Shown one piece after another: positions 1 to 64,000 of a stretch of DNA of 64,000 nucleotides. The notes under the pieces were generated by a model. That model was not told the DNA's origin, did not search any database, and saw only the letters and a list, made by a program, of their open reading frames with translations. The translations under genes were made by a program, and so were the position numbers. The DNA is from Sphingopyxis sp. Its GTDB lineage: Bacteria; Pseudomonadota; Alphaproteobacteria; Sphingomonadales; Sphingomonadaceae. How positions within the stretch are numbered: position 1 is the first letter of the stretch; every line of letters starts with the position of its first letter. The stretch lies in contig JAEULK010000050.1 in the NCBI GenBank assembly GCA_016793775.1, positions 1 through 64,000 on the forward strand, read 5' to 3'.

Positions 1-242
1 CGTGGTCATCTTGGGATCGCCGAACACGGTCGGCCATTCGCCGAAGGCGAGGTTCGTGGTGATGATGACGCTGGTCCGCTCATAAAGCTTGCTGATGAGG
101 TGGAACAGCAACTGCCCTCCCGAGCGGGCGAACGGCAGATATCCAAGCTCGTCGAGCACGATCAGGTCGAGCCGCGACAGCTGCGCCGCCAGGGTCCCGC
201 CTTTGCCGATCCGGGTCTCCTCTTCGAGGCGTGTCACCACCG
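1..242 (-). pseudogene. istB: IS21-family IstB helper ATPase, 5'-truncated remnant
   Basis: The reverse strand encodes a typical IstB core: [14 protein letters not shown], then [14 protein letters not shown] (the Walker B region of the AAA+ transposition helper), then [17 protein letters not shown]. IstB loads the IS21 transposase onto target DNA. The reading frame opens only at about position 242, with an in-frame stop just upstream, so the N-terminal third including the Walker A loop is missing. The C-terminus runs off the left edge of the window. No istA is visible. The upstream break coincides with the stop codon of the AT-rich ORF next door, so this is probably a decayed insertion remnant; a complete element beyond the left edge is excluded by the missing N-terminus. 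Confidence 0.85.
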
Positions 243-593
243 AAATTCAGGATCGACGGTTTCGGTCTCGGCCGCTTGGTGTTTGGTGTCGCTATTCGAT
301 AGGCTCCAAAAGCGAATGACCCGATTACCCCAAATGTCGGGCGCTGGCCGATAATCCAGTCGTTCCAAATCACCCCTACGGGACAACGCGCTTAGTTCCT
401 GAGCCATGCGGGAAAAAGCGGTATAATGACTACCAGCACCTTTTCCGCCCTCTCCATACAAATCATCCAAATCTTTCCATAGAAGTGGATATTGCTCTCG
501 AAACCTTTGAATAAAATCGAATGTCGAAAAGGCAAAATCTGGAAAAGATTTTGCCACAGCAAAAACGGCCAGCTTCATTTCTCGTTCGTCCAT
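234..593 (-). CDS. Hypothetical protein, AT-rich, possibly truncated at the IS junction
   Basis: This is a 119-residue soluble protein with no family I recognise. It is rich in aromatic and charged residues and has no signal peptide or membrane segment. A purine-rich GGAAGGG sequence lies just upstream of the ATG and supports the start. Its base composition is clearly lower in GC than the rest of the window, which suggests recent acquisition. The last codons (DPEFRW then stop) coincide with the point where the istB remnant begins, so the natural C-terminus may have been lost and replaced by IS sequence. No function can be assigned. Confidence 0.5.
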
Positions 594-750
594 GCTTTTT
601 TCCCTTCCCCGCTCGGTTGCGATCGCGTCGTAAAAAAATGACCTTGCTCGTCAAACTCGTGTTTTTCAAAAGTCAGGTTCAGAGTTTCTCCATCGAATTT
701 ACTTAATCATGTTCCATGCGAAGTGAAAGCTTTTGGGCGACGCCACCGCC

Positions 751-1458
751 CTACGACCGCCGCATCTTCAGCCACCCCGCCTCCCCCGTCCACACCTGCT
801 TGAGCGCCGCGTCGGTCGCGGCGGCCTCGGCTTTGTTGCCGAGTTTCGCCTCGGCCATCTTCAGCCCGTAGAGCGCCCAGCCGTCGTTGGGGGCCTCGAA
901 CAGTGCTTTGCGGAAGGCGGCGCGGGCGTCTTCGTAGCGATGGGCGGAATAGAGCGCGGCGCCGCGCGACTGGGCGACGGGGAAATACCAGATCGGCGGC
1001 TCGTTATAGGGGATGGTCGCCTCGATCTTTTCGGCAGCCTCGAACAAGCGCGACCGCCTTTATCGGATCGCCGCGCCAATGCGCCGCCCTCCCCACCGCC
1101 ACCAGCGTCGCGAGGCGGATGACGTCGGGAGCCGGCAAGCCGAGGCCGGTCATCGCGGTGACCGCGGGCGAAGTCTCCAGTTCGCGCATCGCGGCAATCT
1201 CGGCGGCGAACTCCTTGTCCTTGCGCAATTCCGCATAAGCGATGGCGCGGGCATAATGACGCATCGCCTCGACATAGGCGAGGTCGGACGGTTGCTGGGT
1301 GCCCGCCAATATCTGGGCCGGGGCGGCATATTGGGCGAGCGCGAAGGCGGGCGCGGCGTCGCGAGGGTCGCTGCGGAGAAGGTTACGGGCCGCTCGGCGG
1401 CGCTGGAGATGGTGACCGCCATCGCGGCGGTGGTCGCGAGCGTGAAAAGCTTGAACAT
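751..1458 (-). pseudogene. TPR-repeat periplasmic protein, two apparent frameshifts
   Basis: Three reading-frame segments join into one protein. The first is a signal peptide (MFKLFTLATTAAMAVTISSA). The second is a helical stretch (LAYVEAMRHYARAIAYAEL and following). The third is a TPR-like C-terminus (AALYSAHRYEDARAAFRKAL). One break is an apparent extra base near 1046-1047: removing one A restores ALFEAAEKIEATI. The other lies between about 1350 and 1420, just after the signal peptide. Tetratricopeptide repeats normally mediate protein-protein contacts. The gene follows the dmeF gene on the same strand with a 78-bp gap. It is either a true pseudogene or a victim of sequencing indels; the intact codon character on both sides of each break leaves both options open. 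Confidence 0.65.
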
Positions 1459-1536
1459 CGGCGAGGCCCCCCATGCTCATCGTGGATGCGCGCGCGAGGC
1501 TATACCGGGGCCGGGGCGATGTCCATGCGGGGGCGG

Positions 1537-2457
1537 TTAGCGGGCTTCGACGGTGAGGTGCGCGATTTCGGGAATGGCTGTGAGCCGCTGGCGGACGCTT
1601 TCGCAATCGCCGCCCTCGACCGAGACGATCGCGGCATGCGCGGCGGGGCCGACGCGCCAGACATGGAGATCGGCGAGGCGAAGGTCGCCCTGCGCTTCGA
1701 GGATGGCGCGGATATTGGCCTCGAGCGCGGGCTCGCTGCTGTCGAGCAGCACTGCGGCGGTGTCGCGGATCAGCGTCCAGGCCCAGACCGCGATAACGAC
1801 CGAGCCGACGATGCCGATGACGGGATCGAGCCACACCCAGCCGAGATAGCGCCCGCCGAGCAAGGCCGCGATCGCCATCACCGAGGTCAGCGCGTCGGCA
1901 AGGACATGGACATAGGCCGAGCGCATATTGTTGTCGCCGTGGCGCGCGGGCTTGGCGTGATCGTGATGATGGTCGTGGTCGTGCGCGTGGCCGTGGTGAT
2001 GGCCGCCGAGCAGGACGGCGCAGACGATGTTCACGACCAGGCCGATCGTCGCGACGACGGTGGCGTCCAGGAAATCGACCGGGCGCGGGTCGATCAGCCG
2101 CTGCGCGGACTCGAACGCGATACCCAGCGCGACGAAGCCGAGGATCAGCGCCGAGGCGAAGCTCGCGAGGTCGCCGACCTTGCCGGTCCCGAAGCTGTAG
2201 CGCGGATTGCGGGCGTGCTTGCGCGCATAGGCATAGGCGATCGCCGCGATGCCGAGCGCGCCGGCGTGGGTCGCCATATGGAAACCGTCGGCGAGCAGCG
2301 CCATCGAGTTGAAGGCGAGGCCCGCGACGATCTCCGCCACCATCATCACCGCGGTGATCGCGACGACCCACAGGGTGCGGCGGCCATTTTCGTCATGGCC
2401 GAGGCCGAGGAATACATGGTCATGGGTCAGGCCGCCCAACTGGCTATCGAAAGACAT
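1537..2457 (-). CDS. dmeF: Cation diffusion facilitator, DmeF type
   Basis: This is a 306-residue inner-membrane metal/proton antiporter of the CDF family. The N-terminus (THDHVFLG) and the first metal-site helix (LLADGFHMATHAGAL, residues 55-69) match the DmeF subgroup, whose studied members export Co2+ and sometimes other divalent metals. The second metal-site helix YVHVLADALTS (182-192) supplies the other His/Asp pair. A histidine-rich cytoplasmic loop (about 153-168) sits between transmembrane segments 4 and 5, as is typical. The start ATG is preceded by an AGAGG motif. It begins only 30 bases after the stop of the GDT1-type exporter, so it is probably co-transcribed with that gene and under the same Mn2+ riboswitch. 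That context makes manganese a candidate substrate. Confidence 0.9.
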   Translation of the reverse strand: MSFDSQLGGLTHDHVFLGLGHDENGRRTLWVVAITAVMMVAEIVAGLAFNSMALLADGFHMATHAGALGIAAIAYAYARKHARNPRYSFGTGKVGDLASFASALILGFVALGIAFESAQRLIDPRPVDFLDATVVATIGLVVNIVCAVLLGGHHHGHAHDHDHHHDHAKPARHGDNNMRSAYVHVLADALTSVMAIAALLGGRYLGWVWLDPVIGIVGSVVIAVWAWTLIRDTAAVLLDSSEPALEANIRAILEAQGDLRLADLHVWRVGPAAHAAIVSVEGGDCESVRQRLTAIPEIAHLTVEAR

Positions 2458-2487
2458 GCGCTGCGACCTCTTGTTCCCGCCCGTCCT

Positions 2488-3057
2488 CTATAGCCAGCCC
2501 GCGGTCTGCGCCAAGACCCAGATGCCGATGACGAGGAACAGGCCCGCCGCGACGCGCCGCACCGTGTCCAGATTGACGCGCTTGAGCAGTTCGTGGCCGA
2601 GGAAGATCGCGGGGACATTGGCGATCATCATGCCGAGCGTGGTGCCCGCGGTGACGAGCGGCACGCTGTGATATTGCGCGCCGAGCGCGATCGTCGCGAC
2701 CTGGGTCTTGTCGCCCATCTCGACGAGGAAGAAGGCGATCAGCGTGGTCAGGAAGGCGCCGAAACGCGGCTTGGGCGCCTCGTCGTCGTCGAACTTGTCG
2801 GGGATCAAGGTCCAGGCGGCCATGGCGATGAAGCTGGCGCCGATCGCGTAGCGGAAGACCGGGCTGTCAAGGAAGGCGGCGGCCGAGGCGCCGAGCAAAG
2901 CGGCGAGCGCGTGGTTGGCGAGGGTCGCCACGAGAATGCCGAATATGATCGGCAGTGGTTTGTTGAAGCGCGTCGCGAGCAGGATCGCGAGCAATTGCGT
3001 CTTGTCGCCGATCTCGGCGAGCGCGACGACGGCGGTCGAGGTGAAGAGGGCTTCCAT
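2488..3057 (-). CDS. GDT1/TMEM165-family Mn2+ exporter
   Basis: This 189-residue membrane protein has the two inverted copies of the family signature, EIGDKTQ (residues 15-21) and EMGDKTQ (113-119). The Glu and Asp residues of these motifs form the cation path. It has about six transmembrane helices, and a soluble acidic linker (DKFDDDEAPKPR) separates the halves. Bacterial members (MneA, MntX) export Mn2+. An upstream in-frame ATG exists at 3207, but the start at 3057 is preferred: it gives the normal family N-terminus, has GGAG just upstream, and leaves the leader free to hold the yybP-ykoY riboswitch found there. The dmeF gene follows 30 bases downstream. Confidence 0.9.
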   Translation of the reverse strand: MEALFTSTAVVALAEIGDKTQLLAILLATRFNKPLPIIFGILVATLANHALAALLGASAAAFLDSPVFRYAIGASFIAMAAWTLIPDKFDDDEAPKPRFGAFLTTLIAFFLVEMGDKTQVATIALGAQYHSVPLVTAGTTLGMMIANVPAIFLGHELLKRVNLDTVRRVAAGLFLVIGIWVLAQTAGWL

Positions 3058-3062
3058 CGAGA

Positions 3063-3123
3063 AACTCCGGGGCCGGGCGGCGTTGCGATTCCAACGGACA
3101 TCGAAACCCGCCGCCCGGCCCGG
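3063..3123 (-). promoter_or_regulatory. Leader hairpin next to the exporter start (likely expression platform)
   Basis: An almost perfect GC-only stem of about 15 bp pairs 3067-3082 with 3109-3123. A small inner hairpin lies between the arms. The 3' arm ends in the GGAG that precedes the ATG at 3057. Placed between the Mn2+ aptamer and the start codon, the hairpin could hide the ribosome site or act as a terminator-like switch. No U-tract follows, so translational control is the more likely reading. Confidence 0.55.
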
Positions 3124-3136
3124 ACGTGGGATCGAT

Positions 3137-3249
3137 GCCATTGGTCTCGCCCAAGCGCGTCGCGCGCTTCCACCGCACCACGGCCTCTCGACCGAGTATG
3201 TTGACACGGTGGCCCGTCCGGATGGACGGCTGGCTACTCCCCAGATGAC
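3137..3249 (-). promoter_or_regulatory. yybP-ykoY (Mn2+-sensing) riboswitch
   Basis: Read on the minus strand, the three conserved blocks of this aptamer appear in order: GGGGAGTAGC, then GTCAACATACTCG, then GGGCGAGACC. A closing P1 helix can be drawn: GTCATCTGG (3241-3249) pairs with CCAATGGC (3137-3144) with one bulged C. Helices between the blocks are also complementary, for example GCCGTCC with GGACGGGC. The class binds Mn2+ and switches on Mn2+ efflux genes, which agrees with the GDT1-type exporter immediately downstream. The 5' arm overlaps the last codons and the stop (GGG GAG TAG) of the upstream lipoprotein gene. Confidence 0.9.
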
Positions 3250-3464
3250 TTGGGCGCGGTAGCGGGCGGCGCTTCGGCTGGCAAGGGCTTTGGCTCGGCC
3301 TCTCCGGCGTCGCGTGCGGCCTTGTCGGCGGCGGCGATGTCGGCGTCCATCGCCTTGGCGCGCGTGTCGATCTCGCTGGTCGCCTTTTCATAGCGGTCGT
3401 CGAACTTCGGCTCCTCGCCGCACGCGGCGAGGAGCAAAGGCAGGAGGAGCAAGGCGGCGCGCAT
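3234..3464 (-). CDS. Small lipoprotein downstream of tamB
   Basis: This is a 76-residue protein with a lipoprotein signal peptide (MRAALLLLPLLLAAC; lipobox LAAC at 12-15, acylated Cys15). A short charged, Ala/Pro-rich and probably disordered segment follows. There is no recognisable domain. Its ATG overlaps the tamB stop by one base (TGATG), so translation is probably coupled to TamB and the protein may belong to the same envelope operon. The stop codon lies inside the conserved 5' block of the downstream Mn2+ riboswitch. The membrane anchor is clear; the function is unknown. Confidence 0.75.
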   Translation of the reverse strand: MRAALLLLPLLLAACGEEPKFDDRYEKATSEIDTRAKAMDADIAAADKAARDAGEAEPKPLPAEAPPATAPKSSGE

Positions 3465-6400
3465 CAATAGTCCTTGCGGTAACGGACGCTGAAATTGGTC
3501 TGGCCCGAGCCGCCCGCCTGGCTGAGGATCGAGAGCGCCGGGGTCAGGCTGATTTCGAGCTGGGTCGCGGTGTAGCCGCGGCCGTCGGTGATCACCTCGA
3601 GATAGATGTCGTTGGTGATATGCTGGCCGGCGGCGAGCGCGGTGCCCCTGCCCTGCGTGTCGTCGGGGCCGAGGACGCGGAGGCGGTCGATGCCGGTCGC
3701 CGATTGCAGCGCGCCGAGCGGGCTCAAACCGCCGCTGCCGCGCAGGCTGTTGAGCGAGGCGGCGAGTTGCACCGCCTGGAGCGGCGACAGCGCGGTGATC
3801 GAATCGCCGAAAAGGATGCGCGAGACGATCTCGTCCTGCGGCAGGCCGGGAATGCTGGAGAAGGCGATCTGCGGGTTCTGGGCGCGGCCCGACACGTTGA
3901 CGGTGACGGTGACATTCTCGATCGTGTCGCTGGCGATCAGGCGGATCGACGGGTCGAAGGCGTCGCCGGTCGGGAAATTCACCCGCCCCTCGGTCAGCTC
4001 GAACGAGCGACCCGCGAAGCCCAAGGTGCCGCGCACGAGTTCGATCTCGCCGGTGACGCGCGGCGCCTGGGTCGTGCCCTTGAGCGTGACGTCGGCCTGC
4101 CATTCGGATTCGAGGCCCATGCCGCTGACATAGATTTCGTCGGTCGCGCGCAAGCGAATGTCGAGGCGGATGAGGTCGAACAGGCTGGTGCCGACCGAGG
4201 CGAGCCCGTCGCCGCTGATCCGCGGGCGACCCGCGGGCGGCTTGCGGCGGACGCCGGTGAGCACGGGCACGCTCGCCGCGCCTTGACGGACGATCTTATA
4301 GCGCGTTTCGGGAAGGCGCAGGTCGCCCGAGAGCAAGGCGGTCTGGCCCGCGACCTTTTCGAGCGTGAGATTGCCCGTGGCGCGCGCCGACAGGTCGTCG
4401 CTGCGCGCGAGGCGGGCGTTGTCGAGCACCGCGTCGATCTTCATCGGATAGCCGCTGTCCCTTGCGAGGCTGACATAGCCCGACGCCTTGACTGTGCCGT
4501 CGCCGGCGGTCGCGGTGAGCTGCTCGATCTCGACCCGGTCGCCCGAGAAGCGGCCGTTGACGACCATGTTGGTCAGCCGCGTGCCATAGGTGATATTCTC
4601 ATAGGTCAGCGCATTGCCGCGGATGACACCGTCGAGGCACGGGTCCGACAGGCGGCAGCTGAAGTCGGCGGCGACGGCGATCGGCCCGCCGAGGCGCTGG
4701 TCGCCCGAGCCGACGAAGGAGAAGAGCGTGTCGGCGGGGCCGTTGTAGCGGATGCCGCCCGAGAGCGGCGCGGCTTGCAAGCGGGTCATCCAGGTTCCGG
4801 TGCCCGGCGGGAGCGGGCGGAGCGAGGCCTGCAAGCGGCCGATGACGCTGCCGCGCTTGCGCATCACCGCGCTCGCCTCGCCGCCGTCGGCGAGCAATTT
4901 GCCGGCGAAATTGACGTCGACGGGCTGGCTGACCGTCGCGGCGGTGGTGCGGGTGAAGCCGGTAATCGTCAGGCGGGCGTCGGCGCGCGGGAAGCTGCTG
5001 CTGCTCGCCTGTTCGAAATCGATGCTGCCCGTGGCGCGGCCGCCGAGGCCCATGTCGGGATAGATGGCGTTGAGGAGCGACAGGTTGACGCGGTCGAGGC
5101 GGCTTTGCAGCATGATGCCGTCGCCGAAGCGCCCCGCGAGCCGCGCGCTGCTGCCGCGGCCGAAATCGACGTTGGTGGGGAGCAGTTCGTAGCCGTCCTT
5201 GCCGGGAATGATGCGCGCCGGGCTGGTGGTACGGAAATTGATCCCGGTCGCGCGGCCCTGCACCGAGGCACGCCAGAGTTCGGGGGTCAGGTCGGCGTTG
5301 GCGGCGACGCGGAAGGGCACGCCGCTCGTCCCCTCGACCAAGGCCTGCGCCTTGCCCGCGCCATTTTGATAATCGATCTTCACGCGGCCGACCGCGATGT
5401 TGAAATCCCGAATTTTCGTCTGCGCGATCTGGATGTCGGCGATGACGCGCGGGCGATCGTAAAGGATCATGTCGGCATCGACGATCGCCGAGCCGATCGC
5501 GAGTTGGGCGGGACCGGGAAGCACCACATTGTTGGCGCGGACGTTGATCGCGGCGGCCTGATATTGGCCGGCGGCGCTGAGCCGGACGAGGCCACCGAGA
5601 CCCTGTCCCGAGGCGTCGAGCTGGCCGACGAAGGGGCCGGCGGCGCTCTGCACGAGGCGGCCCTTGAAGCCGATGCCCGACAGGTCGCCGCGCTCGATAT
5701 CGATGGTGAGCGGGCCTTTGGCGGTGAGCAACACGACGTCGGCAGCGAGCGGGCCGTAATCGGTGTCGCCGGTGGCGGCGAGGCGGTAGCCGCCGGCCGC
5801 GCCGGTGATCCGCGCGACGAGATTCTGGAGCCCGATACCGAGGCCGGGACGGTCGGCGGTGAGCGTTGCCCGCGGATCGGTGATCGTGCCCGCGAGTTGC
5901 AGGCCGAGCGGACCATATTGGGTCGAGGAGGCGCGCGCGACGATCTGGATCTGGCCGTTGGGGTTGTAGTTCCCCTGCCCGCTGGTCACCCGCATCAGCG
6001 GGGCGTTGAGGCGGAGGTTGGCGAAGCGGATGATACCGTCGGTGCCGTAGCGCACATCGCCCGACGCGGTGGCATTGCCGCCGAGGACGTTGCGGACGCC
6101 CGAGTTGAAGAGCTGGGTCGAGCGCGCGCGGACGCGGCCGACGATCTCGAATCCGCCGTTCGGTGCGGTTTTCAGATCGGCGTCGGTGTCGATGTCGAAG
6201 ACGCCGACGCTTTCGATGCGATAATCGTCGATCCGACCGTCGATGGCGCCGGTGTAGAAGCCGCGGTTGAGGTCGGCGACGAGGATCGCCTTGGCGTCGA
6301 TGCGGCTCGATTTCAGGCGCATATTGTCGCTGAGCAGGCGACCGTCCTTATAGGCGAGGTCGCCGTCGAGGCGGACGTTGACCAATGTGCCGCCCGCGAC

Positions 6401-7693
6401 GACATCGAGCCCGCGGATGCGCGTCGCCCGGCCCGCGACAGGGATGAAGATCTGGTCGGGATCGACGCGCGCCTTGCCCGAGAGGCTGAGCGCCTCGACG
6501 ACGATGTCGTTGACCGCGAGGCTGGTGGCGTTCGCCCGATATTCGACCGTTGGCAGGCGGAATTCGCCGTCGAGCTTTGCCTGCGCGCGCAATCCGCTGC
6601 CGCGCATATAGGGCGCGATGGCGCCGGGCTTGAGCAGGACGAAGGCGATTTGCAGCCCGTCGTAGCGGCTGGTGCCAAGATCGATGCCGCCGCTGAGCCC
6701 GACGCGCGCCGCGTCGGACGACAGACGGCCGTCGAGGCCGACCTTGCGTTCGTCGAGCCGCGCGGTGAGTTCGATCGCGGTTTCGGCGCCGAGCATGTCG
6801 GCGACGGGGCCGGCGGCGAGCAGGCGCGACGGTTGCGCGGTGCCCTTGACCGCGAAAGTGCCGTCGCGCGCGGCGAGGCCGAGGCGGGCGAGCGGCGCTG
6901 TGCCGAGATTGCCGGCGAGCGTGCCGGTCCAGGCCTTCCAGTCGCCCTTGCCCGAGAGTTTGGCGGTCAGCGGTTCCTTGAAGCCGCCCATCGCCGCAAG
7001 CACACCGCCCTGCGGGGCGTTGATGTCGAGATCGACGTCGAACCGATTGGATTCGGGAACGGCGTCGAGGATGAGCGCGAGCTTGTCGCCCTTGGCCTCG
7101 GCGCCGATCGTCTCGGCATTGGCGGTGATCTGGGCGCGGCGGTCGGCGATGGCGATCTTGCCCGTCAGGCGCGCTTCCTGGCGCTGGCCGGCGACGGGGG
7201 CTTCGAAGACGAAGCGATCGACCTGGAGTTTGGCGACGTCGATATCGATGTCCGGCAGCAAGGGCTCGCCGGTGTCGGGCACGGGCTTGAACGCGGGAAC
7301 CCGCTGCATGATGATCGTTTGCGCGGTCGCCGAGCGGATATCGATATGGTTCGAGAGATAGGCGAAGGGGCGCCAGTCGAGCCGGACCTCGGGCGAGCGG
7401 AGGAAAACGCCCTTGGTATCGGACAGTGTCAGGTCGCGGATCGCCATGACGCTGAACAGCGAGCCGTCGAGCCGGCCGATACCGATCTTCATGCCGTTCT
7501 GGAATTCGAGCTTTTCGACCTGGGTGACGACGAAGCGCCGCCCCGCATCGCTGTTGAGCCCGATCAGGAACAGGCCGACCAGCGCGATCAACCCGAGGAC
7601 GGCGATCGCGGTCCAGCGCGCGATGCGGCGCGGCCAGGACGGTTTCGCCGTCTGCGGCGGCGGCCTGTCGTCGAAGGCGTCGTCGTCGGCCAT
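3464..7693 (-). CDS. tamB: Translocation and assembly module inner-membrane protein TamB
   Basis: This 1409-residue protein is anchored by one N-terminal transmembrane helix (about residues 26-47, WTAIAVLGLIALVGLFLIGL). A very long repetitive beta-strand-rich region follows, ending in the conserved C-terminal DUF490/TamB domain (ending in TNFSVRYRKDY). The length fits the family. TamB is an AsmA-like bridge that spans the periplasm and works with TamA in outer-membrane protein insertion and, from later work on the family, lipid transfer. The start ATG overlaps the tamA stop by one base, so the two are translationally coupled. Confidence 0.93.
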   Translation of the reverse strand: MADDDAFDDRPPPQTAKPSWPRRIARWTAIAVLGLIALVGLFLIGLNSDAGRRFVVTQVEKLEFQNGMKIGIGRLDGSLFSVMAIRDLTLSDTKGVFLRSPEVRLDWRPFAYLSNHIDIRSATAQTIIMQRVPAFKPVPDTGEPLLPDIDIDVAKLQVDRFVFEAPVAGQRQEARLTGKIAIADRRAQITANAETIGAEAKGDKLALILDAVPESNRFDVDLDINAPQGGVLAAMGGFKEPLTAKLSGKGDWKAWTGTLAGNLGTAPLARLGLAARDGTFAVKGTAQPSRLLAAGPVADMLGAETAIELTARLDERKVGLDGRLSSDAARVGLSGGIDLGTSRYDGLQIAFVLLKPGAIAPYMRGSGLRAQAKLDGEFRLPTVEYRANATSLAVNDIVVEALSLSGKARVDPDQIFIPVAGRATRIRGLDVVAGGTLVNVRLDGDLAYKDGRLLSDNMRLKSSRIDAKAILVADLNRGFYTGAIDGRIDDYRIESVGVFDIDTDADLKTAPNGGFEIVGRVRARSTQLFNSGVRNVLGGNATASGDVRYGTDGIIRFANLRLNAPLMRVTSGQGNYNPNGQIQIVARASSTQYGPLGLQLAGTITDPRATLTADRPGLGIGLQNLVARITGAAGGYRLAATGDTDYGPLAADVVLLTAKGPLTIDIERGDLSGIGFKGRLVQSAAGPFVGQLDASGQGLGGLVRLSAAGQYQAAAINVRANNVVLPGPAQLAIGSAIVDADMILYDRPRVIADIQIAQTKIRDFNIAVGRVKIDYQNGAGKAQALVEGTSGVPFRVAANADLTPELWRASVQGRATGINFRTTSPARIIPGKDGYELLPTNVDFGRGSSARLAGRFGDGIMLQSRLDRVNLSLLNAIYPDMGLGGRATGSIDFEQASSSSFPRADARLTITGFTRTTAATVSQPVDVNFAGKLLADGGEASAVMRKRGSVIGRLQASLRPLPPGTGTWMTRLQAAPLSGGIRYNGPADTLFSFVGSGDQRLGGPIAVAADFSCRLSDPCLDGVIRGNALTYENITYGTRLTNMVVNGRFSGDRVEIEQLTATAGDGTVKASGYVSLARDSGYPMKIDAVLDNARLARSDDLSARATGNLTLEKVAGQTALLSGDLRLPETRYKIVRQGAASVPVLTGVRRKPPAGRPRISGDGLASVGTSLFDLIRLDIRLRATDEIYVSGMGLESEWQADVTLKGTTQAPRVTGEIELVRGTLGFAGRSFELTEGRVNFPTGDAFDPSIRLIASDTIENVTVTVNVSGRAQNPQIAFSSIPGLPQDEIVSRILFGDSITALSPLQAVQLAASLNSLRGSGGLSPLGALQSATGIDRLRVLGPDDTQGRGTALAAGQHITNDIYLEVITDGRGYTATQLEISLTPALSILSQAGGSGQTNFSVRYRKDY

Positions 7694-10074
7694 CAGAAGG
7701 CCTGGCCGATCGAAACATAGACGCTGACGCGAGCTTCGCCCGGCTTGCGCCCGATCGGGGTGGCGATATCGAGCCGCATCGGGCCGAAATTGGTGTAGAA
7801 ACGCCCGCCGATGCCGGCACCGTAGCGCAGGTTCGAGAAGTCCGGGGTCGACCCGGTATAGACCTGTCCGGCATCGACGAAGGCGACGATTCCGTAATTG
7901 CCGAAGCGGTAGCGGACCTCGACCGCGGCCTCGTTGACGCTGCGGCCGCCGATGGGATCGTTGTTCGGGTCCTTGGGGCCGAGCTGCTGGTAACCAAAGC
8001 CGCGCACCGAGCCGCCGCCGCCGGCATAGAAGCGCCGCGACGGCGCCAGATTGTCGCGCGCGGCGCCGACGATCGAGCCGACGCGGACGCGGCCCGCCAG
8101 CACGATGCTGTCGGTGACGGGATAATAGCCGCTGACATCGACGCGCGCGCGGGCATAGGGCGAGAAGCGGCCGCTCAAGGAGCCTTCGGGCTGAAGCAGT
8201 CCGGTGATGCGGAAACCCTTGGTCGGGTTGAGCAGATTGTCGCTGCGGTCGATGCCGAGCTGGCCGGTCAGGCCCGCGATATAATAGACGCTGCGATTGC
8301 GGTCGGCGAGGAGGAAGTCATAGTCGTCCTCGCTCGTCGCGATCAGGTCGAGGCCATAGGCGTAGGTGATCTTCTTTTGCCAGATCGGGGTCGATTCGCG
8401 GCTGACGCGGAAGCCGACGCGCCCGGTCAGTGCCTCGAAGGCGTTATAATTGCTGCGCGATGCTTCGCCGACGAGCTCGAAGGTGCGGTCGCGGCGTCCG
8501 GCGTTCGAGCGGCGGAAGATGACCCCGACCGCCTGCTCCTGCGTGCCGGCGAGGCCGCGGACGATCAGCGCGCCCTCGGGCGGAAAGAGGTTGCGGTGGG
8601 TCCAGCTCGCCTCGAGCCGGATGCCCTGGCCGGTGCCGTAACCGGCGCTTGCCGCCAGCGTGCGCGGCGGGCCTGCCTCCTGCGTCACCAGCGTCGTTAC
8701 ATATTCGGTGCCGTCGCCCGCGCTCTCGCCGGTCTTTTGTGGTTCGACCGAGACCGTCGCGAACAGGCCGGTGGCGACGAGCGCCTGGCGCAGGTCGTCG
8801 GCCATGCGGCTGTCGTAGAGATCGCCGCGCTTGAAACGCGCGAGCAGTTGGACATGCTTGACGTCGAAGGCGAGTTTGCCGACGGTCTCGAAGCCGCCGA
8901 AGCGCGCGCGGGGGCCGATGTCGACGGGTAAGGTATAGATGCCGTCGCCGGTGGCGCCGTCGAGCAGGATGTCGCGCTGGCCGACGGTGGCGAAGGGATA
9001 GCCCTCCTCGGGCAGTTTGAGCGCGATCGCCGCTTCGGCGCCCTGCACCCGCTGCGCCACGATCGGTTCGCCGATCGCGAGCGGGAAATTGTCCTTGATC
9101 AGCGACGGCGGCACCGTGGGCTCGGCGTTGATGATAATGTCCGAGAGCGTGTATCGCTGGCCTGGTACGACATCGATGATCGCGGTGAGCGGGCGGCGCT
9201 GGCGCGGGGTTTCGGGTGGGGTTTCGTCGCTGGCGGGTGCAGGCGTCGCGGCGCCTCGGCCGCGGCTGCTACCCTGCCCGCCGTTCTGGCCATCGCCGCC
9301 GCCGCGGTCGAGGCGGGTATCGACGCGCGCGTCATAATAGCCTTCGGAGGCGAGGATGCGGCGCATCAGGTCGGCGTCGGCGGTCAGGCGGGCGCGGACC
9401 ATCGCGGCGTTCGCCGCCTCGCCGTCGCCGTCGTAGAGCGCGGAGATGTCGCCGAAGAGGTCGGTGAGATTGGCGTCGGTGCTGTCGTCGGCGGGGGCGA
9501 GGCCGTTGATCTGGACGGTATAGGCGATCTTGACGCCCTCGTCGGCGGATTCGGGCTCGGCGAATTCGACGGGTTCGGCGTTGAAATTGTCGAGGGGGGG
9601 CAAGGGCTTGGCGAGTTCGACATCGTCGATCGGGGCATCGCCGATCGCTTCGACCGCATCGCCGTCGGCGAGCGCGGGCGTCGGCGCGGGTTCGGAGCCG
9701 GGCGCCGGCTCGCCGCTGGACGCGGCTTTGTTGGCCTGGCGGCGCTCGAAATCGGCGATCGATTCGAGCGGGACGTTGAGTTCGGGGTCGTCCTCGGCCG
9801 AAATCGGCGGGATGGCCTTGTCGAACTCCTCATCCGCGATGATCGGTTCGACCGGCGGGAAGATCGCGTCGGGCGGCGGCGGCGTGGGTTTGGCCATCTC
9901 GGCTTCGGGCGCGGGCGCGTCGGGCACGGTGTGCGTCACCGGCGGCGGTTCTTGCGCAAAAGCAGCGGTCGCGGCGAGGCCCAATGAGGATACGGACAGC
10001 GCGAGCGCCGGGCGCAGCATTGCCTTCGCCGCGGGCCGGCGGATCAATATGCGAGGGTTTTCAGAATCTTGCAT
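7693..10074 (-). CDS. tamA: Outer-membrane assembly factor TamA (Omp85 family)
   Basis: The 793-residue product carries a signal sequence ending near FAQ, an unusually long Pro/Glu/Asp-rich periplasmic extension, POTRA-like repeats (for example YTLSDIIINAEPTVPPSL and PFATVGQRDILLDG), and an Omp85/D15 surface-antigen beta-barrel ending in VSVYVSIGQAF with a terminal aromatic residue. It contains the barrel motif RRFYAGGGGSVRGFGYQ. The barrel plus POTRA arrangement matches TamA, the partner of the TamB encoded next. The start at 10074 is a choice; 10020 would give a shorter signal peptide (MLRPALALSV...), and an in-frame ATG at 10215 seems too far upstream. Confidence 0.9.
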   Translation of the reverse strand: MQDSENPRILIRRPAAKAMLRPALALSVSSLGLAATAAFAQEPPPVTHTVPDAPAPEAEMAKPTPPPPDAIFPPVEPIIADEEFDKAIPPISAEDDPELNVPLESIADFERRQANKAASSGEPAPGSEPAPTPALADGDAVEAIGDAPIDDVELAKPLPPLDNFNAEPVEFAEPESADEGVKIAYTVQINGLAPADDSTDANLTDLFGDISALYDGDGEAANAAMVRARLTADADLMRRILASEGYYDARVDTRLDRGGGDGQNGGQGSSRGRGAATPAPASDETPPETPRQRRPLTAIIDVVPGQRYTLSDIIINAEPTVPPSLIKDNFPLAIGEPIVAQRVQGAEAAIALKLPEEGYPFATVGQRDILLDGATGDGIYTLPVDIGPRARFGGFETVGKLAFDVKHVQLLARFKRGDLYDSRMADDLRQALVATGLFATVSVEPQKTGESAGDGTEYVTTLVTQEAGPPRTLAASAGYGTGQGIRLEASWTHRNLFPPEGALIVRGLAGTQEQAVGVIFRRSNAGRRDRTFELVGEASRSNYNAFEALTGRVGFRVSRESTPIWQKKITYAYGLDLIATSEDDYDFLLADRNRSVYYIAGLTGQLGIDRSDNLLNPTKGFRITGLLQPEGSLSGRFSPYARARVDVSGYYPVTDSIVLAGRVRVGSIVGAARDNLAPSRRFYAGGGGSVRGFGYQQLGPKDPNNDPIGGRSVNEAAVEVRYRFGNYGIVAFVDAGQVYTGSTPDFSNLRYGAGIGGRFYTNFGPMRLDIATPIGRKPGEARVSVYVSIGQAF

Positions 10075-10229
10075 CTGCTGGCCGCCAATGACCGGCTTGT
10101 GACCCGCGCGGGCTGGCGGCGCAACCAGTTTCTGGCCGGAAGCGACGGATGCACGCTGCTCTGCGAATGGCCCTTCCCCCTGTCGTTGCACGACAGCAAC
10201 GAAGCGGCGCGCCAACTGGTTCCGCGGGT

Positions 10230-11393
10230 TCAGATTTCCCGCCGCAGCCGCTCGACCATCATTTCGGCCTGGCGGTTCACCGAGAGGTTGGCGAGGGCAT
10301 AAGCGCGCGCGGCATCGTCGGCGAAGGCGCCCTTGTCGAGCAGGTCGGCGAGGAGTTTCGCGAGCCCCGCGACATCGCCTTCGTTAAAGAGATGCCCCTG
10401 CCCGCCCATGACCTCGGGGATCGCGCCCGAGCGGCTGCCGACCATGGTGCGGCCGCACGCCATCACTTCCTGGATCACGCGGCCGTACTGCTCTTTCCAC
10501 TTGGGGGTGCTGAGCGAGGGCAGCACGACGATGTCGGCGGCGTTCATGTAGCGCGCCATGTCCTCATGCCGGGATTCGAAGAAGGTCACGCGGTCGGCGA
10601 GGCCGAGGCGTTCGATCTGCGCCTGAAGCTGCGCGGTGTAGGCCGAGGTGCCGATGAAGTCGTCGATCAGGAACTGCCAGTTCTTGTCGCGGATGCGGTC
10701 GAGCGCGTCGATCAGGATGTGGATGCCCTTTTCGGGGGTCTGGCGCCCGAAATAGGCGATCACCGGCCGGGTGAGCCCGAGTTCGGCGCGCACCGCCGCG
10801 CGTTCGGGCTCGGGTAGCGGCTGGAAGAGGCGCGGATCGAAGCCGATCGGCACCTGCGTCGCATTGAGGCCCATCGCCTCGATCAGCGCGGTGCCGTCCT
10901 TGCTGAGCGTCAGCACACGATCGACCTTGCGCTTTGCCGAGTGGCGCAGCCAGGCCTTGACGAGCGCCGAGGCGATGCCGGCGGGCTGGCGCGTCTCGAG
11001 TGCCTTCTTCAGATCGATGCCGAGGCTCTGCGGCATGTTCTCGGCGGTAAGCGACCAGAGTTTCGCGTTTGGCGCGACCTGTTTTGCCTGCCGCACCATC
11101 ATGCTGGCGGGGTCGCTGTCGCAATAGATGTGGGTCGGCTGGAAGGTATCGACGACGGTCTGCAGGCCTTGCAGCCGGTGGGTGCGCTGGTTGGTGCCGG
11201 TCAGGTCGAGGAGCGTGAGTTCGTAATTTTCGGGCGGGAAGTCGGGGGTGCCGCGCCATTGGCCGCCGACGAAATGGCGGCGCGGGACGACGAGGTGGAC
11301 GGGGATGCCGAGCGCGCCGATCTCGCGGAACAGCGCACGATTCACCGGCTCGTGGCACGAGAGCGACATGGCGAGGAGGCGCGGCGTCGTCAC
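10230..11393 (-). CDS. GT-B glycosyltransferase, GT4-like
   Basis: A 387-residue two-domain GT-B enzyme. The C-terminal nucleotide-binding half shows the GT4 pattern: YFGRQTPEKGIHILIDAL, then FFESRHEDMARYMNAADIVVLPS, then EQYGRVIQEVMACGRTMVGS, where the Glu residues contact the donor sugar. It should act at the cytoplasmic face on a lipid-linked glycan. The GTG start at 11393 overlaps the stop of the preceding reductase gene (GTGA); ATG 11369 is the alternative. As the last gene of the CDP-sugar module it is the natural candidate to transfer the sugar made by the four upstream enzymes. Acceptor and linkage cannot be read from sequence. Confidence 0.82.
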   Translation of the reverse strand: MTTPRLLAMSLSCHEPVNRALFREIGALGIPVHLVVPRRHFVGGQWRGTPDFPPENYELTLLDLTGTNQRTHRLQGLQTVVDTFQPTHIYCDSDPASMMVRQAKQVAPNAKLWSLTAENMPQSLGIDLKKALETRQPAGIASALVKAWLRHSAKRKVDRVLTLSKDGTALIEAMGLNATQVPIGFDPRLFQPLPEPERAAVRAELGLTRPVIAYFGRQTPEKGIHILIDALDRIRDKNWQFLIDDFIGTSAYTAQLQAQIERLGLADRVTFFESRHEDMARYMNAADIVVLPSLSTPKWKEQYGRVIQEVMACGRTMVGSRSGAIPEVMGGQGHLFNEGDVAGLAKLLADLLDKGAFADDAARAYALANLSVNRQAEMMVERLRREI

Positions 11394-12304
11394 GCGAAGG
11401 CGGCGATGGCGTTGCGGGCTTCGTCGGCGATGCTGGCCGTGGGGGTCCAGCCGAGCGCGCGCAGGCGCGAAATATCGACCTCGAACGCGCTGCGAAAGGC
11501 ATCGCTGCCCTCGCCATAGGTGACGGGCACCGGCTGCGGCGCGGCGGCGGCGATGGTTTCGGCGAGCGTGCGCATCGTGATCGCCTGCCCCGCGGCGAGG
11601 TTGAACAACCGGTTCCAGCCCGTCTCGGCGCGCAGCAGCAGAACGACCGCGGCGATCGCGTCGCCGAAGGGCAGGATGTCGCGATAGCTGGCGCCGTCGT
11701 TGCGCAGGCTCATGGCGCCGGTCTCTGCGACCTGGCGGCAAAGGTCGAGGAAGATCAGCCCCGCCTGCTCGCCGAGGCTGGCATGGGCGGGGGCGCCGAC
11801 CATGTTGGTCGGGCGGACAATCGCGATGCGGTCGGCGACGTCGCTCGCGGCGAGCTCACCCTCGATCGCGAGGTGCGTCTTGCCATAGGGGTGACCCGGC
11901 GCCTTGGGCATGTCTTCGCTGTAGAGCGCGGCGGCGTTGCCGCCATAGACGTGGAAGGTCGAGAAATGAACGAGGCGCGACGCCCTGCCCTCGCGCAGCG
12001 CGGCGAGGCAGGCGGCGGCGGTGCTGCGGCCCTGTGCCAGCGCGGCGTCGGCATCCCTGCCGGCGGCCTGCGCGCCGGGCATCGCGAGGTTGACGACCGC
12101 GTCGAACGTGCCTCCGGGCAGCGCGGCGTCGGTGCTGCTGTCGTAGCGAAAGGAGGCGATGCCGCGTTCCGCCAGCCAGGCGGCGCGTTCGGGGGTATCC
12201 GAGCGCACGGTGACCGCCACGTCCCATGCACCCGCCAGCGCCTCCGCCAGCCGCGCGCCGAAATATCCGCTGCCGCCGACGAGCAGCAGGCGGCCTTCAG
12301 CCAT
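11390..12304 (-). CDS. NAD-dependent epimerase/reductase (SDR) of the CDP-sugar module
   Basis: A 304-residue extended SDR protein with the glycine-rich NAD(P) motif GGSGYFGARL near the N-terminus, a serine region (HFSTFHVYGG) and the catalytic pair in HPYGKTHLA (YxxxK). It most resembles 4-ketoreductases/4-epimerases of nucleotide sugars. It follows rfbF, rfbG and a cupin epimerase, so it probably reduces the 4-keto group of a CDP-4-keto-6-deoxyhexose. Its ATG overlaps the cupin gene by 8 bases, indicating coupled translation. The exact stereochemistry of the product is not predictable. Confidence 0.78.
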   Translation of the reverse strand: MAEGRLLLVGGSGYFGARLAEALAGAWDVAVTVRSDTPERAAWLAERGIASFRYDSSTDAALPGGTFDAVVNLAMPGAQAAGRDADAALAQGRSTAAACLAALREGRASRLVHFSTFHVYGGNAAALYSEDMPKAPGHPYGKTHLAIEGELAASDVADRIAIVRPTNMVGAPAHASLGEQAGLIFLDLCRQVAETGAMSLRNDGASYRDILPFGDAIAAVVLLLRAETGWNRLFNLAAGQAITMRTLAETIAAAAPQPVPVTYGEGSDAFRSAFEVDISRLRALGWTPTASIADEARNAIAAFA

Positions 12305-12746
12305 GCCTGACGTCCCAATTATACGGGATCTTGTCGGTGAAGGGGTCCATGCGGTCGATCTCGTCGGCGCGGTGCGCGATCGTCGTGCAGTTCGCGACGA
12401 TCGCCGGATATTGGCCGTAGCCCTTGAAACCGTTCCACACGAAGGGCGGCACCGTGACGAGGCAGTAATTGTCCTCGCCCATGAAGATTTCCTGCAGTTC
12501 GCCGCGCGTCGGCGAGCCTTCGCGGTCGTCGTAGAGCACGAATTTGATGCGGCCGTGGACGACGGCATAGTTCAGCGTCATCTCGCTGTGGATGTGCCAG
12601 GCCTTGATCGCGCCGGGCTGGACGCAGGAGAAATAGATTTCGCCGAATTGCTCGAAATGCGGCGCGTCGGCGCGCAGCATGTGCATGATCTTGCCGCGCT
12701 CGTCGGGAATCTGCCGCAGCGGTGTAATCAGGACGCCGTCGATCAT
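12297..12746 (-). CDS. dTDP-4-dehydrorhamnose 3,5-epimerase-like cupin (RfbC-like)
   Basis: A 149-residue single cupin domain. It matches the RfbC fold, with an N-terminal PLRQIPDERGKIMHML, the catalytic His region AWHIHSEMTLNYAVVHG, and VTVPPFVWNGFKGYG. It is shorter than dedicated RmlC (about 180 residues), and no rmlA, rmlB or rmlD is present in the window. The neighbours instead make CDP-4-keto-6-deoxyglucose, so the natural substrate is likely that CDP-sugar, epimerised at C3 and/or C5. The start at 12746 is supported by a strong GAGGGGG motif; an upstream in-frame ATG at 12812 lacks one. Confidence 0.78.
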   Translation of the reverse strand: MIDGVLITPLRQIPDERGKIMHMLRADAPHFEQFGEIYFSCVQPGAIKAWHIHSEMTLNYAVVHGRIKFVLYDDREGSPTRGELQEIFMGEDNYCLVTVPPFVWNGFKGYGQYPAIVANCTTIAHRADEIDRMDPFTDKIPYNWDVRHG

Positions 12747-12768
12747 CTGTATCCCCCTCGGGTCTGGT

Positions 12769-13881
12769 TCAGGCCGCCCAGGCGAGCGATTTCGCCCGCG
12801 CCTCGGCCACATAGGTTGCGATATCGTGACGCGTCTGCGCCAGCGGGTCGGCGCCGTCGGCGACCACCGCCTTGTACCAGCCTGCGGTCAGCGCGACGCC
12901 GCCCGCGAAGTCGAGCGTCGGTGCCCAGTCGAGCTTGTGATAGGCCTTGTCGATCGACAGGCCGAGCAGCCCCGCCTCGTGCACCGCGCCGGCTTCGGCG
13001 GCATTCACCCATTCGCCGGGCCAATGCTTCAAAAATTCGGTCACCAGCCGTTCGACCGAGCCGTTCGCCTCGACCCAGGGACCGAAGTTGAAGGCTTCGG
13101 TGACGTCGGTGGGCGATTTCACCCGCGCCGTCGTCGCGGCGCCGCCGAGCAGCGCGCCGAGCCAGAGATAGCCGCTCAGCGATTCGAGCACATGCTGCCA
13201 GGGGCGGGTCGCGCGCGGGTTGCGGATGCGGATCGCCTCGCCCCGCGACAGGCTGCGCACGCAGTCGGGGACGATGCGGTCGAGCGACCAGTCGCCGCCG
13301 CCGATGACGTTGCCCGCGCGCACCGTCGCCATCTTCACCGGGCTGTCGGGCGCGGAGAAGAAGCTGCGGCGATAGCTGTGCGCGGCGATCTCGGCCGCGC
13401 CCTTCGACGCGCTGTAGGTGTCGTGGCCGCCCATCGGGTCGTCCTCGCGATAGCCCGACAATATCTCGCGATTTTCGTAGCATTTGTCCGAGGTGACGCA
13501 GACCGCGACCGCGGGGCGCCCGGCGCGGCGCAGCGCGTCGAGGACATGGACGGTGCCCATGACGTTGGTCGCCATCGTCTCGACCGGATTGTCATAGCTG
13601 TAGCGGACGAGCGCCTGCGCCGCGAGGTGCAGGACATAGTCGGGTTTGTGCGCCGTAACAACGTCGTTCACCGCATCGGCGTCGCGCACGTCGCCGACGA
13701 TGTGCGTCAGCCGGTCGGCGAGGCCGATGCTGGCGAAATGCGTCGGGCCGTCGTCGATCTTGTGCGAAAAACCGACGACATCGGCGCCGAGCGTGAGCAG
13801 CCATTCGGCCAGCCACGATCCCTTGAAGCCGGTGTGGCCGGTGAGGAGGACGGTCTTGCCGCGATAGGCGTCGGCGAACAT
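12769..13881 (-). CDS. rfbG: CDP-glucose 4,6-dehydratase
   Basis: A 370-residue SDR enzyme converting CDP-D-glucose to CDP-4-keto-6-deoxyglucose. The family N-terminus VLLTGHTGFKGSWL (residues 12-25) binds NAD+. The dehydratase signature SDK (131-133) and the catalytic pair in YSASK (156-160) are intact, and RAGNVIGGGDW is a family hallmark. It is encoded directly after rfbF, which supplies CDP-glucose, with a gap of 8 bases to the chosen start. An in-frame ATG at 13896 overlapping the rfbF stop is possible. Confidence 0.93.
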   Translation of the reverse strand: MFADAYRGKTVLLTGHTGFKGSWLAEWLLTLGADVVGFSHKIDDGPTHFASIGLADRLTHIVGDVRDADAVNDVVTAHKPDYVLHLAAQALVRYSYDNPVETMATNVMGTVHVLDALRRAGRPAVAVCVTSDKCYENREILSGYREDDPMGGHDTYSASKGAAEIAAHSYRRSFFSAPDSPVKMATVRAGNVIGGGDWSLDRIVPDCVRSLSRGEAIRIRNPRATRPWQHVLESLSGYLWLGALLGGAATTARVKSPTDVTEAFNFGPWVEANGSVERLVTEFLKHWPGEWVNAAEAGAVHEAGLLGLSIDKAYHKLDWAPTLDFAGGVALTAGWYKAVVADGADPLAQTRHDIATYVAEARAKSLAWAA

Positions 13882-13889
13882 CGCGCCGC

Positions 13890-14675
13890 CTACCATTTCT
13901 TCCAGGGCGCCTGCCCGTCGGCCCACAGCTCGTTGAGCAGCGAATATTCGCGCGGCGTGTCCATCGGCTGCCAGAAGCCGTTATGTTCGAACATCATCAG
14001 TTCGCGGTCGGCGGCGAGGCGTTCCATCGGCTCGCGCTCGAGGATCAGTTCCTCGCGGTCGTCGAGATAATCGTCGATAAAATTGCGGTTGAAGACGAAG
14101 AAGCCGCCGTTGATGTGGCCGCCCGATACCTGCGGTTTTTCGTTGAAGCTCGCGACCACGCCGCCCTCGGTGCCGAGTTCGCCGAAGCGCCCCGGCGGGT
14201 AGACGCCGGTCAGCGTCGCGGTCTTGCCATGGCCCTTGTGGAAATCGACGAGCGCGGTGATGTCGACGTCGCCGACGCCGTCGCCATAGGTGGCGCAGAA
14301 ATGCTCGACCCCGTCGAGATAGCGCGCGCCGCGGCGGATGCGCGCACCGGTCATCGCATCCTCGCCGGTTTCGGCGAGGGTGACCTTCCAATCCTCGGTC
14401 TGGTGCTTGTGGAATTGCAGCCGGTCCTCGCCGCGCTTCGACAGGTCGACGGTGACGTCGGACGACTGGTTCGCGTAATTGAGGAAGAAGTCGCGAATGA
14501 TGTCGCCCTTGTAGCCCAGCAGCAGGACGAAGTCGGTGATGCCGTGCGCGGCATAGATTTTCATGATGTGCCAGACGATCGGTTTGTCGCCGATCGGCAC
14601 CATCGGTTTGGGCAAGGTTTCGGAGACTTCGCGGAGGCGGGTCCCGCGACCGCCGCAGAGAATCAAAGCTTTCAT
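13890..14675 (-). CDS. rfbF: Glucose-1-phosphate cytidylyltransferase
   Basis: A 261-residue nucleotidyltransferase making CDP-glucose from glucose-1-phosphate and CTP. The nucleotide-binding signature GGRGTRLRE (8-16) and the Lys of LPKPMVPIG are present. The family-specific C-terminus FEHNGFWQPMDTPREY matches RfbF and distinguishes it from RmlA and GalU. It opens the CDP-sugar module, and a sigma70-like promoter candidate lies about 55-80 bases upstream of the ATG. Confidence 0.95.
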   Translation of the reverse strand: MKALILCGGRGTRLREVSETLPKPMVPIGDKPIVWHIMKIYAAHGITDFVLLLGYKGDIIRDFFLNYANQSSDVTVDLSKRGEDRLQFHKHQTEDWKVTLAETGEDAMTGARIRRGARYLDGVEHFCATYGDGVGDVDITALVDFHKGHGKTATLTGVYPPGRFGELGTEGGVVASFNEKPQVSGGHINGGFFVFNRNFIDDYLDDREELILEREPMERLAADRELMMFEHNGFWQPMDTPREYSLLNELWADGQAPWKKW

Positions 14676-14726
14676 AGGGGTGAGCTCATTCCGTTCTGAT
14701 GGTCAGGATGCGGCGGAATCAATTGG

Positions 14727-14755
14727 GCTATAAAGCGCCCGCTCGGTAGCCGCAA
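14727..14755 (-). promoter_or_regulatory. Possible sigma70-type promoter for the rfbF module
   Basis: On the minus strand TTGCGG and TATAGC are separated by 17 bases in the gap between the selO stop and the rfbF start. The spacing is ideal and the hexamers are moderate matches. It is offered only because rfbF heads a tightly coupled gene string and needs a start signal of its own. Confidence 0.3.
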
Positions 14756-14796
14756 AGCCAAGACGCTGCAACGCGCTTCGAGCCTTGGATCGCGAT

Positions 14797-16260
14797 TCAT
14801 GTGCCGCAGAAGGTCACATAAGGCGCGGCTTCGGCGGGGCCGGGCTGCGCATGGTGTGCCCAGTCGGCGCGTTCGGCATAGGGCGCGCGCACCACCTCCA
14901 GCAGCGCGAGAAAGGGCGCGAGATCGCCCTGCTCTGCCGCACCCAAGACCTCTTCGACCCGGTGGTTGCGCGGGATGTAGAGCGGGTTGGCGGCGTCCAT
15001 CGCCGCGGCGCGTTCGAGCGGACTCAGCGGCTCGCGTTCGAGTTGCGCCCACCAGGACGCGATCCACGGTGCCATCGCGTCGGGTTCCGGCAACAGTGCC
15101 TGCATCGCGCTGGCATCGCCGCGCAGCAGCGTCGCGAGCGCGCGGAAGAACAAGGTGAAGTCCGGCCCATATTGTTCGAGCGCGTCGAACAAGCCGTCGA
15201 TCAGCCCCGCATCGCTCGAATGCGGGGCACCGAGGCCGAGCTTCTGCCGCATCGTCGCGAGCCAGATGGTCCGGAACTGCTCGACGATATCGGCGACCAG
15301 CACCTTGGCGGCCTCGACATCCTGGGGGTTCACCGCATGGATCGCCGGAAGCAGCGCCTCGGCGAAGCGCGCCATGTTCCAGTTCATGATCGCGGGCTGG
15401 TTGCCATAGGCATAGCGACCGTTGGCGTCGATCGAGCTGAAGACGCTGTGGACCGCGAACCGGTCCATGAAGGCGCAGGGGCCATAGTCGATCGTCTCGC
15501 CGCTGACCGCGACATTGTCGGTGTTCATGACGCCATGGATAAAGCCGAGGCCCATCCAATTGGCGACGAGCAGGCACTGGCGCTCGATCACCGCCGCGAG
15601 CAGCGCGAGATGCGGATTGGCGGCGGCGGCGAGCTCGGGGAAATGCCGCGCAATCGTGTAGTTGGACAGCCGGATCACATGCTCGGCGCCGAAATGCGCG
15701 GCGAAGAACTGGAAGGTGCCGACGCGGATATGGCTGCCGGCGATGCGCGTCAGCACCGCGCCGGGATGGGCGCGTTCGCGCTGGACGCGGTCGCCGGTCG
15801 CCACGGCCGCCAGCGAGCGGGTGGTCGGGACGTGCATCGCCGCCATCGCTTCGGAGACGAGAAATTCGCGCAAGACGGGGCCGATCGCGGCCTTGCCGTC
15901 GCCGTTGCGCGAGAAAGGGGTCGGGCCCGAGCCCTTGAGCTGGACGTCGAAGCGCCGGCCGTCGGGGGCAAGAATTTCGCCGAGCAGCAGCGCGCGGCCG
16001 TCGCCGAGCTGCGACGAGAAATGGCCGAACTGGTGCCCGGCATAAGCAAAGGCCAGCGGGGCGGCACCGCCGGGCAGGGTTGCGCCGGAGAACAGGTGCG
16101 CGAGGCTGTCGTCGTCGACATTCGCGGCGTCGATGCCGAGCGTTGCCGCGAGCGTCTGGTTGAAGACCAGCAGCTTCGGCGCCGATGGCACGGCGGCCTC
16201 GGCGGGGGCGTAAAAGCCCTCCATCTCGCGGTGGAAGCTGTTGTCGAAGGCGATGTCCAT
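14797..16260 (-). CDS. selO: Protein adenylyltransferase SelO (YdiU/UPF0061)
   Basis: A 487-residue pseudokinase-fold enzyme that transfers AMP from ATP to Ser/Thr/Tyr of target proteins. Family hallmarks are visible: FAYAGHQFGHFSSQLGDGRA, then FDVQLKGSGPTPFSRNGDGK, then GFIHGVMNTDNVAVSGETID, which holds the flipped-kinase Asn/Asp metal-binding residues, and YGPCAFMDRF. The usual C-terminal redox Cys region appears reduced to YVTFCGT. GGAG lies upstream of the ATG, while an in-frame upstream ATG at 16386 would run into fcl. It sits between two sugar modules but has no known link to glycans. Confidence 0.93.
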   Translation of the reverse strand: MDIAFDNSFHREMEGFYAPAEAAVPSAPKLLVFNQTLAATLGIDAANVDDDSLAHLFSGATLPGGAAPLAFAYAGHQFGHFSSQLGDGRALLLGEILAPDGRRFDVQLKGSGPTPFSRNGDGKAAIGPVLREFLVSEAMAAMHVPTTRSLAAVATGDRVQRERAHPGAVLTRIAGSHIRVGTFQFFAAHFGAEHVIRLSNYTIARHFPELAAAANPHLALLAAVIERQCLLVANWMGLGFIHGVMNTDNVAVSGETIDYGPCAFMDRFAVHSVFSSIDANGRYAYGNQPAIMNWNMARFAEALLPAIHAVNPQDVEAAKVLVADIVEQFRTIWLATMRQKLGLGAPHSSDAGLIDGLFDALEQYGPDFTLFFRALATLLRGDASAMQALLPEPDAMAPWIASWWAQLEREPLSPLERAAAMDAANPLYIPRNHRVEEVLGAAEQGDLAPFLALLEVVRAPYAERADWAHHAQPGPAEAAPYVTFCGT

Positions 16261-16291
16261 CGGGGTCTCCTCGCCTGTCCTATAGCGCGCC

Positions 16292-17233
16292 TCAGGCGTG
16301 GTGCGCGAGAAACCAGTCGTAGGTCGCGGCGATGCCGTCGCGCAAGGCCACCTTCGGCGACCAGCCCATGGCGGCAAGCTTGGCATTGGACATCAGCTTG
16401 CGCGGGGTGCCGTCGGGTTTGGACCGGTCCAGTTCGATCTCGACATCGGCGCCGACGACTTCGGCGACGAGGCGTGCGAGGTCGAGGATCGCGATGTCGC
16501 TGCCCGACCCGACATTGATGTGGCCGGCGTCGGAGTAGGTCTTCATCAGGAAAACGCAGGCGTCGGCGCAATCGTCGACGTGCAGGAATTCGCGCATCGG
16601 GGTGCCGCTGCCCCACAAGACCATGGTTTTGGAGCCCGAAACCTTCGCCTCATGCGCCTTGCGGAGCAGCGCGGGCAGGACATGGCTCGACGCGAGATCG
16701 AAATTGTCGCCCGGGCCGTAGAGATTGGTCGGCATCGCGGAGATATAGTCGGCGCCATATTGGCGGCGATAGCTTTGCGCGAGCTTGATCCCGGCGATCT
16801 TGGCGATCGCATACCATATGTTCGTTTGTTCGAGCGGGCCGGTGAGCAGCGCCTCTTCGACGATCGGCTGCTCGGCATATTTGGGGTAGATGCACGAAGA
16901 TCCGAGGAAACAGAGTTTCGCGACGTCGGCGCGGTGCGCCGCATCGACGATATTCGTCTCGATGACGAGGTTCTGGTAGAGGAAATCGGCGGGGTATGTG
17001 TCGTTGGCGAGGATGCCGCCGACCTTGGCCGCTGCGAGGAATACCGCGTCGGGCTTTTCCTGCGCGACCCAGGCGCGCACCGCCGCCTGATCGAGCAGGT
17101 CGAGCGTGTCGCGCCCCGCCGTCAGGACTTCGCAATTCTCGCTGGCAAGCCGCCGCACGAGCGCGCTGCCGACCATGCCGCGGTGACCCGCGACCCAGAC
17201 GCGCTTGCCGCCAAGCGAAAAAGTCTCAGCCAT
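16292..17233 (-). CDS. fcl: GDP-L-fucose synthase
   Basis: A 313-residue bifunctional 3,5-epimerase/4-reductase converting GDP-4-keto-6-deoxymannose to GDP-L-fucose with NADPH. The NADP motif is GHRGMVG (16-22), the serine region FLGSSCIYP (109-117) and the catalytic pair in YAIAK (141-145). [12 protein letters not shown] and MREFLHVDD are family signatures. It overlaps gmd by 8 bases and so forms a Gmd-Fcl pair. No mannose-1-phosphate guanylyltransferase lies in the window, so GDP-mannose must be made elsewhere. Confidence 0.95.
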
Positions 17234-18296
17234 GCGACGGGGTCGCGCCGGCCTTATATTCGGCCAGATCGGCGGCGACCATTTCGCGGCACAGCTCGCG
17301 CACCGAGGTTTCGTGGCGCCAGCCGAGTTTCTGATGCGCCTTCGACGGATCGCCGATCAAGAGGTCGACCTCGGTCGGGCGGAAATAGCGGGGATCGACC
17401 TCGACCAGGCAGGTGCCGGTCCTGGTGCAATAGCCCTTTTCCTCGGCGCCCTCGCCCTTCCATTCGAGCGCGATGCCGACATCCTCGAACGCCCATTGCA
17501 CGAAATCGCGCACCGGGGTCGTCTCACCGGTGGCGAGGACATAGTCGTCGGGTTCGTCCTGCTGCATCATCAGCCACATGCCGCGGACATATTCGGCGGC
17601 GTGGCCCCAGTCGCGCTTGGCGTCGAGATTGCCGAGATAGAGCTTATCCTGCCGCCCCAGGCTGATCGCCGCGGCGGCGCGGGTGATCTTGCGCGTCACG
17701 AAGGTTTCGCCGCGCAGCGGGCTTTCGTGGTTGAACAGGATGCCGTTCGAGGCGTGCATGCCATAGGCTTCGCGGTAATTGACCACGATCCAATAGGCAT
17801 AGAGCTTCGCCGCGGCATAGGGGCTGCGCGGGTAGAAGGGGGTGGTTTCACGCTGCGGCACTTCCTGGACGAGGCCGTAAAGCTCCGAGGTCGAGGCCTG
17901 ATAGAAGCGGCACGTCTTTTCCAGCCCAAGGATACGCATCGCCTCGAGCAGCCGCAGCGTGCCGATCGCGTCGCTGTTCGCGGTATATTCGGGGGTCTCG
18001 AAACTCACCTGGACATGGCTCTGCGCGGCGAGGTTGTAGATTTCGGTGGGCTTGGTTTCCTGGACGATGCGGATCAGGTTGGTGCTGTCGGTGAGGTCGC
18101 CATAATGGAGGTGGAAGCGCGAATTTTCGACATGCGGATCCTGATAGATATCCTCGATCCGGCTGGTGTTGAACGAGGAGGAACGGCGCTTGAGGCCGTG
18201 GACGATATAGCCCTTCTCCAGCAGCAGTCGCGCGAGATAGGCGCCGTCCTGTCCGGTAATTCCGGTGACAAGGGCGATTTTTTCCTGTTCAGCCAA
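17226..18296 (-). CDS. gmd: GDP-mannose 4,6-dehydratase
   Basis: A 356-residue SDR that makes GDP-4-keto-6-deoxy-D-mannose. It has GITGQDGAY (12-20), [11 protein letters not shown], the dehydratase segment STSELYG (135-141), the catalytic YAAAK (160-164) and [17 protein letters not shown]. The start chosen is a TTG at 18296 with GAGGAA about nine bases upstream, because it gives the standard family N-terminus; an ATG at 18347 would add 17 extra residues. It is translationally coupled to fcl. A second, more divergent Gmd homologue lies at 30737. Confidence 0.93.
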
Positions 18297-18424
18297 GGGT
18301 TTGTTCCTCGTTCTGGGGAGAGGGTTTGAACCGGTAGGGTCCGGCATGGTCGGGCGGTGCCTCCCTTTCCGTGCCTTGCCCGCGAAGTCAACCGGACTGT
18401 TCGCTCCCGGGCCAAACTTCGCGC

Positions 18425-18453
18425 TTGTTGCCAAAGGCGCAGCTGTCTATCGC
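18425..18453 (+). promoter_or_regulatory. Possible promoter for the forward polysaccharide gene string
   Basis: The 200-base divergent gap between gmd and the UDP-GlcA epimerase contains TTGTTG and TATCGC spaced by 17 bases on the plus strand, about 45 bases before the GTG start. The match is weak-to-moderate, but this is the only substantial gap from which the long forward run could start. Confidence 0.25.
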
Positions 18454-18497
18454 GGCGCTGCTGCGGCGCCGGGGTCCGCATGGGCAGGAGATGATCA

Positions 18498-19493
18498 GTG
18501 ACCGTGCTCGTTACCGGGGCCGCCGGATTTATCGGTTTCCATCTCGCGCGGCGCCTGATGGGCGAAGGCCGGCCGGTGATCGGCATCGATATCGTCAATG
18601 ATTATTACGACCCGGCGCTGAAGCGCGCGCGGCTCGCCAGGCTGGCGGAAGAATATGGCGACCTTTTCACCTTCCGCCAGGTCGATTTCGCCGATGCGAA
18701 CGCGCTGGACGCGGCGCTGGTCGACCTGAAATTCGCCGATATCGCGCATCTGGGGGCGCAGGCGGGGGTCCGTTATTCGATCGACAACCCGCGCGCCTAT
18801 GTCCAGTCGAACCTCGTCGGGCACCTCAACCTGCTCGAAATCGCGCGCGAACGCAGTGTGCCGATGGTCTATGCGTCGTCGTCGTCGGTCTATGGCGGCA
18901 ACAAGACCCTGCCCTTCCGCGTCGAGGACCGCGTCGATCATCCGATGTCGCTCTATGCCGCGACCAAGAAGGCCGACGAGCTGATGAGCGAGACCTACGC
19001 CCATCTCTATCGCATCCCGCTGACCGGCCTGCGCTTCTTCACCGTCTATGGCCCGTGGGGCCGCCCCGACATGGCGATGTGGATCTTCACCAAGGCGATT
19101 TTCGAGGGCGCGCCGATCCAGGTGTTCAACGCCGGGGCGATGCGGCGCGACTTCACCTATATCGACGATATCGTGTCGGGGGTCGCGGCGTGCATCGCCA
19201 ATCCGCCGCCCGACAATGGCGAAGAAAAGGCCGGCGGCAGCGTCGCGCCGCACCGGCTCTATAATATCGGCAACAACCGCTCCGAGGAACTGACGCGGAT
19301 GATTTCGCTGATCGAGGAGTCCTGCGGGCGCGAGGCGGTGAAGGAAATGGCGCCGCTGCAGCCGGGCGACGTGCCCGAAACCTATGCCGATATCAGCGCG
19401 ATCTCGGGCGACCTGGGCTATGAACCGACGACGCCGATCGCCGTCGGCATCCCCAATTTCGTCGCCTGGTACCGCGACTATCACGGCGTCTGA
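18498..19493 (+). CDS. UDP-glucuronate 4-epimerase
   Basis: A 331-residue extended SDR. GAAGFIG (7-13) binds NAD+, and catalysis uses the Ser cluster YASSSSVYG and YAATK (153-157). The segment AQAGVRYSIDNP and the insert PFRVEDRVDHPMSLYAATKK match the UDP-glucuronate 4-epimerase (CapI/LpsL) group rather than GalE. It interconverts UDP-GlcA and UDP-GalA, providing an acidic sugar for the glycan. The start is a GTG with GGAG about eight bases upstream. It is followed 33 bases later by a nucleotide-sugar dehydrogenase. Confidence 0.9.
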   Translation: MTVLVTGAAGFIGFHLARRLMGEGRPVIGIDIVNDYYDPALKRARLARLAEEYGDLFTFRQVDFADANALDAALVDLKFADIAHLGAQAGVRYSIDNPRAYVQSNLVGHLNLLEIARERSVPMVYASSSSVYGGNKTLPFRVEDRVDHPMSLYAATKKADELMSETYAHLYRIPLTGLRFFTVYGPWGRPDMAMWIFTKAIFEGAPIQVFNAGAMRRDFTYIDDIVSGVAACIANPPPDNGEEKAGGSVAPHRLYNIGNNRSEELTRMISLIEESCGREAVKEMAPLQPGDVPETYADISAISGDLGYEPTTPIAVGIPNFVAWYRDYHGV

Positions 19494-19525
19494 CGCCTGC
19501 CCCTCTCCCAAGGAACCGAATAGAG

Positions 19526-20794
19526 ATGAAGATCATAGTCGTCGGGCTGGGGTATGTCGGATTGCCGCTGGCGGTCCAGCTGGCCCGGCATTTCGATTGC
19601 ATCGGGCTCGACAGCAACAGCGGCCGCATCGCCGAACTGCGCGACGGGCACGATCGGACCGGCGAAGTCGATGCGGCGACGCTGGCGGCATCGGCGCTGG
19701 CGCTGACCAGCGACGCGCAGGAGTGCCGCGGCGCCGACCTCTACATCGTCACCGTGCCGACCCCGATCGACGTAGACAACCGCCCCGACCTGTCGCCGGT
19801 GCGCAGCGCGACGCGCACCGTCGCGGCGCTGCTCGACCCCGCGACTACGCCGGTGATCGTCTATGAAAGCACGGTGTATCCGGGCGTGACCGAGGATATT
19901 TGCGGGCCCATGATCGAGCAATTGTCGGGGCTGAAGCGCGGCACCGATTTCTTCCTCGGCTATTCGCCCGAGCGCATCAATCCGGGCGACCGCGAGCACA
20001 CGGTCGACAAGATCATGAAGGTGCTGGCGGGCGAGAATGACGAGGTCACCGAATTGCTCGCGACCGTCTATGGCCGGGTGACGAGCGGCGGGGTGTTCCG
20101 CGCCCGCTCGATCCGCGCCGCCGAGGCGGCCAAGGTGATCGAGAATGCGCAGCGCGACATCAACATCGCCTTCATGAACGAGGTGACCAAAATCTTCTCG
20201 GCGCTCGACATTTCGGTGTGGGACGTGCTCGACGCGGCGCGGACCAAATGGAATTTCCTGCCTTTCGAGCCGGGGCTGGTCGGCGGCCACTGCATCGGGG
20301 TCGATCCCTATTATCTCAGCCACCGCGCGCAGGAATTGGGTATAAACCCCCAAGTCGTGCTGGCGGGGCGCGCGATCAACGACGGCATGGCGCAGTGGAT
20401 GGCCGACGAAATTCATGCCGCGCTCGGCCGCGAGGGCGGCGACATCCTGATCCTGGGGCTGACCTTCAAGGAAAATGTCCCCGACCTGCGCAACAGCAAG
20501 GTCATCGACCTCGTCCGGGCGCTGCGCGCGCACGGGCACCGGGTCGCGGTGCATGATCCGCACGCGGACCCCGTCGAGGCGCGGCATGAATATGATCTGG
20601 ACCTCGTCGCGCTGCCGAGCGAAGCCGCTTATGACGCCGTGATAGGCGCCGTCCGGCACGATGCGATCAAGGCGCTGGCGGCGCCGCAGATCGCGGCGAT
20701 GTTGCGCCCCGACGGGCTTGTCGCCGACCTCAAGCGCATGTGGTCGCCGCCGTCGGACGATGCGGCGTCCACGGTCCGCCGCTGGTCGATTTAA
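19526..20794 (+). CDS. UDP-N-acetylhexosamine 6-dehydrogenase (TviB/WbpO/WbpA type)
   Basis: A 422-residue member of the UDP-glucose/GDP-mannose dehydrogenase family. It has the NAD motif VVGLGYVGLP (5-14) and the catalytic Cys in GGHCIGVDPYY (Cys256). FLPFEPGLVGGHCIG and SYFR-region equivalents fit the TviB/WbpO group, which oxidises UDP-GlcNAc or UDP-GalNAc to the uronic acid. It is the best candidate in the window to supply the UDP-GlcNAc-uronate used by the WbpB-WbpE-WbpD module at 37-40 kb. UDP-GalNAc specificity is equally possible. Confidence 0.87.
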   Translation: MKIIVVGLGYVGLPLAVQLARHFDCIGLDSNSGRIAELRDGHDRTGEVDAATLAASALALTSDAQECRGADLYIVTVPTPIDVDNRPDLSPVRSATRTVAALLDPATTPVIVYESTVYPGVTEDICGPMIEQLSGLKRGTDFFLGYSPERINPGDREHTVDKIMKVLAGENDEVTELLATVYGRVTSGGVFRARSIRAAEAAKVIENAQRDINIAFMNEVTKIFSALDISVWDVLDAARTKWNFLPFEPGLVGGHCIGVDPYYLSHRAQELGINPQVVLAGRAINDGMAQWMADEIHAALGREGGDILILGLTFKENVPDLRNSKVIDLVRALRAHGHRVAVHDPHADPVEARHEYDLDLVALPSEAAYDAVIGAVRHDAIKALAAPQIAAMLRPDGLVADLKRMWSPPSDDAASTVRRWSI

Positions 20795-20862
20795 CCATCC
20801 GGGGTGGCGTTCGCGGGATTATCTGCTTAAGGCCCCGAACAACGAAAATAATGGAAGTGTGA

Positions 20863-22269
20863 ATGTCGCGTTCCCGGGAGTCCCTCTTCGATCGCTGGTT
20901 TCTGGCGATCTTCCTGATTGCCATATTGTTGTTCGGCGGGTCGGCGCGGGTCGATAGCGGCGGGCTGCTGATCGTGCGCACGCTGGCGATCGGCGCGATC
21001 GCGATCGCGCTGCCCTATTGGTGGCGGGAACGCGGCCGCGACCGGCTCGAGCGCTGCCGTCCGCTGCTGATCCTGCTCGCCGCCGCCGCGGCGTGGATGC
21101 TGATCCAGCTCATTCCGCTGCCCGCCGGCCTGTGGTCGATCCTGCCCGGTCATGGCGAGCTGGCGTCGCGCATGGCGGCGGCGGGGGTCGAGATCGGCTG
21201 GCGTCCGCTGGCGCTGTCGCCGGGACGCGCGATCCATTCGCTGCTCGACCTGCTCGTGCCGCTCGCCGTGGTCCTGCTCGTCGGCCGCACGTCCGACCAG
21301 GATCTGCGGCAGTTGCCGCTGCGCCTGCTCGCCTTCCTCGCGGTTGCCGCCGTATTCGGCGTGTTGCAGCTGCTCGGCGGCGAAGGCGCGCCCTATTTCC
21401 ACCGCATCACCAATGTCGGCGCGGCGGTCGGCTTCTTCGCCAACCGCAACCATCATGCGGTATTCCTCGCGCTCTATTGGCCGCTGCTCCTGTGGTTCCT
21501 CCATGGCCGCAACGACCGCGCGGGCAGCCATGCCGCGACGTTGCTCGGCGTGCTGGGCGGCGTCGCGGTGATGCTGGCGATCATGGCGACGGGGTCGCGC
21601 GGCGGCCTCGCCATCGGCGGCGCCAGCTTCCTCGTTACCAGCATGCTGCTCTATCGGATGCGCAGCGCCGCGGTCGGAACCGAATCGGCGGGCAATATCG
21701 TGCGCCTGACGCTGATCGCGTCGATCCTGGGGATCATCGGCGGCGCGATCGCGCTGCTGATCTTTGGCGCGAGCTTCATGGACCGGCTGGACCAGGCGGA
21801 CGTCGTATCGGACCTGCGCGTCGCCGTGCTGCCGACCTTGAACGGCATGATCTGGCATTATGCGCCGTTCGGCAGCGGTTTCGGCAGCTTCGAGGCGGCG
21901 TACAAGATCGCCGAACCGGTGAACCTGCTGTCGCTGCAATATCTGAACCACGCGCATAACGACTATCTGGAGCTGCTCATCGACGGCGGCCTCCCGGCGC
22001 TCGTGCTGCTCATCGGCTGGGCGCTGATCCTATGGCGTGCCGCCAAGGCGGGCTGGAACCATCCACAGGCCGCGACAACCGACCGCGTCGGAATCGGGGC
22101 GTCGATCCTGATGCTCGTCATCTTCGCGGCGGCGAGCCTTGTCGATTACCCGCTGCGCACCCCGGCACTGGCGGCGATGGCGACGCTCGCCACCGTCCTT
22201 CTCTATCGTCGTCCCGACATTCAGACGGCGCGGCGAAAGGGCCAGCGGACATCGGCGGGGTTCCGCTGA
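20863..22269 (+). CDS. O-antigen ligase/polymerase-family membrane protein (first Wzy-like)
   Basis: A 468-residue protein with roughly 10-12 transmembrane segments. The family hallmarks of the O-antigen ligase/Wzy domain (PF04932 type) are GFFANRNHHAVFLAL, ATGSRGGLAIGG and the periplasmic HAHNDYLELLIDGGLPA segment. Such proteins polymerise or ligate lipid-linked glycans in the periplasm. It sits directly before the Wza-like and Wzc-like genes, which suggests a role as the polymerase of the exported polysaccharide. A GGAAG motif precedes the ATG. Confidence 0.85.
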   Translation: MSRSRESLFDRWFLAIFLIAILLFGGSARVDSGGLLIVRTLAIGAIAIALPYWWRERGRDRLERCRPLLILLAAAAAWMLIQLIPLPAGLWSILPGHGELASRMAAAGVEIGWRPLALSPGRAIHSLLDLLVPLAVVLLVGRTSDQDLRQLPLRLLAFLAVAAVFGVLQLLGGEGAPYFHRITNVGAAVGFFANRNHHAVFLALYWPLLLWFLHGRNDRAGSHAATLLGVLGGVAVMLAIMATGSRGGLAIGGASFLVTSMLLYRMRSAAVGTESAGNIVRLTLIASILGIIGGAIALLIFGASFMDRLDQADVVSDLRVAVLPTLNGMIWHYAPFGSGFGSFEAAYKIAEPVNLLSLQYLNHAHNDYLELLIDGGLPALVLLIGWALILWRAAKAGWNHPQAATTDRVGIGASILMLVIFAAASLVDYPLRTPALAAMATLATVLLYRRPDIQTARRKGQRTSAGFR

Positions 22270-22375
22270 ACCGCCCCGCGGGTGCGGCACGGGTTTGATT
22301 TTGCGGTTTCCTTTGCCGGGCGGGCGGGCTAGTCCCACCCGAGCGGCAGGCAGATAAAAAAGGGAATATGTTTCG

Positions 22376-23089
22376 GTGAACTTTCGTTTGGCTATCGCTA
22401 GCCTGACCGCCGCCTGCCTTTTGGCCGGCTGTGGCGGCAAAGCCCCGCAACTCAAGAGCACGCCGACGCTGCAGGTCACCGACGGCAATTCACTGCCCGC
22501 GCCGACCGGGACCGACCTGGTCGGCGAGACGCGCCCCTACCTGATCGGCCCCTTCGACCGGCTGAGTGTCGATGTCTATGGCGTCCCCGACCTCAGCAAG
22601 CAGGTCCAGACCGACGCCGCGGGGCGCATCCAGCTGCCGCTGGTCGGCGAGATCCAGGCGTCGAACCAGACCACCGCGCAGCTCGCCGAGGCGATCGAGG
22701 CGCGGCTGACCCGTTTCGTGCGCCGCCCCGACGTCAGCGTCAATGTCACCGAATCGGTCAGCCAGGTGCTGACCGTCGACGGCCAGGTGATGCAGCCGGG
22801 CCTTTATCCCGTGGTCGGCAAGATGTCGCTGATGCGCGCCGTCGCGCTCGCCAAGGGCACGACCGAATTCGCGAAGCTCGACGATGTGGTCATCTTCCGC
22901 ACGGTCGGCGGCCAGCGGATGGCCGCGCTCTACAATCTGAAGCAGATCCGGCAGGGCGTGTACGACGACCCCGAAGTATTTGCCAACGACGTCGTCGTGG
23001 TCGGCGATTCGCCCGCCCGCCGCCTCTTCAAGGACATTTTGGCGACGACCCCGCTGCTGGTGTCGCCCCTCGTCGCCCTTATTCGATAG
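22376..23089 (+). CDS. Polysaccharide export lipoprotein, Wza/BexD type
   Basis: A 237-residue outer-membrane lipoprotein with lipobox LAGC (16-19). It carries a Poly_export domain (YLIGPFDRLSVDVYGVPDLS, then GRIQLPLVGEIQASNQTTAQLAEAIEARL) followed by one SLBB-type domain (VTESVSQVLTVDGQVMQPGLYP). It is shorter than E. coli Wza (about 380 residues), as in many alphaproteobacterial exporters. It forms the outer-membrane channel working with the Wzc-like co-polymerase encoded 26 bases downstream. The start is a GTG, with AAGGGA about eleven bases upstream. Confidence 0.92.
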   Translation: MNFRLAIASLTAACLLAGCGGKAPQLKSTPTLQVTDGNSLPAPTGTDLVGETRPYLIGPFDRLSVDVYGVPDLSKQVQTDAAGRIQLPLVGEIQASNQTTAQLAEAIEARLTRFVRRPDVSVNVTESVSQVLTVDGQVMQPGLYPVVGKMSLMRAVALAKGTTEFAKLDDVVIFRTVGGQRMAALYNLKQIRQGVYDDPEVFANDVVVVGDSPARRLFKDILATTPLLVSPLVALIR

Positions 23090-23115
23090 ATTTTCAGGAA
23101 GCTCGAACTCGCCCC

Positions 23116-25335
23116 ATGACCGACGCAACTCCCAAGTCCCCGATGTTGGCCGTACCGGCGAGCCAGACCGAGGCCGATCCCGGGCGGCAGGCCGGCGGTT
23201 TCGCGACGGCGATGCCGTGGATCCTGCAATATTGGCGCGTCGCGCTGCGCTGGAAATGGGTGATCATCGGCACGATCATCGCCTGCCTGATCGCCGGCGC
23301 GGTCTATACGATGCTTGCCGAGCGCATCTATACCGCGAATGCGCGGATCGAGATTTCGCGCACCGAGTCCAAGGTGCTCAACATGAACGGGGTCGAACCC
23401 GAGCGTGGCGGCCGCGTCGAGCAGGAATTCTATCAGACGCAATATAACCTGTTGCGCGCGCGCTCGCAGGCCGAGCGGGTGGCCAAGAGCCTGAACCTGG
23501 CGCGCGACCCCGTCTATCTGGCGGCGTTCGGCGGCAAGGCGCCGCCGTCCTCGCTGCGCGTGATGTCCAAGGCCGAACTCGATGTCGCCACGCGCAGCGT
23601 CGCGTCGAAGCTGAACGGCGTGGTGCAGATCAAGCCGGTCGTCGGGTCGGCGCTGGTCGATATTTCGGTGTCGACGCCCAACCCCGAGCTGTCGGCCAAG
23701 ATCGCCAACAGCTGGGCGGAAAACTTCATCTCGGCCAACCTCGAGCGTCGTTATGATTCGGCCTCCTATGCCCGCCGCTTCCTCGAGGATCAGCTGCAGG
23801 CGACCAAGGCCAAGATGGAAGACGCCGAGCGCGAGATGATGACCTATGCCGAGCGGCAGGGCATCCTGACCATCGCGCAGTCGGACAGCAGCGATCCCAA
23901 GGCGCCCTCCGTCGAGCGATCGATCATGGCGACCGACCTCGTCGCGCTGAACGACGCGCTGAACAAGGCGACGATCGAACGTATCGCCGCCGAGGGCGCG
24001 CTGAAGGCCGCGAGCGGCCAGGCATCGGCCGTTGCGGGCGGCAGCCCCAGCGTCGCCAACCTGCGCCAGCGCAAATCCGACCTGCAGGCCGAATATGCCA
24101 AGCTGATGGTGATCTTTCAGCCCGATTATCCGCCCGCGCAGGCGCTCGACCGCCAAATCCGCGACATCGACCGCTCGATCGCGGCCGAGCAGAGCTCGGT
24201 CGGCGGGTCGAGCGTCGCGACCGCGCGCGCCGCCTACACCGCGGCGCTGGCGCGCGAGGAAGAACTGCGCTCGCGCGTCGGCGGCACCCGCACCAACCTG
24301 GTCGACGAACGCCGCCGCAGCGTCCAATACGGCATCCTGCAGCGCGAGGTCGACACCAACCGCGAGCTGTATGACGGCCTGCTGCAACGGTATAAGGAAG
24401 TCGGCATCGCCGGCGGCGTCGGCACCAACAATGTGGCCATCGTCGATCGCGCGCTGCGCCCCGGCGCGCCGTCGAGCCCGCGGCTGATCAACAATATGTT
24501 CACCTCGCTGCTGATCGGCCTGGCGCTCGCCGCGCTGCTGACGATCGTCCTGGCGCAGATCGACACCACGGTCCGCGACCCGGCGGAGGCACAGGATGTC
24601 ACCGACCTGCCGCTGCTGGGCGTCATCCCGGACACCGACAACGAACTGGCGATCGACGAAGTGCGCGATCGCAAATCGTCGCAGTCGGAAGCCTATCTGT
24701 CGGTGCAGACCGCGCTGCGCTTCTCGACCACGACCGGCGTGCCGAAGTCGCTGATGTGCACCTCGACCCGCAAGGGCGAAGGCAAGTCGACTTCCTCCTA
24801 TGCGCTCGCGCTGTCGCTGCATCGCATCGGGCGCACCGCGATCGTCGTCGATTGCGACCTTCGCTCGCCGTCGGTCCACCGCCTGGCGGGGGTCGCCAAC
24901 GGCGCCGGGACCAGCAACTTCCTGTCGGGCAACAACGACATCCTCTCGATGGTGCACCATGATGAATCGGACAATCTGCCGTTCATCACCGCGGGTCCGA
25001 TGCCGCCGAACGCCGCCGAACTGCTGTCGAGCGACCGTATCGCCGATCTGATCGCGGCGCTGGGGCAGCATTATCAGCACGTCGTGCTCGACGCGCCGCC
25101 GGTCCTCGGCCTCGCCGACTCGCCGCTGCTGGCGAGCAAGGTCGAAGGCGTCGTCTATTGCGTCGAAGCCGAAGGCGCGCGCACCAACGCGATCCGTTAT
25201 TCGCTGGCGCGCCTGCGCAGCGCCGGCGCGACCTTGCTCGGCGTCGTGCTGACCAAGTTCGACGAGAAGCGTGCCTATTACGGCTATGGTTATGAATATG
25301 GTTATGGCTATGCCGACGCGCAGCCGGGGGAGTAG
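23116..25335 (+). CDS. Polysaccharide co-polymerase with tyrosine autokinase domain (Wzc type)
   Basis: A 739-residue fused protein. Transmembrane helices at about 48-67 and 460-482 flank a large periplasmic Wzz/GNVR coiled-coil region. The cytoplasmic BY-kinase follows, with Walker A TSTRKGEGKST (549-559), Walker A' VVDCDLRSP (about 577-585) and Walker B HVVLDAPPVLGLAD. The last 21 residues hold a tyrosine cluster (YYGYGYEYGYGY, seven Tyr) that is the presumed autophosphorylation site. It controls chain length and export together with the Wza-like protein upstream. Confidence 0.93.
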   Translation: MTDATPKSPMLAVPASQTEADPGRQAGGFATAMPWILQYWRVALRWKWVIIGTIIACLIAGAVYTMLAERIYTANARIEISRTESKVLNMNGVEPERGGRVEQEFYQTQYNLLRARSQAERVAKSLNLARDPVYLAAFGGKAPPSSLRVMSKAELDVATRSVASKLNGVVQIKPVVGSALVDISVSTPNPELSAKIANSWAENFISANLERRYDSASYARRFLEDQLQATKAKMEDAEREMMTYAERQGILTIAQSDSSDPKAPSVERSIMATDLVALNDALNKATIERIAAEGALKAASGQASAVAGGSPSVANLRQRKSDLQAEYAKLMVIFQPDYPPAQALDRQIRDIDRSIAAEQSSVGGSSVATARAAYTAALAREEELRSRVGGTRTNLVDERRRSVQYGILQREVDTNRELYDGLLQRYKEVGIAGGVGTNNVAIVDRALRPGAPSSPRLINNMFTSLLIGLALAALLTIVLAQIDTTVRDPAEAQDVTDLPLLGVIPDTDNELAIDEVRDRKSSQSEAYLSVQTALRFSTTTGVPKSLMCTSTRKGEGKSTSSYALALSLHRIGRTAIVVDCDLRSPSVHRLAGVANGAGTSNFLSGNNDILSMVHHDESDNLPFITAGPMPPNAAELLSSDRIADLIAALGQHYQHVVLDAPPVLGLADSPLLASKVEGVVYCVEAEGARTNAIRYSLARLRSAGATLLGVVLTKFDEKRAYYGYGYEYGYGYADAQPGE

Positions 25336-26584
25336 AACCGCAACCGGAGGCAGGAGGATCGGCAGTACGGCATCGCGAGCGACCTCGCGGCTGCCGGGCC
25401 GGGGTTTCCTGATCTATGGCGCCGCGATGTTCGTCCTGTGGCTGCTGGTGGCGCTGTTCACCGCGTCGTCAGCGATGGCGGTGTACAGCCCCGAGCGGGC
25501 GCTGGCGCTCAACCCGTTCAACGCCAGCGTCAAGGCGTCGATGGCGAACGACCTGGTCTATGCCACCGGCGATGCGCGCCAGACGAGCGCCGCGGCGCGG
25601 CTGAGCCGCGAGGCGCTGGACGGCGATCCGACGCTGGCGGGCGCCTATCGCATGATCGGTCTCGACAATGCGCGGCGCGGCAAACCGGTGAAGCCGGCGA
25701 TCATGGCAGCGACCTACCTCACCCGCCGCGACTATGTCTCCAATCTGTGGTTGATCCAGGACGCGGTGAAGCGCGGCCGCATGGATCAGGCGATGAGCGA
25801 CGTCGATGCGACGCTGCGTACCTCGCTGCGCGGGCAGGCCCTGCTCTTCCCGATCCTCGGCAAGGCGGTCGCCGAGCCCGAGATGCGCCCGCAGTTCCGG
25901 CGCCTGTTCCGCGGCAATCCCGACTGGCTGCCCAATTTCCTGAGCTATTATATCGGCACCAAGCAGAAGGCGGCGCCGCTCGCGGCGATCATCCTGCCGA
26001 TCCGCAAGGATCTGCCGCCAAGCTATGGCCAGCTCGACCAGACGCTGATCGGGATGATGGTCGGGCAGCAGGATTTCGATGCGGCGCGCGCCTATGCGCG
26101 GGCGATCGACCCGAAGGCCGACGGCGACCGCGTGCTGATGCACAATGCCCGTTTCGAGGAGGAAGGCCCCTTCCCGCCGATCGATTGGCAGCTGTTCCGC
26201 GAATCCGCCTATGGCTCGGACATCGAAAAGGGCGCGAAGGGCAACAAGCTGATCGTCGTGTCCGACGAAGAGCGCCCGAATCTGGTCGCGCGGCAGCTCG
26301 TCCAGCTGACGCCGGGCAGCTATCGGCTGAGCGCGCGCGGGCGGCTCGTCACCCATAATGACGATGCCGCGGCGGTCTGGCAGATCGCCTGCGCCGAAAA
26401 AGGCGGCACGGGCGTGCTCGCGAGCGTGAAATTCGCGCGCGGCGCGGTACCCTCGCCCGCCGACTTCACGATCGCGCCGGGTGCCTGCCGCAATTATTGG
26501 GTCAGCCTGACCGCCGCCGCCGGTTTCGGCACCTCGCCGTTCCAGGCCGAGTTCCAGCAAGTCGAACTGCAGCCGGTCCGCTGA
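25310..26584 (+). CDS. Membrane-anchored TPR-like protein of the export operon
   Basis: A protein of up to 424 residues with one transmembrane helix (GFLIYGAAMFVLWLLVALFT) and a periplasmic region of helical repeats starting YSPERALALNPFNASVKAS, similar to TPR arrays. The C-terminal part appears beta-rich (LTPGSYRLSARGRL). No catalytic motif is evident. It directly follows the Wzc gene and probably scaffolds export or polymerisation. The start is uncertain: the listed ATG overlaps the wzc 3' end and lacks a ribosome site, whereas an AGGAGG sequence near 25351-25356 is followed in frame only by non-standard codons before the membrane helix. Confidence 0.7.
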   Translation: MPTRSRGSRTATGGRRIGSTASRATSRLPGRGFLIYGAAMFVLWLLVALFTASSAMAVYSPERALALNPFNASVKASMANDLVYATGDARQTSAAARLSREALDGDPTLAGAYRMIGLDNARRGKPVKPAIMAATYLTRRDYVSNLWLIQDAVKRGRMDQAMSDVDATLRTSLRGQALLFPILGKAVAEPEMRPQFRRLFRGNPDWLPNFLSYYIGTKQKAAPLAAIILPIRKDLPPSYGQLDQTLIGMMVGQQDFDAARAYARAIDPKADGDRVLMHNARFEEEGPFPPIDWQLFRESAYGSDIEKGAKGNKLIVVSDEERPNLVARQLVQLTPGSYRLSARGRLVTHNDDAAAVWQIACAEKGGTGVLASVKFARGAVPSPADFTIAPGACRNYWVSLTAAAGFGTSPFQAEFQQVELQPVR

Positions 26585-26615
26585 TGTCGGACGGGGCACC
26601 GGCGGGGGGCGCAGC

Positions 26616-27476
26616 ATGAGCGGTTTCTCGCCGACGCGGCTCGTCCGCTATGCGATGGCGCATCCGATCGGCGAACGGCAGCGGCTACGCACGCTGGCGC
26701 GCATCGCGCGCTGGCAATTGCGCGCGCGGCTGATCGGCGGTCCGCGCGTCCACCCCTGGGTCGGCGGCAGCCAGCTGGTGGTCGAGCGCGGGATGACCGG
26801 TGCGACAGGCAATGTCTATTTCGGGCTGCACGAGTTCGCCGATATGGGGTTCGTCCTCCATATGCTGCGCCCCGGCGACCTGTTCGCCGACATCGGCGCC
26901 AATATCGGCAGCTTCACCATCCTCGCCGCGAAGGTGGCGGGCGCCACGGTCATCGCCTTCGAGCCCGACACCAACACGGTCGCGACGCTGCGCCGCAATA
27001 TCGCCGCCAATGCGGTCGATGGCGGGGTCGAGGTGCACACCAGCGCGCTCGGCGACCGCGAACAGGAACTATGGTTCACCAGCGGCATGGACACGATCAA
27101 CCATGTCGCAGACGCCGACACGCCCGGCGCGGTGCGCGTTCAGGGCACGACGCTCGACACCGTGCTGGCGGGCCGCGTGCCGATGCTGATCAAGATCGAC
27201 GTCGAGGGGCATGAGCCCGCGGTCATCGCCGGCGCGCACAAGACGCTGGCGGCGCCCGCGCTGAAGGCGGTCGAGGTCGAGACGGTGACGCAGGACATCG
27301 CCGACATGCTTATGGGGCATGGCTTCGTGCAGCGCCACTACGACCCCTTCACCCGGCGGCTGTCGGAGGCGCCGGTGCATGCGGCGAACAACAGCCTCTA
27401 TATCCGCGACGAAGCCTTTGTCGCCGAGCGGCTGAGCGGGGCGGCGCCGGTGGACGTCTATGGGATCGCCGTCTAG
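26616..27476 (+). CDS. FkbM-family methyltransferase
   Basis: A 286-residue SAM-dependent methyltransferase. It has the SAM-binding loop FADIGANIGSFTILAAK (90-106), the acidic end of strand 2 in IAFEPD (113-118), and the family motif IKIDVEGHEPAVIAGA. FkbM enzymes usually O-methylate sugars or small molecules. In this locus it probably caps or decorates a glycan residue. It lies 31 bases after the TPR-like gene and 18 before a glycosyltransferase. A second family member is encoded at 48768. Confidence 0.88.
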   Translation: MSGFSPTRLVRYAMAHPIGERQRLRTLARIARWQLRARLIGGPRVHPWVGGSQLVVERGMTGATGNVYFGLHEFADMGFVLHMLRPGDLFADIGANIGSFTILAAKVAGATVIAFEPDTNTVATLRRNIAANAVDGGVEVHTSALGDREQELWFTSGMDTINHVADADTPGAVRVQGTTLDTVLAGRVPMLIKIDVEGHEPAVIAGAHKTLAAPALKAVEVETVTQDIADMLMGHGFVQRHYDPFTRRLSEAPVHAANNSLYIRDEAFVAERLSGAAPVDVYGIAV

Positions 27477-27494
27477 GCACCCCGCGCCCGCGCC

Positions 27495-28628
27495 ATGAAA
27501 ATCCTCTATATCCAATATGCCAATCCGGGAGCCTTTCCCGCCGCGATGCGCGCGGGGCGGCTGTGGCGCGCGGCGGGGCATGAGGTGCGCTATCTGGGGG
27601 TGGGTTTCGGCGACGGCGATCCGCTCGCGGTCGCGGGCGACCTCGCGGACAGTTGCGACTGGGTGAGCTTCGGCCGATTGACGCCGCTACGCTTTGCGGC
27701 GCGCGCGGCGGGGCTCGTCGGCGACTGGCGGCCCGACTGGCTCTATATCGCCGATGCCACCGCCGCGCTGGCCTACGCGCCGCTGCGCCCGCTGCATCGC
27801 GGCGGCATCGTCTATCACGAGCATGATTCCCCCGTCCCCGGCACCGCGCTGCGGACGCGGATGGAGTGGAAGGCGCGCAACGCCATGGCGCGGCGCGCGC
27901 AGGCCGTCGTGCTGCCGAACCGCGACCGCGCCGCCCTGCTGGCGGACGAGGCCGGGCTGGCGGCCGATCGCGCGCCGATCGTCGCCTGGAACACGCCGTG
28001 CCGCGACGAAGTCGGACCGCCGCGGGTTGGGGCCGCGGATGGCCCCGTGCGTATCGTCTATGCGGGGTCGATCAATGTGCAGCGCGTGCCGCCGGCGCTG
28101 ATCGATGCGCTTGCCGATGTTCCCAATATCGAACTGACGCTGATCGGTTATGAGACGGTCTCGTCGCGCGGGCACAACGACCGGCTGCGCGCGCATGCCG
28201 CGGCGCGCGGCTGCGCCGAGCGCCTGATCGTTCGCGACGCCATGCCCTATCACACGTTGCTGACGGCGCTGCGCGACTATGACGTCACCTTCGCGGCGCT
28301 GCCGGAGGATGCCGGCGACGTGAACCTGCGCCATATGGCGGGCGCGTCGAACAAGACTTTCGACGCGATCGGCCAGGGGCTTGCGCTGATCGTCGGGCCG
28401 GGCAGCGACTGGCGTACGATGTTCGTCGAGCCGGGCTTCGCGGTCGCGTGCGACCCTGGCGATGCCGCGTCAATCGCCGCCGCGTTCCGCCGCCTCGGCG
28501 CCGACCGCGACGCGGTGCGCGCCATGGGCGAAAAGGCGCGCCAGCGCATGATCGCCGACTGGGCCTATGAAGAACAGTTCCGCCCGGTGCTGGACCTGAT
28601 GACGCCGAACGCCGGAGGCGGGCGGTGA
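27495..28628 (+). CDS. GT-B glycosyltransferase
   Basis: A 377-residue GT-B-fold protein. The N-terminal domain starts MKILYIQYANPGAFPAAM, and the C-terminal donor domain includes VRIVYAGSINVQRVPPALIDAL and the NKTFDAIGQGLALIVGPGSDW segment, which corresponds to the donor-binding loop of GT4-like enzymes. The canonical E-x7-E motif is not clear. It is encoded in a run of three glycosyltransferases with 4-base overlaps. Its donor and acceptor are unknown. Confidence 0.78.
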   Translation: MKILYIQYANPGAFPAAMRAGRLWRAAGHEVRYLGVGFGDGDPLAVAGDLADSCDWVSFGRLTPLRFAARAAGLVGDWRPDWLYIADATAALAYAPLRPLHRGGIVYHEHDSPVPGTALRTRMEWKARNAMARRAQAVVLPNRDRAALLADEAGLAADRAPIVAWNTPCRDEVGPPRVGAADGPVRIVYAGSINVQRVPPALIDALADVPNIELTLIGYETVSSRGHNDRLRAHAAARGCAERLIVRDAMPYHTLLTALRDYDVTFAALPEDAGDVNLRHMAGASNKTFDAIGQGLALIVGPGSDWRTMFVEPGFAVACDPGDAASIAAAFRRLGADRDAVRAMGEKARQRMIADWAYEEQFRPVLDLMTPNAGGGR

Positions 28629-29641
28629 AGATATTGACCCCCGTCAGCGGCAATCACTGGTCGGTCCCCGATTGCTATTATCGCGGCATGGTCAAGGCCG
28701 GCGCCGATGTCGTCACCTATGACGTCGGCGAGGCGCCGGCGTCGCTGGTCGGCCGTATCCTGAAGCGCGTGCGGCGCGCAGCGGGTTCGGAGGCAGGCAA
28801 AAAGCTGTTGCAGGCGGTCGACGACGCGCGGCCCGACGTCCTGATCGTCTTCAAGGGGGTCGATTATACCCCCGCCCTGCTCGGCAGGATCGCGGCGCGC
28901 GGGGTGAAGCTGGTCAATTACAACCCCGACCATCCGTTCCGCTTTTTCCTGGCCGGGGCGGGCAACGCCAATGTCCGCGACAGCATTGCGACATATGACC
29001 TGTTCTTCACCTACAGCGGTCCGATCGCCAACGAACTGGCGGAGGCCTATCCGGCGCTGAAGGTCGCGGTGCTGCCCTTCGGCCATGCCGTCGACGACGA
29101 TCTGCACGACCGGCTGGCGACCGAGGCCGAGGTGCTGCGCGGCTGCTTCAACGCCAATCCCGACGAGGAACGCGCCGAGGCGATCCGCCTGCTGACCCGG
29201 AACGGCATCGCGATGGACGTGTTCGGCTGGGGGTGGGAGAAGTTCGTGACGCCCGGCCCGATGCTGCGCATCCATCCGGTCGAACAGGGGCTCGACATGC
29301 TGCGCATCCTGCGCCGTTACCGCTTCCAGCTCAACATGTTCCGCCCGCACAACGAAGGGTCGCACAATTTGCGCAGCTTCGAGGTGCCCGCGGTCGGCGG
29401 CATCCAGCTGGCGCCCGACAGCCCAGAGCATCGGGCCTTCTTCGTCGCCGACCGCGATGCCTTTTTCTTTTCGGACAAGGACGAATTGCTCGCGCAGGCC
29501 CGGAAATTGCTGTCGATGCCCGCCGCCGAAGCCGGTGACCTCCGCCTTGCTGCGCGGAGGCGCGTCGTCGAAATCCGCTCGCATTTCGACGATCGCGCGC
29601 GCGCGATGCTGGCCGCTATCGAGGACCGTGTGACGTCATGA
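28625..29641 (+). CDS. CgeB-like glycosyltransferase
   Basis: A 338-residue protein. Features such as VLIVFKGVDYTPALLGRI, the segment LVNYNPDHPFRF and the C-terminal FQLNMFRPHNEGSHNLRSFE, then VPAVGGIQL, recall the spore-maturation CgeB/glycosyltransferase group. The GTG start overlaps the previous stop (GTGA), and the stop overlaps the next ATG. It is likely a cytoplasmic GT-B transferase of the repeat-unit assembly line. Assignment to a CAZy family is inferred from pattern only. Confidence 0.72.
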   Translation: MKILTPVSGNHWSVPDCYYRGMVKAGADVVTYDVGEAPASLVGRILKRVRRAAGSEAGKKLLQAVDDARPDVLIVFKGVDYTPALLGRIAARGVKLVNYNPDHPFRFFLAGAGNANVRDSIATYDLFFTYSGPIANELAEAYPALKVAVLPFGHAVDDDLHDRLATEAEVLRGCFNANPDEERAEAIRLLTRNGIAMDVFGWGWEKFVTPGPMLRIHPVEQGLDMLRILRRYRFQLNMFRPHNEGSHNLRSFEVPAVGGIQLAPDSPEHRAFFVADRDAFFFSDKDELLAQARKLLSMPAAEAGDLRLAARRRVVEIRSHFDDRARAMLAAIEDRVTS

Positions 29642-30732
29642 ACATCGCTTTCCTGACCCCCGGCGCCTTTGGCCTCAAGAACGGCAATGGCGGCATCGGC
29701 CTGTACAATCGCGACATCGTCGACGCGCTGGTCGAGGCGCTGCCCGATGCGAAGGTCACCTTGCTCCAGCGCCTGCTCGACCCGCCGCCGCGCGCGCTGC
29801 CGCCGCGCACCCGCGTGATCGAGGGTGCGGCGGGCGGCAAGGCCCGCTTTGCCTTTGCTATCCTGCGCGAGATGCTGGTGTCGCGCTACGACATCGTCAT
29901 TTGCGCCCATATCAATTTCCTGAGCTTCGCGCGGCTGCTCGCGCGGCGAAACAACTGCCCGCTGGTGCTGCTCGTTTACGGTATCGATGTGTGGGACCCC
30001 CTGCCCGGGCATATCCCGAACCTGAAGGCGTGCGATGCCATCTGGTCGATCAGCCAGATCACCACCGACCGGATGAACGCCTGGGCCGGGCTACCCGCCG
30101 CCGCCTATGTCCAACTGCCCAATGCGATCCGGCTCGAACGTTATGCCATGGGTCCCAAGCCCGCCGACCTGGTCGAAAAATGGGGTCTTCAGGGCAAGCG
30201 CATCGTCATGACCCTCGCCCGTCTGCCCGGTCGCGACCGGCACAAGGGGGTCGACGAGATGCTCGAAATCCTGCCCGGTCTGCTCGAACAGCATCCCGAC
30301 CTCCATTATGTCGTCGCCGGCGACGGTCCCGATCGGGCCCGGCTGGAGGCCAAGGCGCGCGACCTCGGCGTCGCGGACCACAGCAGTTTCATGGGCTTCG
30401 TCCCCGAGGATCGCAAAGCCGACATCTTCCGCCTCGGCGACGTCTTCGCCCTCCCCGGCCGCGGCGAAGGTTTCGGTTTCGTCTTTCTCGAGGCCGCGGC
30501 GTGCGGCATTCCCTGCGTCGGCAGCAAAGTCGACGGCAGCCGCGAGGCGCTGCGCGACGGGATGCTGGGCGCATTGATCGACCCCGACCATCTGGACGAA
30601 ATCGCCGATGCAGTTTCGCGTGCGCTTGCAAAGCCCAAGGAAATACCGGAAGGATTGGACTACTTCAGCTGGCCGCATTTCGTCGCGCGGCTGAAAGCCG
30701 CGGTCGAGGCCGCGATGGCGGGGCCAAGGTAG
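29638..30732 (+). CDS. GT4-family glycosyltransferase
   Basis: A 364-residue retaining GT-B enzyme. It shows the GT4 donor-site signature: MTLARLPGRDRHKGVDEMLEI, then HYVVAGDGPDRARLEAKA, then LPGRGEGFGFVFLEAAACGIPCVGSKVDGS, containing the E-x7-E motif. It resembles phosphatidylinositol or mannosyl-type transferases, but specificity cannot be stated. The start overlaps the preceding stop (ATGA). Its stop lies only a few bases before the second Gmd gene. Confidence 0.88.
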   Translation: MNIAFLTPGAFGLKNGNGGIGLYNRDIVDALVEALPDAKVTLLQRLLDPPPRALPPRTRVIEGAAGGKARFAFAILREMLVSRYDIVICAHINFLSFARLLARRNNCPLVLLVYGIDVWDPLPGHIPNLKACDAIWSISQITTDRMNAWAGLPAAAYVQLPNAIRLERYAMGPKPADLVEKWGLQGKRIVMTLARLPGRDRHKGVDEMLEILPGLLEQHPDLHYVVAGDGPDRARLEAKARDLGVADHSSFMGFVPEDRKADIFRLGDVFALPGRGEGFGFVFLEAAACGIPCVGSKVDGSREALRDGMLGALIDPDHLDEIADAVSRALAKPKEIPEGLDYFSWPHFVARLKAAVEAAMAGPR

Positions 30733-30736
30733 AAGC

Positions 30737-31735
30737 GTGAAAAAATCAGCCCTTATCTGCGGAATCAGCGGCCAGGACGGCAGTTTGCTCGCCCGGCATC
30801 TGCTGTCGCTCGGCTACACGGTCGCGGGCACCTCGCGCGACGGCGACATGATGCGCGCCGCCAATCTCGACCGGCTGGGCATCCGCGAGCGGGTGAGCAT
30901 CCATTCGATGGCGACCGCCGATTTCCGCTCGATCATCCAGACGCTCGACCGGCTCGAGATCGACGAAATCTATAATCTGTCGGGGCAAAGCTCGGTCGGC
31001 CTGTCGTTCGACCAGCCGGTCGAGACGATGGACAGTATCGCCGGGGCGACGCTGACCCTGCTCGAAGCGATCCGTTTCCTGGGCAAGCCGGTGCGGTTCT
31101 ACAACGCCGGGTCGAGCGAATGTTTCGGCGACATGGGCGATATGCCCGTGACCGAAGACACGCCGTTCAAGCCGCGCAGCCCCTATGCGGTCGCCAAGGC
31201 CACCGCGCACTGGACCGTCGCCAATTATCGCGAAGCTTACGGCCTGTTCGCCTGCACCGGCATCTTGTTCAATCATGAATCGCCGCTGCGTCCGGCGCGC
31301 TTCGTCACCCAGAAGATCGCACGCGCAGCCCACGCCATCGCGCAGGGCGACCAGCGGCGGCTGTCGCTCGGCAATCTCGACATCTGGCGCGACTGGGGCT
31401 GGGCGAGCGAATATGTCGAGGCGATGCACCTGATGATGCAGCAGGACGAGCCCGGCGACTATATCGTGTCGACCGGCACCTCGATCTCGCTGCGCGACTT
31501 CGTCGCCGCCGCCTTCGCCGCGGTCGATCTCGACTGGCAGGAGCATGTCGACGTCGACGAGACGCTGTTCCGCCCGACCGATCTGCGCTTCAGCGGCGCG
31601 GTGGCGAGCAAGGCGCGCGACCGGCTCGGCTGGCAAGCGGAGGTGCGCGGCGCCGAGGTCGCGGGGCGGCTGGTCGCGGCCTGCGGCGACCCCGGCGCCG
31701 CCGCGCTCGACGCCGCGCGTCCCACAGGGCAATAG
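30737..31735 (+). CDS. GDP-mannose 4,6-dehydratase-like protein (second, divergent copy)
   Basis: A 332-residue SDR of the Gmd group. It has GISGQDGSLLARHLL (9-23), NLSGQSSVGLSFDQP (where Gmd has NLAAQSHV), NAGSSECFGD, the catalytic pair in YAVAKATAHW, and [17 protein letters not shown]. The RRSS loop of canonical Gmd is replaced by TSRDGDM. It may act on GDP-mannose for D-rhamnose-type sugars, or on another GDP- or UDP-hexose. The GTG start lies about four bases after the upstream GT stop. Because the window also has an intact gmd-fcl pair, the two probably feed different products. Confidence 0.85.
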   Translation: MKKSALICGISGQDGSLLARHLLSLGYTVAGTSRDGDMMRAANLDRLGIRERVSIHSMATADFRSIIQTLDRLEIDEIYNLSGQSSVGLSFDQPVETMDSIAGATLTLLEAIRFLGKPVRFYNAGSSECFGDMGDMPVTEDTPFKPRSPYAVAKATAHWTVANYREAYGLFACTGILFNHESPLRPARFVTQKIARAAHAIAQGDQRRLSLGNLDIWRDWGWASEYVEAMHLMMQQDEPGDYIVSTGTSISLRDFVAAAFAAVDLDWQEHVDVDETLFRPTDLRFSGAVASKARDRLGWQAEVRGAEVAGRLVAACGDPGAAALDAARPTGQ

Positions 31736-31743
31736 GGTCGGCG

Positions 31744-33147
31744 ATGCTGTTCGAAACCGCCGAATCGACGATATTCTTCTGGCTCGTGGTCGGCGCCGTG
31801 ACCTTGTTCGCGGTGCTGATCCACACGATCCGGTCGCCCAAGCGGACGCTGGGTTTTCCGATGGCGATGATGTTCGCGCTCGCGGTGATGCACATCGCCG
31901 CCGGCGTTCATCTGATCCCCGGCTATTTTCACCAATATGACCCCTATCTCAACGCGATCGGTTACACGCGCGATTCGGTGGCCAAGGGACTTCAGGTATC
32001 GACCATCGGTTTCGTCATGATGGCGTTGGGCATCTGGCTGATGACCTATTTGAGCGACAATCGTAACGTCGATTTCGACGCAGGCCGCATTCCGGCGCAG
32101 TTCCTGCGCCTGGCGCAGAAGACCGTGCTCATCATCGGCCTGATCTTCTTCCTCGGCATCACCTTCGTTCCGTCGGTCGCGCAGATTCCGACGATCGGCG
32201 CGGTGATCGTCAGCGGCAAGAATCTGCTCGTCGTCGGCATCTGCCTGTCGATCCTGCGGCGCGTCTGGCTGAAACAGGGCATGACGATGTGGCAGATCGC
32301 CGGCATTTCGATCATGATTCCCGTCGCGAACCTGCTCGGCAACGCCATTCTCGCCGACGCGGTTTCGGCGATCATCATCATCGGCTGTTTCTGGCTGGCG
32401 ATTGCGGGGCGCCATTTCGGGGTAGCGCGGATGCTCGTCTCGATCCTGCTCGCGGGCTATATCTTCCTCTATCTGTCGACTAATTATCTGCTCACGCGCG
32501 GCCAGTTTCGCGATGTGGTGTGGGAACCGACCTCGACCTTATCCGAACGCGTCGATGGGCTGGTGAACGCGATCAGCCAATTCGGGCCGCTGTCGAGCGA
32601 CGATCAGAAACAGCTTTACGTGCTCGACTCGCGCCTGAATCAGTCGCTCTATACCGGCATGGCGATCGAGAAGTTCGAGGCGCAGCCCGACACGTTCGAA
32701 AACGGGGCGACGCTGCTCGCCGGGCTTTTCGCCTTCGTCCCGCGCGCGATCTGGACCAACAAGCCGGTGCGCGGCGGGTCGCAGTTCGTCAGCGAGCATA
32801 CCGGTTATCAGGCGAGTGCCGAAACGACCTTCGGTATCGGTCCTTTCTTTGAATTCTACGCCAATTTCGCGATGTTCGGGGTGCTGCTCTTCTCGTTCCT
32901 GATGGGGATGTTCGTGCGCTATCTCGACATGCGGGCGTTTCGCGCGCTGGCCGAGGGACGCATGGCCGAGGCGATTCCGCTGACGTCGGGGCTGGTCGCG
33001 TTCATCCAGCCGCTGTCGAACGCGAGCAGCCTGTTTTCGACCTTCTACGCCTCGCTGGTCATCGGCTTCCTCATCGTCAAATTCATGGAACGCTACCTCG
33101 ATATCCAGTTGTTCGCCGAGCAGCAGCGCCGGTCGCGGAAAGCATGA
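31744..33147 (+). CDS. wzy: Oligosaccharide repeat-unit polymerase (second Wzy)
   Basis: A 467-residue polytopic membrane protein with about 10-12 hydrophobic helices and a large periplasmic loop. The motif region LAGLFAFVPRAIWTNKPVRG and the following TTFGIGPFFEFYANFAMFGV match Wzy-type O-antigen polymerases, which join lipid-linked repeat units in the periplasm. It is unrelated in pattern to the ligase-family protein at 20863. Its stop overlaps the start of the next glycosyltransferase (ATGA), so it belongs to the same transcription unit as Wzx (42.9 kb). Confidence 0.82.
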   Translation: MLFETAESTIFFWLVVGAVTLFAVLIHTIRSPKRTLGFPMAMMFALAVMHIAAGVHLIPGYFHQYDPYLNAIGYTRDSVAKGLQVSTIGFVMMALGIWLMTYLSDNRNVDFDAGRIPAQFLRLAQKTVLIIGLIFFLGITFVPSVAQIPTIGAVIVSGKNLLVVGICLSILRRVWLKQGMTMWQIAGISIMIPVANLLGNAILADAVSAIIIIGCFWLAIAGRHFGVARMLVSILLAGYIFLYLSTNYLLTRGQFRDVVWEPTSTLSERVDGLVNAISQFGPLSSDDQKQLYVLDSRLNQSLYTGMAIEKFEAQPDTFENGATLLAGLFAFVPRAIWTNKPVRGGSQFVSEHTGYQASAETTFGIGPFFEFYANFAMFGVLLFSFLMGMFVRYLDMRAFRALAEGRMAEAIPLTSGLVAFIQPLSNASSLFSTFYASLVIGFLIVKFMERYLDIQLFAEQQRRSRKA

Positions 33148-34238
33148 CGCGGCTGCTGCTGACGAACCCCAGTTTCCAGCTCGAACATGGCGGCCCGGCC
33201 TATTCGGTCGGGCGGCTGGCCGGGGCGCTGGGCGCGCTGGGGCATGACGTCACCGTCTGGGCCGCCGACGGCAGCGCCGATCGGGTGCGCGCGATGGACC
33301 CGAGCGGCAGCGTCAAGATCGCGCGCGGCGATGTCGCGGGCGTGCTGGGCGAGGGACAATGGGACATCGTGCACGATAATGGGCTGTGGCTCCCTTACGG
33401 TGCCGCGATCGCGCGCCATTGCCACGCGCGCGCGATCCCGCGCCTGCTGAGCGTCAGGGGCATGATGCAGCCCTGGGCGTGGAACCACCGGCGCTGGAAG
33501 AAGCGGCTCGCCTGGGCGCTGTATCAGAAGCGCGGGGTCGAAAGCGCGGCGCGGTTGCACGCGACCGCCGCGGACGAGGTTGGCAAGATCCGCGAACGCT
33601 ATCCCGACCGGCGCCCACTGCTGATCGCCAACGGCATCGATATTCCCGATGCGGTCCCGCGCGCGCCCAAAGCGGCGGGCGAAACCCGCACGGCGCTGTT
33701 CCTCGGGCGCCTGCATCCGGTCAAGGGGCTGACGATGCTCGTCGATGCCTGGGCGCACGTGCGGCCCGGGGGATGGCGGCTGCAACTCGTCGGTCCCGAC
33801 GAAGAGGGGTTTCGCGCCCAGATGGAGGCGCAAATCGCCGCGGCGGGGCTGGCCGATGTCATAGCCATCGCCGGACCGGTGAGCGGCGACGCGAAGCGCG
33901 CCTTTTACGATGCGGCATCGCTGTTCCTGTTGCCGAGTTATACTGAGAATTTCGGTATCTCTGCGGCGGAGGCGCTCGCGCATGGGGTGCCGGTAATCAC
34001 CACCACGGGTACGCCCTGGCACGTGCTGGAAAGCGAGGGTTGCGGCTGGTGGGTCGCCCCCGAAACCGCCGCGATCGCGTCGGCGCTGGCCGACGCCACG
34101 GCGCGCGGCGACGCCGAACTGGTCGCCATGGGTGCGACGGGGCGAGCCTGGGTTGCCGATCATCTGCACTGGCCCGCCATTGCCAAGCAGTTTGCCGATG
34201 CCTATGCCGACGCCATCGCCAACCCATCGTTGGTTTGA
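33144..34238 (+). CDS. GT4-family glycosyltransferase
   Basis: A 364-residue GT-B enzyme. The N-terminal acceptor domain begins LLLTNPSFQLEHGGPAYSVG. The C-terminal donor domain shows ALFLGRLHPVKGLTMLVDAW, LQLVGPDEEGF and LLPSYTENFGISAAEALAHGVPVITT with the E-x7-E motif. These are standard for GT4 retaining transferases. It lies between the polymerase and a GT2 gene, and its 3' end slightly overlaps or abuts the next start. Sugar specificity is not readable. Confidence 0.88.
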   Translation: MTRLLLTNPSFQLEHGGPAYSVGRLAGALGALGHDVTVWAADGSADRVRAMDPSGSVKIARGDVAGVLGEGQWDIVHDNGLWLPYGAAIARHCHARAIPRLLSVRGMMQPWAWNHRRWKKRLAWALYQKRGVESAARLHATAADEVGKIRERYPDRRPLLIANGIDIPDAVPRAPKAAGETRTALFLGRLHPVKGLTMLVDAWAHVRPGGWRLQLVGPDEEGFRAQMEAQIAAAGLADVIAIAGPVSGDAKRAFYDAASLFLLPSYTENFGISAAEALAHGVPVITTTGTPWHVLESEGCGWWVAPETAAIASALADATARGDAELVAMGATGRAWVADHLHWPAIAKQFADAYADAIANPSLV

Positions 34239-34252
34239 ACGGGGATTATTCG

Positions 34253-35026
34253 GTGGTTGTTCCGGGCGTGCGCTTTTCGATCGTCACCGTCTGTTATAAT
34301 CCCGGCGAGACGATCCTTGCCTGCCTGCGCTCGGTCGTCGAGCAGGGTCATCCCCATATCGAACATATCGTCATCGACGGCGCCTCGCCCGACGGCACCG
34401 CCGAACGGATCGCGGCGCTGCCCTGGTTCAAGGGCCAGCTCGTGTCCGAGCCCGACAAGGGTATTTACGACGCGATGAACAAGGGCGCCGCGCTGGCGAC
34501 CGGCGATTATGTCGGTTTCCTCAACGCCGACGACTGGCTTGCCGATCCCGACGCGATCGCGCGGCTCGCCGAAGCGGTCGCCGCAAATCCCGGCGCCGAT
34601 GCGGTGCAGGGCGATGTCGTGATCGTCGATCCCGTGAAGCCCGGGCGGCAGCGCTATTATTCGGGCGCGGGCAATTGGCGGCGCCGCCTCAGCTGGGGCC
34701 AGATGCCGCCGCATCCGGGTTTCTATATGCGCACCGACCTGTTCCGCGAGATGGGCGGCTTCGCGACCGATTATCGCATCGCCGCCGATTACGACCTGAT
34801 GCTGCGGTACTTCTGCACCGCGGGGCGGACGTCGGTGCATGTCGCGGCGCCGATCGTCACCATGGCGACCGGCGGGGTATCGAACCAGGGGCTGCAAAGC
34901 CGCAAGATCATCAACCGCGAGATCGGCGTCGCGTGCAAGCGCAATGGCGTGAAGACCAATTCGTTGATGATCTGGTCGAAATATCTGACCAAGATCTTCC
35001 AATATCTGCCGCGCCGGGCCGCCTGA
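34253..35026 (+). CDS. GT2-family glycosyltransferase
   Basis: A roughly 257-residue GT-A enzyme. The N-terminal FSIVTVCYNPGETILACLRSV, the nucleotide site FLNADDW and the C-terminal acceptor region ADYDLMLRYF are typical of inverting GT2 enzymes related to WcaA/WcaE. The GTG at 34253 has GGGG about eight bases upstream and gives the standard N-terminus; a TTG at 34235 is possible. The stop overlaps the next ATG (TGATG). It adds one residue of the repeat unit on the cytoplasmic side. Confidence 0.86.
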   Translation: MVVPGVRFSIVTVCYNPGETILACLRSVVEQGHPHIEHIVIDGASPDGTAERIAALPWFKGQLVSEPDKGIYDAMNKGAALATGDYVGFLNADDWLADPDAIARLAEAVAANPGADAVQGDVVIVDPVKPGRQRYYSGAGNWRRRLSWGQMPPHPGFYMRTDLFREMGGFATDYRIAADYDLMLRYFCTAGRTSVHVAAPIVTMATGGVSNQGLQSRKIINREIGVACKRNGVKTNSLMIWSKYLTKIFQYLPRRAA

Positions 35027-35967
35027 TGGGCGAGGCGCTGACGCTGGTGACCGGCGCCAACGGCTTCGTCGGGGGCGAGATCGTGCGGCAGTTGCGCGAG
35101 CAGGGCGTGTCCGTGCGATCGGCGGTGCGGCGGGCGATAGGTGACGATGCGGTTTCGGTCGGGGACATCGGCCCGGATACCGACTGGAGCGCCGCGCTGG
35201 CGGGCGTCGACCGGGTGATCCATTGCGCGGCGCGGGTGCACCAGATGGACGACCGCGCCGCCGACCCGCTCGCCGCCTTTCACGCGGTCAACCGCGACGG
35301 CACCGCGGCGCTGGCGCGGCAGGCTGTGGCCGCGAGGGTGAAGCGCCTCGTATTTCTGAGCACGATCAAGGTCAATGGCGAAACCACGAGGGATCGCGGC
35401 CCCTTCACCGCCGAGGATGCGCCCGCTCCGCAAGATCCCTATGGCCAATCGAAATGGCAGGCCGAGCAGGCGCTCCATGCGATAGCCGCCGAAACCGGCC
35501 TCGAAGTCGTCGTCATCCGCCCGCCGCTGGTCTATGGCCCGGGCGTGCGCGCCAATTTTGCGCGCATGGTGGCGTGGGTCGCGCGGGGGCGGCCCCTACC
35601 GTTCGGCCTTTGCCGCAACCAGCGCAGTCTGGTCGCGGTCACCAACCTCGCCTCGCTGGCGATCGCCGCTAGCCGTCATCCCGCCGCCGCCGGCGCGACG
35701 CTGCTCGCCACCGACGGCGAGACGGTGAGCGTGCGCGATCTGCTCGCGCGGATCGGCACCGCCTTCGGGCGCCCGGCGCGGCTGTTCCCGGTGCCCCCGG
35801 CCCTGTTGCGGCTGGTGGGGAGCCTGAGCGGGCAACGCGCCGCGATCGACCGCTTGTGCGACCCGTTGGTCGTCGATGGCGCGCCGACGCGGCAATTGCT
35901 CGGTTGGCACCCGCCGGTGACCATGGCCGAAGCGCTGGCGCAAATGGCGGCGAGGCCGGTCCGATGA
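35026..35967 (+). CDS. NAD-dependent 4-ketoreductase/epimerase, WbpV/WbpK type
   Basis: A 313-residue SDR with LVTGANGFVGGEIV near the N-terminus, FLSTIKVNGE and the catalytic YGQSKWQAEQ. This set, followed directly by a WecA-like transferase gene (ATGA overlap), reproduces the wbpV-wbpL or wbpK-wbpL pairs of Pseudomonas O-antigen loci. There the reductase converts the WbpM product UDP-4-keto-6-deoxy-GlcNAc to UDP-QuiNAc or UDP-FucNAc. A WbpM homologue is encoded at 50.5-52.4 kb, so the pathway is complete within the window. Confidence 0.85.
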   Translation: MGEALTLVTGANGFVGGEIVRQLREQGVSVRSAVRRAIGDDAVSVGDIGPDTDWSAALAGVDRVIHCAARVHQMDDRAADPLAAFHAVNRDGTAALARQAVAARVKRLVFLSTIKVNGETTRDRGPFTAEDAPAPQDPYGQSKWQAEQALHAIAAETGLEVVVIRPPLVYGPGVRANFARMVAWVARGRPLPFGLCRNQRSLVAVTNLASLAIAASRHPAAAGATLLATDGETVSVRDLLARIGTAFGRPARLFPVPPALLRLVGSLSGQRAAIDRLCDPLVVDGAPTRQLLGWHPPVTMAEALAQMAARPVR

Positions 35968-36950
35968 TCGACACCGGACTGGCGCTCGCCGGAATCTGTC
36001 TGATCGGGACGATCCTGCTGCTCAGCCTCTATATCGGCTGGGCACAGCGCCGGATGGTCGACACCCCCAACGAGCGCAGCGCGCACGCCGTGGCGACGCC
36101 GACCGGCGGGGGCATCGTATTCCTGTCGGTGTGGGTCGCGAGCCTCGCCGCGGCGGCGCTGCTCGTGCCCTATCAGACCACCGCCGCGCTGGCGCTGGGG
36201 CCGGCGGTCGTCGCGCTGATGTGGCTCGGCTGGCTCGACGATCGCACCCCCCTGCCCACCTCGCTGCGCTTTGCGGTGCAATTCGGCTGCGCGGCGCTGT
36301 TCCTGCTGCTCTGGCCCTGGCCCGAACTGCCGCAGGGCTGGTTCGCGCCGCTCTTCATCGTCGCGCTGCTCTATCTGGTCTATTCGGCGAATATCACCAA
36401 TTTCATGGACGGCATCGACGGCATCGTCGCGCTGCAGATGCTCGCCTTCGTCGCGGGGGCGCTGCTGATCCTGCCGCCGACGATCCTGACCCTGTCGATC
36501 CTGTTGCTCGGGGCGGCGGTGCTCGGCTTCTTCCTGTTCAACCGCCCGCCCGCCAAATTGTTCATGGGCGACAGCGGCAGCGCGCCGCTGGGGCTGTTCG
36601 TCGCCGCGATCACGCTGGCGGTCGCGGCGTCGAACTGGCGCTTCGGTCTTGCGCTGCTGCTGCTGCAGGGCGTGTTCCTGTGCGACAGCGCGGTCACCCT
36701 GCTGCGCCGCTTCCTGCGCCGCCAGAATGTGACGCAGGCGCATAGCGAGCATGCCTATCAGCACGCCAAGCGCCGCTGGGGCCATGCGCGCGTCAGCTAT
36801 GCGCTGTTCGCGATCACCGCGCTGGTGCAGATCCCCGTCGCCTATGGCATCGCGTGGCTCACCCTGCCCTTCTGGGTGGCGGCGATCGACCTTGCGCTGC
36901 TCGCGTTTCTCGCCGCCATCTTCCGCGCCGGGACCGCGCGCACCGATTGA
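35964..36950 (+). CDS. Undecaprenyl-phosphate HexNAc-1-phosphate transferase (WbpL/WecA type)
   Basis: A 328-residue polytopic membrane enzyme of the MraY/WecA family. Catalytic and metal residues are visible in NERSAHAVATPTGGGI, GWLDDR, the motif NFMDGIDGIVALQ, and KLFMGDSGSAPLG. The terminal HAYQHAKRRWG is the conserved basic loop. It starts glycan assembly by moving an N-acetylhexosamine-1-phosphate (likely QuiNAc, FucNAc or GlcNAc) onto undecaprenyl phosphate. It is the only initiating transferase seen in the window. Its start overlaps the reductase stop. Confidence 0.92.
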   Translation: MIDTGLALAGICLIGTILLLSLYIGWAQRRMVDTPNERSAHAVATPTGGGIVFLSVWVASLAAAALLVPYQTTAALALGPAVVALMWLGWLDDRTPLPTSLRFAVQFGCAALFLLLWPWPELPQGWFAPLFIVALLYLVYSANITNFMDGIDGIVALQMLAFVAGALLILPPTILTLSILLLGAAVLGFFLFNRPPAKLFMGDSGSAPLGLFVAAITLAVAASNWRFGLALLLLQGVFLCDSAVTLLRRFLRRQNVTQAHSEHAYQHAKRRWGHARVSYALFAITALVQIPVAYGIAWLTLPFWVAAIDLALLAFLAAIFRAGTARTD

Positions 36951-37032
36951 TCTTTGCCGGAAGCTTGTCCATAGACCTCCCGCCCCGGCCCGCGCCGTGG
37001 CAGGGCCATCGCAACAGGAACACGAACCGCTT

Positions 37033-38094
37033 ATGACCGTTGCAATTCAGCCGATTACGGGCCGCCGCCAGCGGTACGCGCTGGTCGGATGCGGCCGGAT
37101 TTCGGCCAATCATTTCGCGGCGCTCGAGGCGCATGGCAACCAGGTCGAGATCGTCGATGTCTGCGATATCGATCCCGCCGCGCTGGCCAAGGCGACCGAG
37201 CGAACCGGCGCGCGCGGCCACGCCTCGCTGACCGACATGCTCAAGGCCACCGACGCCGATGCGGTGATCGTGACCACGCCGAGCGGGCTGCACCCCGCGC
37301 AGGTGATCGAGATCGCCGAATCCGGGCGCCACGTCATTTCGGAAAAGCCGATGGCGACGCGCTGGCGCGATGGCCTGCGCATGGTCGAGGCGTGCGACAA
37401 GGCGGGCGTCCAGCTGTTCATCGTCAAGCAGAACCGCCGCAACGCGACGCTGCAACTGCTCAAGAATGCGGTGTCCAGCGGGCGTTTCGGGCGCATCTAC
37501 ATGGTCGCGGTCAATGTTTTCTGGACGCGGCCGCAGGATTATTACGACAGCGCCGCGTGGCGCGGCACATGGGAGTTCGACGGCGGCGCGCTGATGAACC
37601 AGGCGAGCCATTATGTCGATCTGCTCGACTGGCTGGGCGGCCCGATCGAGAGCCTGCACGCTTACACCGCGACGCTGGCGCGCAATATCGAGGTCGAGGA
37701 TACGGCGGTCATCAACGTCCGCTGGCGCTCGGGCGCGCTCGGGTCGATGAACGTCACGATGCTGACCTATCCCAAGAATCTCGAAGGATCGATCACCATC
37801 CTCGGTGAAAAGGGCAGCGTGAAGGTCGGCGGCGTCGCGCTCAACAGAATCGAGAATTGGGAATTCGAGACGCCGCATGCCGACGACGAACTCGTCGCGT
37901 CGGCGTCCTACGACACCGGCTCGGTTTATGGTTTCGGGCACCAGCTCTATTACGACAATGTCGTCGGCACGCTGGCGGGCGAGTGCGACGCCGCGACCGA
38001 CGGGCGCGAGGGGCTGCGCAGCCTGGAAGTGCTGATCGCCTCCTATCTCTCGGCGCGCGACGGCAAGCGCGTGTCGCTGCCGCTGGACTATTGA
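37033..38094 (+). CDS. wbpB: UDP-GlcNAc-uronate 3-dehydrogenase (WbpB/WlbA type)
   Basis: A 353-residue Gfo/Idh/MocA oxidoreductase. It has the NAD site [17 protein letters not shown] (15-31), the catalytic Lys region VISEKPMA, and the C-terminal [20 protein letters not shown], where the His and Asn fit the WlbA group. It oxidises UDP-GlcNAc-uronate at C3. The next genes encode the matching N-acetyltransferase (WbpD) and aminotransferase (WbpE). ATG 37033 has AGGA upstream, and the stop overlaps wbpD (TGATG). An 82-base gap precedes it, the largest within this stretch. Confidence 0.9.
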
Positions 38095-38657
38095 TGGGCG
38101 CCAAGATCCACGAGACCGCCATCGTCGATGCCGGCGCCGAGATCGGCGACGGCACCGCGATCTGGCATTGGGTGCATGTCTGCGCCACCGCGCGGATCGG
38201 TGAGGGCTGCTCGCTCGGGCAGAATGTCTATGTCGGCAACGATGTCACCATCGGCAATAATGTCCGCATCCAGAACGGGGTGTCGGTCTATGACGCGGTG
38301 ACGCTGGAAGACGATGTCTTCTGCGGGCCGGCGATGGTTTTCACCAACGTCTACAACCCGCGTTCGGCGGTGCCGCGCAAGGACGAGTATCGCGAGACGA
38401 TCGTGCGCACGGGCGCGACGCTCGGCGCGAACTGCACGATCGTGTGCGGGGTGACGATCGGCGCCCATGGCTTCGTCGGCGCGGGATCGGTGATCAACCG
38501 CGACGTGAAACCCTATGCGCTGATGGTGGGCGTGCCCGCGCGCCGGATCGGTTGGATGTGCGAATGCGGCGTCCGGCTCGAAGGTCAGGGTACGGTCACC
38601 TGCACGGCCTGCGACAGCGAATATCAGATAACAGACGAGGAATGTTCTCCCCGATGA
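38094..38657 (+). CDS. wbpD: UDP-2-acetamido-3-amino-uronate N-acetyltransferase (WbpD type)
   Basis: A 187-residue left-handed beta-helix acetyltransferase with regular hexapeptide repeats ([34 protein letters not shown]). It has the WbpD loop [17 protein letters not shown] and the C-terminal cysteine-rich tail CECGVRL...CTAC, as in known WbpD/WlbB proteins. It uses acetyl-CoA to acetylate the 3-amino group of UDP-GlcNAc3N-uronate. It is sandwiched between wbpB and wbpE with overlapping ends, so the three are almost certainly one functional unit. Confidence 0.92.
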
Positions 38658-39769
38658 GCGACGTGATCGAATTCAACGACCTCAAGGCCCAGTATCGCGC
38701 GGTGAAGACCTCGGTCGACGCGCGCATCCAGGCGGTACTCGACCATGGCCAATATATCATGGGCCCCGAGGTCGCCGAACTCGAAGAGAAGCTGGTCGCC
38801 TATACCGGCGCCAAGCATTGCATCGGCGTCGCCTCGGGGACCGAGGCGCTGCTGATCGCGCTGATGGCGCTCGACATCGGTCCGGGCGACGAAGTCATCA
38901 CGACATCGGCGACCTTCGTGGCGACGGTCGAGGTCATCGCGCTGGTCGGCGCGACCCCGGTGTTTGTCGATATCGACCCCGCGACCTCGACGATCGATCC
39001 GCAGGCGGTGAAGACCGCGATTTCGGACAGGACGCGCGCGATCATCCCCGTCTCGCTTTATGGCCAATGCGCCGATATGGACGCGATCAATACGATCGCG
39101 GCGCCGCAGAATATCGCGGTGATCGAGGATGGCGCGCAGAGCTTCGGTTCGACCTACAAGGGGCGCCGCAGCGGCAGCACGTCGGGCATCGGTTGCACCA
39201 GCTTTTTTCCCGCCAAGCCGCTGGGCTGCTATGGCGACGGCGGCGCGATCTTCACCGACGACGACGAACTCGCACAGGTCTGCCGCGAAATCCGCATCCA
39301 CGGCCAGTCGCGCCGCTTCCACCACACGCGCGTCGGCGTCGGCGGGCGGCTCGACACGATCCAGGCGGCGGTGCTGCTCGCCAAGCTCGAGATTTTCGAC
39401 GAGGAAATCGCGCGGCGGCAGGCGCTCGGGGCGCGCTACCTCGCGGCCTTCGCGGGACATAACGCGCTCGAACTGCCGATGATCGCCGCCGACCGGACGA
39501 GCGTCTGGGGCTATTTTGCGCTGAAATCGCCGAACCGCGCGGCGGTCCTCGATGCGCTGAAGGCGGCGGGCGTGCCGAGCGGGGTGCATTATCCCGAGCC
39601 CATGCACGTCCAGCCGGCGTACCGGGACAAGTGCCGCGTCGCGGGCAGCATGGCCGAGACCGATCGCTGGTCGGAGCAGGTGTTCAGCCTGCCGATGCAC
39701 GCCTATCTGACCGACGAAGCGCAGGACCGCATCATCGCCGCGGTGCTGGCGGGGGCCGGCGCGGCCTAA
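38654..39769 (+). CDS. wbpE: UDP-3-keto-uronate aminotransferase (WbpE/WlbC, DegT family)
   Basis: A 371-residue PLP-dependent aminotransferase of the DegT/DnrJ/EryC1 family. It starts [14 protein letters not shown] and has [14 protein letters not shown] (the PLP phosphate loop), [15 protein letters not shown] (PLP-ring Asp) and the catalytic Lys in [16 protein letters not shown]. It transfers an amino group from glutamate to the C3-keto sugar made by WbpB. The start at 38654 (MSDVIEF) is preferred; ATG 38642 would add four residues. It overlaps wbpD. Confidence 0.93.
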
Positions 39770-39779
39770 GCACGCTGGC

Positions 39780-40472
39780 ATGAGCCGCCTCCTCAACATG
39801 CAGATGAGTTGGCCCGCCACGGCGATCGACCGGCTGCGCCGGATGTTCGAGGCGCGCTTTCACCGCCTGACCGGGCGGCGCTTCTTCGTCGATACCGCGC
39901 AGACGCAGGTCGATGTGCATTTCCGCATGTGGTTCTGGCAGCGGATCATGCGCCGCAACGCCGATGCCTATTGGCCGGTACACCCTTCGACGCGCGTGCG
40001 CGGCGGGCGCTTCGTGGTGATCGGCCCGGAGACGTCGCCCGGCTGGAGCGTCGGTTGCGACATCGACGGGCGGGGCGGCATCTACATCGGCGATTATACC
40101 CAGATCGCGCCGACGGTGCGGATGTACTCGGTCGCCGAGGGGCAGGAGCCGACCGGGGCGCCCGACGATTTTTCGATATCTATCGGTAAATATAGTCTGC
40201 TGACGATGAACGTCGTCGTCGAGGCCGGCGTGACGCTCGGCGACTTCACCATCGTCGGGGCGAACAGCGTCGTCACCGACAGTTTCCCCGAAGGACACTG
40301 CGTGATCGCGGGCAATCCGGCGCGGCTGATCAAGCGGCTCGATCCTGCCGCCTGCGAGCATTGGCAGCGCGCCACCCCCTATGTCGGTTATACCCGGCTC
40401 GCCGAGATCGCGAAGCTGCGCGGCGCCGCGATCGATTCGGTGCTGTTCGACCGCATCTGGGGCGCCGCATGA
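39780..40472 (+). CDS. Left-handed beta-helix acyltransferase
   Basis: A 230-residue protein with hexapeptide repeats in its second half (FVVIGPETSPGW..., GGIYIGDYTQIAPTV..., VVVEAGVTLGDFTIVGANS) and the usual closing motif PEGHCVIAGNPARLIKRLD. Such enzymes O- or N-acetylate sugars using acetyl-CoA. The first 70 residues are basic and helical, and precede the helix domain. It follows wbpE after 10 bases and overlaps the next, related acyltransferase gene. Substrate unknown; an O-acetyl decoration is likely. Confidence 0.84.
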   Translation: MSRLLNMQMSWPATAIDRLRRMFEARFHRLTGRRFFVDTAQTQVDVHFRMWFWQRIMRRNADAYWPVHPSTRVRGGRFVVIGPETSPGWSVGCDIDGRGGIYIGDYTQIAPTVRMYSVAEGQEPTGAPDDFSISIGKYSLLTMNVVVEAGVTLGDFTIVGANSVVTDSFPEGHCVIAGNPARLIKRLDPAACEHWQRATPYVGYTRLAEIAKLRGAAIDSVLFDRIWGAA

Positions 40473-41065
40473 GCCGCGCCATTCCCTGGCGCGTCCGTTT
40501 CGCGCAGCATCTGATCGGGATCAACGGCGCGGCCTATTGGCCGATGCATCCCCACAGCCAGCTCGCTTACCCGAACCGCGTGCTGCTCGGCCGCGACAGC
40601 TGGCCGGGGATCGAGCCGCTCTGCTATGTCAGCGCGAACATGGGGCTGGTGATCGGCGATGGCGTGCGGATCGGCCGCGAGGTCGGGCTGATCACCGGCA
40701 ACCACGACCCGACCCGCCTCACCAACTATCTCGAGGTCGCCCCCCAGATCATCGGCCATCATTGCATCGTCGAGGATGGCTGCACGATCCTGCCCGGGGT
40801 CGAGCTCGCCGATTTCTGCATCGTGACCCGCGGCAGCGTGGTGACCAGATCCTGCCTAAAACCCCGCTCGATCCTGACCGGCAATCCGGCCAAGGTCGTG
40901 GGGACCCACGATCGCCCTGTCCCGGCGATCGCGGCGGATGCCAAGCACGGCTATATCCCTGCGGCCGATTTCGACGCCTTCTCGCGCCGCAATCTGCGGC
41001 ACCAATATCTCGGGCGCTTCGGCGCCGCCTTTACGCCGCCATCATCGATCGCTAGCCGACCATAA
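40469..41065 (+). CDS. Second left-handed beta-helix acyltransferase
   Basis: A 198-residue hexapeptide-repeat protein. Both N-termini share the pattern 'AYWPVHP/AYWPMHP', so it and the preceding gene look like diverged tandem copies. Visible features are NMGLVIGDGVRIGREVGLIT, then the putative catalytic TGNHDPTRLTNYLE, then IVEDGCTILPGVELADFCIV and the end loop ILTGNPAKVVG. ATG 40469 overlaps the previous stop, and its stop overlaps the next ATG (TAATG). Likely an acetyltransferase that decorates the glycan or an amino-sugar precursor. Confidence 0.84.
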   Translation: MSRAIPWRVRFAQHLIGINGAAYWPMHPHSQLAYPNRVLLGRDSWPGIEPLCYVSANMGLVIGDGVRIGREVGLITGNHDPTRLTNYLEVAPQIIGHHCIVEDGCTILPGVELADFCIVTRGSVVTRSCLKPRSILTGNPAKVVGTHDRPVPAIAADAKHGYIPAADFDAFSRRNLRHQYLGRFGAAFTPPSSIASRP

Positions 41066-42894
41066 TGTGCGGGTGGGGAATCCTGGTAAATCGCGACGGG
41101 CGACCGATCGAGCGCGCCAAATTGCAGGCGATGGCGGATGCGGTGGCGCATCGCGGCCCCGATGCCGAAGGTATCGTCGAGCTTGGGGCGGTCGGCCTTG
41201 CGCACCGGCGGTTGGCGGTCATCGACGTCAACGACCGGTCGAACCAGCCGATGCGCAGCGGCGACAATTGGCTGCAATTCAACGGCGCCATTTATAATTT
41301 CCGCGAGCTGCGCACCGAGCTCGAGGCGCTGGGGCACATATTCCACACCAGGTCGGACACCGAAGTCCTGCTCCATGCGCTCGACCAATGGTGGGTCGAC
41401 GCGCTGCCGCGGTTGCAGGGCATGTTCTCCTTCTGCTTCTACGACGCGCGGCGCCGGAAACTGCTGCTGGCGCGCGACCGCTTCGGGATCAAGCCGCTCT
41501 GCTATCACCTGTCCGACCGCGTTATCCTCGCGGGGTCGGAAGCGAAGCAGTTGCTCGCCACCGGCCTCGTCGGTTCGGCGCCCGATCATTCGGTGCTGCG
41601 CACCTTCCTCGAATATGGGCGGCTCAACCTCGACGAACGCAGCTTTTTTGCCGATATCAAGCTGCTGCCGCCGGGCCAACTCGCGGTCTATGACCTCGCG
41701 CGCGACGATATCGTCCAGATGCGCTGGTACGACCTGGCGCTGCATGTCGAACCGCAGGGCGATATCGCTTATGGCGAGGCGTGCGAACGGCTGCGCGCCT
41801 TGTTCGACGATGCGGTCCGTTCGCACCATGTCGCCAATGTGCCCGTCGGCGCCAGCCTGTCGGGCGGCATCGACAGTTCGTCGATCGCCGCGTCGAGCGC
41901 GCCGGTGGTGGGCGATCCGGGGCAATTCCCGCTCTTCACCATCTATCATGCCAACGAACAGCATGACGAACGCGACTATGCGACGCAGGTGAGCGAGCGT
42001 TTCGGTTTCCGGCATATCGAAGTGCCGGTGTCGCTGCTCGACTATTACACTCCCGAATGGCTCGAAAGCTTCGCCTGGTCGCAGGATCAGCCGCTGCCCG
42101 GGGGCAGCCATTTCAACGAGCATGCGCTGTTCAAGGCGGCACATGAAGCCGGCGTGACGGTGATGCTCGACGGCCAGGGCGCCGACGAATATTTCGGCGG
42201 TTATGGCGAATTCTGGCTCGCGGCGCAGCGCGCGGCGCTGAAGAGCGGTCATATTGCCGAGGTCGGGCGCAATCTGCGCGGACGCAGCCTGACCAATGAC
42301 GAGCCGATGCCGCTCACCGCGCGCAAGATGGTCGCGGCGCTGGCCCGGCGCGAGAGCGACGTATCACCGCTGATGGCCGGGCTGTGGCGCGGCAAGGGCG
42401 CGGCGCGCCACGCCTATGCGCCGCCCAAGGATTTCCGCCCGCTGTCGATCGACGAGCTGGTGCGGTCGAGCATCCCCTATCAGCTCCATTCGCAGGACCG
42501 CAACGCGATGCAGTTCGGAATCGAATCGCGCGTGCCCTTCCTCGATCACCGGCTGGTCGAGTTCGTCTGCAGTCTGCCGACCGACTATCTGGTCGGGCGC
42601 GGATGGCAGAAGCGTATTTTCCGCGATGCCATGTCCGAATTGCCGGACGCGATCCGCTGGCGGCGCGGCAAGATCGGCTTTTCGTCGCCCGACGCCGAAT
42701 TCGGGGTGCAATATCCCGCGCAGCTCGCCGCGATGCTCGACGACGCGACGGCGACGCTCGCACCGCTGCTCGACACCGCCGAACTGCGCGCACGGCTGGG
42801 CCGCTACCGGCTCGATCCGACGCGCTACGACTCAGCGATATTTCGCTTGATCAGTCTCGCGGCGTGGGTCAGGCGGTTCGCGGTTTCGCTATAA
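41065..42894 (+). CDS. Asparagine synthase-like glutamine-dependent amidotransferase
   Basis: A 609-residue two-domain enzyme. The N-terminal Ntn glutaminase starts MCGWGILV with catalytic Cys2, followed by AHRGPDAEG. The C-terminal synthetase has the PP-loop SLSGGIDSSSIAAS that activates a carboxylate with ATP. The length fits AsnB. In surface-polysaccharide loci these proteins (e.g. WbpS in Pseudomonas) convert uronic acids to uronamides; true asparagine synthesis is less likely here. It overlaps the acyltransferase gene by one base. Candidate substrates are the HexNAc-uronic and GalA residues made in this locus. Confidence 0.88.
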   Translation: MCGWGILVNRDGRPIERAKLQAMADAVAHRGPDAEGIVELGAVGLAHRRLAVIDVNDRSNQPMRSGDNWLQFNGAIYNFRELRTELEALGHIFHTRSDTEVLLHALDQWWVDALPRLQGMFSFCFYDARRRKLLLARDRFGIKPLCYHLSDRVILAGSEAKQLLATGLVGSAPDHSVLRTFLEYGRLNLDERSFFADIKLLPPGQLAVYDLARDDIVQMRWYDLALHVEPQGDIAYGEACERLRALFDDAVRSHHVANVPVGASLSGGIDSSSIAASSAPVVGDPGQFPLFTIYHANEQHDERDYATQVSERFGFRHIEVPVSLLDYYTPEWLESFAWSQDQPLPGGSHFNEHALFKAAHEAGVTVMLDGQGADEYFGGYGEFWLAAQRAALKSGHIAEVGRNLRGRSLTNDEPMPLTARKMVAALARRESDVSPLMAGLWRGKGAARHAYAPPKDFRPLSIDELVRSSIPYQLHSQDRNAMQFGIESRVPFLDHRLVEFVCSLPTDYLVGRGWQKRIFRDAMSELPDAIRWRRGKIGFSSPDAEFGVQYPAQLAAMLDDATATLAPLLDTAELRARLGRYRLDPTRYDSAIFRLISLAAWVRRFAVSL

Positions 42895-42931
42895 CCCCCG
42901 GGGACGGCCGCCGCGGCTGCTCTCCGAAACG

Positions 42932-44260
42932 ATGATTGGCGCGGATTTGCTGGCCCGACTGTTCAAATTGCGACGTTCGTCCTTCCTGCGCAGCGCCGCG
43001 ACGCTGTCGGGCGGGCAGTTCGTCGCGACCGCGATCAGCTTCGGTTTCGCGCCGATCCTCAGCCGCCTTTACGCGCCGCAGGATTATGGCGTGCTCGCGA
43101 CCTATATGTCGATCGCGGTCATCCTGTCGGCGCTCGCCAACCTCCAGATGGCGCGCGCGCTGGTCGCCGAGGCCGACGAGGAACAGGCGCATGCGTTGCT
43201 CGGGCTCAGCCTGCTGCTCGCCTTCGTCTTTTCGGCGCTGACGCTCGCGGGTGTGCTGTTATTGCGCGCCGGCGGCGTCCAGGGGCTCGACGATCTCGGC
43301 ATCTGGTTGTTGCTGCTTCCCGCCACCGTGCTCGCGTCGGGGACCGGCGCGGCGCTGCTCGGCTGGGCGAACCGCCACCACCGCTACCGGCTGATGAGCG
43401 GCTATCAGATACTCAACGTCCTCGTCTCGTCGGGCGGCGCCTTGCTGCTCGCCTGGGCGGGCTATGGCGCGCGGGGACTGATGATCGGCTATTTCCTTGG
43501 CCAGCTCGCCGCCTTCCTGTGGGTGTGGATCGGCAACCGCGACGCGATCGCGGGACTGCGCGGCATGCGCTGGGCGCGGATGCGCGCCGCGGGTCATGTG
43601 CACCGCAACTATGCGCTGTGGACCACCCCGACGTCGGTGATCGAGCAGGTGTCGTCGGCCTCGCCCGTGCTCGTGCTGTCTTTGTGGGGCAATATGCTCG
43701 CGATCGTCGGCCATTATAACCGCGCGCGCGGGCTGCTGATGCTGCCCGTCGGCATATTGGGCGGGGCGATCGGGCAGGTGTTTTTCCGCCGCGGAGCGCA
43801 GGACATGGCGCGCGCGGGCCATTGCCGCCCCTTGTTCTGGAAACTGGTCGCCGGCATGAGCGCGATCAGCGTGCCGACCTTCGCCCTGCTCGCGCTCATC
43901 GCGCCGCAATTGTTCGTATTCATCCTCGGGCCGCAGTGGAGCGAGGCGGGGCATATCGCGCGTATCCTGGCGCCGGTGATGGCGCTGCAACTGATCGTCA
44001 TGCCCGCATCGAAAGTGCTGTGGCTCTATCACCGCCAGCGGCTCGACTTCTTCCTGTCGATCCTGTTCGCGGTGGTGACGACCGTGGCGGTGGCCTCGGT
44101 CGCCTTTCTGGGTTTTGCGCCCGAAATCGCCATCGACGTGTTTGCGGGCGCGCAGATATTGTTATACCTCGTTTATCTTGGCAGCAGCATCCTGATCGTC
44201 GAGCGCGATCACCGAAGCAGACGGGGGCAGTCCGCGGAAGCGGCAGCGGTGAAACCATGA
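42932..44260 (+). CDS. wzx: Lipid-linked repeat-unit flippase (Wzx type)
   Basis: A 442-residue integral membrane protein with 12-14 predicted helices of the MOP superfamily (polysaccharide synthase/Wzx). The N-terminal sequence FLRSAATLSGGQFVATAISFGFAPILSRLYAPQ... is a typical first helix pair, and PLSFLV-like periplasmic loops follow. It moves the completed undecaprenyl-linked unit to the periplasm for polymerisation by Wzy. It directly precedes hisH2 with an ATGA overlap. It is the only flippase in the window although two polymerase-like proteins exist. Confidence 0.9.
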   Translation: MIGADLLARLFKLRRSSFLRSAATLSGGQFVATAISFGFAPILSRLYAPQDYGVLATYMSIAVILSALANLQMARALVAEADEEQAHALLGLSLLLAFVFSALTLAGVLLLRAGGVQGLDDLGIWLLLLPATVLASGTGAALLGWANRHHRYRLMSGYQILNVLVSSGGALLLAWAGYGARGLMIGYFLGQLAAFLWVWIGNRDAIAGLRGMRWARMRAAGHVHRNYALWTTPTSVIEQVSSASPVLVLSLWGNMLAIVGHYNRARGLLMLPVGILGGAIGQVFFRRGAQDMARAGHCRPLFWKLVAGMSAISVPTFALLALIAPQLFVFILGPQWSEAGHIARILAPVMALQLIVMPASKVLWLYHRQRLDFFLSILFAVVTTVAVASVAFLGFAPEIAIDVFAGAQILLYLVYLGSSILIVERDHRSRRGQSAEAAAVKP

Positions 44261-44865
44261 TCACCATCGTCGATTATGATGCGGGCAACCCGCGCTCGAT
44301 CATCAATATGCTCCAATATCTGGGGCATCGCGCCGAGCTGACCGGCGATCCCGACAAGGTGGCGAAGGCCGAGCGGCTGATCCTGCCCGGGGTCGGCAAG
44401 TTCGACTGGGGCATGCAGCGCCTGCACGACAAGGGCCTGTCGGCGCCGCTCGACGAAGCGGTCGGGCGCGGGGTGCCGATGCTCGGCATATGCCTCGGTG
44501 CGCAGTTGCTGACGCGCGGCAGCGAAGAGGGTGCGCTTCCGGGCTTTGGCTGGGTGCCGGCCAAGACCGTCGCTTTCGACCGCGCGCGGCTCGACGCGCG
44601 GCTAAAGGTGCCGCATATCGGCTGGGCCGACACCGACTGGAACAGCGGGCACCGCATGGCCGTCGATACCCCCGGCGCGCGCTATTATTACGTTCACAGC
44701 TTCCATATTGCCTGCGACGATCCCGCGACCGAACTGTGCAGCACCACGCACGGCTATCGCTTCGCTGCGGGGGTCGAGCGCGACAATGTCTTCGGGGTGC
44801 AGTTCCACCCCGAAAAGAGCCTTTCCTTTGGCATGGCGGTACTCAGCCGCTATGCGGCGCTCTGA
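44257..44865 (+). CDS. hisH2: HisH2 glutaminase subunit of the amidino-sugar system
   Basis: A 202-residue class-I glutamine amidotransferase. The nucleophile Cys79 sits in GICLGAQ, and His184/Glu186 lie in FHPEKS. The start DYDAGNPRSI and PGVGKFDWGM distinguish it from histidine-pathway HisH (DYGxGN, PGVGAF). In Pseudomonas O5 the HisH2/HisF2 pair makes ammonia that WbpG uses to convert a 3-acetamido to a 3-acetamidino group. Here hisF2 and wbpG follow, but a sulfotransferase gene is inserted after this one. Confidence 0.92.
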   Translation: MITIVDYDAGNPRSIINMLQYLGHRAELTGDPDKVAKAERLILPGVGKFDWGMQRLHDKGLSAPLDEAVGRGVPMLGICLGAQLLTRGSEEGALPGFGWVPAKTVAFDRARLDARLKVPHIGWADTDWNSGHRMAVDTPGARYYYVHSFHIACDDPATELCSTTHGYRFAAGVERDNVFGVQFHPEKSLSFGMAVLSRYAAL

Positions 44866-44867
44866 CC

Positions 44868-45698
44868 ATGGCGCCGGCGCTCCCCAATCTGATCGTCATC
44901 GGCGCGATGAAATGCGGGACGACCAGCCTGAACGACTATCTCGACCTGCATCCCGACGTGCATATGGCGGCCGACAAGGAGATCAACTTCTTCTCGGGCG
45001 AAAATGCCCACCGCTCGCTCGACTGGTATTGCGCGCAATATGACCGCGCGAAGGCGGTGCGCGGCGAGGCGTCGCAAAATTACAGCAAGGGCCACCACCC
45101 CTTCTACAAGGGCGCGCCCGAGCGGATGGCGGCGATCATTCCCGAGGCGAAGCTGATCTACCTCGTCCGCGACCCGATCGAGCGTTATCGCTCGCATATC
45201 GTCGAAAATTATGTCGGCGAGACGGTGCAGGAAGACATCGCCTGGAACCTGGCCAACGACCATCAGTTTCAGACCGGCAAATATGCCTGGCAACTGCGCT
45301 TTTTCCTCGAATATTTCCCGATGGAGCAGATATTGGTGGTCGACAGCGACGAACTCAATCGCGCGCGACACGAGACGATGAACGCCATTTTCGCCTTCCT
45401 CGGGATCGATCCGGTCGCCGATGAAAAGGCCTTCGCGTTCAAGTCGAACACCAATGCCACGAACGGCGTTCCCAACCGCTGGCGGATGGCGCTGCCCTAT
45501 CGCGCCGCGCGCAAGCTCGCGCCCTTCGATCTCGACGCGCAGCTCAGCCGCCCCGCGGTTGCCAAGGTCCTGTTTCCGGGCCTTGAAAAGCCCGAATTGT
45601 CGGACGAGCAGGTCGACGATCTGCGCAGCCGCTATGCCCCCGACGTGGCGCAGCTGCGCGCGCTGACCGGGCAAGGTTTCGCGAAGTGGCAGGTCTGA
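44868..45698 (+). CDS. PAPS-dependent sulfotransferase
   Basis: A 276-residue sulfotransferase. The 5'-phosphosulfate loop IGAMKCGTTSL (11-21) and the 3'-phosphate site LIYLVRDPIERYRSHIVENY match the family, and the Arg/Ser of the second motif are intact. It transfers sulfate from PAPS to a hydroxyl or amine, here most plausibly on the glycan or its lipid-linked precursor. It lies between hisH2 (2-base gap) and hisF2 (1-base overlap), an arrangement not seen in the classical wbp locus. No PAPS-synthesis genes are in the window. Confidence 0.88.
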   Translation: MAPALPNLIVIGAMKCGTTSLNDYLDLHPDVHMAADKEINFFSGENAHRSLDWYCAQYDRAKAVRGEASQNYSKGHHPFYKGAPERMAAIIPEAKLIYLVRDPIERYRSHIVENYVGETVQEDIAWNLANDHQFQTGKYAWQLRFFLEYFPMEQILVVDSDELNRARHETMNAIFAFLGIDPVADEKAFAFKSNTNATNGVPNRWRMALPYRAARKLAPFDLDAQLSRPAVAKVLFPGLEKPELSDEQVDDLRSRYAPDVAQLRALTGQGFAKWQV

Positions 45699-46474
45699 TG
45701 CGGCGGATTCGCGTCATCCCGGTGCTGACTATCGACCGCGAACGGCGGCTGGTGAAGACGGTGGCGTTCGGCAAGCGTACCTATATCGGCGATCCGATCA
45801 ACGCGGTGCGTATCTTCAACACCAAGATGGTCGACGAAATCCTGCTGCTCGACATCGACGCGACGATCGACGGGCGCGGGCCGAATTTCGAGGCGATCGG
45901 CGATATCGTCGAGGAAGCTTTCCTGCCGATGGGCTATGGCGGCGGCATCCGCAGCATCGACGACGCGGCGCGGCTGTTCCAGCTCGGCCTCGAAAAGGTC
46001 GTGCTGTCGAGCGCGGCGCTGGCCGATCCCGCGCTGGTGACCGCGATCGCCGAACGTTTCGGGGCGCAGGCGGTGGCAGTGTCGCTGCCCTATGCGAAGA
46101 AATTGCTCGGCGGGCAGCAGGTGCTGACGCGCAGCGGCAAGGTCAAGACCGGGCAGTCGCCGGTCGAGGCGGCGAAGGCGATGGCCGCGTCGGGCGCAGG
46201 CGAGATCATCCTCTACAGCATCGACCGCGACGGCAAATGGTCGGGTTTCGACCTGCCGACGATCACCGCGGTGGCCGAGGCGGTCGATGTGCCCGTCGTC
46301 GCGTGCGGCGGCGCATCGGCGCTCGGCGACTTTCTGCCCGCGATTCAAGGCGGCGGCGCATCGGCGGTGGCGGCGTCGAGCCTGTTCGTCTATCGCGCCC
46401 AGAATCAGGGCGTGCTGATCTCCTATCCCGACGAGGCCGATCTGCGCGACCAGTTTTTTGCCAAGCTCGACTGA
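45698..46474 (+). CDS. hisF2: HisF2 ammonia-channel subunit of the amidino-sugar system
   Basis: A 258-residue (beta/alpha)8 barrel of the HisF/HisA group. It keeps the phosphate-binding half (MGYGGGIRSIDDA; VPVVACGGASALGDF) and the LYSIDRDGKWSGFD segment. The two catalytic aspartates of true HisF, in IPCLDV and strand 5, seem replaced (IPVLTID; AVSLPYAK). That agrees with a role in passing ammonia from HisH2 rather than in imidazole synthesis. The ATG overlaps the sulfotransferase stop; wbpG starts 10 bases after its stop. Confidence 0.9.
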   Translation: MRRIRVIPVLTIDRERRLVKTVAFGKRTYIGDPINAVRIFNTKMVDEILLLDIDATIDGRGPNFEAIGDIVEEAFLPMGYGGGIRSIDDAARLFQLGLEKVVLSSAALADPALVTAIAERFGAQAVAVSLPYAKKLLGGQQVLTRSGKVKTGQSPVEAAKAMAASGAGEIILYSIDRDGKWSGFDLPTITAVAEAVDVPVVACGGASALGDFLPAIQGGGASAVAASSLFVYRAQNQGVLISYPDEADLRDQFFAKLD

Positions 46475-46484
46475 ACGGGACCCC

Positions 46485-47642
46485 GTGACCGACGCCACCT
46501 CTCCCCTGCCCACCTCGTCGACGCGCGTCTGCACGCGCACCGTGATGGACGGCAGCGATCCCGATATCGTCTTCGACGAAGATGGCGTGTCGAACCACTG
46601 GTACGAATATCAGGCGCTGATGGCGACGCAGCCGGGGGCCGAGGAGAAGAAGGCGCGGCTGGAGAAACTGCTCACCGACGTCCGCGCCGACGGCGAAGGC
46701 AAACCCTATGACTGCGTCATCGGCCTGTCGGGCGGGGTCGATAGCAGCTATGTCACCTGGCTCGCCAAGCAATGGAATTTGCGGCCGCTGATCGTCCATT
46801 TCGACAATGGCTGGAACAACGAACTCGCGGTCCGCAATATCGAGAATATCTGCAAGAAACTGGGGTTCGAGCTGCACACTTTCGTGATGGACTGGGAGGA
46901 GTTTCGCGACCTCCAGCGATCCTATTTCAAGGCGTCGGTGGTCGATCTGGAGGTGCCGACCGACCATATGATCTCGGGCGCGCTCTATCGTCTCGCGGCG
47001 AAGCACAAGCTCAAATATATGCTCTCGGGACTCAATTTCGCGACCGAATCAGTGATGCCACCATCGTGGAACTATGCGAAGTTCGACCTCGAAAACATTC
47101 GCAATATTCACAAAAAATTCGGCACCAAGCCGCTGAAGAAATTGCCCGCGCTCGGCGTGTGGCAAAAGGCCTGGTATCAACTGGTGCGCGGCATCCATTC
47201 GGAAGCGGTGCTCGACCTGGTCGATTACAACAAGGCGGCGGCGAAAGAACTGCTGATCCGCGAACTCGACTGGGTCGATTATGGCGGCAAACATTATGAA
47301 TCGCTCTTCACCCGCTTCTACCAGGGCTACATCCTCCCGCGGAAATTCGGCGTCGACAAGCGCAAGGCGCATCTGTCGAACCTGATCCTGTCCGGCCAGA
47401 TGACGCGCGACGAGGCGTTGCGCGAATTGCAGCAGCCGACCTATGACGAGGCGACGCAGGAACGCGACAAGGCCTATGTGCGCAAGAAGCTGGGCTTCAC
47501 CGAGAGCGAGTTCGAGGCGGTGCTGAGCCTGCCCAACCAGCGACACGAGGTTTACGGCACCGACCAGGGCGAGCGCGAGCGCTATTTCCGCATCGTCGGC
47601 GCGCTCGGCAAAGCGATGCGAGCCCTCGGCATGAAACGCTAA
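46485..47642 (+). CDS. wbpG: N-acetyl sugar amidotransferase (WbpG/PseA family)
   Basis: A 385-residue ATP-PPase. The PP-loop VIGLSGGVDSSYVTW (78-92) binds ATP. The family start CTRTVMDGSDPDIVFDEDGVSNHW is aligned, but most of the zinc-type cysteines typical of WbpG/PseA (CxxC and CxxC) are replaced. It uses ammonia from HisH2/HisF2 to make an acetamidino group on a 3-acetamido sugar. No pseudaminic or legionaminic acid genes are present, so the WbpB-WbpE-WbpD product is the likely substrate. The GTG start is chosen because it lies 10 bases after hisF2; an ATG at 46458 overlaps it. Confidence 0.9.
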   Translation: MTDATSPLPTSSTRVCTRTVMDGSDPDIVFDEDGVSNHWYEYQALMATQPGAEEKKARLEKLLTDVRADGEGKPYDCVIGLSGGVDSSYVTWLAKQWNLRPLIVHFDNGWNNELAVRNIENICKKLGFELHTFVMDWEEFRDLQRSYFKASVVDLEVPTDHMISGALYRLAAKHKLKYMLSGLNFATESVMPPSWNYAKFDLENIRNIHKKFGTKPLKKLPALGVWQKAWYQLVRGIHSEAVLDLVDYNKAAAKELLIRELDWVDYGGKHYESLFTRFYQGYILPRKFGVDKRKAHLSNLILSGQMTRDEALRELQQPTYDEATQERDKAYVRKKLGFTESEFEAVLSLPNQRHEVYGTDQGERERYFRIVGALGKAMRALGMKR

Positions 47643-47646
47643 GCCG

Positions 47647-48771
47647 ATGCCCGCCCCCGACCTGCTCGGCGCTCCGCTGCGGATCCTGATGCTGTCGCCG
47701 CAGCCCTGGACGGGGCTGCAGGTGTCGAAACATCATTATGCGCGCGAACTCGCAGCACTGGGGCATGACGTCATCTTCGCCAACCCGCCGAGCGGCGATG
47801 GCCCGATCCGCCTGACGCCGAGCGATACGCCGAATATTACGCTGCTCGACCATCCGCGCATGCCGCTGGCGCGCGCCAAATATCGCGCGAAATGGCTATT
47901 TATCGCAGCGGCGCGAGTCAGGGCACGGGCGATCAAAAAGGCCGTTGGTCCGATCGACCTGCTGTGGGATTTCGACAATGCGCGGCAATTCGCCGACCAT
48001 CGGCCGTTCCGGGCGCCCGCGTCGATGCTGCACGTCGTCGACCGGCTCGATCCCGGCGACGCGATGCACCGCCATGCCGACCTGATCCTGGGCGTCGATG
48101 CGTCGATCGTCGGCGATATTGCCCCCGAGGGGCGGCCGAGCCATGTCGTCGGCCACGGCCTCTCGCCCTTGTTCGCCGAAGCGGCGCGCCTCCGGCTCGC
48201 GGCGCCGCGCGTCCGTGCCGGCGATGCGCCGGTCGTGGTCGGCTTCATCGGCAATCTCGCGCAGCCGGCGATGGACCGTGAGCGGGTCGCGGCGCTGGTT
48301 GCGGCGCACCCCGATTGCCGTTTTCGTTTTATCGGCCCGGTCGCCGGTGAAACCCCCGAGGTCCGGGCGTGGGTCGATGATCTCACGGGCCGCCCCAATG
48401 TCGAGATGGCGGGGCTGCTCAACGGCGACGCGCTGATCGCGGCGACGGGCGATGTCGATATCTGGCTGCTTCCCTATGACGTGGCGCGCGATCGCAATCG
48501 CGGGGTCAATTCGCACAAATTGCTCGAATATTTCGCGCTCGGCGGCGAAGTGGTGAGCAGCGCGATCGCCGCGCAGGCCGGCGCGCCGGGTATCTTCATG
48601 GCCGCGCCGGACGCGCCCGACGAGCTGCCCGCCCAATTGGGCGCGGCGATTACCGCGGTGCGCGCGGGGCGCGATACCGGCTGGCGCGCGCGCGCCGAAC
48701 TGGCGCTCGCAAACAGCTATCGCGCCAACCTCGAGCATATCGCCGCCCATCTGAAGGACAGCATGACATGA
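47647..48771 (+). CDS. GT-B glycosyltransferase
   Basis: A 374-residue GT-B enzyme. The N-terminal ILMLSPQPWTGLQVSKHHYARELAALGHDV and the C-terminal VGFIGNLAQPAMDRERVAALV, then IWLLPYD...NSHKLLEYFALGGEVVSS, fit glycosyltransferases whose donor loop reads NxxKLxEYxAxGxxVV. It follows wbpG by 4 bases, which makes it a candidate to transfer the amidino sugar. The stop overlaps the next ATG (ATGA). Confidence 0.82.
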   Translation: MPAPDLLGAPLRILMLSPQPWTGLQVSKHHYARELAALGHDVIFANPPSGDGPIRLTPSDTPNITLLDHPRMPLARAKYRAKWLFIAAARVRARAIKKAVGPIDLLWDFDNARQFADHRPFRAPASMLHVVDRLDPGDAMHRHADLILGVDASIVGDIAPEGRPSHVVGHGLSPLFAEAARLRLAAPRVRAGDAPVVVGFIGNLAQPAMDRERVAALVAAHPDCRFRFIGPVAGETPEVRAWVDDLTGRPNVEMAGLLNGDALIAATGDVDIWLLPYDVARDRNRGVNSHKLLEYFALGGEVVSSAIAAQAGAPGIFMAAPDAPDELPAQLGAAITAVRAGRDTGWRARAELALANSYRANLEHIAAHLKDSMT

Positions 48772-49634
48772 GCATGGAGATCAGCGCGAGCAGCCGGCTG
48801 GCCAACCGCATCCTGCGCCGGCTGCGGCAGTTCGATCGGCTCAATCGCAGCGTCGAGGCGACGGTTGGCGGCCGTCCGGTGGCGATCCCCGTGTCGGCGG
48901 GGTTGATGGCCGAACTGACCGAACCCTGGATGCTTGCGCTGCTGCGCCAGCTGATGACCATGGCGCCGGGCGCATTCATCGATGTCGGGGTCAATCTGGG
49001 CCAGACGCTGATCAAGGCGAAGACGATCGACCCCGCGCGCTGCTATGTCGGGTTCGAGCCCAACCCGGTGTGCGTCCATTATGTCGAGGAACTGGTCGCG
49101 GCGAACGGCTGGGCCGATTGCCGCGTCGTTCCTGCCGGGCTCGGCCTGACGAGCGGCATCGTCACGCTCGAACTTTATCATGGCCGCGGCGGCGATTCGG
49201 CGGCATCGATCGTCGAGGGCTTCCGCCCCGGCGAAGCGATCAGCTTTCGCAAGACCGTCGCGATCCTCGGCGCCGAAGATCTGCCCGACGACCTGCTCGC
49301 TGCGCCCCTGGGGCTGATCAAGATCGACGTCGAGGGCGCCGAGGCCGATGTCATCGACGCCCTCGCCCCCGTCATCGCGCGCGACCGCCCGCTGGTGTCG
49401 ATGGAAATCCTGCCCTGCTACGACGCGGCGCGCACCGACCGCATCGCGCGGCAGGCGCGGATCGAGGCGCGATTCGCCGGCCTCGACTATCGCATCCTGC
49501 GTGTGCTCCACGAGGGGCGCGGCGGCAGTTACGAGCTGATGCCGATCGACGCCATCGGCATCCATGGCGATCTTGCTTTGTGCGAATATGTGATCTGCCC
49601 CGCCGAGCGCGTGGCGGAGTGCCTGCCGCGCTGA
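48768..49634 (+). CDS. FkbM-family methyltransferase (second copy)
   Basis: A 288-residue SAM methyltransferase. It has the loop AFIDVGVNLGQTLIKAK, then CYVGFEPNPVCVHYVEELV, and the FkbM motif LIKIDVEGAEADVIDAL. It probably O-methylates a sugar. It is the last gene of the forward run and meets the opposing methyltransferase gene at 49642 with only 7 bases between stops. Its sequence is not close to the FkbM protein at 26616, so the two likely have different targets. Confidence 0.86.
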   Translation: MSMEISASSRLANRILRRLRQFDRLNRSVEATVGGRPVAIPVSAGLMAELTEPWMLALLRQLMTMAPGAFIDVGVNLGQTLIKAKTIDPARCYVGFEPNPVCVHYVEELVAANGWADCRVVPAGLGLTSGIVTLELYHGRGGDSAASIVEGFRPGEAISFRKTVAILGAEDLPDDLLAAPLGLIKIDVEGAEADVIDALAPVIARDRPLVSMEILPCYDAARTDRIARQARIEARFAGLDYRILRVLHEGRGGSYELMPIDAIGIHGDLALCEYVICPAERVAECLPR

Positions 49635-49641
49635 GGCGCGG

Positions 49642-50427
49642 TCAGAGCTTTTTGGGATAAAAGCCGAGCTTGCGCTTGATCCGCCGCTGGAGCAGGTCGC
49701 GCCGGGCGAGATTGAGCAGCGTGATCGGGCGATCGAACATCGTGCGTTCGGACAGGATCGCGCCGCGCAGCCGCGGGTTGGTCGCCAGCATCGCGCGGTA
49801 GCGTTCGGCGGCGGCGGGCCGCGCGATGAACAATTTATATTGCGTAATCAGAAAGGGTTGGAGCCGATCCTTCATCTCGGTGAGGAGGTGGATCGCCGCC
49901 ACTGATACATCGGGCCAGCCGATGCCGAAAAAATCATGGACGATCATCACCCCGTCGTCGGCGAGCACGGCTTCGGCGAGGCGCATGTCGTGGAGGACGT
50001 TGCGATAAGCGTGGCTGCCATCGACACTGAACAGCCGCACGTCGCCGATCCGCGCGTGCAGCGCTTCGGGGGTGATCGTCAGCGAATCGACGGTCCACAC
50101 CTCCTGTTCGTCGAGCGCGATGCCGAGCCGGGCGCGATTGTCGAAAAAGGCGGTGTCGCGGCCCGCATGGATGCCGGTGTTGAGACCGTCGTCCTTGAAC
50201 AGGTCGATCGCGAGCGCGCGCTCCCCGGCCTGGCGCAGCAAGGCGAGGATGAAGAATAATTTGCCGTGGTGAACGCCGATTTCCGCAAGATTTCCGCCGA
50301 TCCCCCGTTCGACCTGCCAGCGGCCGATCGCGTCGATCGCGGCCCATTCGACATGGCCGAAATAGCCGGCGACGGCCTCGATCTGGCGGGCGATATAGCG
50401 GTCGAGCGCTTTGAAATTGGCCGCCAA
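49642..50427 (-). CDS. Class I SAM-dependent methyltransferase-like protein
   Basis: A 261-residue protein with a Rossmann-type methyltransferase core (Methyltransf_24 style): NLAEIGVHHGKLFFILALL, then ALAIDLFKD, then VRLFSVDGSHAYRNVLHDMRLAEAVLADDGVMIVHDFFGIGW. The SVDGSHxY segment is common in sugar-modifying and macrocin-O-type methyltransferases. It is encoded convergently to the second FkbM gene and upstream-facing from the WbpM gene (40-base gap). Its target is unknown; a glycan hydroxyl is plausible from context. Confidence 0.72.
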   Translation of the reverse strand: MAANFKALDRYIARQIEAVAGYFGHVEWAAIDAIGRWQVERGIGGNLAEIGVHHGKLFFILALLRQAGERALAIDLFKDDGLNTGIHAGRDTAFFDNRARLGIALDEQEVWTVDSLTITPEALHARIGDVRLFSVDGSHAYRNVLHDMRLAEAVLADDGVMIVHDFFGIGWPDVSVAAIHLLTEMKDRLQPFLITQYKLFIARPAAAERYRAMLATNPRLRGAILSERTMFDRPITLLNLARRDLLQRRIKRKLGFYPKKL

Positions 50428-50467
50428 ATCCTGCGCTCCGTCGAAAAGGGAAAGGCCGGCGCGGCGA

Positions 50468-52432
50468 TCAGCCCGCCAGCGGTGCCTGTAGGGCGGGGTC
50501 CGCCCGGTTCACTTCCTCGGGCGGGCGGAATTCGGGGACCAGCTCATGCAGGATGTCGAGGCAGTCGCCGGCATGGCCATGGTCCATCGCGCCGCGCAGC
50601 GCGTCGAGCTTTGCCGACAGTTCGGTCCACTCGAGCATCACCTCGCGCGCCTGCATGATGCGGCTGTGGCTCGTCGGCTTGGGATCGTCGCCGATCAGCA
50701 GTTCCTCATAAAGCTTCTCACCCTGGCGCAGGCCTACCTCGGCGATTTCGATGTCGCCGTCGGGATGATCCTCGTCGCGCACGGTCAGCCCCGAGAGGTT
50801 GATCATCGTGCGCGCGAGTTCGATGATCCGCACCGGCTTGCCCATGTCGAGCACGAAGACCTCGCCGCCCTTGGCCATCGCACCCGCCTGGATGACGAGC
50901 TGCGCCGCCTCGGGGATGGTCATGAAGAAGCGCGTGACGTCGCGGTGCGTGACCGTCACCGGACCGCCATTCTTGATCTGCTCGCGGAACAAGGGCACGA
51001 CCGATCCGCTGGACCCCAGCACATTGCCGAAGCGCACCATCGCGAAGCAGGTCTTGGTGCCGCGCGCCGCCAGCCCCTGGAGCACCAGTTCGCACACGCG
51101 CTTCGACGCGCCCATGACATTGGTCGGGCGCACCGCCTTGTCGGTGCTGATCAGCACGAAGTTGGCGACGCCGACGCGGTCGGCCTCGGTCGCCATGAAC
51201 AGCGTGCCGCACACATTGTTGCCGATGCCGGCGATCGGATTGGCCTCGACCAGCGGCACATGCTTGTAGGCGGCGGCGTGAAAGATCGTGTCGGGCTGCC
51301 AGCGCGCGAGCAGGCGGCGGACCGTGGGCTGGTCCGTGACATTGCCCAGTTCCTCGATCAGTTCGGGATGCTGGCCCTCGGGCAATTCGGCGATCGCCGC
51401 CTGCAATTCCTGCCCGATCGCATAGAGGCCATATTCGGACGATTCGACGAGGATCAGCTTGTGCGGCCGCATCGTCACGATCTGACGGCATAGCTCGCTG
51501 CCGATCGAGCCGCCGGCGCCGCTGACCATCACGGTCTTGCCGACGATCGTGCGGCCGAGCAGCAGCTGGTTCGGCGGCACGGGATCGCGGCCGAGAAGAT
51601 CCTCGATCTGCACGTCGCGCAGATCGTTCACAGACACCTGTTCGTCGATGATCTGCCGCATATTGGGCAGCATGCGGACGCGGATCGGCCAGTCCTCGAG
51701 CGACTTCATCACCCGGCGGCGCTTCGAGCGCGTCACATGCGGCAGCGCCAGCAGCACGTCGGTGACGCCGTAAGTATCGACCAGATAGGGCAATTTGGGG
51801 CGCGAATAGATGGGCACGCCGTCGATGATCTCGCCCTCGACCTTGCGGTCGTCGTCGATGAAACCGACGAGCCGCATCGCGGGGTCGCCGCGCAGCGCCA
51901 TCGCCAGCTGCTGCCCCGCCTCGCCCGCGCCATAGATGAGCACGATCGACGCCTGCTGGATATCGCGGCGCTTGAGCAGATCGACGACCGCATAGCGCGC
52001 GACGATACGGGTCATCGCGAGGAAGAGCAGGAAGAGGATCGGCTGGATCACCGCCACGGTACGCGGAACACCGTCCATGCCGACGAAGCCGAAGATGACG
52101 ATCAGCGGGATGGCATAGAGCACGACCGAATAGCCGAGCCCAACCATCGTGCGTCCGCCCGAGAAGCGCAGGATCGAACTGTAGGTGCCGCGGATGAGGA
52201 AGATCGGCAGCCAGCTCGACAGCGCGATCACCGAGGCGAGGCCGACCCCGGCGTCGAAAATCTCCCAGCGGCCGAGGCGGAGCGAAAAGGCGACGAGCAC
52301 CGCCGCGACGCAGAGCAGCGCATCGGCGACGATCAGGATCGCACGCTTTTCGCTGCGCCCGAGCGCGACGAGCGACGCCAGCATCGCGAGGATCCGCTCC
52401 TCGGCCACCCCCCAGATCCGCCCCAGGATCAC
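50468..52432 (-). CDS. wbpM: UDP-GlcNAc 4,6-dehydratase, membrane type (WbpM/CapD/FlaA1)
   Basis: A 654-residue protein. Four N-terminal transmembrane helices are followed by a CoA-binding-like Rossmann domain (VLIYGAGEAGQQLAMAL) and the catalytic SDR domain (VMVSGAGGSIGSELCRQI). The active site reads STDKAVRPTNVMGASKR, with Met in place of the usual Tyr, as in the S-M-K triad reported for WbpM. It makes UDP-4-keto-6-deoxy-GlcNAc, the substrate for the WbpV/WbpK-like reductase at 35 kb. The GTG start at 52432 overlaps the phosphatase stop; ATG 52384 is an alternative. Confidence 0.93.
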   Translation of the reverse strand: MILGRIWGVAEERILAMLASLVALGRSEKRAILIVADALLCVAAVLVAFSLRLGRWEIFDAGVGLASVIALSSWLPIFLIRGTYSSILRFSGGRTMVGLGYSVVLYAIPLIVIFGFVGMDGVPRTVAVIQPILFLLFLAMTRIVARYAVVDLLKRRDIQQASIVLIYGAGEAGQQLAMALRGDPAMRLVGFIDDDRKVEGEIIDGVPIYSRPKLPYLVDTYGVTDVLLALPHVTRSKRRRVMKSLEDWPIRVRMLPNMRQIIDEQVSVNDLRDVQIEDLLGRDPVPPNQLLLGRTIVGKTVMVSGAGGSIGSELCRQIVTMRPHKLILVESSEYGLYAIGQELQAAIAELPEGQHPELIEELGNVTDQPTVRRLLARWQPDTIFHAAAYKHVPLVEANPIAGIGNNVCGTLFMATEADRVGVANFVLISTDKAVRPTNVMGASKRVCELVLQGLAARGTKTCFAMVRFGNVLGSSGSVVPLFREQIKNGGPVTVTHRDVTRFFMTIPEAAQLVIQAGAMAKGGEVFVLDMGKPVRIIELARTMINLSGLTVRDEDHPDGDIEIAEVGLRQGEKLYEELLIGDDPKPTSHSRIMQAREVMLEWTELSAKLDALRGAMDHGHAGDCLDILHELVPEFRPPEEVNRADPALQAPLAG

Positions 52433-53211
52433 GCCCCGATACCCTCCCCTGTCTTGAGGAAGCGCTGCGACCGGCCTTCGATCACCAGCGCGGTGAGCAT
52501 GCCGCTGCGATAGGCGCCGGTATCGATGCCGATACGGTTGGTGCGGCAATCGACGTCGGGGGTGATGGTATGGCCGTGCACGACCATCACGCCATGATCG
52601 CGCGGGTCGTCGAGAAATTCGTCGCGGATCCAGCGCAGGTCGTGAACCTGCTGTTGATCCAGCGGGCGTCCCGGAAAAATCCCTGCATGGACAAAGAGAT
52701 AATCGCCAATCTGCACATAGTCCACCATCGAGCGGAATAAACGAACATGCGAAGCCGGTATGCCGGCGTGGATTTGGGCGACCAAGGCCTCTCTATCGCC
52801 GAAGATTGTCGGGTCTTCAAGTCCATAGCTTTGCAGCGCCTGTTCACCGCCGTAGCGGATCCAGCCGGGCAGTTGCGCATGGGCGCCGTCGAGAATTTCG
52901 AGCAAAGCCTCTTCGTGATTGCCCATCAGCAGATGCATCTCGTCGATGTCGGCGGGCCTGGTCAACAGCCGCTCGACGACCTGTGCCGATTGCGGGCCGC
53001 GATCGATGAGGTCGCCGAGCATCACCAGATGGACGTGGTCAACGGGATCGCGCGCGCGCTCGTCGGCGATGCGCGCGAGCAGCGCGTCGAGCAGGTCGAG
53101 CCGGCCATGGACGTCGCCGATGGCATAGACGCGCGTACCGACGGGCACCTGCGGCCAGTCGTCGGCAACGGGTTCCGGGTCCGGCTTGCGGCTGAAAAGT
53201 CTTTTTAACAT
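52429..53211 (-). CDS. Calcineurin-like serine/threonine protein phosphatase
   Basis: A 260-residue metallophosphoesterase. The PPP-family metal motifs are intact: GDVHGRLDLL (32-41), GDLIDRGP and GNHEE, plus VMVVHGHTITPDV toward the C-terminus. Lambda/PrpA-type phosphatases act on Ser/Thr/Tyr phosphates. It heads a two-gene unit with wbpM (4-base overlap) and could act on the Wzc tyrosine kinase system, though that is only inference. ATG 53211 has GGTAAG upstream; 53214 is too close to it. A 220-base divergent gap separates it from wecB. Confidence 0.88.
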   Translation of the reverse strand: MLKRLFSRKPDPEPVADDWPQVPVGTRVYAIGDVHGRLDLLDALLARIADERARDPVDHVHLVMLGDLIDRGPQSAQVVERLLTRPADIDEMHLLMGNHEEALLEILDGAHAQLPGWIRYGGEQALQSYGLEDPTIFGDREALVAQIHAGIPASHVRLFRSMVDYVQIGDYLFVHAGIFPGRPLDQQQVHDLRWIRDEFLDDPRDHGVMVVHGHTITPDVDCRTNRIGIDTGAYRSGMLTALVIEGRSQRFLKTGEGIGA

Positions 53212-53434
53212 CATCTTACCGATTGAAACTGACACCCCACCCCAATGCCGGTCTGTCGCCGTAGCGCCGCTACAACGCATAAACCGCCGCCGGGATGCAT
53301 ATCCCCGTGCATTTACCGGCAATGCGCGCAATGACAAGGATCACAGCATCGCCACTTTCGCCACGAAGTTAAGCGGATAACAACCAAAATCGGCTAGAAG
53401 GCGCTGACATGACCCGCCGAGACGAGAGCCCGCG

Positions 53435-54550
53435 ATGAAAGTGATGACGGTGTTCGGGACGCGCCCCGAAGCGATCAAGATGTTTCCCGTCGTCCACGCC
53501 TTGCGGGCGCAGCCGGGGCTCGACGTGCGCGTCTGCGTGACCGCGCAGCACCGCGAAATGCTCGACCAGGTGCTCGAAATAGCGCGCATCGTCCCCGATA
53601 TCGACCTTGACGTCATGCAGGCGAACCAGACGCTCGACGGGCTGCTCGCGCGGCTGGTCGTCGGGCTCGGCGAGACCTTCGATGCCGAAAAGCCCGACCG
53701 CATCCTCGTCCATGGCGACACGCTGACCACGATGGCGGCCACTTTGTCGGCCTATTTCCGCAAGATTCCGGTCGGCCATGTCGAGGCGGGGCTGCGCAGC
53801 GGCAATATCTATCACCCCTGGCCCGAAGAGGTGAACCGCAAGGTCACCGGCGCGGTCGCCGACCTGCATTTCGCGCCGACAGAGACCGCCGCAGCCGCGC
53901 TGCGCGCCGAGAATGTCGCGGCGGAGGCGATCCATATCACCGGCAACACGGTGATCGACGCGCTGCTCGCGACCAAGGCGCGGATCGACGAGGAACCGGC
54001 GCTCGCCGCGGGCCTCGATCCGTTGCTGGCACGCTTCGCAGGGCAGCGCATCGTCGCGGTCACCTCGCATCGCCGCGAGAATTTCGGCGACGGCATGAAG
54101 GCGATCGCCGACGCGATCGCCGCGATCGCGGCGCGGCCCGATGTCGCGGTGATCTTCCCCGTCCACCCCAACCCGCATGTCCGCGCCGCGATGGAGCCGA
54201 TCCTCGGCGGCCTCGCCAATGTCGCGCTGATCGATCCGCTCGATTACCCGCATTTCGTCCGCCTGCTCGCGTCGAGCGAACTGGTGCTAACCGACAGCGG
54301 CGGGGTGCAGGAAGAAGCGCCGTCGCTCGGCAAGCCGGTGCTGGTGATGCGCGAGACGACCGAGCGCCCAGAGGGCATCGAGGCGGGTACTGCGCGGCTG
54401 GTAGGTACGAACAGGGACCGCATCGTTTCCGAAATTTTCAGCCTTTTGGACGATGAAGGCGCTTATGCCGCCATGGCGCGCGCCCATAATCCTTTCGGCG
54501 ACGGCACGGCTGGCGAACAAATTGCGGAGATTGTCGCGCGTGCCCGTTGA
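53435..54550 (+). CDS. wecB: UDP-N-acetylglucosamine 2-epimerase (non-hydrolysing)
   Basis: A 371-residue GT-B-like epimerase. It begins VMTVFGTRPEAIKMFPVV, contains HVEAGLRSGNIYHPWPEEVNRK and ends its core with DSGGVQEEAPSLGKPVLVMR, TTERPEG. These are all hallmarks of WecB, which interconverts UDP-GlcNAc and UDP-ManNAc. WbpI, the 2-epimerase of the diacetamido-uronate pathway, is a homologue, so this protein could act there instead. It overlaps the start of the dehydrogenase gene wecC by 11 bases. Confidence 0.92.
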   Translation: MKVMTVFGTRPEAIKMFPVVHALRAQPGLDVRVCVTAQHREMLDQVLEIARIVPDIDLDVMQANQTLDGLLARLVVGLGETFDAEKPDRILVHGDTLTTMAATLSAYFRKIPVGHVEAGLRSGNIYHPWPEEVNRKVTGAVADLHFAPTETAAAALRAENVAAEAIHITGNTVIDALLATKARIDEEPALAAGLDPLLARFAGQRIVAVTSHRRENFGDGMKAIADAIAAIAARPDVAVIFPVHPNPHVRAAMEPILGGLANVALIDPLDYPHFVRLLASSELVLTDSGGVQEEAPSLGKPVLVMRETTERPEGIEAGTARLVGTNRDRIVSEIFSLLDDEGAYAAMARAHNPFGDGTAGEQIAEIVARAR

Positions 54551-55835
54551 TATCGAACAGAAAGTCACCGTCGTCGGCCTGGGCTATATCGGCCTGCCGA
54601 CCGCCGCGCTGATCGCGCGATCGGGCTGCAAGGTCACCGGCATCGACGTCAGCGCGCATGTCGTCGAGACCGTCAACAACGGCAAGGTGCATATCGAGGA
54701 AGTCGATCTCGACGGCCTCGTCCAGGGCGTCGTGTCGCGCGGCGCGCTCGTCGCCTCGACGACGATGGTCGCCGCCGACACCTTCGTCATCGCGGTGCCG
54801 ACCCCGCACGACGAAGAACATCGCCCCGACATCAGCTATGTCCTCGACGCCGCGCGGTCGATCGCCAAGGTGCTGCAACCCGGCAATCTGGTGATCCTCG
54901 AATCGACATCGCCGGTCGGCACGACCGAGAAGGTCGCCGAACTGCTCGCCGCCGAGCGCCCCGACCTCAAGGTTCCGGGGCGCTGCGCGGGCACCCCCGA
55001 CATCTTCCTCGCATATTGCCCCGAGCGCGTCTTGCCGGGCCGCATCCTCGTCGAGCTGGTCGACAACGACCGCTGCATTGGCGGCATCACCCCGCGCTGC
55101 GCGCGCCGCGCGATGACCTTCTATCGCCAGTTCGTGCGCGGCGCCTGCGTCACCACCACGGCGCGTGCCGCCGAAATGGTCAAGCTGGTCGAGAACAGCT
55201 ACCGCGACGTCAACATCGCCTTTGCCAACGAACTGTCGATGATCGCCGACAAGATGGGGGTCGATGTGTGGGACGTGATCCGCCTCGCCAACCTCCACCC
55301 GCGCGTCAACATCCTGCAACCGGGTCCCGGCGTCGGCGGCCATTGCATCGCGGTCGACCCCTGGTTCCTGGTGCATGGCGCCCCCGACGAGAGCCGGTTG
55401 ATCCGCACCGCGCGCGAGGTGAACCTATCGAAGACCGCGCATGTCATCGCCGCGACCGCCGCGCTCGTCGCGAGCCATCCGCAGGCGAAGGTCGGCGTCC
55501 TCGGTCTCGCCTTCAAACCCAATATCGACGATTTCCGCGAAAGCCCCGCGGTCGAGGTCGCGGCGGCGCTGGCGCGCCAGTTCGGCAAGCGCATCCGGAT
55601 CGTCGAACCCTTTGCCCGCGGCCTGCCGATGGAGTTCGCGGGCAGCGGCGCCGAGCTTGTCGATCTCGACGACGCGCTGGCCGAATGCGACGTGATGGTG
55701 GTGCTCGTCGACCATGACGTGTTCAAATCGGTGCCGCTCGAGGAGCGCAGCGGCAAGATCGTCTATGACACGCGCGGCCTGTGGCCCGACCAGGGCTGGC
55801 CGACGGCACCGAGCGCGCCGCGGGCGGTGGCGTAA
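54540..55835 (+). CDS. wecC: UDP-ManNAc/GlcNAc 6-dehydrogenase (WecC/WbpA type)
   Basis: A 431-residue UDP-sugar dehydrogenase. The NAD motif [14 protein letters not shown] (12-25), [12 protein letters not shown], and the catalytic Cys in [15 protein letters not shown] fit the WecC/WbpA subgroup, where this block ends in AVDPWFL. With wecB it would make UDP-ManNAc-uronate; WbpA-like activity on UDP-GlcNAc is an alternative. The GTG start 10 bases inside wecB is chosen; an ATG at 54453 would add 29 residues with no family match. It is the last gene of the polysaccharide locus. Confidence 0.9.
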
Positions 55836-55840
55836 GCATC

Positions 55841-55989
55841 GATCCTCCCCACGCGAAGCGATGGGAGGTGGCAGCCCGCAGGGCTGACGGAGGGGTCGAC
55901 GCCGTCAAAGGTCGGCGCAATCTTTCGACCCCTCCACCACCCGCTTCGCGGGCGGTCCCCCTCCCCAACGCTTCGCGATGGGGAGGATC
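55841..55989 (+). repeat. 149-bp element with terminal and inner inverted repeats
   Basis: The outer arms (55841-55867 and 55963-55989) are near-perfect inverted copies that both start or end with GATCCTCCCC. A perfect 11-bp inner inverted repeat (GGAGGGGTCGA at 55889-55899, and its complement at 55925-55935) lies between them. The whole would fold into a long cruciform or RNA hairpin. It fills the gap between wecC and hslV. It resembles MITE-like or REP-like intergenic palindromes common in alphaproteobacteria and may also end transcription of wecBC. No second copy is present in the window. Confidence 0.75.
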
Positions 55990-56001
55990 ATTTGCCCTCC
56001 C

Positions 56002-56030
56002 CTTGCGGTGGCATGGGCCATCGCCCATAT
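56002..56030 (+). promoter_or_regulatory. Possible RpoH (heat-shock) promoter of hslVU
   Basis: CTTGCGG and GCCCATAT are spaced by 14 bases. The sequence compares with the classical heat-shock consensus CTTGAAA-N14-CCCCATNT (good -35 core, 7 of 8 in the -10). It sits directly before hslV, a classical RpoH target. The predicted start site would fall within a few bases of the hslV ATG. Confidence 0.4.
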
Positions 56031-56038
56031 CGCGGCGC

Positions 56039-56605
56039 ATGACCGAACCCCATGCGCACAGTGCCTCGCCCTGGCACGGAACCACCATCCTTTCCGCCCG
56101 CAGCCCCGACAAGGTCGTCATCATCGGCGACGGCCAGGTGTCGATGGGCCAGACGGTGATGAAGCCCAACGCCCGCAAGGTGCGCCGCCTGCACGACGGC
56201 AGCGTCATCGGCGGCTTTGCCGGCGCGACCGCCGATGCCTTCACGCTGTTCGAGCGCCTCGAAGCCAAGCTCGAGCGGCATAACGGCCAGTTGCTGCGCG
56301 CCGCGGTCGAGCTCGCCAAGGACTGGCGCACCGACAAATATCTGCGCAACCTGGAGGCGATGATGATCGTCGCCGACAAGGAGGTGACGCTGGTCATCAC
56401 CGGCAACGGCGACGTGCTCGAACCCCAAGGCGGCATCGCCGCGATCGGGTCGGGCGGCAATTTCGCATTGTCGGCGGCGCGCGCGCTGGTCGATTATGAA
56501 AAGGACCCGGAGGTTCTGACGCGCAAGGCGATGGAGGTCGCGGCCGACATCTGCGTCTATACCAACGACCAGTTCACCTCCGAAACCATCGAAATCCAGG
56601 CCTGA
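56039..56605 (+). CDS. hslV: ATP-dependent protease subunit HslV
   Basis: A 188-residue threonine peptidase, the proteolytic half of the HslVU (ClpQY) complex. The segment [20 protein letters not shown] includes the Thr that becomes the N-terminal nucleophile after removal of a short propeptide (about 14 residues), as in alphaproteobacterial Hsl[19 protein letters not shown] and [15 protein letters not shown] are family motifs. Six bases separate its stop region from hslU. No ribosome site precedes the ATG, which fits the nearly leaderless transcript predicted from the promoter candidate upstream. Confidence 0.95.
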
Positions 56606-56610
56606 GCATC

Positions 56611-57912
56611 ATGAACAAAGATCTGACTCCGAAGGCCATCGTTGCTGCGCTCGATACGCATATCGTCGGACAGGCGGCCGCCAAGCGCGCGGTCGCGGTG
56701 GCGATGCGCAACCGCTGGCGCCGCCAGCAGCTTGGCGCTGATCTCCGCGACGAGGTGAGCCCCAAGAATATCCTGATGATCGGTCCCACCGGCTGCGGCA
56801 AGACCGAGATTTCGCGCCGGCTGGCCAAGCTCGCCGATGCGCCCTTCATCAAGGTCGAGGCGACGAAATTCACCGAGGTCGGTTATGTCGGCCGCGATGT
56901 CGAACAGATCGCGCGCGACCTGGTCGAGGAAGCGGTGCGGCTGGAAAAGGAGCGCCGCCGCGAGGCTGTGCGTGCCGCCGCTGAGGACGCCGCGATGGAG
57001 CGGCTGCTCGACGCGCTGACCGGCAAGGGCGCCAGCGAGGCGACGCGCCAGAGTTTCCGCCAGCGCATCCGTGAAGGCCATCTCGACGACAGCGAGGTCG
57101 AGATCGAGGTCGCCGATGCGCCGTCGATGCCGTTCGACCTGCCCGGCCAGCCCGGCCAGATGAGCATGATCAACCTGTCCGAAATGCTGGGCAAGGCAAT
57201 GGGCGGGCCGCCGAAAAAGCGCCGCAAGCTGAAGGTCATCGAGGCTGCGACGCGGCTGATCGAGGAGGAGCAGGACAAGCGCCTCGACCAGGACGATGTC
57301 GCGCGCATCGCGCTCGCCGATGCCGAGGCCAATGGCATCGTCTTCCTCGACGAGATCGACAAGATCGCGGTCAGCGACGTGCGCGGCGGTTCGGTGAGCC
57401 GCGAGGGCGTGCAGCGCGACCTGTTGCCGCTGATCGAGGGCACGACCGTCGCGACCAAATATGGGCCGATGAAGACCGACCATATATTGTTCATCGCCAG
57501 CGGCGCCTTCCATGTCGCCAAGCCGAGCGACCTGCTCCCCGAGCTTCAGGGCCGCCTGCCGATCCGCGTCGAGCTGGGCGCGCTGACCGAGGGCGATTTC
57601 GTTCGCATCCTGACCGAGACCAAGGCGGGATTGCCCGAGCAATATTCGGCACTGATCGCGACCGAGGGGGTGACGTTGAACTTCTCTCCCGACGCGATCG
57701 CGCGCGTCGCGAAGCTCGCCGCCGAGGTCAACGAGCGCGTCGAGAATATCGGCGCGCGGCGGCTCCAGACGATCATGGAACGGCTGGTCGAGGAGGTCAG
57801 CTTCACCGCCGAGGACCGTGGCGGAACGGTGGTCGATATCGACGCCGCCTATGTCGACAGCCAGCTGTCGGACATCGTCGGCGACACCGACCTCAGCAAA
57901 TATGTGCTCTGA
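56611..57912 (+). CDS. hslU: ATP-dependent protease ATPase subunit HslU
   Basis: A 433-residue AAA+ unfoldase, the partner of HslV. Walker A is GPTGCGKTE (58-66), Walker B is [11 protein letters not shown], and the C-terminal tail ending in LSKYVL inserts into HslV. The intermediate domain ([21 protein letters not shown] and following) is present. The N-terminus [17 protein letters not shown] is standard. It forms an operon with hslV. Confidence 0.97.
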
Positions 57913-58054
57913 TTGCCGCGCGCGCGAACGGACGTAATTCCCGCCCTTTTCAGCCGTTCATTTGCCGAACTTCATTTGACTTTGCCGCGCCGTCAGTGCG
58001 ATGAACGGCGCGCACGGTCGACATGGGTTGCAAACGGCCGGCACGGAGACATTC

Positions 58055-58927
58055 ATGGCTGACGAGGAGGCCCCCGAACAGGGCGAGCTGGCGATTACGC
58101 GTACCGGAGACCGGCTGCGGCTGGCCCGCGAAGCCGCGGGTCTGTCGCTCGCCGATGTCGCGACGCGCACGCGCATCACCCAGCGCCACCTGGAAGCCAT
58201 CGAGAAGTCGGATTTTTCGGAATTGCCGGGGCGCACCTATGTGACCGGATTCGCGCGCGCCTATGCCCGCGCCGTCGATCTGCCCGAGGCCGAGATCGGC
58301 GCCGCGGTGCGCCGCGAACTCGAAGAAGACGCCTATGGCTCGCGCCCGCTGTACGAGGCGTATGAGCCCACCGACCCTGCGCGCCTCCCAACCGCGCGTC
58401 TGGTGTGGACATTGGCCATCATCGCGGGGCTGCTCGTCGCCGCCTATGGCGTCTGGCGTTTCCTGTCGGTCGAACCCGACGAGGCGCTGCTCGCCGCGCA
58501 GAATCAGGCCGCCGAAAATTCCGAAGCGCCCGCCGCGGCGGCCGAGACAACGCCGACAACGAAGGCTGCGCGGCCCGGCCAAGCGATCCCCGCCGATGCC
58601 CCCGTCGTGCTGACCGGCATTTCGGAGGTGTGGATCGGCTTCGACGATGCGACCGGCAAGACCGAAAACTGGCGCACGCTCGACGCGGGCGAAACCTATG
58701 AGGTTCCGGCAGCCTATATCCAGCAATTCACGCTGCGCACCAGCATCCCGCAGGCGCTGAAAGTCACGGTCGGCGGGCGCGACATCGGCGCGGTCGGCCC
58801 GGCGGACACGCTGGTCAAGAATATATCGCTGAAGCCCGCCGACCTGATCGCGCGCGCCGAGGGAGCCGGGGCGGCGCAGACGCTGGCGCCGACGACGTCG
58901 GCACCGGCGGCAGCGACGAAGCGCTGA
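58055..58927 (+). CDS. rodZ: RodZ-like protein (HTH domain plus periplasmic DUF4115)
   Basis: A 290-residue bitopic membrane protein. A cytoplasmic helix-turn-helix of the RodZ type (GDRLRLAREAAGLSLADVA, then RYLEAIE-like RHLEAIEKSDFSELPGRTYV; about 17-70) is followed by one transmembrane helix (117-137), an Ala/Pro/Thr linker, and a DUF4115 beta domain (SEVWIGFDDATG). RodZ links MreB to the cell-wall machinery. GGAG lies upstream of the ATG at 58055; an in-frame ATG at 58001 is not preferred. Confidence 0.88.
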   Translation: MADEEAPEQGELAITRTGDRLRLAREAAGLSLADVATRTRITQRHLEAIEKSDFSELPGRTYVTGFARAYARAVDLPEAEIGAAVRRELEEDAYGSRPLYEAYEPTDPARLPTARLVWTLAIIAGLLVAAYGVWRFLSVEPDEALLAAQNQAAENSEAPAAAAETTPTTKAARPGQAIPADAPVVLTGISEVWIGFDDATGKTENWRTLDAGETYEVPAAYIQQFTLRTSIPQALKVTVGGRDIGAVGPADTLVKNISLKPADLIARAEGAGAAQTLAPTTSAPAAATKR

Positions 58928-59045
58928 GCGCCGCCAGCATCCGCCGGACGGACCGATCGCCGCGCCGAATTGGGTTTGCGCAAGCGGGCGTTGGCGCGTT
59001 ATGAACCCGCTGATGGTTAATCGGGTGTGGGAGCCGAAAAGGCAG

Positions 59046-59990
59046 ATGACGATGCGTAACTATTTTCTGGGCACCGCGGCCGCCGCGCTGCTGGTATCGA
59101 TCCCGGGCGCCGCGCAGGCGCAGGACGACACGATCGGCAAGCGCGTCGATCGGCTCGAAAAGGAAATGCGCGCGGTCCAGCGCTCGGTGTTCCCGGGCGG
59201 CAGTCCCGCGTTTTTCGAGGGCGAGATCGCGCCCGACAATCTCGCGGGGGACCGCGTCAAGAGCAGCGCGCCGGTCATCGACCTGACCGCGCGTGTCGAT
59301 GCGCTCGAAAGCCAGTTGCAGACGCTGACCGGGCAGACCGAGCAAAATGCGTTCCAGCTGCGCGAGCTGGAAAAGCAGTTCACCACCTATAAGGCCGAGA
59401 TGGAGAAACGCCTGGCCGCGCCGGTACCGCCGCCGACGGTCGAGACGACCCCGGCGAGCCTGCCCGTCGTCGTCAGCACGCCGACGACCAAGCCGCCCGC
59501 GACGACCGCGGCCGCCGCACCGACCAAGAAGCCCGCCGCGACGCCCACGGCTAGCGCCGCCCGGCTGGCGCTGGTCAAGAAGGTCGAGATTCCGGCGACC
59601 GGCAACGAGGTCGATGACGCCTATAATTATGGCTATCGCCTGTGGGAGGCGAAGCTCTATCCCGAAGCGCAGACCCAGCTGAAGGATGTGGTCGCCAAAT
59701 GGCCGCAGCACCGGCTGGCCAGCTTTGCGCAGAATCTGCTCGGCCGCACCTATCTCGACGAGGGCAAGCCGAGCCTGGCCGCCGTCGCTTTCTATAACAA
59801 TTACAAGGATCGCCCGGGCGGCGCCCGCGCGCCGCACAGCCTGATGTATATGGGGGTCGCGCTCGACAAGCTGGGCCGCAAGGCCGATGCGTGCAAGGCG
59901 TTCCTCGAACTCGAAAAAACCTATGGCGACAAGGCGCCGCAGGATGTGCGCACCGATGCTGCCGCCGCAAAAACAAAAGCCGGCTGCTGA
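59046..59990 (+). CDS. cpoB: CpoB/YbgF-like periplasmic TPR protein
   Basis: A 314-residue secreted protein. The signal peptide (FLGTAAAALLVSIPGAAQA) is followed by a coiled-coil segment (IGKRVDRLEKEMRAVQRSV; LTARVDALESQLQTLTGQ), a Pro/Thr/Ala linker, and a C-terminal TPR domain with DDAYNYGYRLWEAKLYPEAQTQLKDVV and later repeats, as in CpoB (YbgF). In E. coli CpoB coordinates outer-membrane constriction with peptidoglycan synthesis. The tol-pal genes are not in the window, so the pathway link is by family only. It overlaps tilS by 35 bases. Confidence 0.88.
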   Translation: MTMRNYFLGTAAAALLVSIPGAAQAQDDTIGKRVDRLEKEMRAVQRSVFPGGSPAFFEGEIAPDNLAGDRVKSSAPVIDLTARVDALESQLQTLTGQTEQNAFQLRELEKQFTTYKAEMEKRLAAPVPPPTVETTPASLPVVVSTPTTKPPATTAAAAPTKKPAATPTASAARLALVKKVEIPATGNEVDDAYNYGYRLWEAKLYPEAQTQLKDVVAKWPQHRLASFAQNLLGRTYLDEGKPSLAAVAFYNNYKDRPGGARAPHSLMYMGVALDKLGRKADACKAFLELEKTYGDKAPQDVRTDAAAAKTKAGC

Positions 59991-60948
59991 AGCCGACGCC
60001 GTTTACCGGCTCGCGAAACAGCTGGAGACGCTTGCCGGGCCGGAATGGCAGCGGCTGACCTATGGCGTGGCGGTGTCGGGCGGTCCCGACAGCATGGCCC
60101 TGCTGTGGCTGATGGTGACGTTGCTGCCCGGACAGGTGCGCGCGGCGACGGTCGATCATGGCCTGCGCCGCGGTTCGACCGACGAGGCGCGGATGGTCGC
60201 GGGCTTTTGCGAGCGCGACCATATTCCCCACGCCATCCTGAACCCGCCGGCGCCGATCCGCGGATCGTTCCAGGCTGCGGCGCGCGCCGAACGCTATCGG
60301 CTGCTCGACGGATGGCGTCAGGCCCATGCCGTCGATTTCATCGTCACCGCGCACCATGCCGACGACCAGCTCGAAACGCTGATCATGCGGATCAACCGGA
60401 GCAGCGGTGTCGGCGGGCTTTCGGGGATTCGCGCCCGCAACGGACAGGTGCTGCGTCCCTTGCTCTGGTGGCGCCGCGCCGACCTCGTTGCGCTGGCGCT
60501 CGAGGCCGACCTGCCCTTCGTCGATGATCCGTCGAACGCCGATGTCCGCTTCGACCGGGCGCGGTTGCGCAAACAACTGCGCTCGCAGCCCATTCTCGAC
60601 GCCGAGGCGGCAGCGCGCTCGGCGCAGTGGCTCGCCGACGCCGACATGGCGCTCGACTGGACGGTCGATCGGCTGATCGCCGACTGGCCCGATGCCGCCG
60701 ACGCCGCGGCGATCCGCGATGCGGGCTATCCGGCGGAGATTTTCCGCCGCGTCGTGGTGCGGCGCCTGCGCGCCTTCGACCCGCGTCTGACGCTGCGCGG
60801 GGTGACGCTCGACGGCGTGATCGCGGCGATGCGCGACGGCCGCCGCGCGATGGTCGGCAGCCTGCTGATCGACCATGTGGGCAATGCGGATGCGGGTTTC
60901 TGGCGCATTTCGGCGGCACCCCGGCGAAAAGGGACCCGCCGGGACTGA
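59956..60948 (+). CDS. tilS: tRNA(Ile)-lysidine synthetase TilS
   Basis: A 330-residue ATP-PPase that puts lysine on C34 of the tRNA-Ile CAU anticodon. The PP-loop VAVSGGPDSMALLWL (38-52) and the HHADDQLETLIMRI segment identify TilS. It is shorter than E. coli TilS because it lacks the C-terminal domains, as in many alphaproteobacteria. ATG 59956 overlaps cpoB; it precedes ftsH, an arrangement widely conserved in bacteria. Confidence 0.93.
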   Translation: MLPPQKQKPAAEADAVYRLAKQLETLAGPEWQRLTYGVAVSGGPDSMALLWLMVTLLPGQVRAATVDHGLRRGSTDEARMVAGFCERDHIPHAILNPPAPIRGSFQAAARAERYRLLDGWRQAHAVDFIVTAHHADDQLETLIMRINRSSGVGGLSGIRARNGQVLRPLLWWRRADLVALALEADLPFVDDPSNADVRFDRARLRKQLRSQPILDAEAAARSAQWLADADMALDWTVDRLIADWPDAADAAAIRDAGYPAEIFRRVVVRRLRAFDPRLTLRGVTLDGVIAAMRDGRRAMVGSLLIDHVGNADAGFWRISAAPRRKGTRRD

Positions 60949-60955
60949 TCTGCTC

Positions 60956-60986
60956 ATTGTCATTTAACGGAGAGGGCCTATCTTGG
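60956..60986 (+). promoter_or_regulatory. Possible RpoH-type promoter of ftsH
   Basis: In the 81-base gap between tilS and ftsH, ATTG is followed after 17 bases by CCTATCTTGG. The second block is an exact match to the alphaproteobacterial heat-shock -10 consensus CYTATNTNNG, and the first matches CTTG at three of four bases. The same stretch also reads as a sigma70 site (TTGTCA-16-TATCTT). Confidence 0.4.
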
Positions 60987-61029
60987 CATCTGGGCTGCTC
61001 TCCGGCCCGGCAAGGTGGAATCAATCGAA

Positions 61030-62973
<1,944 letters not shown>

Positions 62974-62995
62974 CCACGTCGCCGCGCCCGACCCG

Positions 62996-63601
62996 ATGAC
63001 GATCTATTGCGACGAATCGGGCGGGCTCAACGCCGGTGCGATGACCTTTGCTGCGGTGATGCTGACGCCCCAGCAGGCGGCCGATATCCACGCGCGCTTT
63101 CGCGCGGTCACCGGAATGCGCGGCGAGCTCAAGGGCAGCCGCATCTCGATCGTCGAGCGCGCCTATCTGCTAGAACTTTTCGACCGCGCCGGCGGCCGCG
63201 CCTGGGTCGCGGTGGCCGAGCGCGACACGCTGGCGAAGAATGCCGGCGGCACCCTGCCGAGCGACCTCGCGCTCTATGGCGCGTTGCTCAACAGCGCGGT
63301 CGGCCGCTGGCTGCCCGAAACCGGCGGGGTGTGCACCGATGTGGTGATCGACGACGGGCGTTACGACCCCAAGATTCTCGGCCATGTCCGCGAGGAGATC
63401 CAGGCCGGCCTCGGCAATTGGGGCCGCGCCTCGCTCGCCGACAGCAAACGCAGCGACGGGGTGCAGATCGCCGATGTGATCGCCAACAGCCTGTTCAACA
63501 TCGCGGTAAAATCGCCGCGCGCGGCGCGGATCGCGCGGATCATCGAACCGATGCTGGCGTCGAAGGCAATCCGGGTGGCGGAGCTGGCGCGGGTTCCCTG
63601 A
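62996..63601 (+). CDS. DUF3800-like protein
   Basis: A 201-residue protein starting MTIYCDESGG, the acidic start of the DUF3800 group (YxDESG), which has an RNase H-like fold in described members. It also has an acidic VIDDGRYDPKIL and a late DSKRSDGVQIADVIANSL that resembles the conserved 'xxLQxADxxA' end motif. Such proteins often accompany mobile elements or phage-defence loci, but here it lies 22 bases after ftsH. Function unknown; nuclease activity is only a guess. Confidence 0.75.
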   Translation: MTIYCDESGGLNAGAMTFAAVMLTPQQAADIHARFRAVTGMRGELKGSRISIVERAYLLELFDRAGGRAWVAVAERDTLAKNAGGTLPSDLALYGALLNSAVGRWLPETGGVCTDVVIDDGRYDPKILGHVREEIQAGLGNWGRASLADSKRSDGVQIADVIANSLFNIAVKSPRAARIARIIEPMLASKAIRVAELARVP

Positions 63602-63649
63602 AATCGAAGGTCGGTTCGGGGTGAAAGCCCACCCAAACCGTCGCCCACC

Positions 63650-63676
63650 AAAAAGGGCCGCAGTTTCCCGCGACCC
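63650..63676 (-). terminator. Intrinsic terminator-like hairpin after rpoZ
   Basis: Reading on the minus strand, GGGTCGCG and TGCGGCCC form an 8-bp stem (two wobble pairs) with a six-base loop GGAAAC, followed directly by a T5 run. It lies 29 bases beyond the rpoZ stop and fits a Rho-independent terminator. Confidence 0.6.
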
Positions 63677-63704
63677 CCCCTTGGTGATCTTGTGTCGCTT
63701 TGAT

Positions 63705-64000
63705 TTATTCGAAGTCGCTGCCACCGCCCGCGGGGCTGCGCGGCGGCGCGGCGGCGGTGAGGCGCAGGGCTTCGGCCGAGCGGCTGATCGAGCTGATTTC
63801 GTCGGGCGTATCGTCGTCGTCGACGACGACCTTCTGCAGCGAACCGGTCAGCGCTTCCTGCAGATCCTTTGGACGCACGGTCTGTTCGGCGATCTCGCGC
63901 AGCGCGACGACGGGGTTCTTGTCGCGGTCGCGGTCGATCGTCAGCTCCGAACCGCCCGAGATTTCGCGGGCGCGGTGCGCCGAGAGCAGAACCAGGTCGA
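63705..64000 (-). CDS. rpoZ: RNA polymerase omega subunit (partial, 5' end beyond window)
   Basis: The reverse strand encodes the C-terminal 97 or so residues of the omega subunit. [15 protein letters not shown] is the conserved core, followed by the alphaproteobacterial [15 protein letters not shown] and a Gly/Ala/Pro-rich end with an acidic tail (SDFE). Omega helps assemble and stabilise RNA polymerase. The start codon lies outside the right edge, so only the carboxyl part is seen. It is convergent with the DUF3800 gene. Confidence 0.95.

Follow-up and report, generated by a model that had tools for sequence, protein, structure and literature searches.

The locus described here raises the question of why an intact PAPS-type sulfotransferase (ST) gene stands among the genes that build an amidino sugar, and whether its product acts on the same glycan. 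The locus lies on contig JAEULK010000050.1 of a Sphingopyxis sp. assembly, within a 64,000-nucleotide stretch that was analysed as a whole and is referred to below as the window.

Gene content and order of the polysaccharide locus

The genes surrounding the ST apparently form a surface polysaccharide operon of the Wzx/Wzy type, with the following features (coordinates, strand, description and supporting matches).

37027..38094, +, wbpB-like Gfo/Idh/MocA dehydrogenase of the UDP-ManNAc3NAcA route (PF02894 4e-40, PF01408 9e-27)
38091..38657 (start unrefined), +, wbpD-like hexapeptide acetyltransferase (PF00132 2e-21)
38660..39769 (start unrefined), +, wbpE-like DegT/DnrJ aminotransferase (PF01041 5e-119)
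39780..40472, +, hexapeptide acyltransferase 1 (PF00132 6.6e-6, just under cut-off)
40427..41065 (start unrefined), +, hexapeptide acyltransferase 2, WcaF-like (PF00132 5e-6, just under cut-off; NF007797 2e-15, below cut-off)
41065..42894, +, AsnB-like glutamine amidotransferase, perhaps with a uronamide-forming role (PF00733 7e-65; TIGR01536 above cut-off)
42932..44260, +, wzx-like flippase (PF13440 2e-20)
44257..44865, +, hisH2 glutaminase subunit (TIGR01855 above cut-off; Cys79, HPE motif)
44868..45698, +, PAPS-type sulfotransferase, 276 aa (PF00685 8e-18; PDB profile matches, structural model and Foldseek)
45698..46474, +, hisF2 ammonia-conducting barrel (NF038364 5e-90)
46485..47642, +, wbpG/WbuX N-acetyl-sugar amidotransferase (TIGR03573 above cut-off; PP-loop SGGVDSS)
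47647..48771, +, glycosyltransferase, group 1-like (PF13692 7e-6, just under cut-off)
48768..49634, +, FkbM methyltransferase (TIGR01444 3e-16)
49642..50427, -, methyltransferase of the Methyltransf_24 family (PF13578 1e-13)
50468..52549, -, wbpM/capD-like nucleotide-sugar dehydratase (PF02719 2e-114)
53435..54550, +, wbpI-like member of the UDP-GlcNAc 2-epimerase family (PF02350 2e-119)
54453..55835 (true start probably downstream of 54453), +, wbpA-like nucleotide-sugar dehydrogenase (PF03721 2e-48)

In the reading frames of the window, four intact genes directly follow one another in the order hisH2, ST, hisF2 and wbpG. The first shares 4 nt (ATGA) with the wzx gene before it, a gap of 2 nt separates it from the ST ATG at 44868, the ST stop and the hisF2 ATG (45698) overlap by 1 nt (TGATG), and a further gap of 10 nt precedes the wbpG GTG at 46485, the last frame ending at 47642. 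Both the gene order and the tight 2-base and 1-base junctions of the original prediction were confirmed, with the genes intact and matched to their families, and the tight packing recurs in relatives. The cassette and its neighbours would be transcribed as a single unit.

HisH2 scored 174 bits against TIGR01855 (cut-off 105), with Cys79 within GICLGA and HPE at 184, and WbpG scored 266.4 bits against TIGR03573 (cut-off 203.2). The top match of HisF2 was NF038364, at 301.1 bits just below the cut-off of 310. The HisF of the same genome is encoded by a separate gene and is 43% identical to the window HisF2, in which alignment places Thr and Pro at the two Asp positions of that HisF; the second Asp is retained in two distant HisF2 sequences aligned beside the window protein, which has neither. 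Homologues of wbpA, B, D, E and I were found in the same cluster as the cassette, from Pfam families in the window and synteny in relatives, and the amidino sugar of the cluster is predicted to be ManNAc3NAmA, a uronic acid.

Recurrence of the sulfotransferase slot

The locus was present in nine of 80 Sphingopyxis genomes. Six of these carried the order hisH2-ST-hisF2-wbpG, in two a glycosyltransferase takes the place before ST-hisF2-wbpG and hisH2 is found at another point of the cluster, and one, KK2, retained hisH2, hisF2 and wbpG while its slot holds a remnant ST of 53 codons. Since hisF2 comes immediately after an intact ST in eight of the nine locus-carrying genomes among the 80 searched, at a spacing of -1 to 10 nt, its placement is more than chance, and accidental packing was ruled out on this adjacency. 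Around the ST-hisF2 pair, hisH2, wzx and the glycosyltransferases vary between genomes. The steady neighbour of the ST is therefore hisF2, the order hisH2-ST occurring in only six of the nine. It had been proposed that the ST was inserted as if translated with the ammonia-delivery pair; this was not supported in that form, because in three of the nine genomes hisH2 has another position in the cluster and the stable unit is ST-hisF2-wbpG, so that the ST is not an insertion specific to that pair.

A close ST (54-100%) and a close hisF2 (83-100%) occurred in exactly the same nine of the 80 genomes, and wbpB at 85-100% marks those nine as well, so this complete co-occurrence is largely the inheritance of one linked locus. 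A PF00685 protein of any kind was present in 72 of the 80. A sporadic insertion and a degenerate gene had been named beforehand as findings that would count against the original prediction; the locus is restricted to nine of the 80 genomes, and the in-slot ST is degenerate in one of the nine, KK2. The decay of that copy beside retained hisH2, hisF2 and wbpG indicates that amidination can persist without an in-slot ST. A full but diverged ST is also present on a different contig of KK2, beside another wzx, a glycosyltransferase and polysaccharide genes. This second ST groups with those of genomes G012 and G060 on a long branch whose placement was flagged as unsure by the tree tool, and shares just 62-63% identity with the in-slot STs closest to it, so replacement of the in-slot gene by the second ST is conjectural.

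Beyond this set, hisF2 was searched for in even samples of genomes from the family (397 genomes), the class (385 genomes, 14 matches including the window's own) and the phylum (398 genomes, 17 matches including the window's own and three found earlier), together yielding 55 hisF2 loci (L097-L151). Family matches at 2.4e-49 and weaker were scored as ordinary HisF, among which weak HisF2 may hide. With L080 (genome G077) and L152 (G008) there were 57 outside loci, of which G052, G077 and G008, all members of this genus, contributed three. In 56 of the 57, hisH2 adjoins hisF2, L140 showing no hisH2. No ST was found near hisF2 in L097-L151 by profile (E 1e-3, up to about 1.5 kb on each side), nor in tblastn searches of 18 kb at L080 and 20 kb at L152, and there does not appear to be a wider family of ST-hisF2 loci among the 57 sampled. 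A scan starting from the ST, using two peptide patterns, returned 52 loci in genome contigs, and his genes lay near the ST only in L008, L009, L010 and L012, all from the Sphingopyxis set (tblastn 1e-8; flanks up to 10 kb, several shorter). Weak ST relatives (1e-25 to 1e-31) were found in seven genomes besides the window's own in a search of the 397 family genomes with A1.

The sulfotransferase and its possible acceptor

The ST scored 65.2 bits against PF00685 (gathering score 22) and also matched PF13469 (2e-13). Its sequence matches in the PDB were 3rnl and human 3-OST/NDST chains, and in a Foldseek search with the structural model (pLDDT 88.4, pTM 0.85) the top 21 matches fell in this same group, the best with a TMq of 0.69. 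As modelled, the ST is nearest to heparan-sulfate 3-O- and N-sulfotransferases. In A2, a structure alignment of the window ST with 23 of the 52 ST loci (those omitted were mostly partial matches, and some full-length but weak), K15, R101 and S109 are identical in all 24 rows, while E38 is kept in 23 and is matched in the alignment to 1t8t by the Glu of AEPHFF. We take the Lys to be the 5'-phosphosulfate site, the Arg and Ser the 3'-phosphate site, and the Glu the catalytic Glu of the 3-OST type.

Judged from codon comparisons, the ST is under purifying selection, with dN/dS among near pairs of 0.10 (window-HIX), 0.07 (window-G067), 0.08 (HIX-G067) and 0.06 (G012-G060); more distant pairs gave 0.10-0.48, many of them having a dS close to saturation. 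Identity between the window and G001 was 67% for the ST versus 86% for hisF2, a faster evolution of the ST, as if its acceptor varied. The GC content and GC3 of the ST (0.616 and 0.82) are only slightly lower than those of hisH2, wzx and hisF2 (0.655-0.663 and 0.83-0.86), which is no strong sign of a recent foreign insertion.

APS kinase, the sole PAPS gene tested, was present in all nine locus genomes. Eight gave a full-length match; in the window's genome the gene is truncated by contig ends, sits where contigs C21 and C34 begin and is absent from the window contig, C10. In the four single-contig relatives (G001, G060, G067 and G084), about 104-256 kb separates the ST from the closest APS kinase copy, whereas the other four carry that gene on a different contig; none of the nine has APS kinase in the cluster with the ST.

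The reading that we consider probable, with some reserve, is that the ST sulfates a sugar within the same repeat unit as the amidino sugar, the sulfate, its acceptor and its position all being predicted. WbpA, B, E, D and I would produce a UDP-2,3-diacetamido-mannuronic-type sugar, HisH2 would release ammonia from glutamine for conduction by HisF2, and ATP-using WbpG would convert an N-acetyl group to an acetamidino group. With PAPS, the ST would transfer sulfate to a hydroxyl on one of the sugars of the amidino repeat unit, probably while it is lipid-linked and before the Wzx flip, both place and timing being conjectural. This reading draws on the protein families, the ST-hisF2 adjacency, selection, the conserved residues, the fold, APS kinase and the full ST of KK2; linked inheritance, the KK2 remnant, the distant-pair dN/dS values, the off-cluster APS kinase and the faster evolution of the ST weigh against it. 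The original prediction also envisaged a zwitterion arising from amidino and sulfate groups, which is not supported in that form, since the predicted ManNAc3NAmA already has a carboxylate and a zwitterion would form without any need of sulfate.

A working carbohydrate ST might instead share only the gene string and act on another target, such as a second polysaccharide, a glycosphingolipid or a small molecule. The full ST of KK2 in a different locus, the persistence of hisF2-wbpG there beside a broken slot copy and the commonness of STs across the genus are all consistent with this; however, the slot copy stays intact and directly before hisF2 in eight genomes while hisH2, wzx and the glycosyltransferases change, and we regard such a target as unlikely, though with an appreciable chance. 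Narrower than the shared-repeat-unit reading, and doubtful, is action on the amidino sugar itself, as UDP-sugar or lipid-linked, coupled to HisF2-WbpG and giving a sulfated acetamidino sugar. The overlap or very short spacing of ST and hisF2, and the absence from the window HisF2 of both HisF Asp positions, the second of which two distant HisF2 keep, would fit such coupling, but adjacency by itself is no proof of a complex and KK2 retains its amidino genes with the slot ST deleted. It is similarly improbable that HisF2, WbpG and the ST form a coupled unit making a doubly charged sugar with acetamidino and sulfate groups, maintained by a single Sphingopyxis lineage through exchanges of the surrounding flippase, glycosyltransferases and hisH2; no description of such a building block was found in the open-access papers searched.

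That the ST is a functionless passenger, a neutral insertion tightly packed by accident, might be read from its restriction to nine of 80 genomes, the one degenerate slot copy and a GC content 4-5 points under that of its neighbours, yet four near pairs have dN/dS of 0.06-0.10, the catalytic residues are kept and the other eight slot copies are intact, making this very improbable. Least credible is a sulfotransferase fold that moves another group, as in the Campylobacter O-methyl phosphoramidate transferases, suggested by a weak NCBIfam match (NF058596, E 5e-4, 19 bits against a cut-off of 600), given that PAPS-binding carbohydrate sulfotransferases match far better in both sequence and fold and the PAPS and catalytic residues are conserved.

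If the shared-repeat-unit chemistry is true, the locus provides a genetically defined route, in named Sphingopyxis strains, to a bacterial polysaccharide with amidine and sulfate, and a candidate carbohydrate sulfotransferase for which the choice of acceptors is narrowed. The eight intact slots and one remnant offer a natural contrast on the contribution of sulfate to an amidino glycan.

Comparison with known systems

In agreement with the original prediction, no described locus with this insertion was found in the open-access papers searched, most subscription journals lying outside them. The O-antigen locus of Pseudomonas aeruginosa O5 (PAO1) has the order wzx-hisH-hisF-wbpG, and is not known to include a sulfotransferase there. 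Like O5, the Sphingopyxis locus combines the same amidino genes with homologues of wbpA, B, D, E and I and with a wbpM-like dehydratase; it differs from O5 in the ST placed ahead of hisF2 and in the AsnB-like enzyme and methyltransferases close by. In one report, wbpA, B, D, E, G, I, L and M are given among the genes that build O-antigen monomers, and ManNAc3NAmA appears in a PAO1 figure legend (PMC8319346); another places ManNAc3NAmA in the O5 repeat (PMC5701251).

Closer in lineage is Cluster B of Sphingomonas sp. LM7, described as a wzx/wzy cell-surface polysaccharide cluster listing WbuX, HisF2, HisH, an MviM dehydrogenase, a WxcM acetyltransferase, a PLP aminotransferase and an exosortase-associated amidotransferase, in which insertions altered colony morphology and deletion of wzyB led to a denser cell envelope (PMC11340318). 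There, WbuX, HisF2 and HisH are consecutive (RS19260, 19265 and 19270), unlike the Sphingopyxis ST slot, and the main text has no word that begins with 'sulf' (PMC11340318). Passages on Pontixanthobacter and Allopontixanthobacter mention sulfotransferases, with no amidino cassette in those passages (PMC10040529).

The capsule cluster of Vibrio sp. KMM 8419 resembles the Sphingopyxis locus in that sulfotransferase genes lie within a polysaccharide cluster of a bacterium, and its sulfated sugar was chemically demonstrated; it differs in having PAPS genes inside the cluster beside the sulfotransferase genes, a combination that the paper calls a hallmark, and in the ABC transporter proposed for export, while amidotransferase and HisF are not mentioned in the paper (PMC11641403). 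At the level of the enzyme, the Lys, Glu, Arg and Ser positions of heparan sulfate 3-O-sulfotransferases, the NDST domain and the bacterial 3rnl align with those of the Sphingopyxis ST, itself bacterial and 21-24% identical to its fold matches.

Organisation of the cassette and its flanks

The original prediction placed a PAPS-type sulfotransferase gene (ST) between hisH2 and hisF2 of an amidino-sugar cassette, with 2-nt and 1-nt junctions, and this was confirmed by open frames and family scans in the window (contig C10 of Sphingopyxis genome G000):

44257-44865: hisH2, complete open frame, GATase/HisH family (family scan)
44868-45698: ST, complete open frame, Sulfotransfer_1 (family scan)
45698-46474: hisF2, complete open frame, HisF2 (family scan)
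46485-47642: wbpG, complete open frame, WbuX (family scan)

There is a 2-nt gap between hisH2 and ST, a 1-nt overlap between ST and hisF2 (TGATG) and a 10-nt gap between hisF2 and wbpG, while the upstream wzx overlaps hisH2 by 4 nt. HisH2 contains the cysteine in GICLGA, WbpG scores above its family cut-off and carries the SGGVDSS motif, and HisF2 falls just under the cut-off of its best-matching family, NF038364 (301.1 bits against 310). In alignment, two Asp of the genome's own HisF, which we take to be catalytic residues of the cyclase, are replaced by Thr and Pro in HisF2. At HisF2 residues 129-132 (SLPY; gene at 45698-46474), the Pro occupies a position that is Asp in the genome's own HisF and in two distant HisF2 proteins; SLPY is likewise found in the HisF2 of loci L002, L003 and L079.

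Family scans of the flanks identified homologues of wbpB, wbpD, wbpE, wbpI and wbpA, along with two hexapeptide acyltransferases, an AsnB-like enzyme, two methyltransferases, a wbpM/capD-like dehydratase, a glycosyltransferase-4 family protein and a Wzy_C-domain protein. The AsnB-like protein (41065-42894) has MCGWG at its start and scores below the cut-off of TIGR03108, the XrtA/PEP-CTERM amidotransferase family; it may amidate a uronic acid.

Distribution of the sulfotransferase–hisF2 pair

Among 80 genus genomes, hisF2 was present at 83-100% identity in nine, and ST at 54-100% in those same nine. The order hisH2-ST-hisF2-wbpG occurs in G000, G063 (strain HIX), G067, G092 (a Sphingopyxis MAG), G001 and G084 (PET50), with hisH2-ST gaps of 2-6 nt, and G012 ('Sphingomonadaceae bacterium 3R27E2-A') and G060 have glycosyltransferase-ST-hisF2-wbpG, with hisH2 directly after asnB. 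Given these layouts across the nine genomes and the short ST-hisF2 spacing (-1 to 10 nt in the eight intact cases), ST-hisF2 is the conserved pair, around which hisH2, wzx and some glycosyltransferases are mobile. Co-occurrence of the two genes should not be over-read, as wbpB at 85% identity or more marks exactly the same nine genomes and the whole locus is thus inherited together. In the PET50 record, wbpE, hexapeptide transferase 2, wzx, capD and wbpA each align as 2-3 pieces in differing frames (L010, near 2568-2619, 3916-3921, 6847-6868, 16971-16978 and 19823-19828), which looks like sequencing frameshifts; ST, hisH2, hisF2 and wbpG each align there in one piece.

In the ninth genome, KK2 (G068), hisH2 also follows asnB, and the in-slot ST is a 53-codon in-frame remnant joining the gene's start and end (L079 14566-14727), its DNA 84-92% identical to the gene ends of the G012 and G060 STs. 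A full-length ST that groups with these two lies on a separate KK2 contig (L087 9501-10322), beside a methyltransferase, a different wzx and a glycosyltransferase, all three named by reading rather than by family scan.

Across the genus, STs in general are common (72/80 genomes); G046 has a 35% ST relative without such a hisF2, and G077 has hisF2 at 45% with no ST match. G008 has wbpB at 77% and a distant hisH2-hisF2-wbpG cassette at 42-46% (L152 600-3042), with no ST detected over 20 kb. A second wbpG-like gene of that genome (L152 6758-7753) lies near a wbpB/D/E set, again with no ST detected.

Searches for hisF2 in 397 family, 385 class and 398 phylum genomes yielded 55 loci (L097-L151), in 54 of which hisH2 and hisF2 are neighbours (at most 38 nt between profile edges); no hisH2 was seen in L140. 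No ST was found in any of the 55 within the available stretch, whose flanks reach about 1.5 kb at most. With the G077 and G008 loci (L080, L152) added, hisH2 and hisF2 are adjacent in 56 of 57 loci outside the nine-genome set, none with an ST near hisF2. An ST-first scan of genome contigs with two peptide patterns returned 52 loci, and his genes were close by only in four, all from the Sphingopyxis set. As the searches drew on a sample of genomes, the ST-hisF2 layout could occur elsewhere.

Sulfotransferase function and predicted chemistry

Nei-Gojobori dN/dS values for ST (custom script) were 0.10 (window-HIX), 0.07 (window-G067), 0.08 (HIX-G067) and 0.06 (G012-G060); the remaining computable pairs gave 0.10-0.48, less reliable because dS is near saturation in many. 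Lys15, Arg101 and Ser109 are identical in all 24 alignment rows, and Glu38 in 23. AlphaFold2 gave a good model (mean pLDDT 88.4, pTM 0.85). Its 21 best matches in Foldseek all fall on 3rnl, 3-OST-1/3/5 and NDST1, the group also reached by sequence profile. Animal 3-OST/NDST enzymes act on glucosamine residues, and an amino-sugar acceptor is only suggested by this resemblance. For PAPS supply, the polysaccharide cluster contains no APS kinase gene, and one is present elsewhere in all nine genomes with the locus; the G000 assembly contains just its last part, where contigs C21 and C34 begin. These contigs share their first 141 bases, encoding the APS kinase end (L085, L086), which suggests that the assembly breaks in a region that is duplicated or has been collapsed.

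WbpA, WbpB, WbpE, WbpD and WbpI would produce UDP-diacetamido-mannuronate, as in the known pathway of Pseudomonas aeruginosa O5, and HisH2-HisF2-WbpG would turn one of its acetamido groups into acetamidino. The O5 sugar is named in PMC5701251 and PMC8319346. ST, in which no signal peptide or membrane segment was recognised by eye, would modify the repeat unit in the cytosol, prior to the Wzx step. The original prediction attributed a zwitterionic character to amidino and sulfate groups together; sulfate is not needed for a zwitterion, because the predicted amidino sugar is already a uronic acid. Speculatively, amidation of a uronic acid by the AsnB-like enzyme would remove one negative charge, and sulfate could restore the balance.

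Comparison with described systems

In the open-access literature (most subscription journals lying outside this scope), no ST was found described within a hisH2/hisF2/wbpG cluster. In the accessible part of a marine bacterial antigen review (PMC3210612), sulfate groups and acetamidino groups are mentioned, with no polysaccharide bearing both. The closest described case is Cluster B of Sphingomonas sp. LM7, which includes WbuX, HisF2, HisH, MviM, WxcM, an exosortase-associated amidotransferase and a PLP aminotransferase; its authors conclude that it produces a cell-surface polysaccharide (PMC11340318). The amidotransferase label there parallels the below-cut-off TIGR03108 match of the window's AsnB-like protein, and the main text of that paper contains no word beginning 'sulf' (PMC11340318). 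The genetics of the ST-amidino locus are solid, and the predicted combined chemistry is likely. In this lineage specifically, a known amidino-sugar operon has been extended by an ST of carbohydrate type that is under selection.
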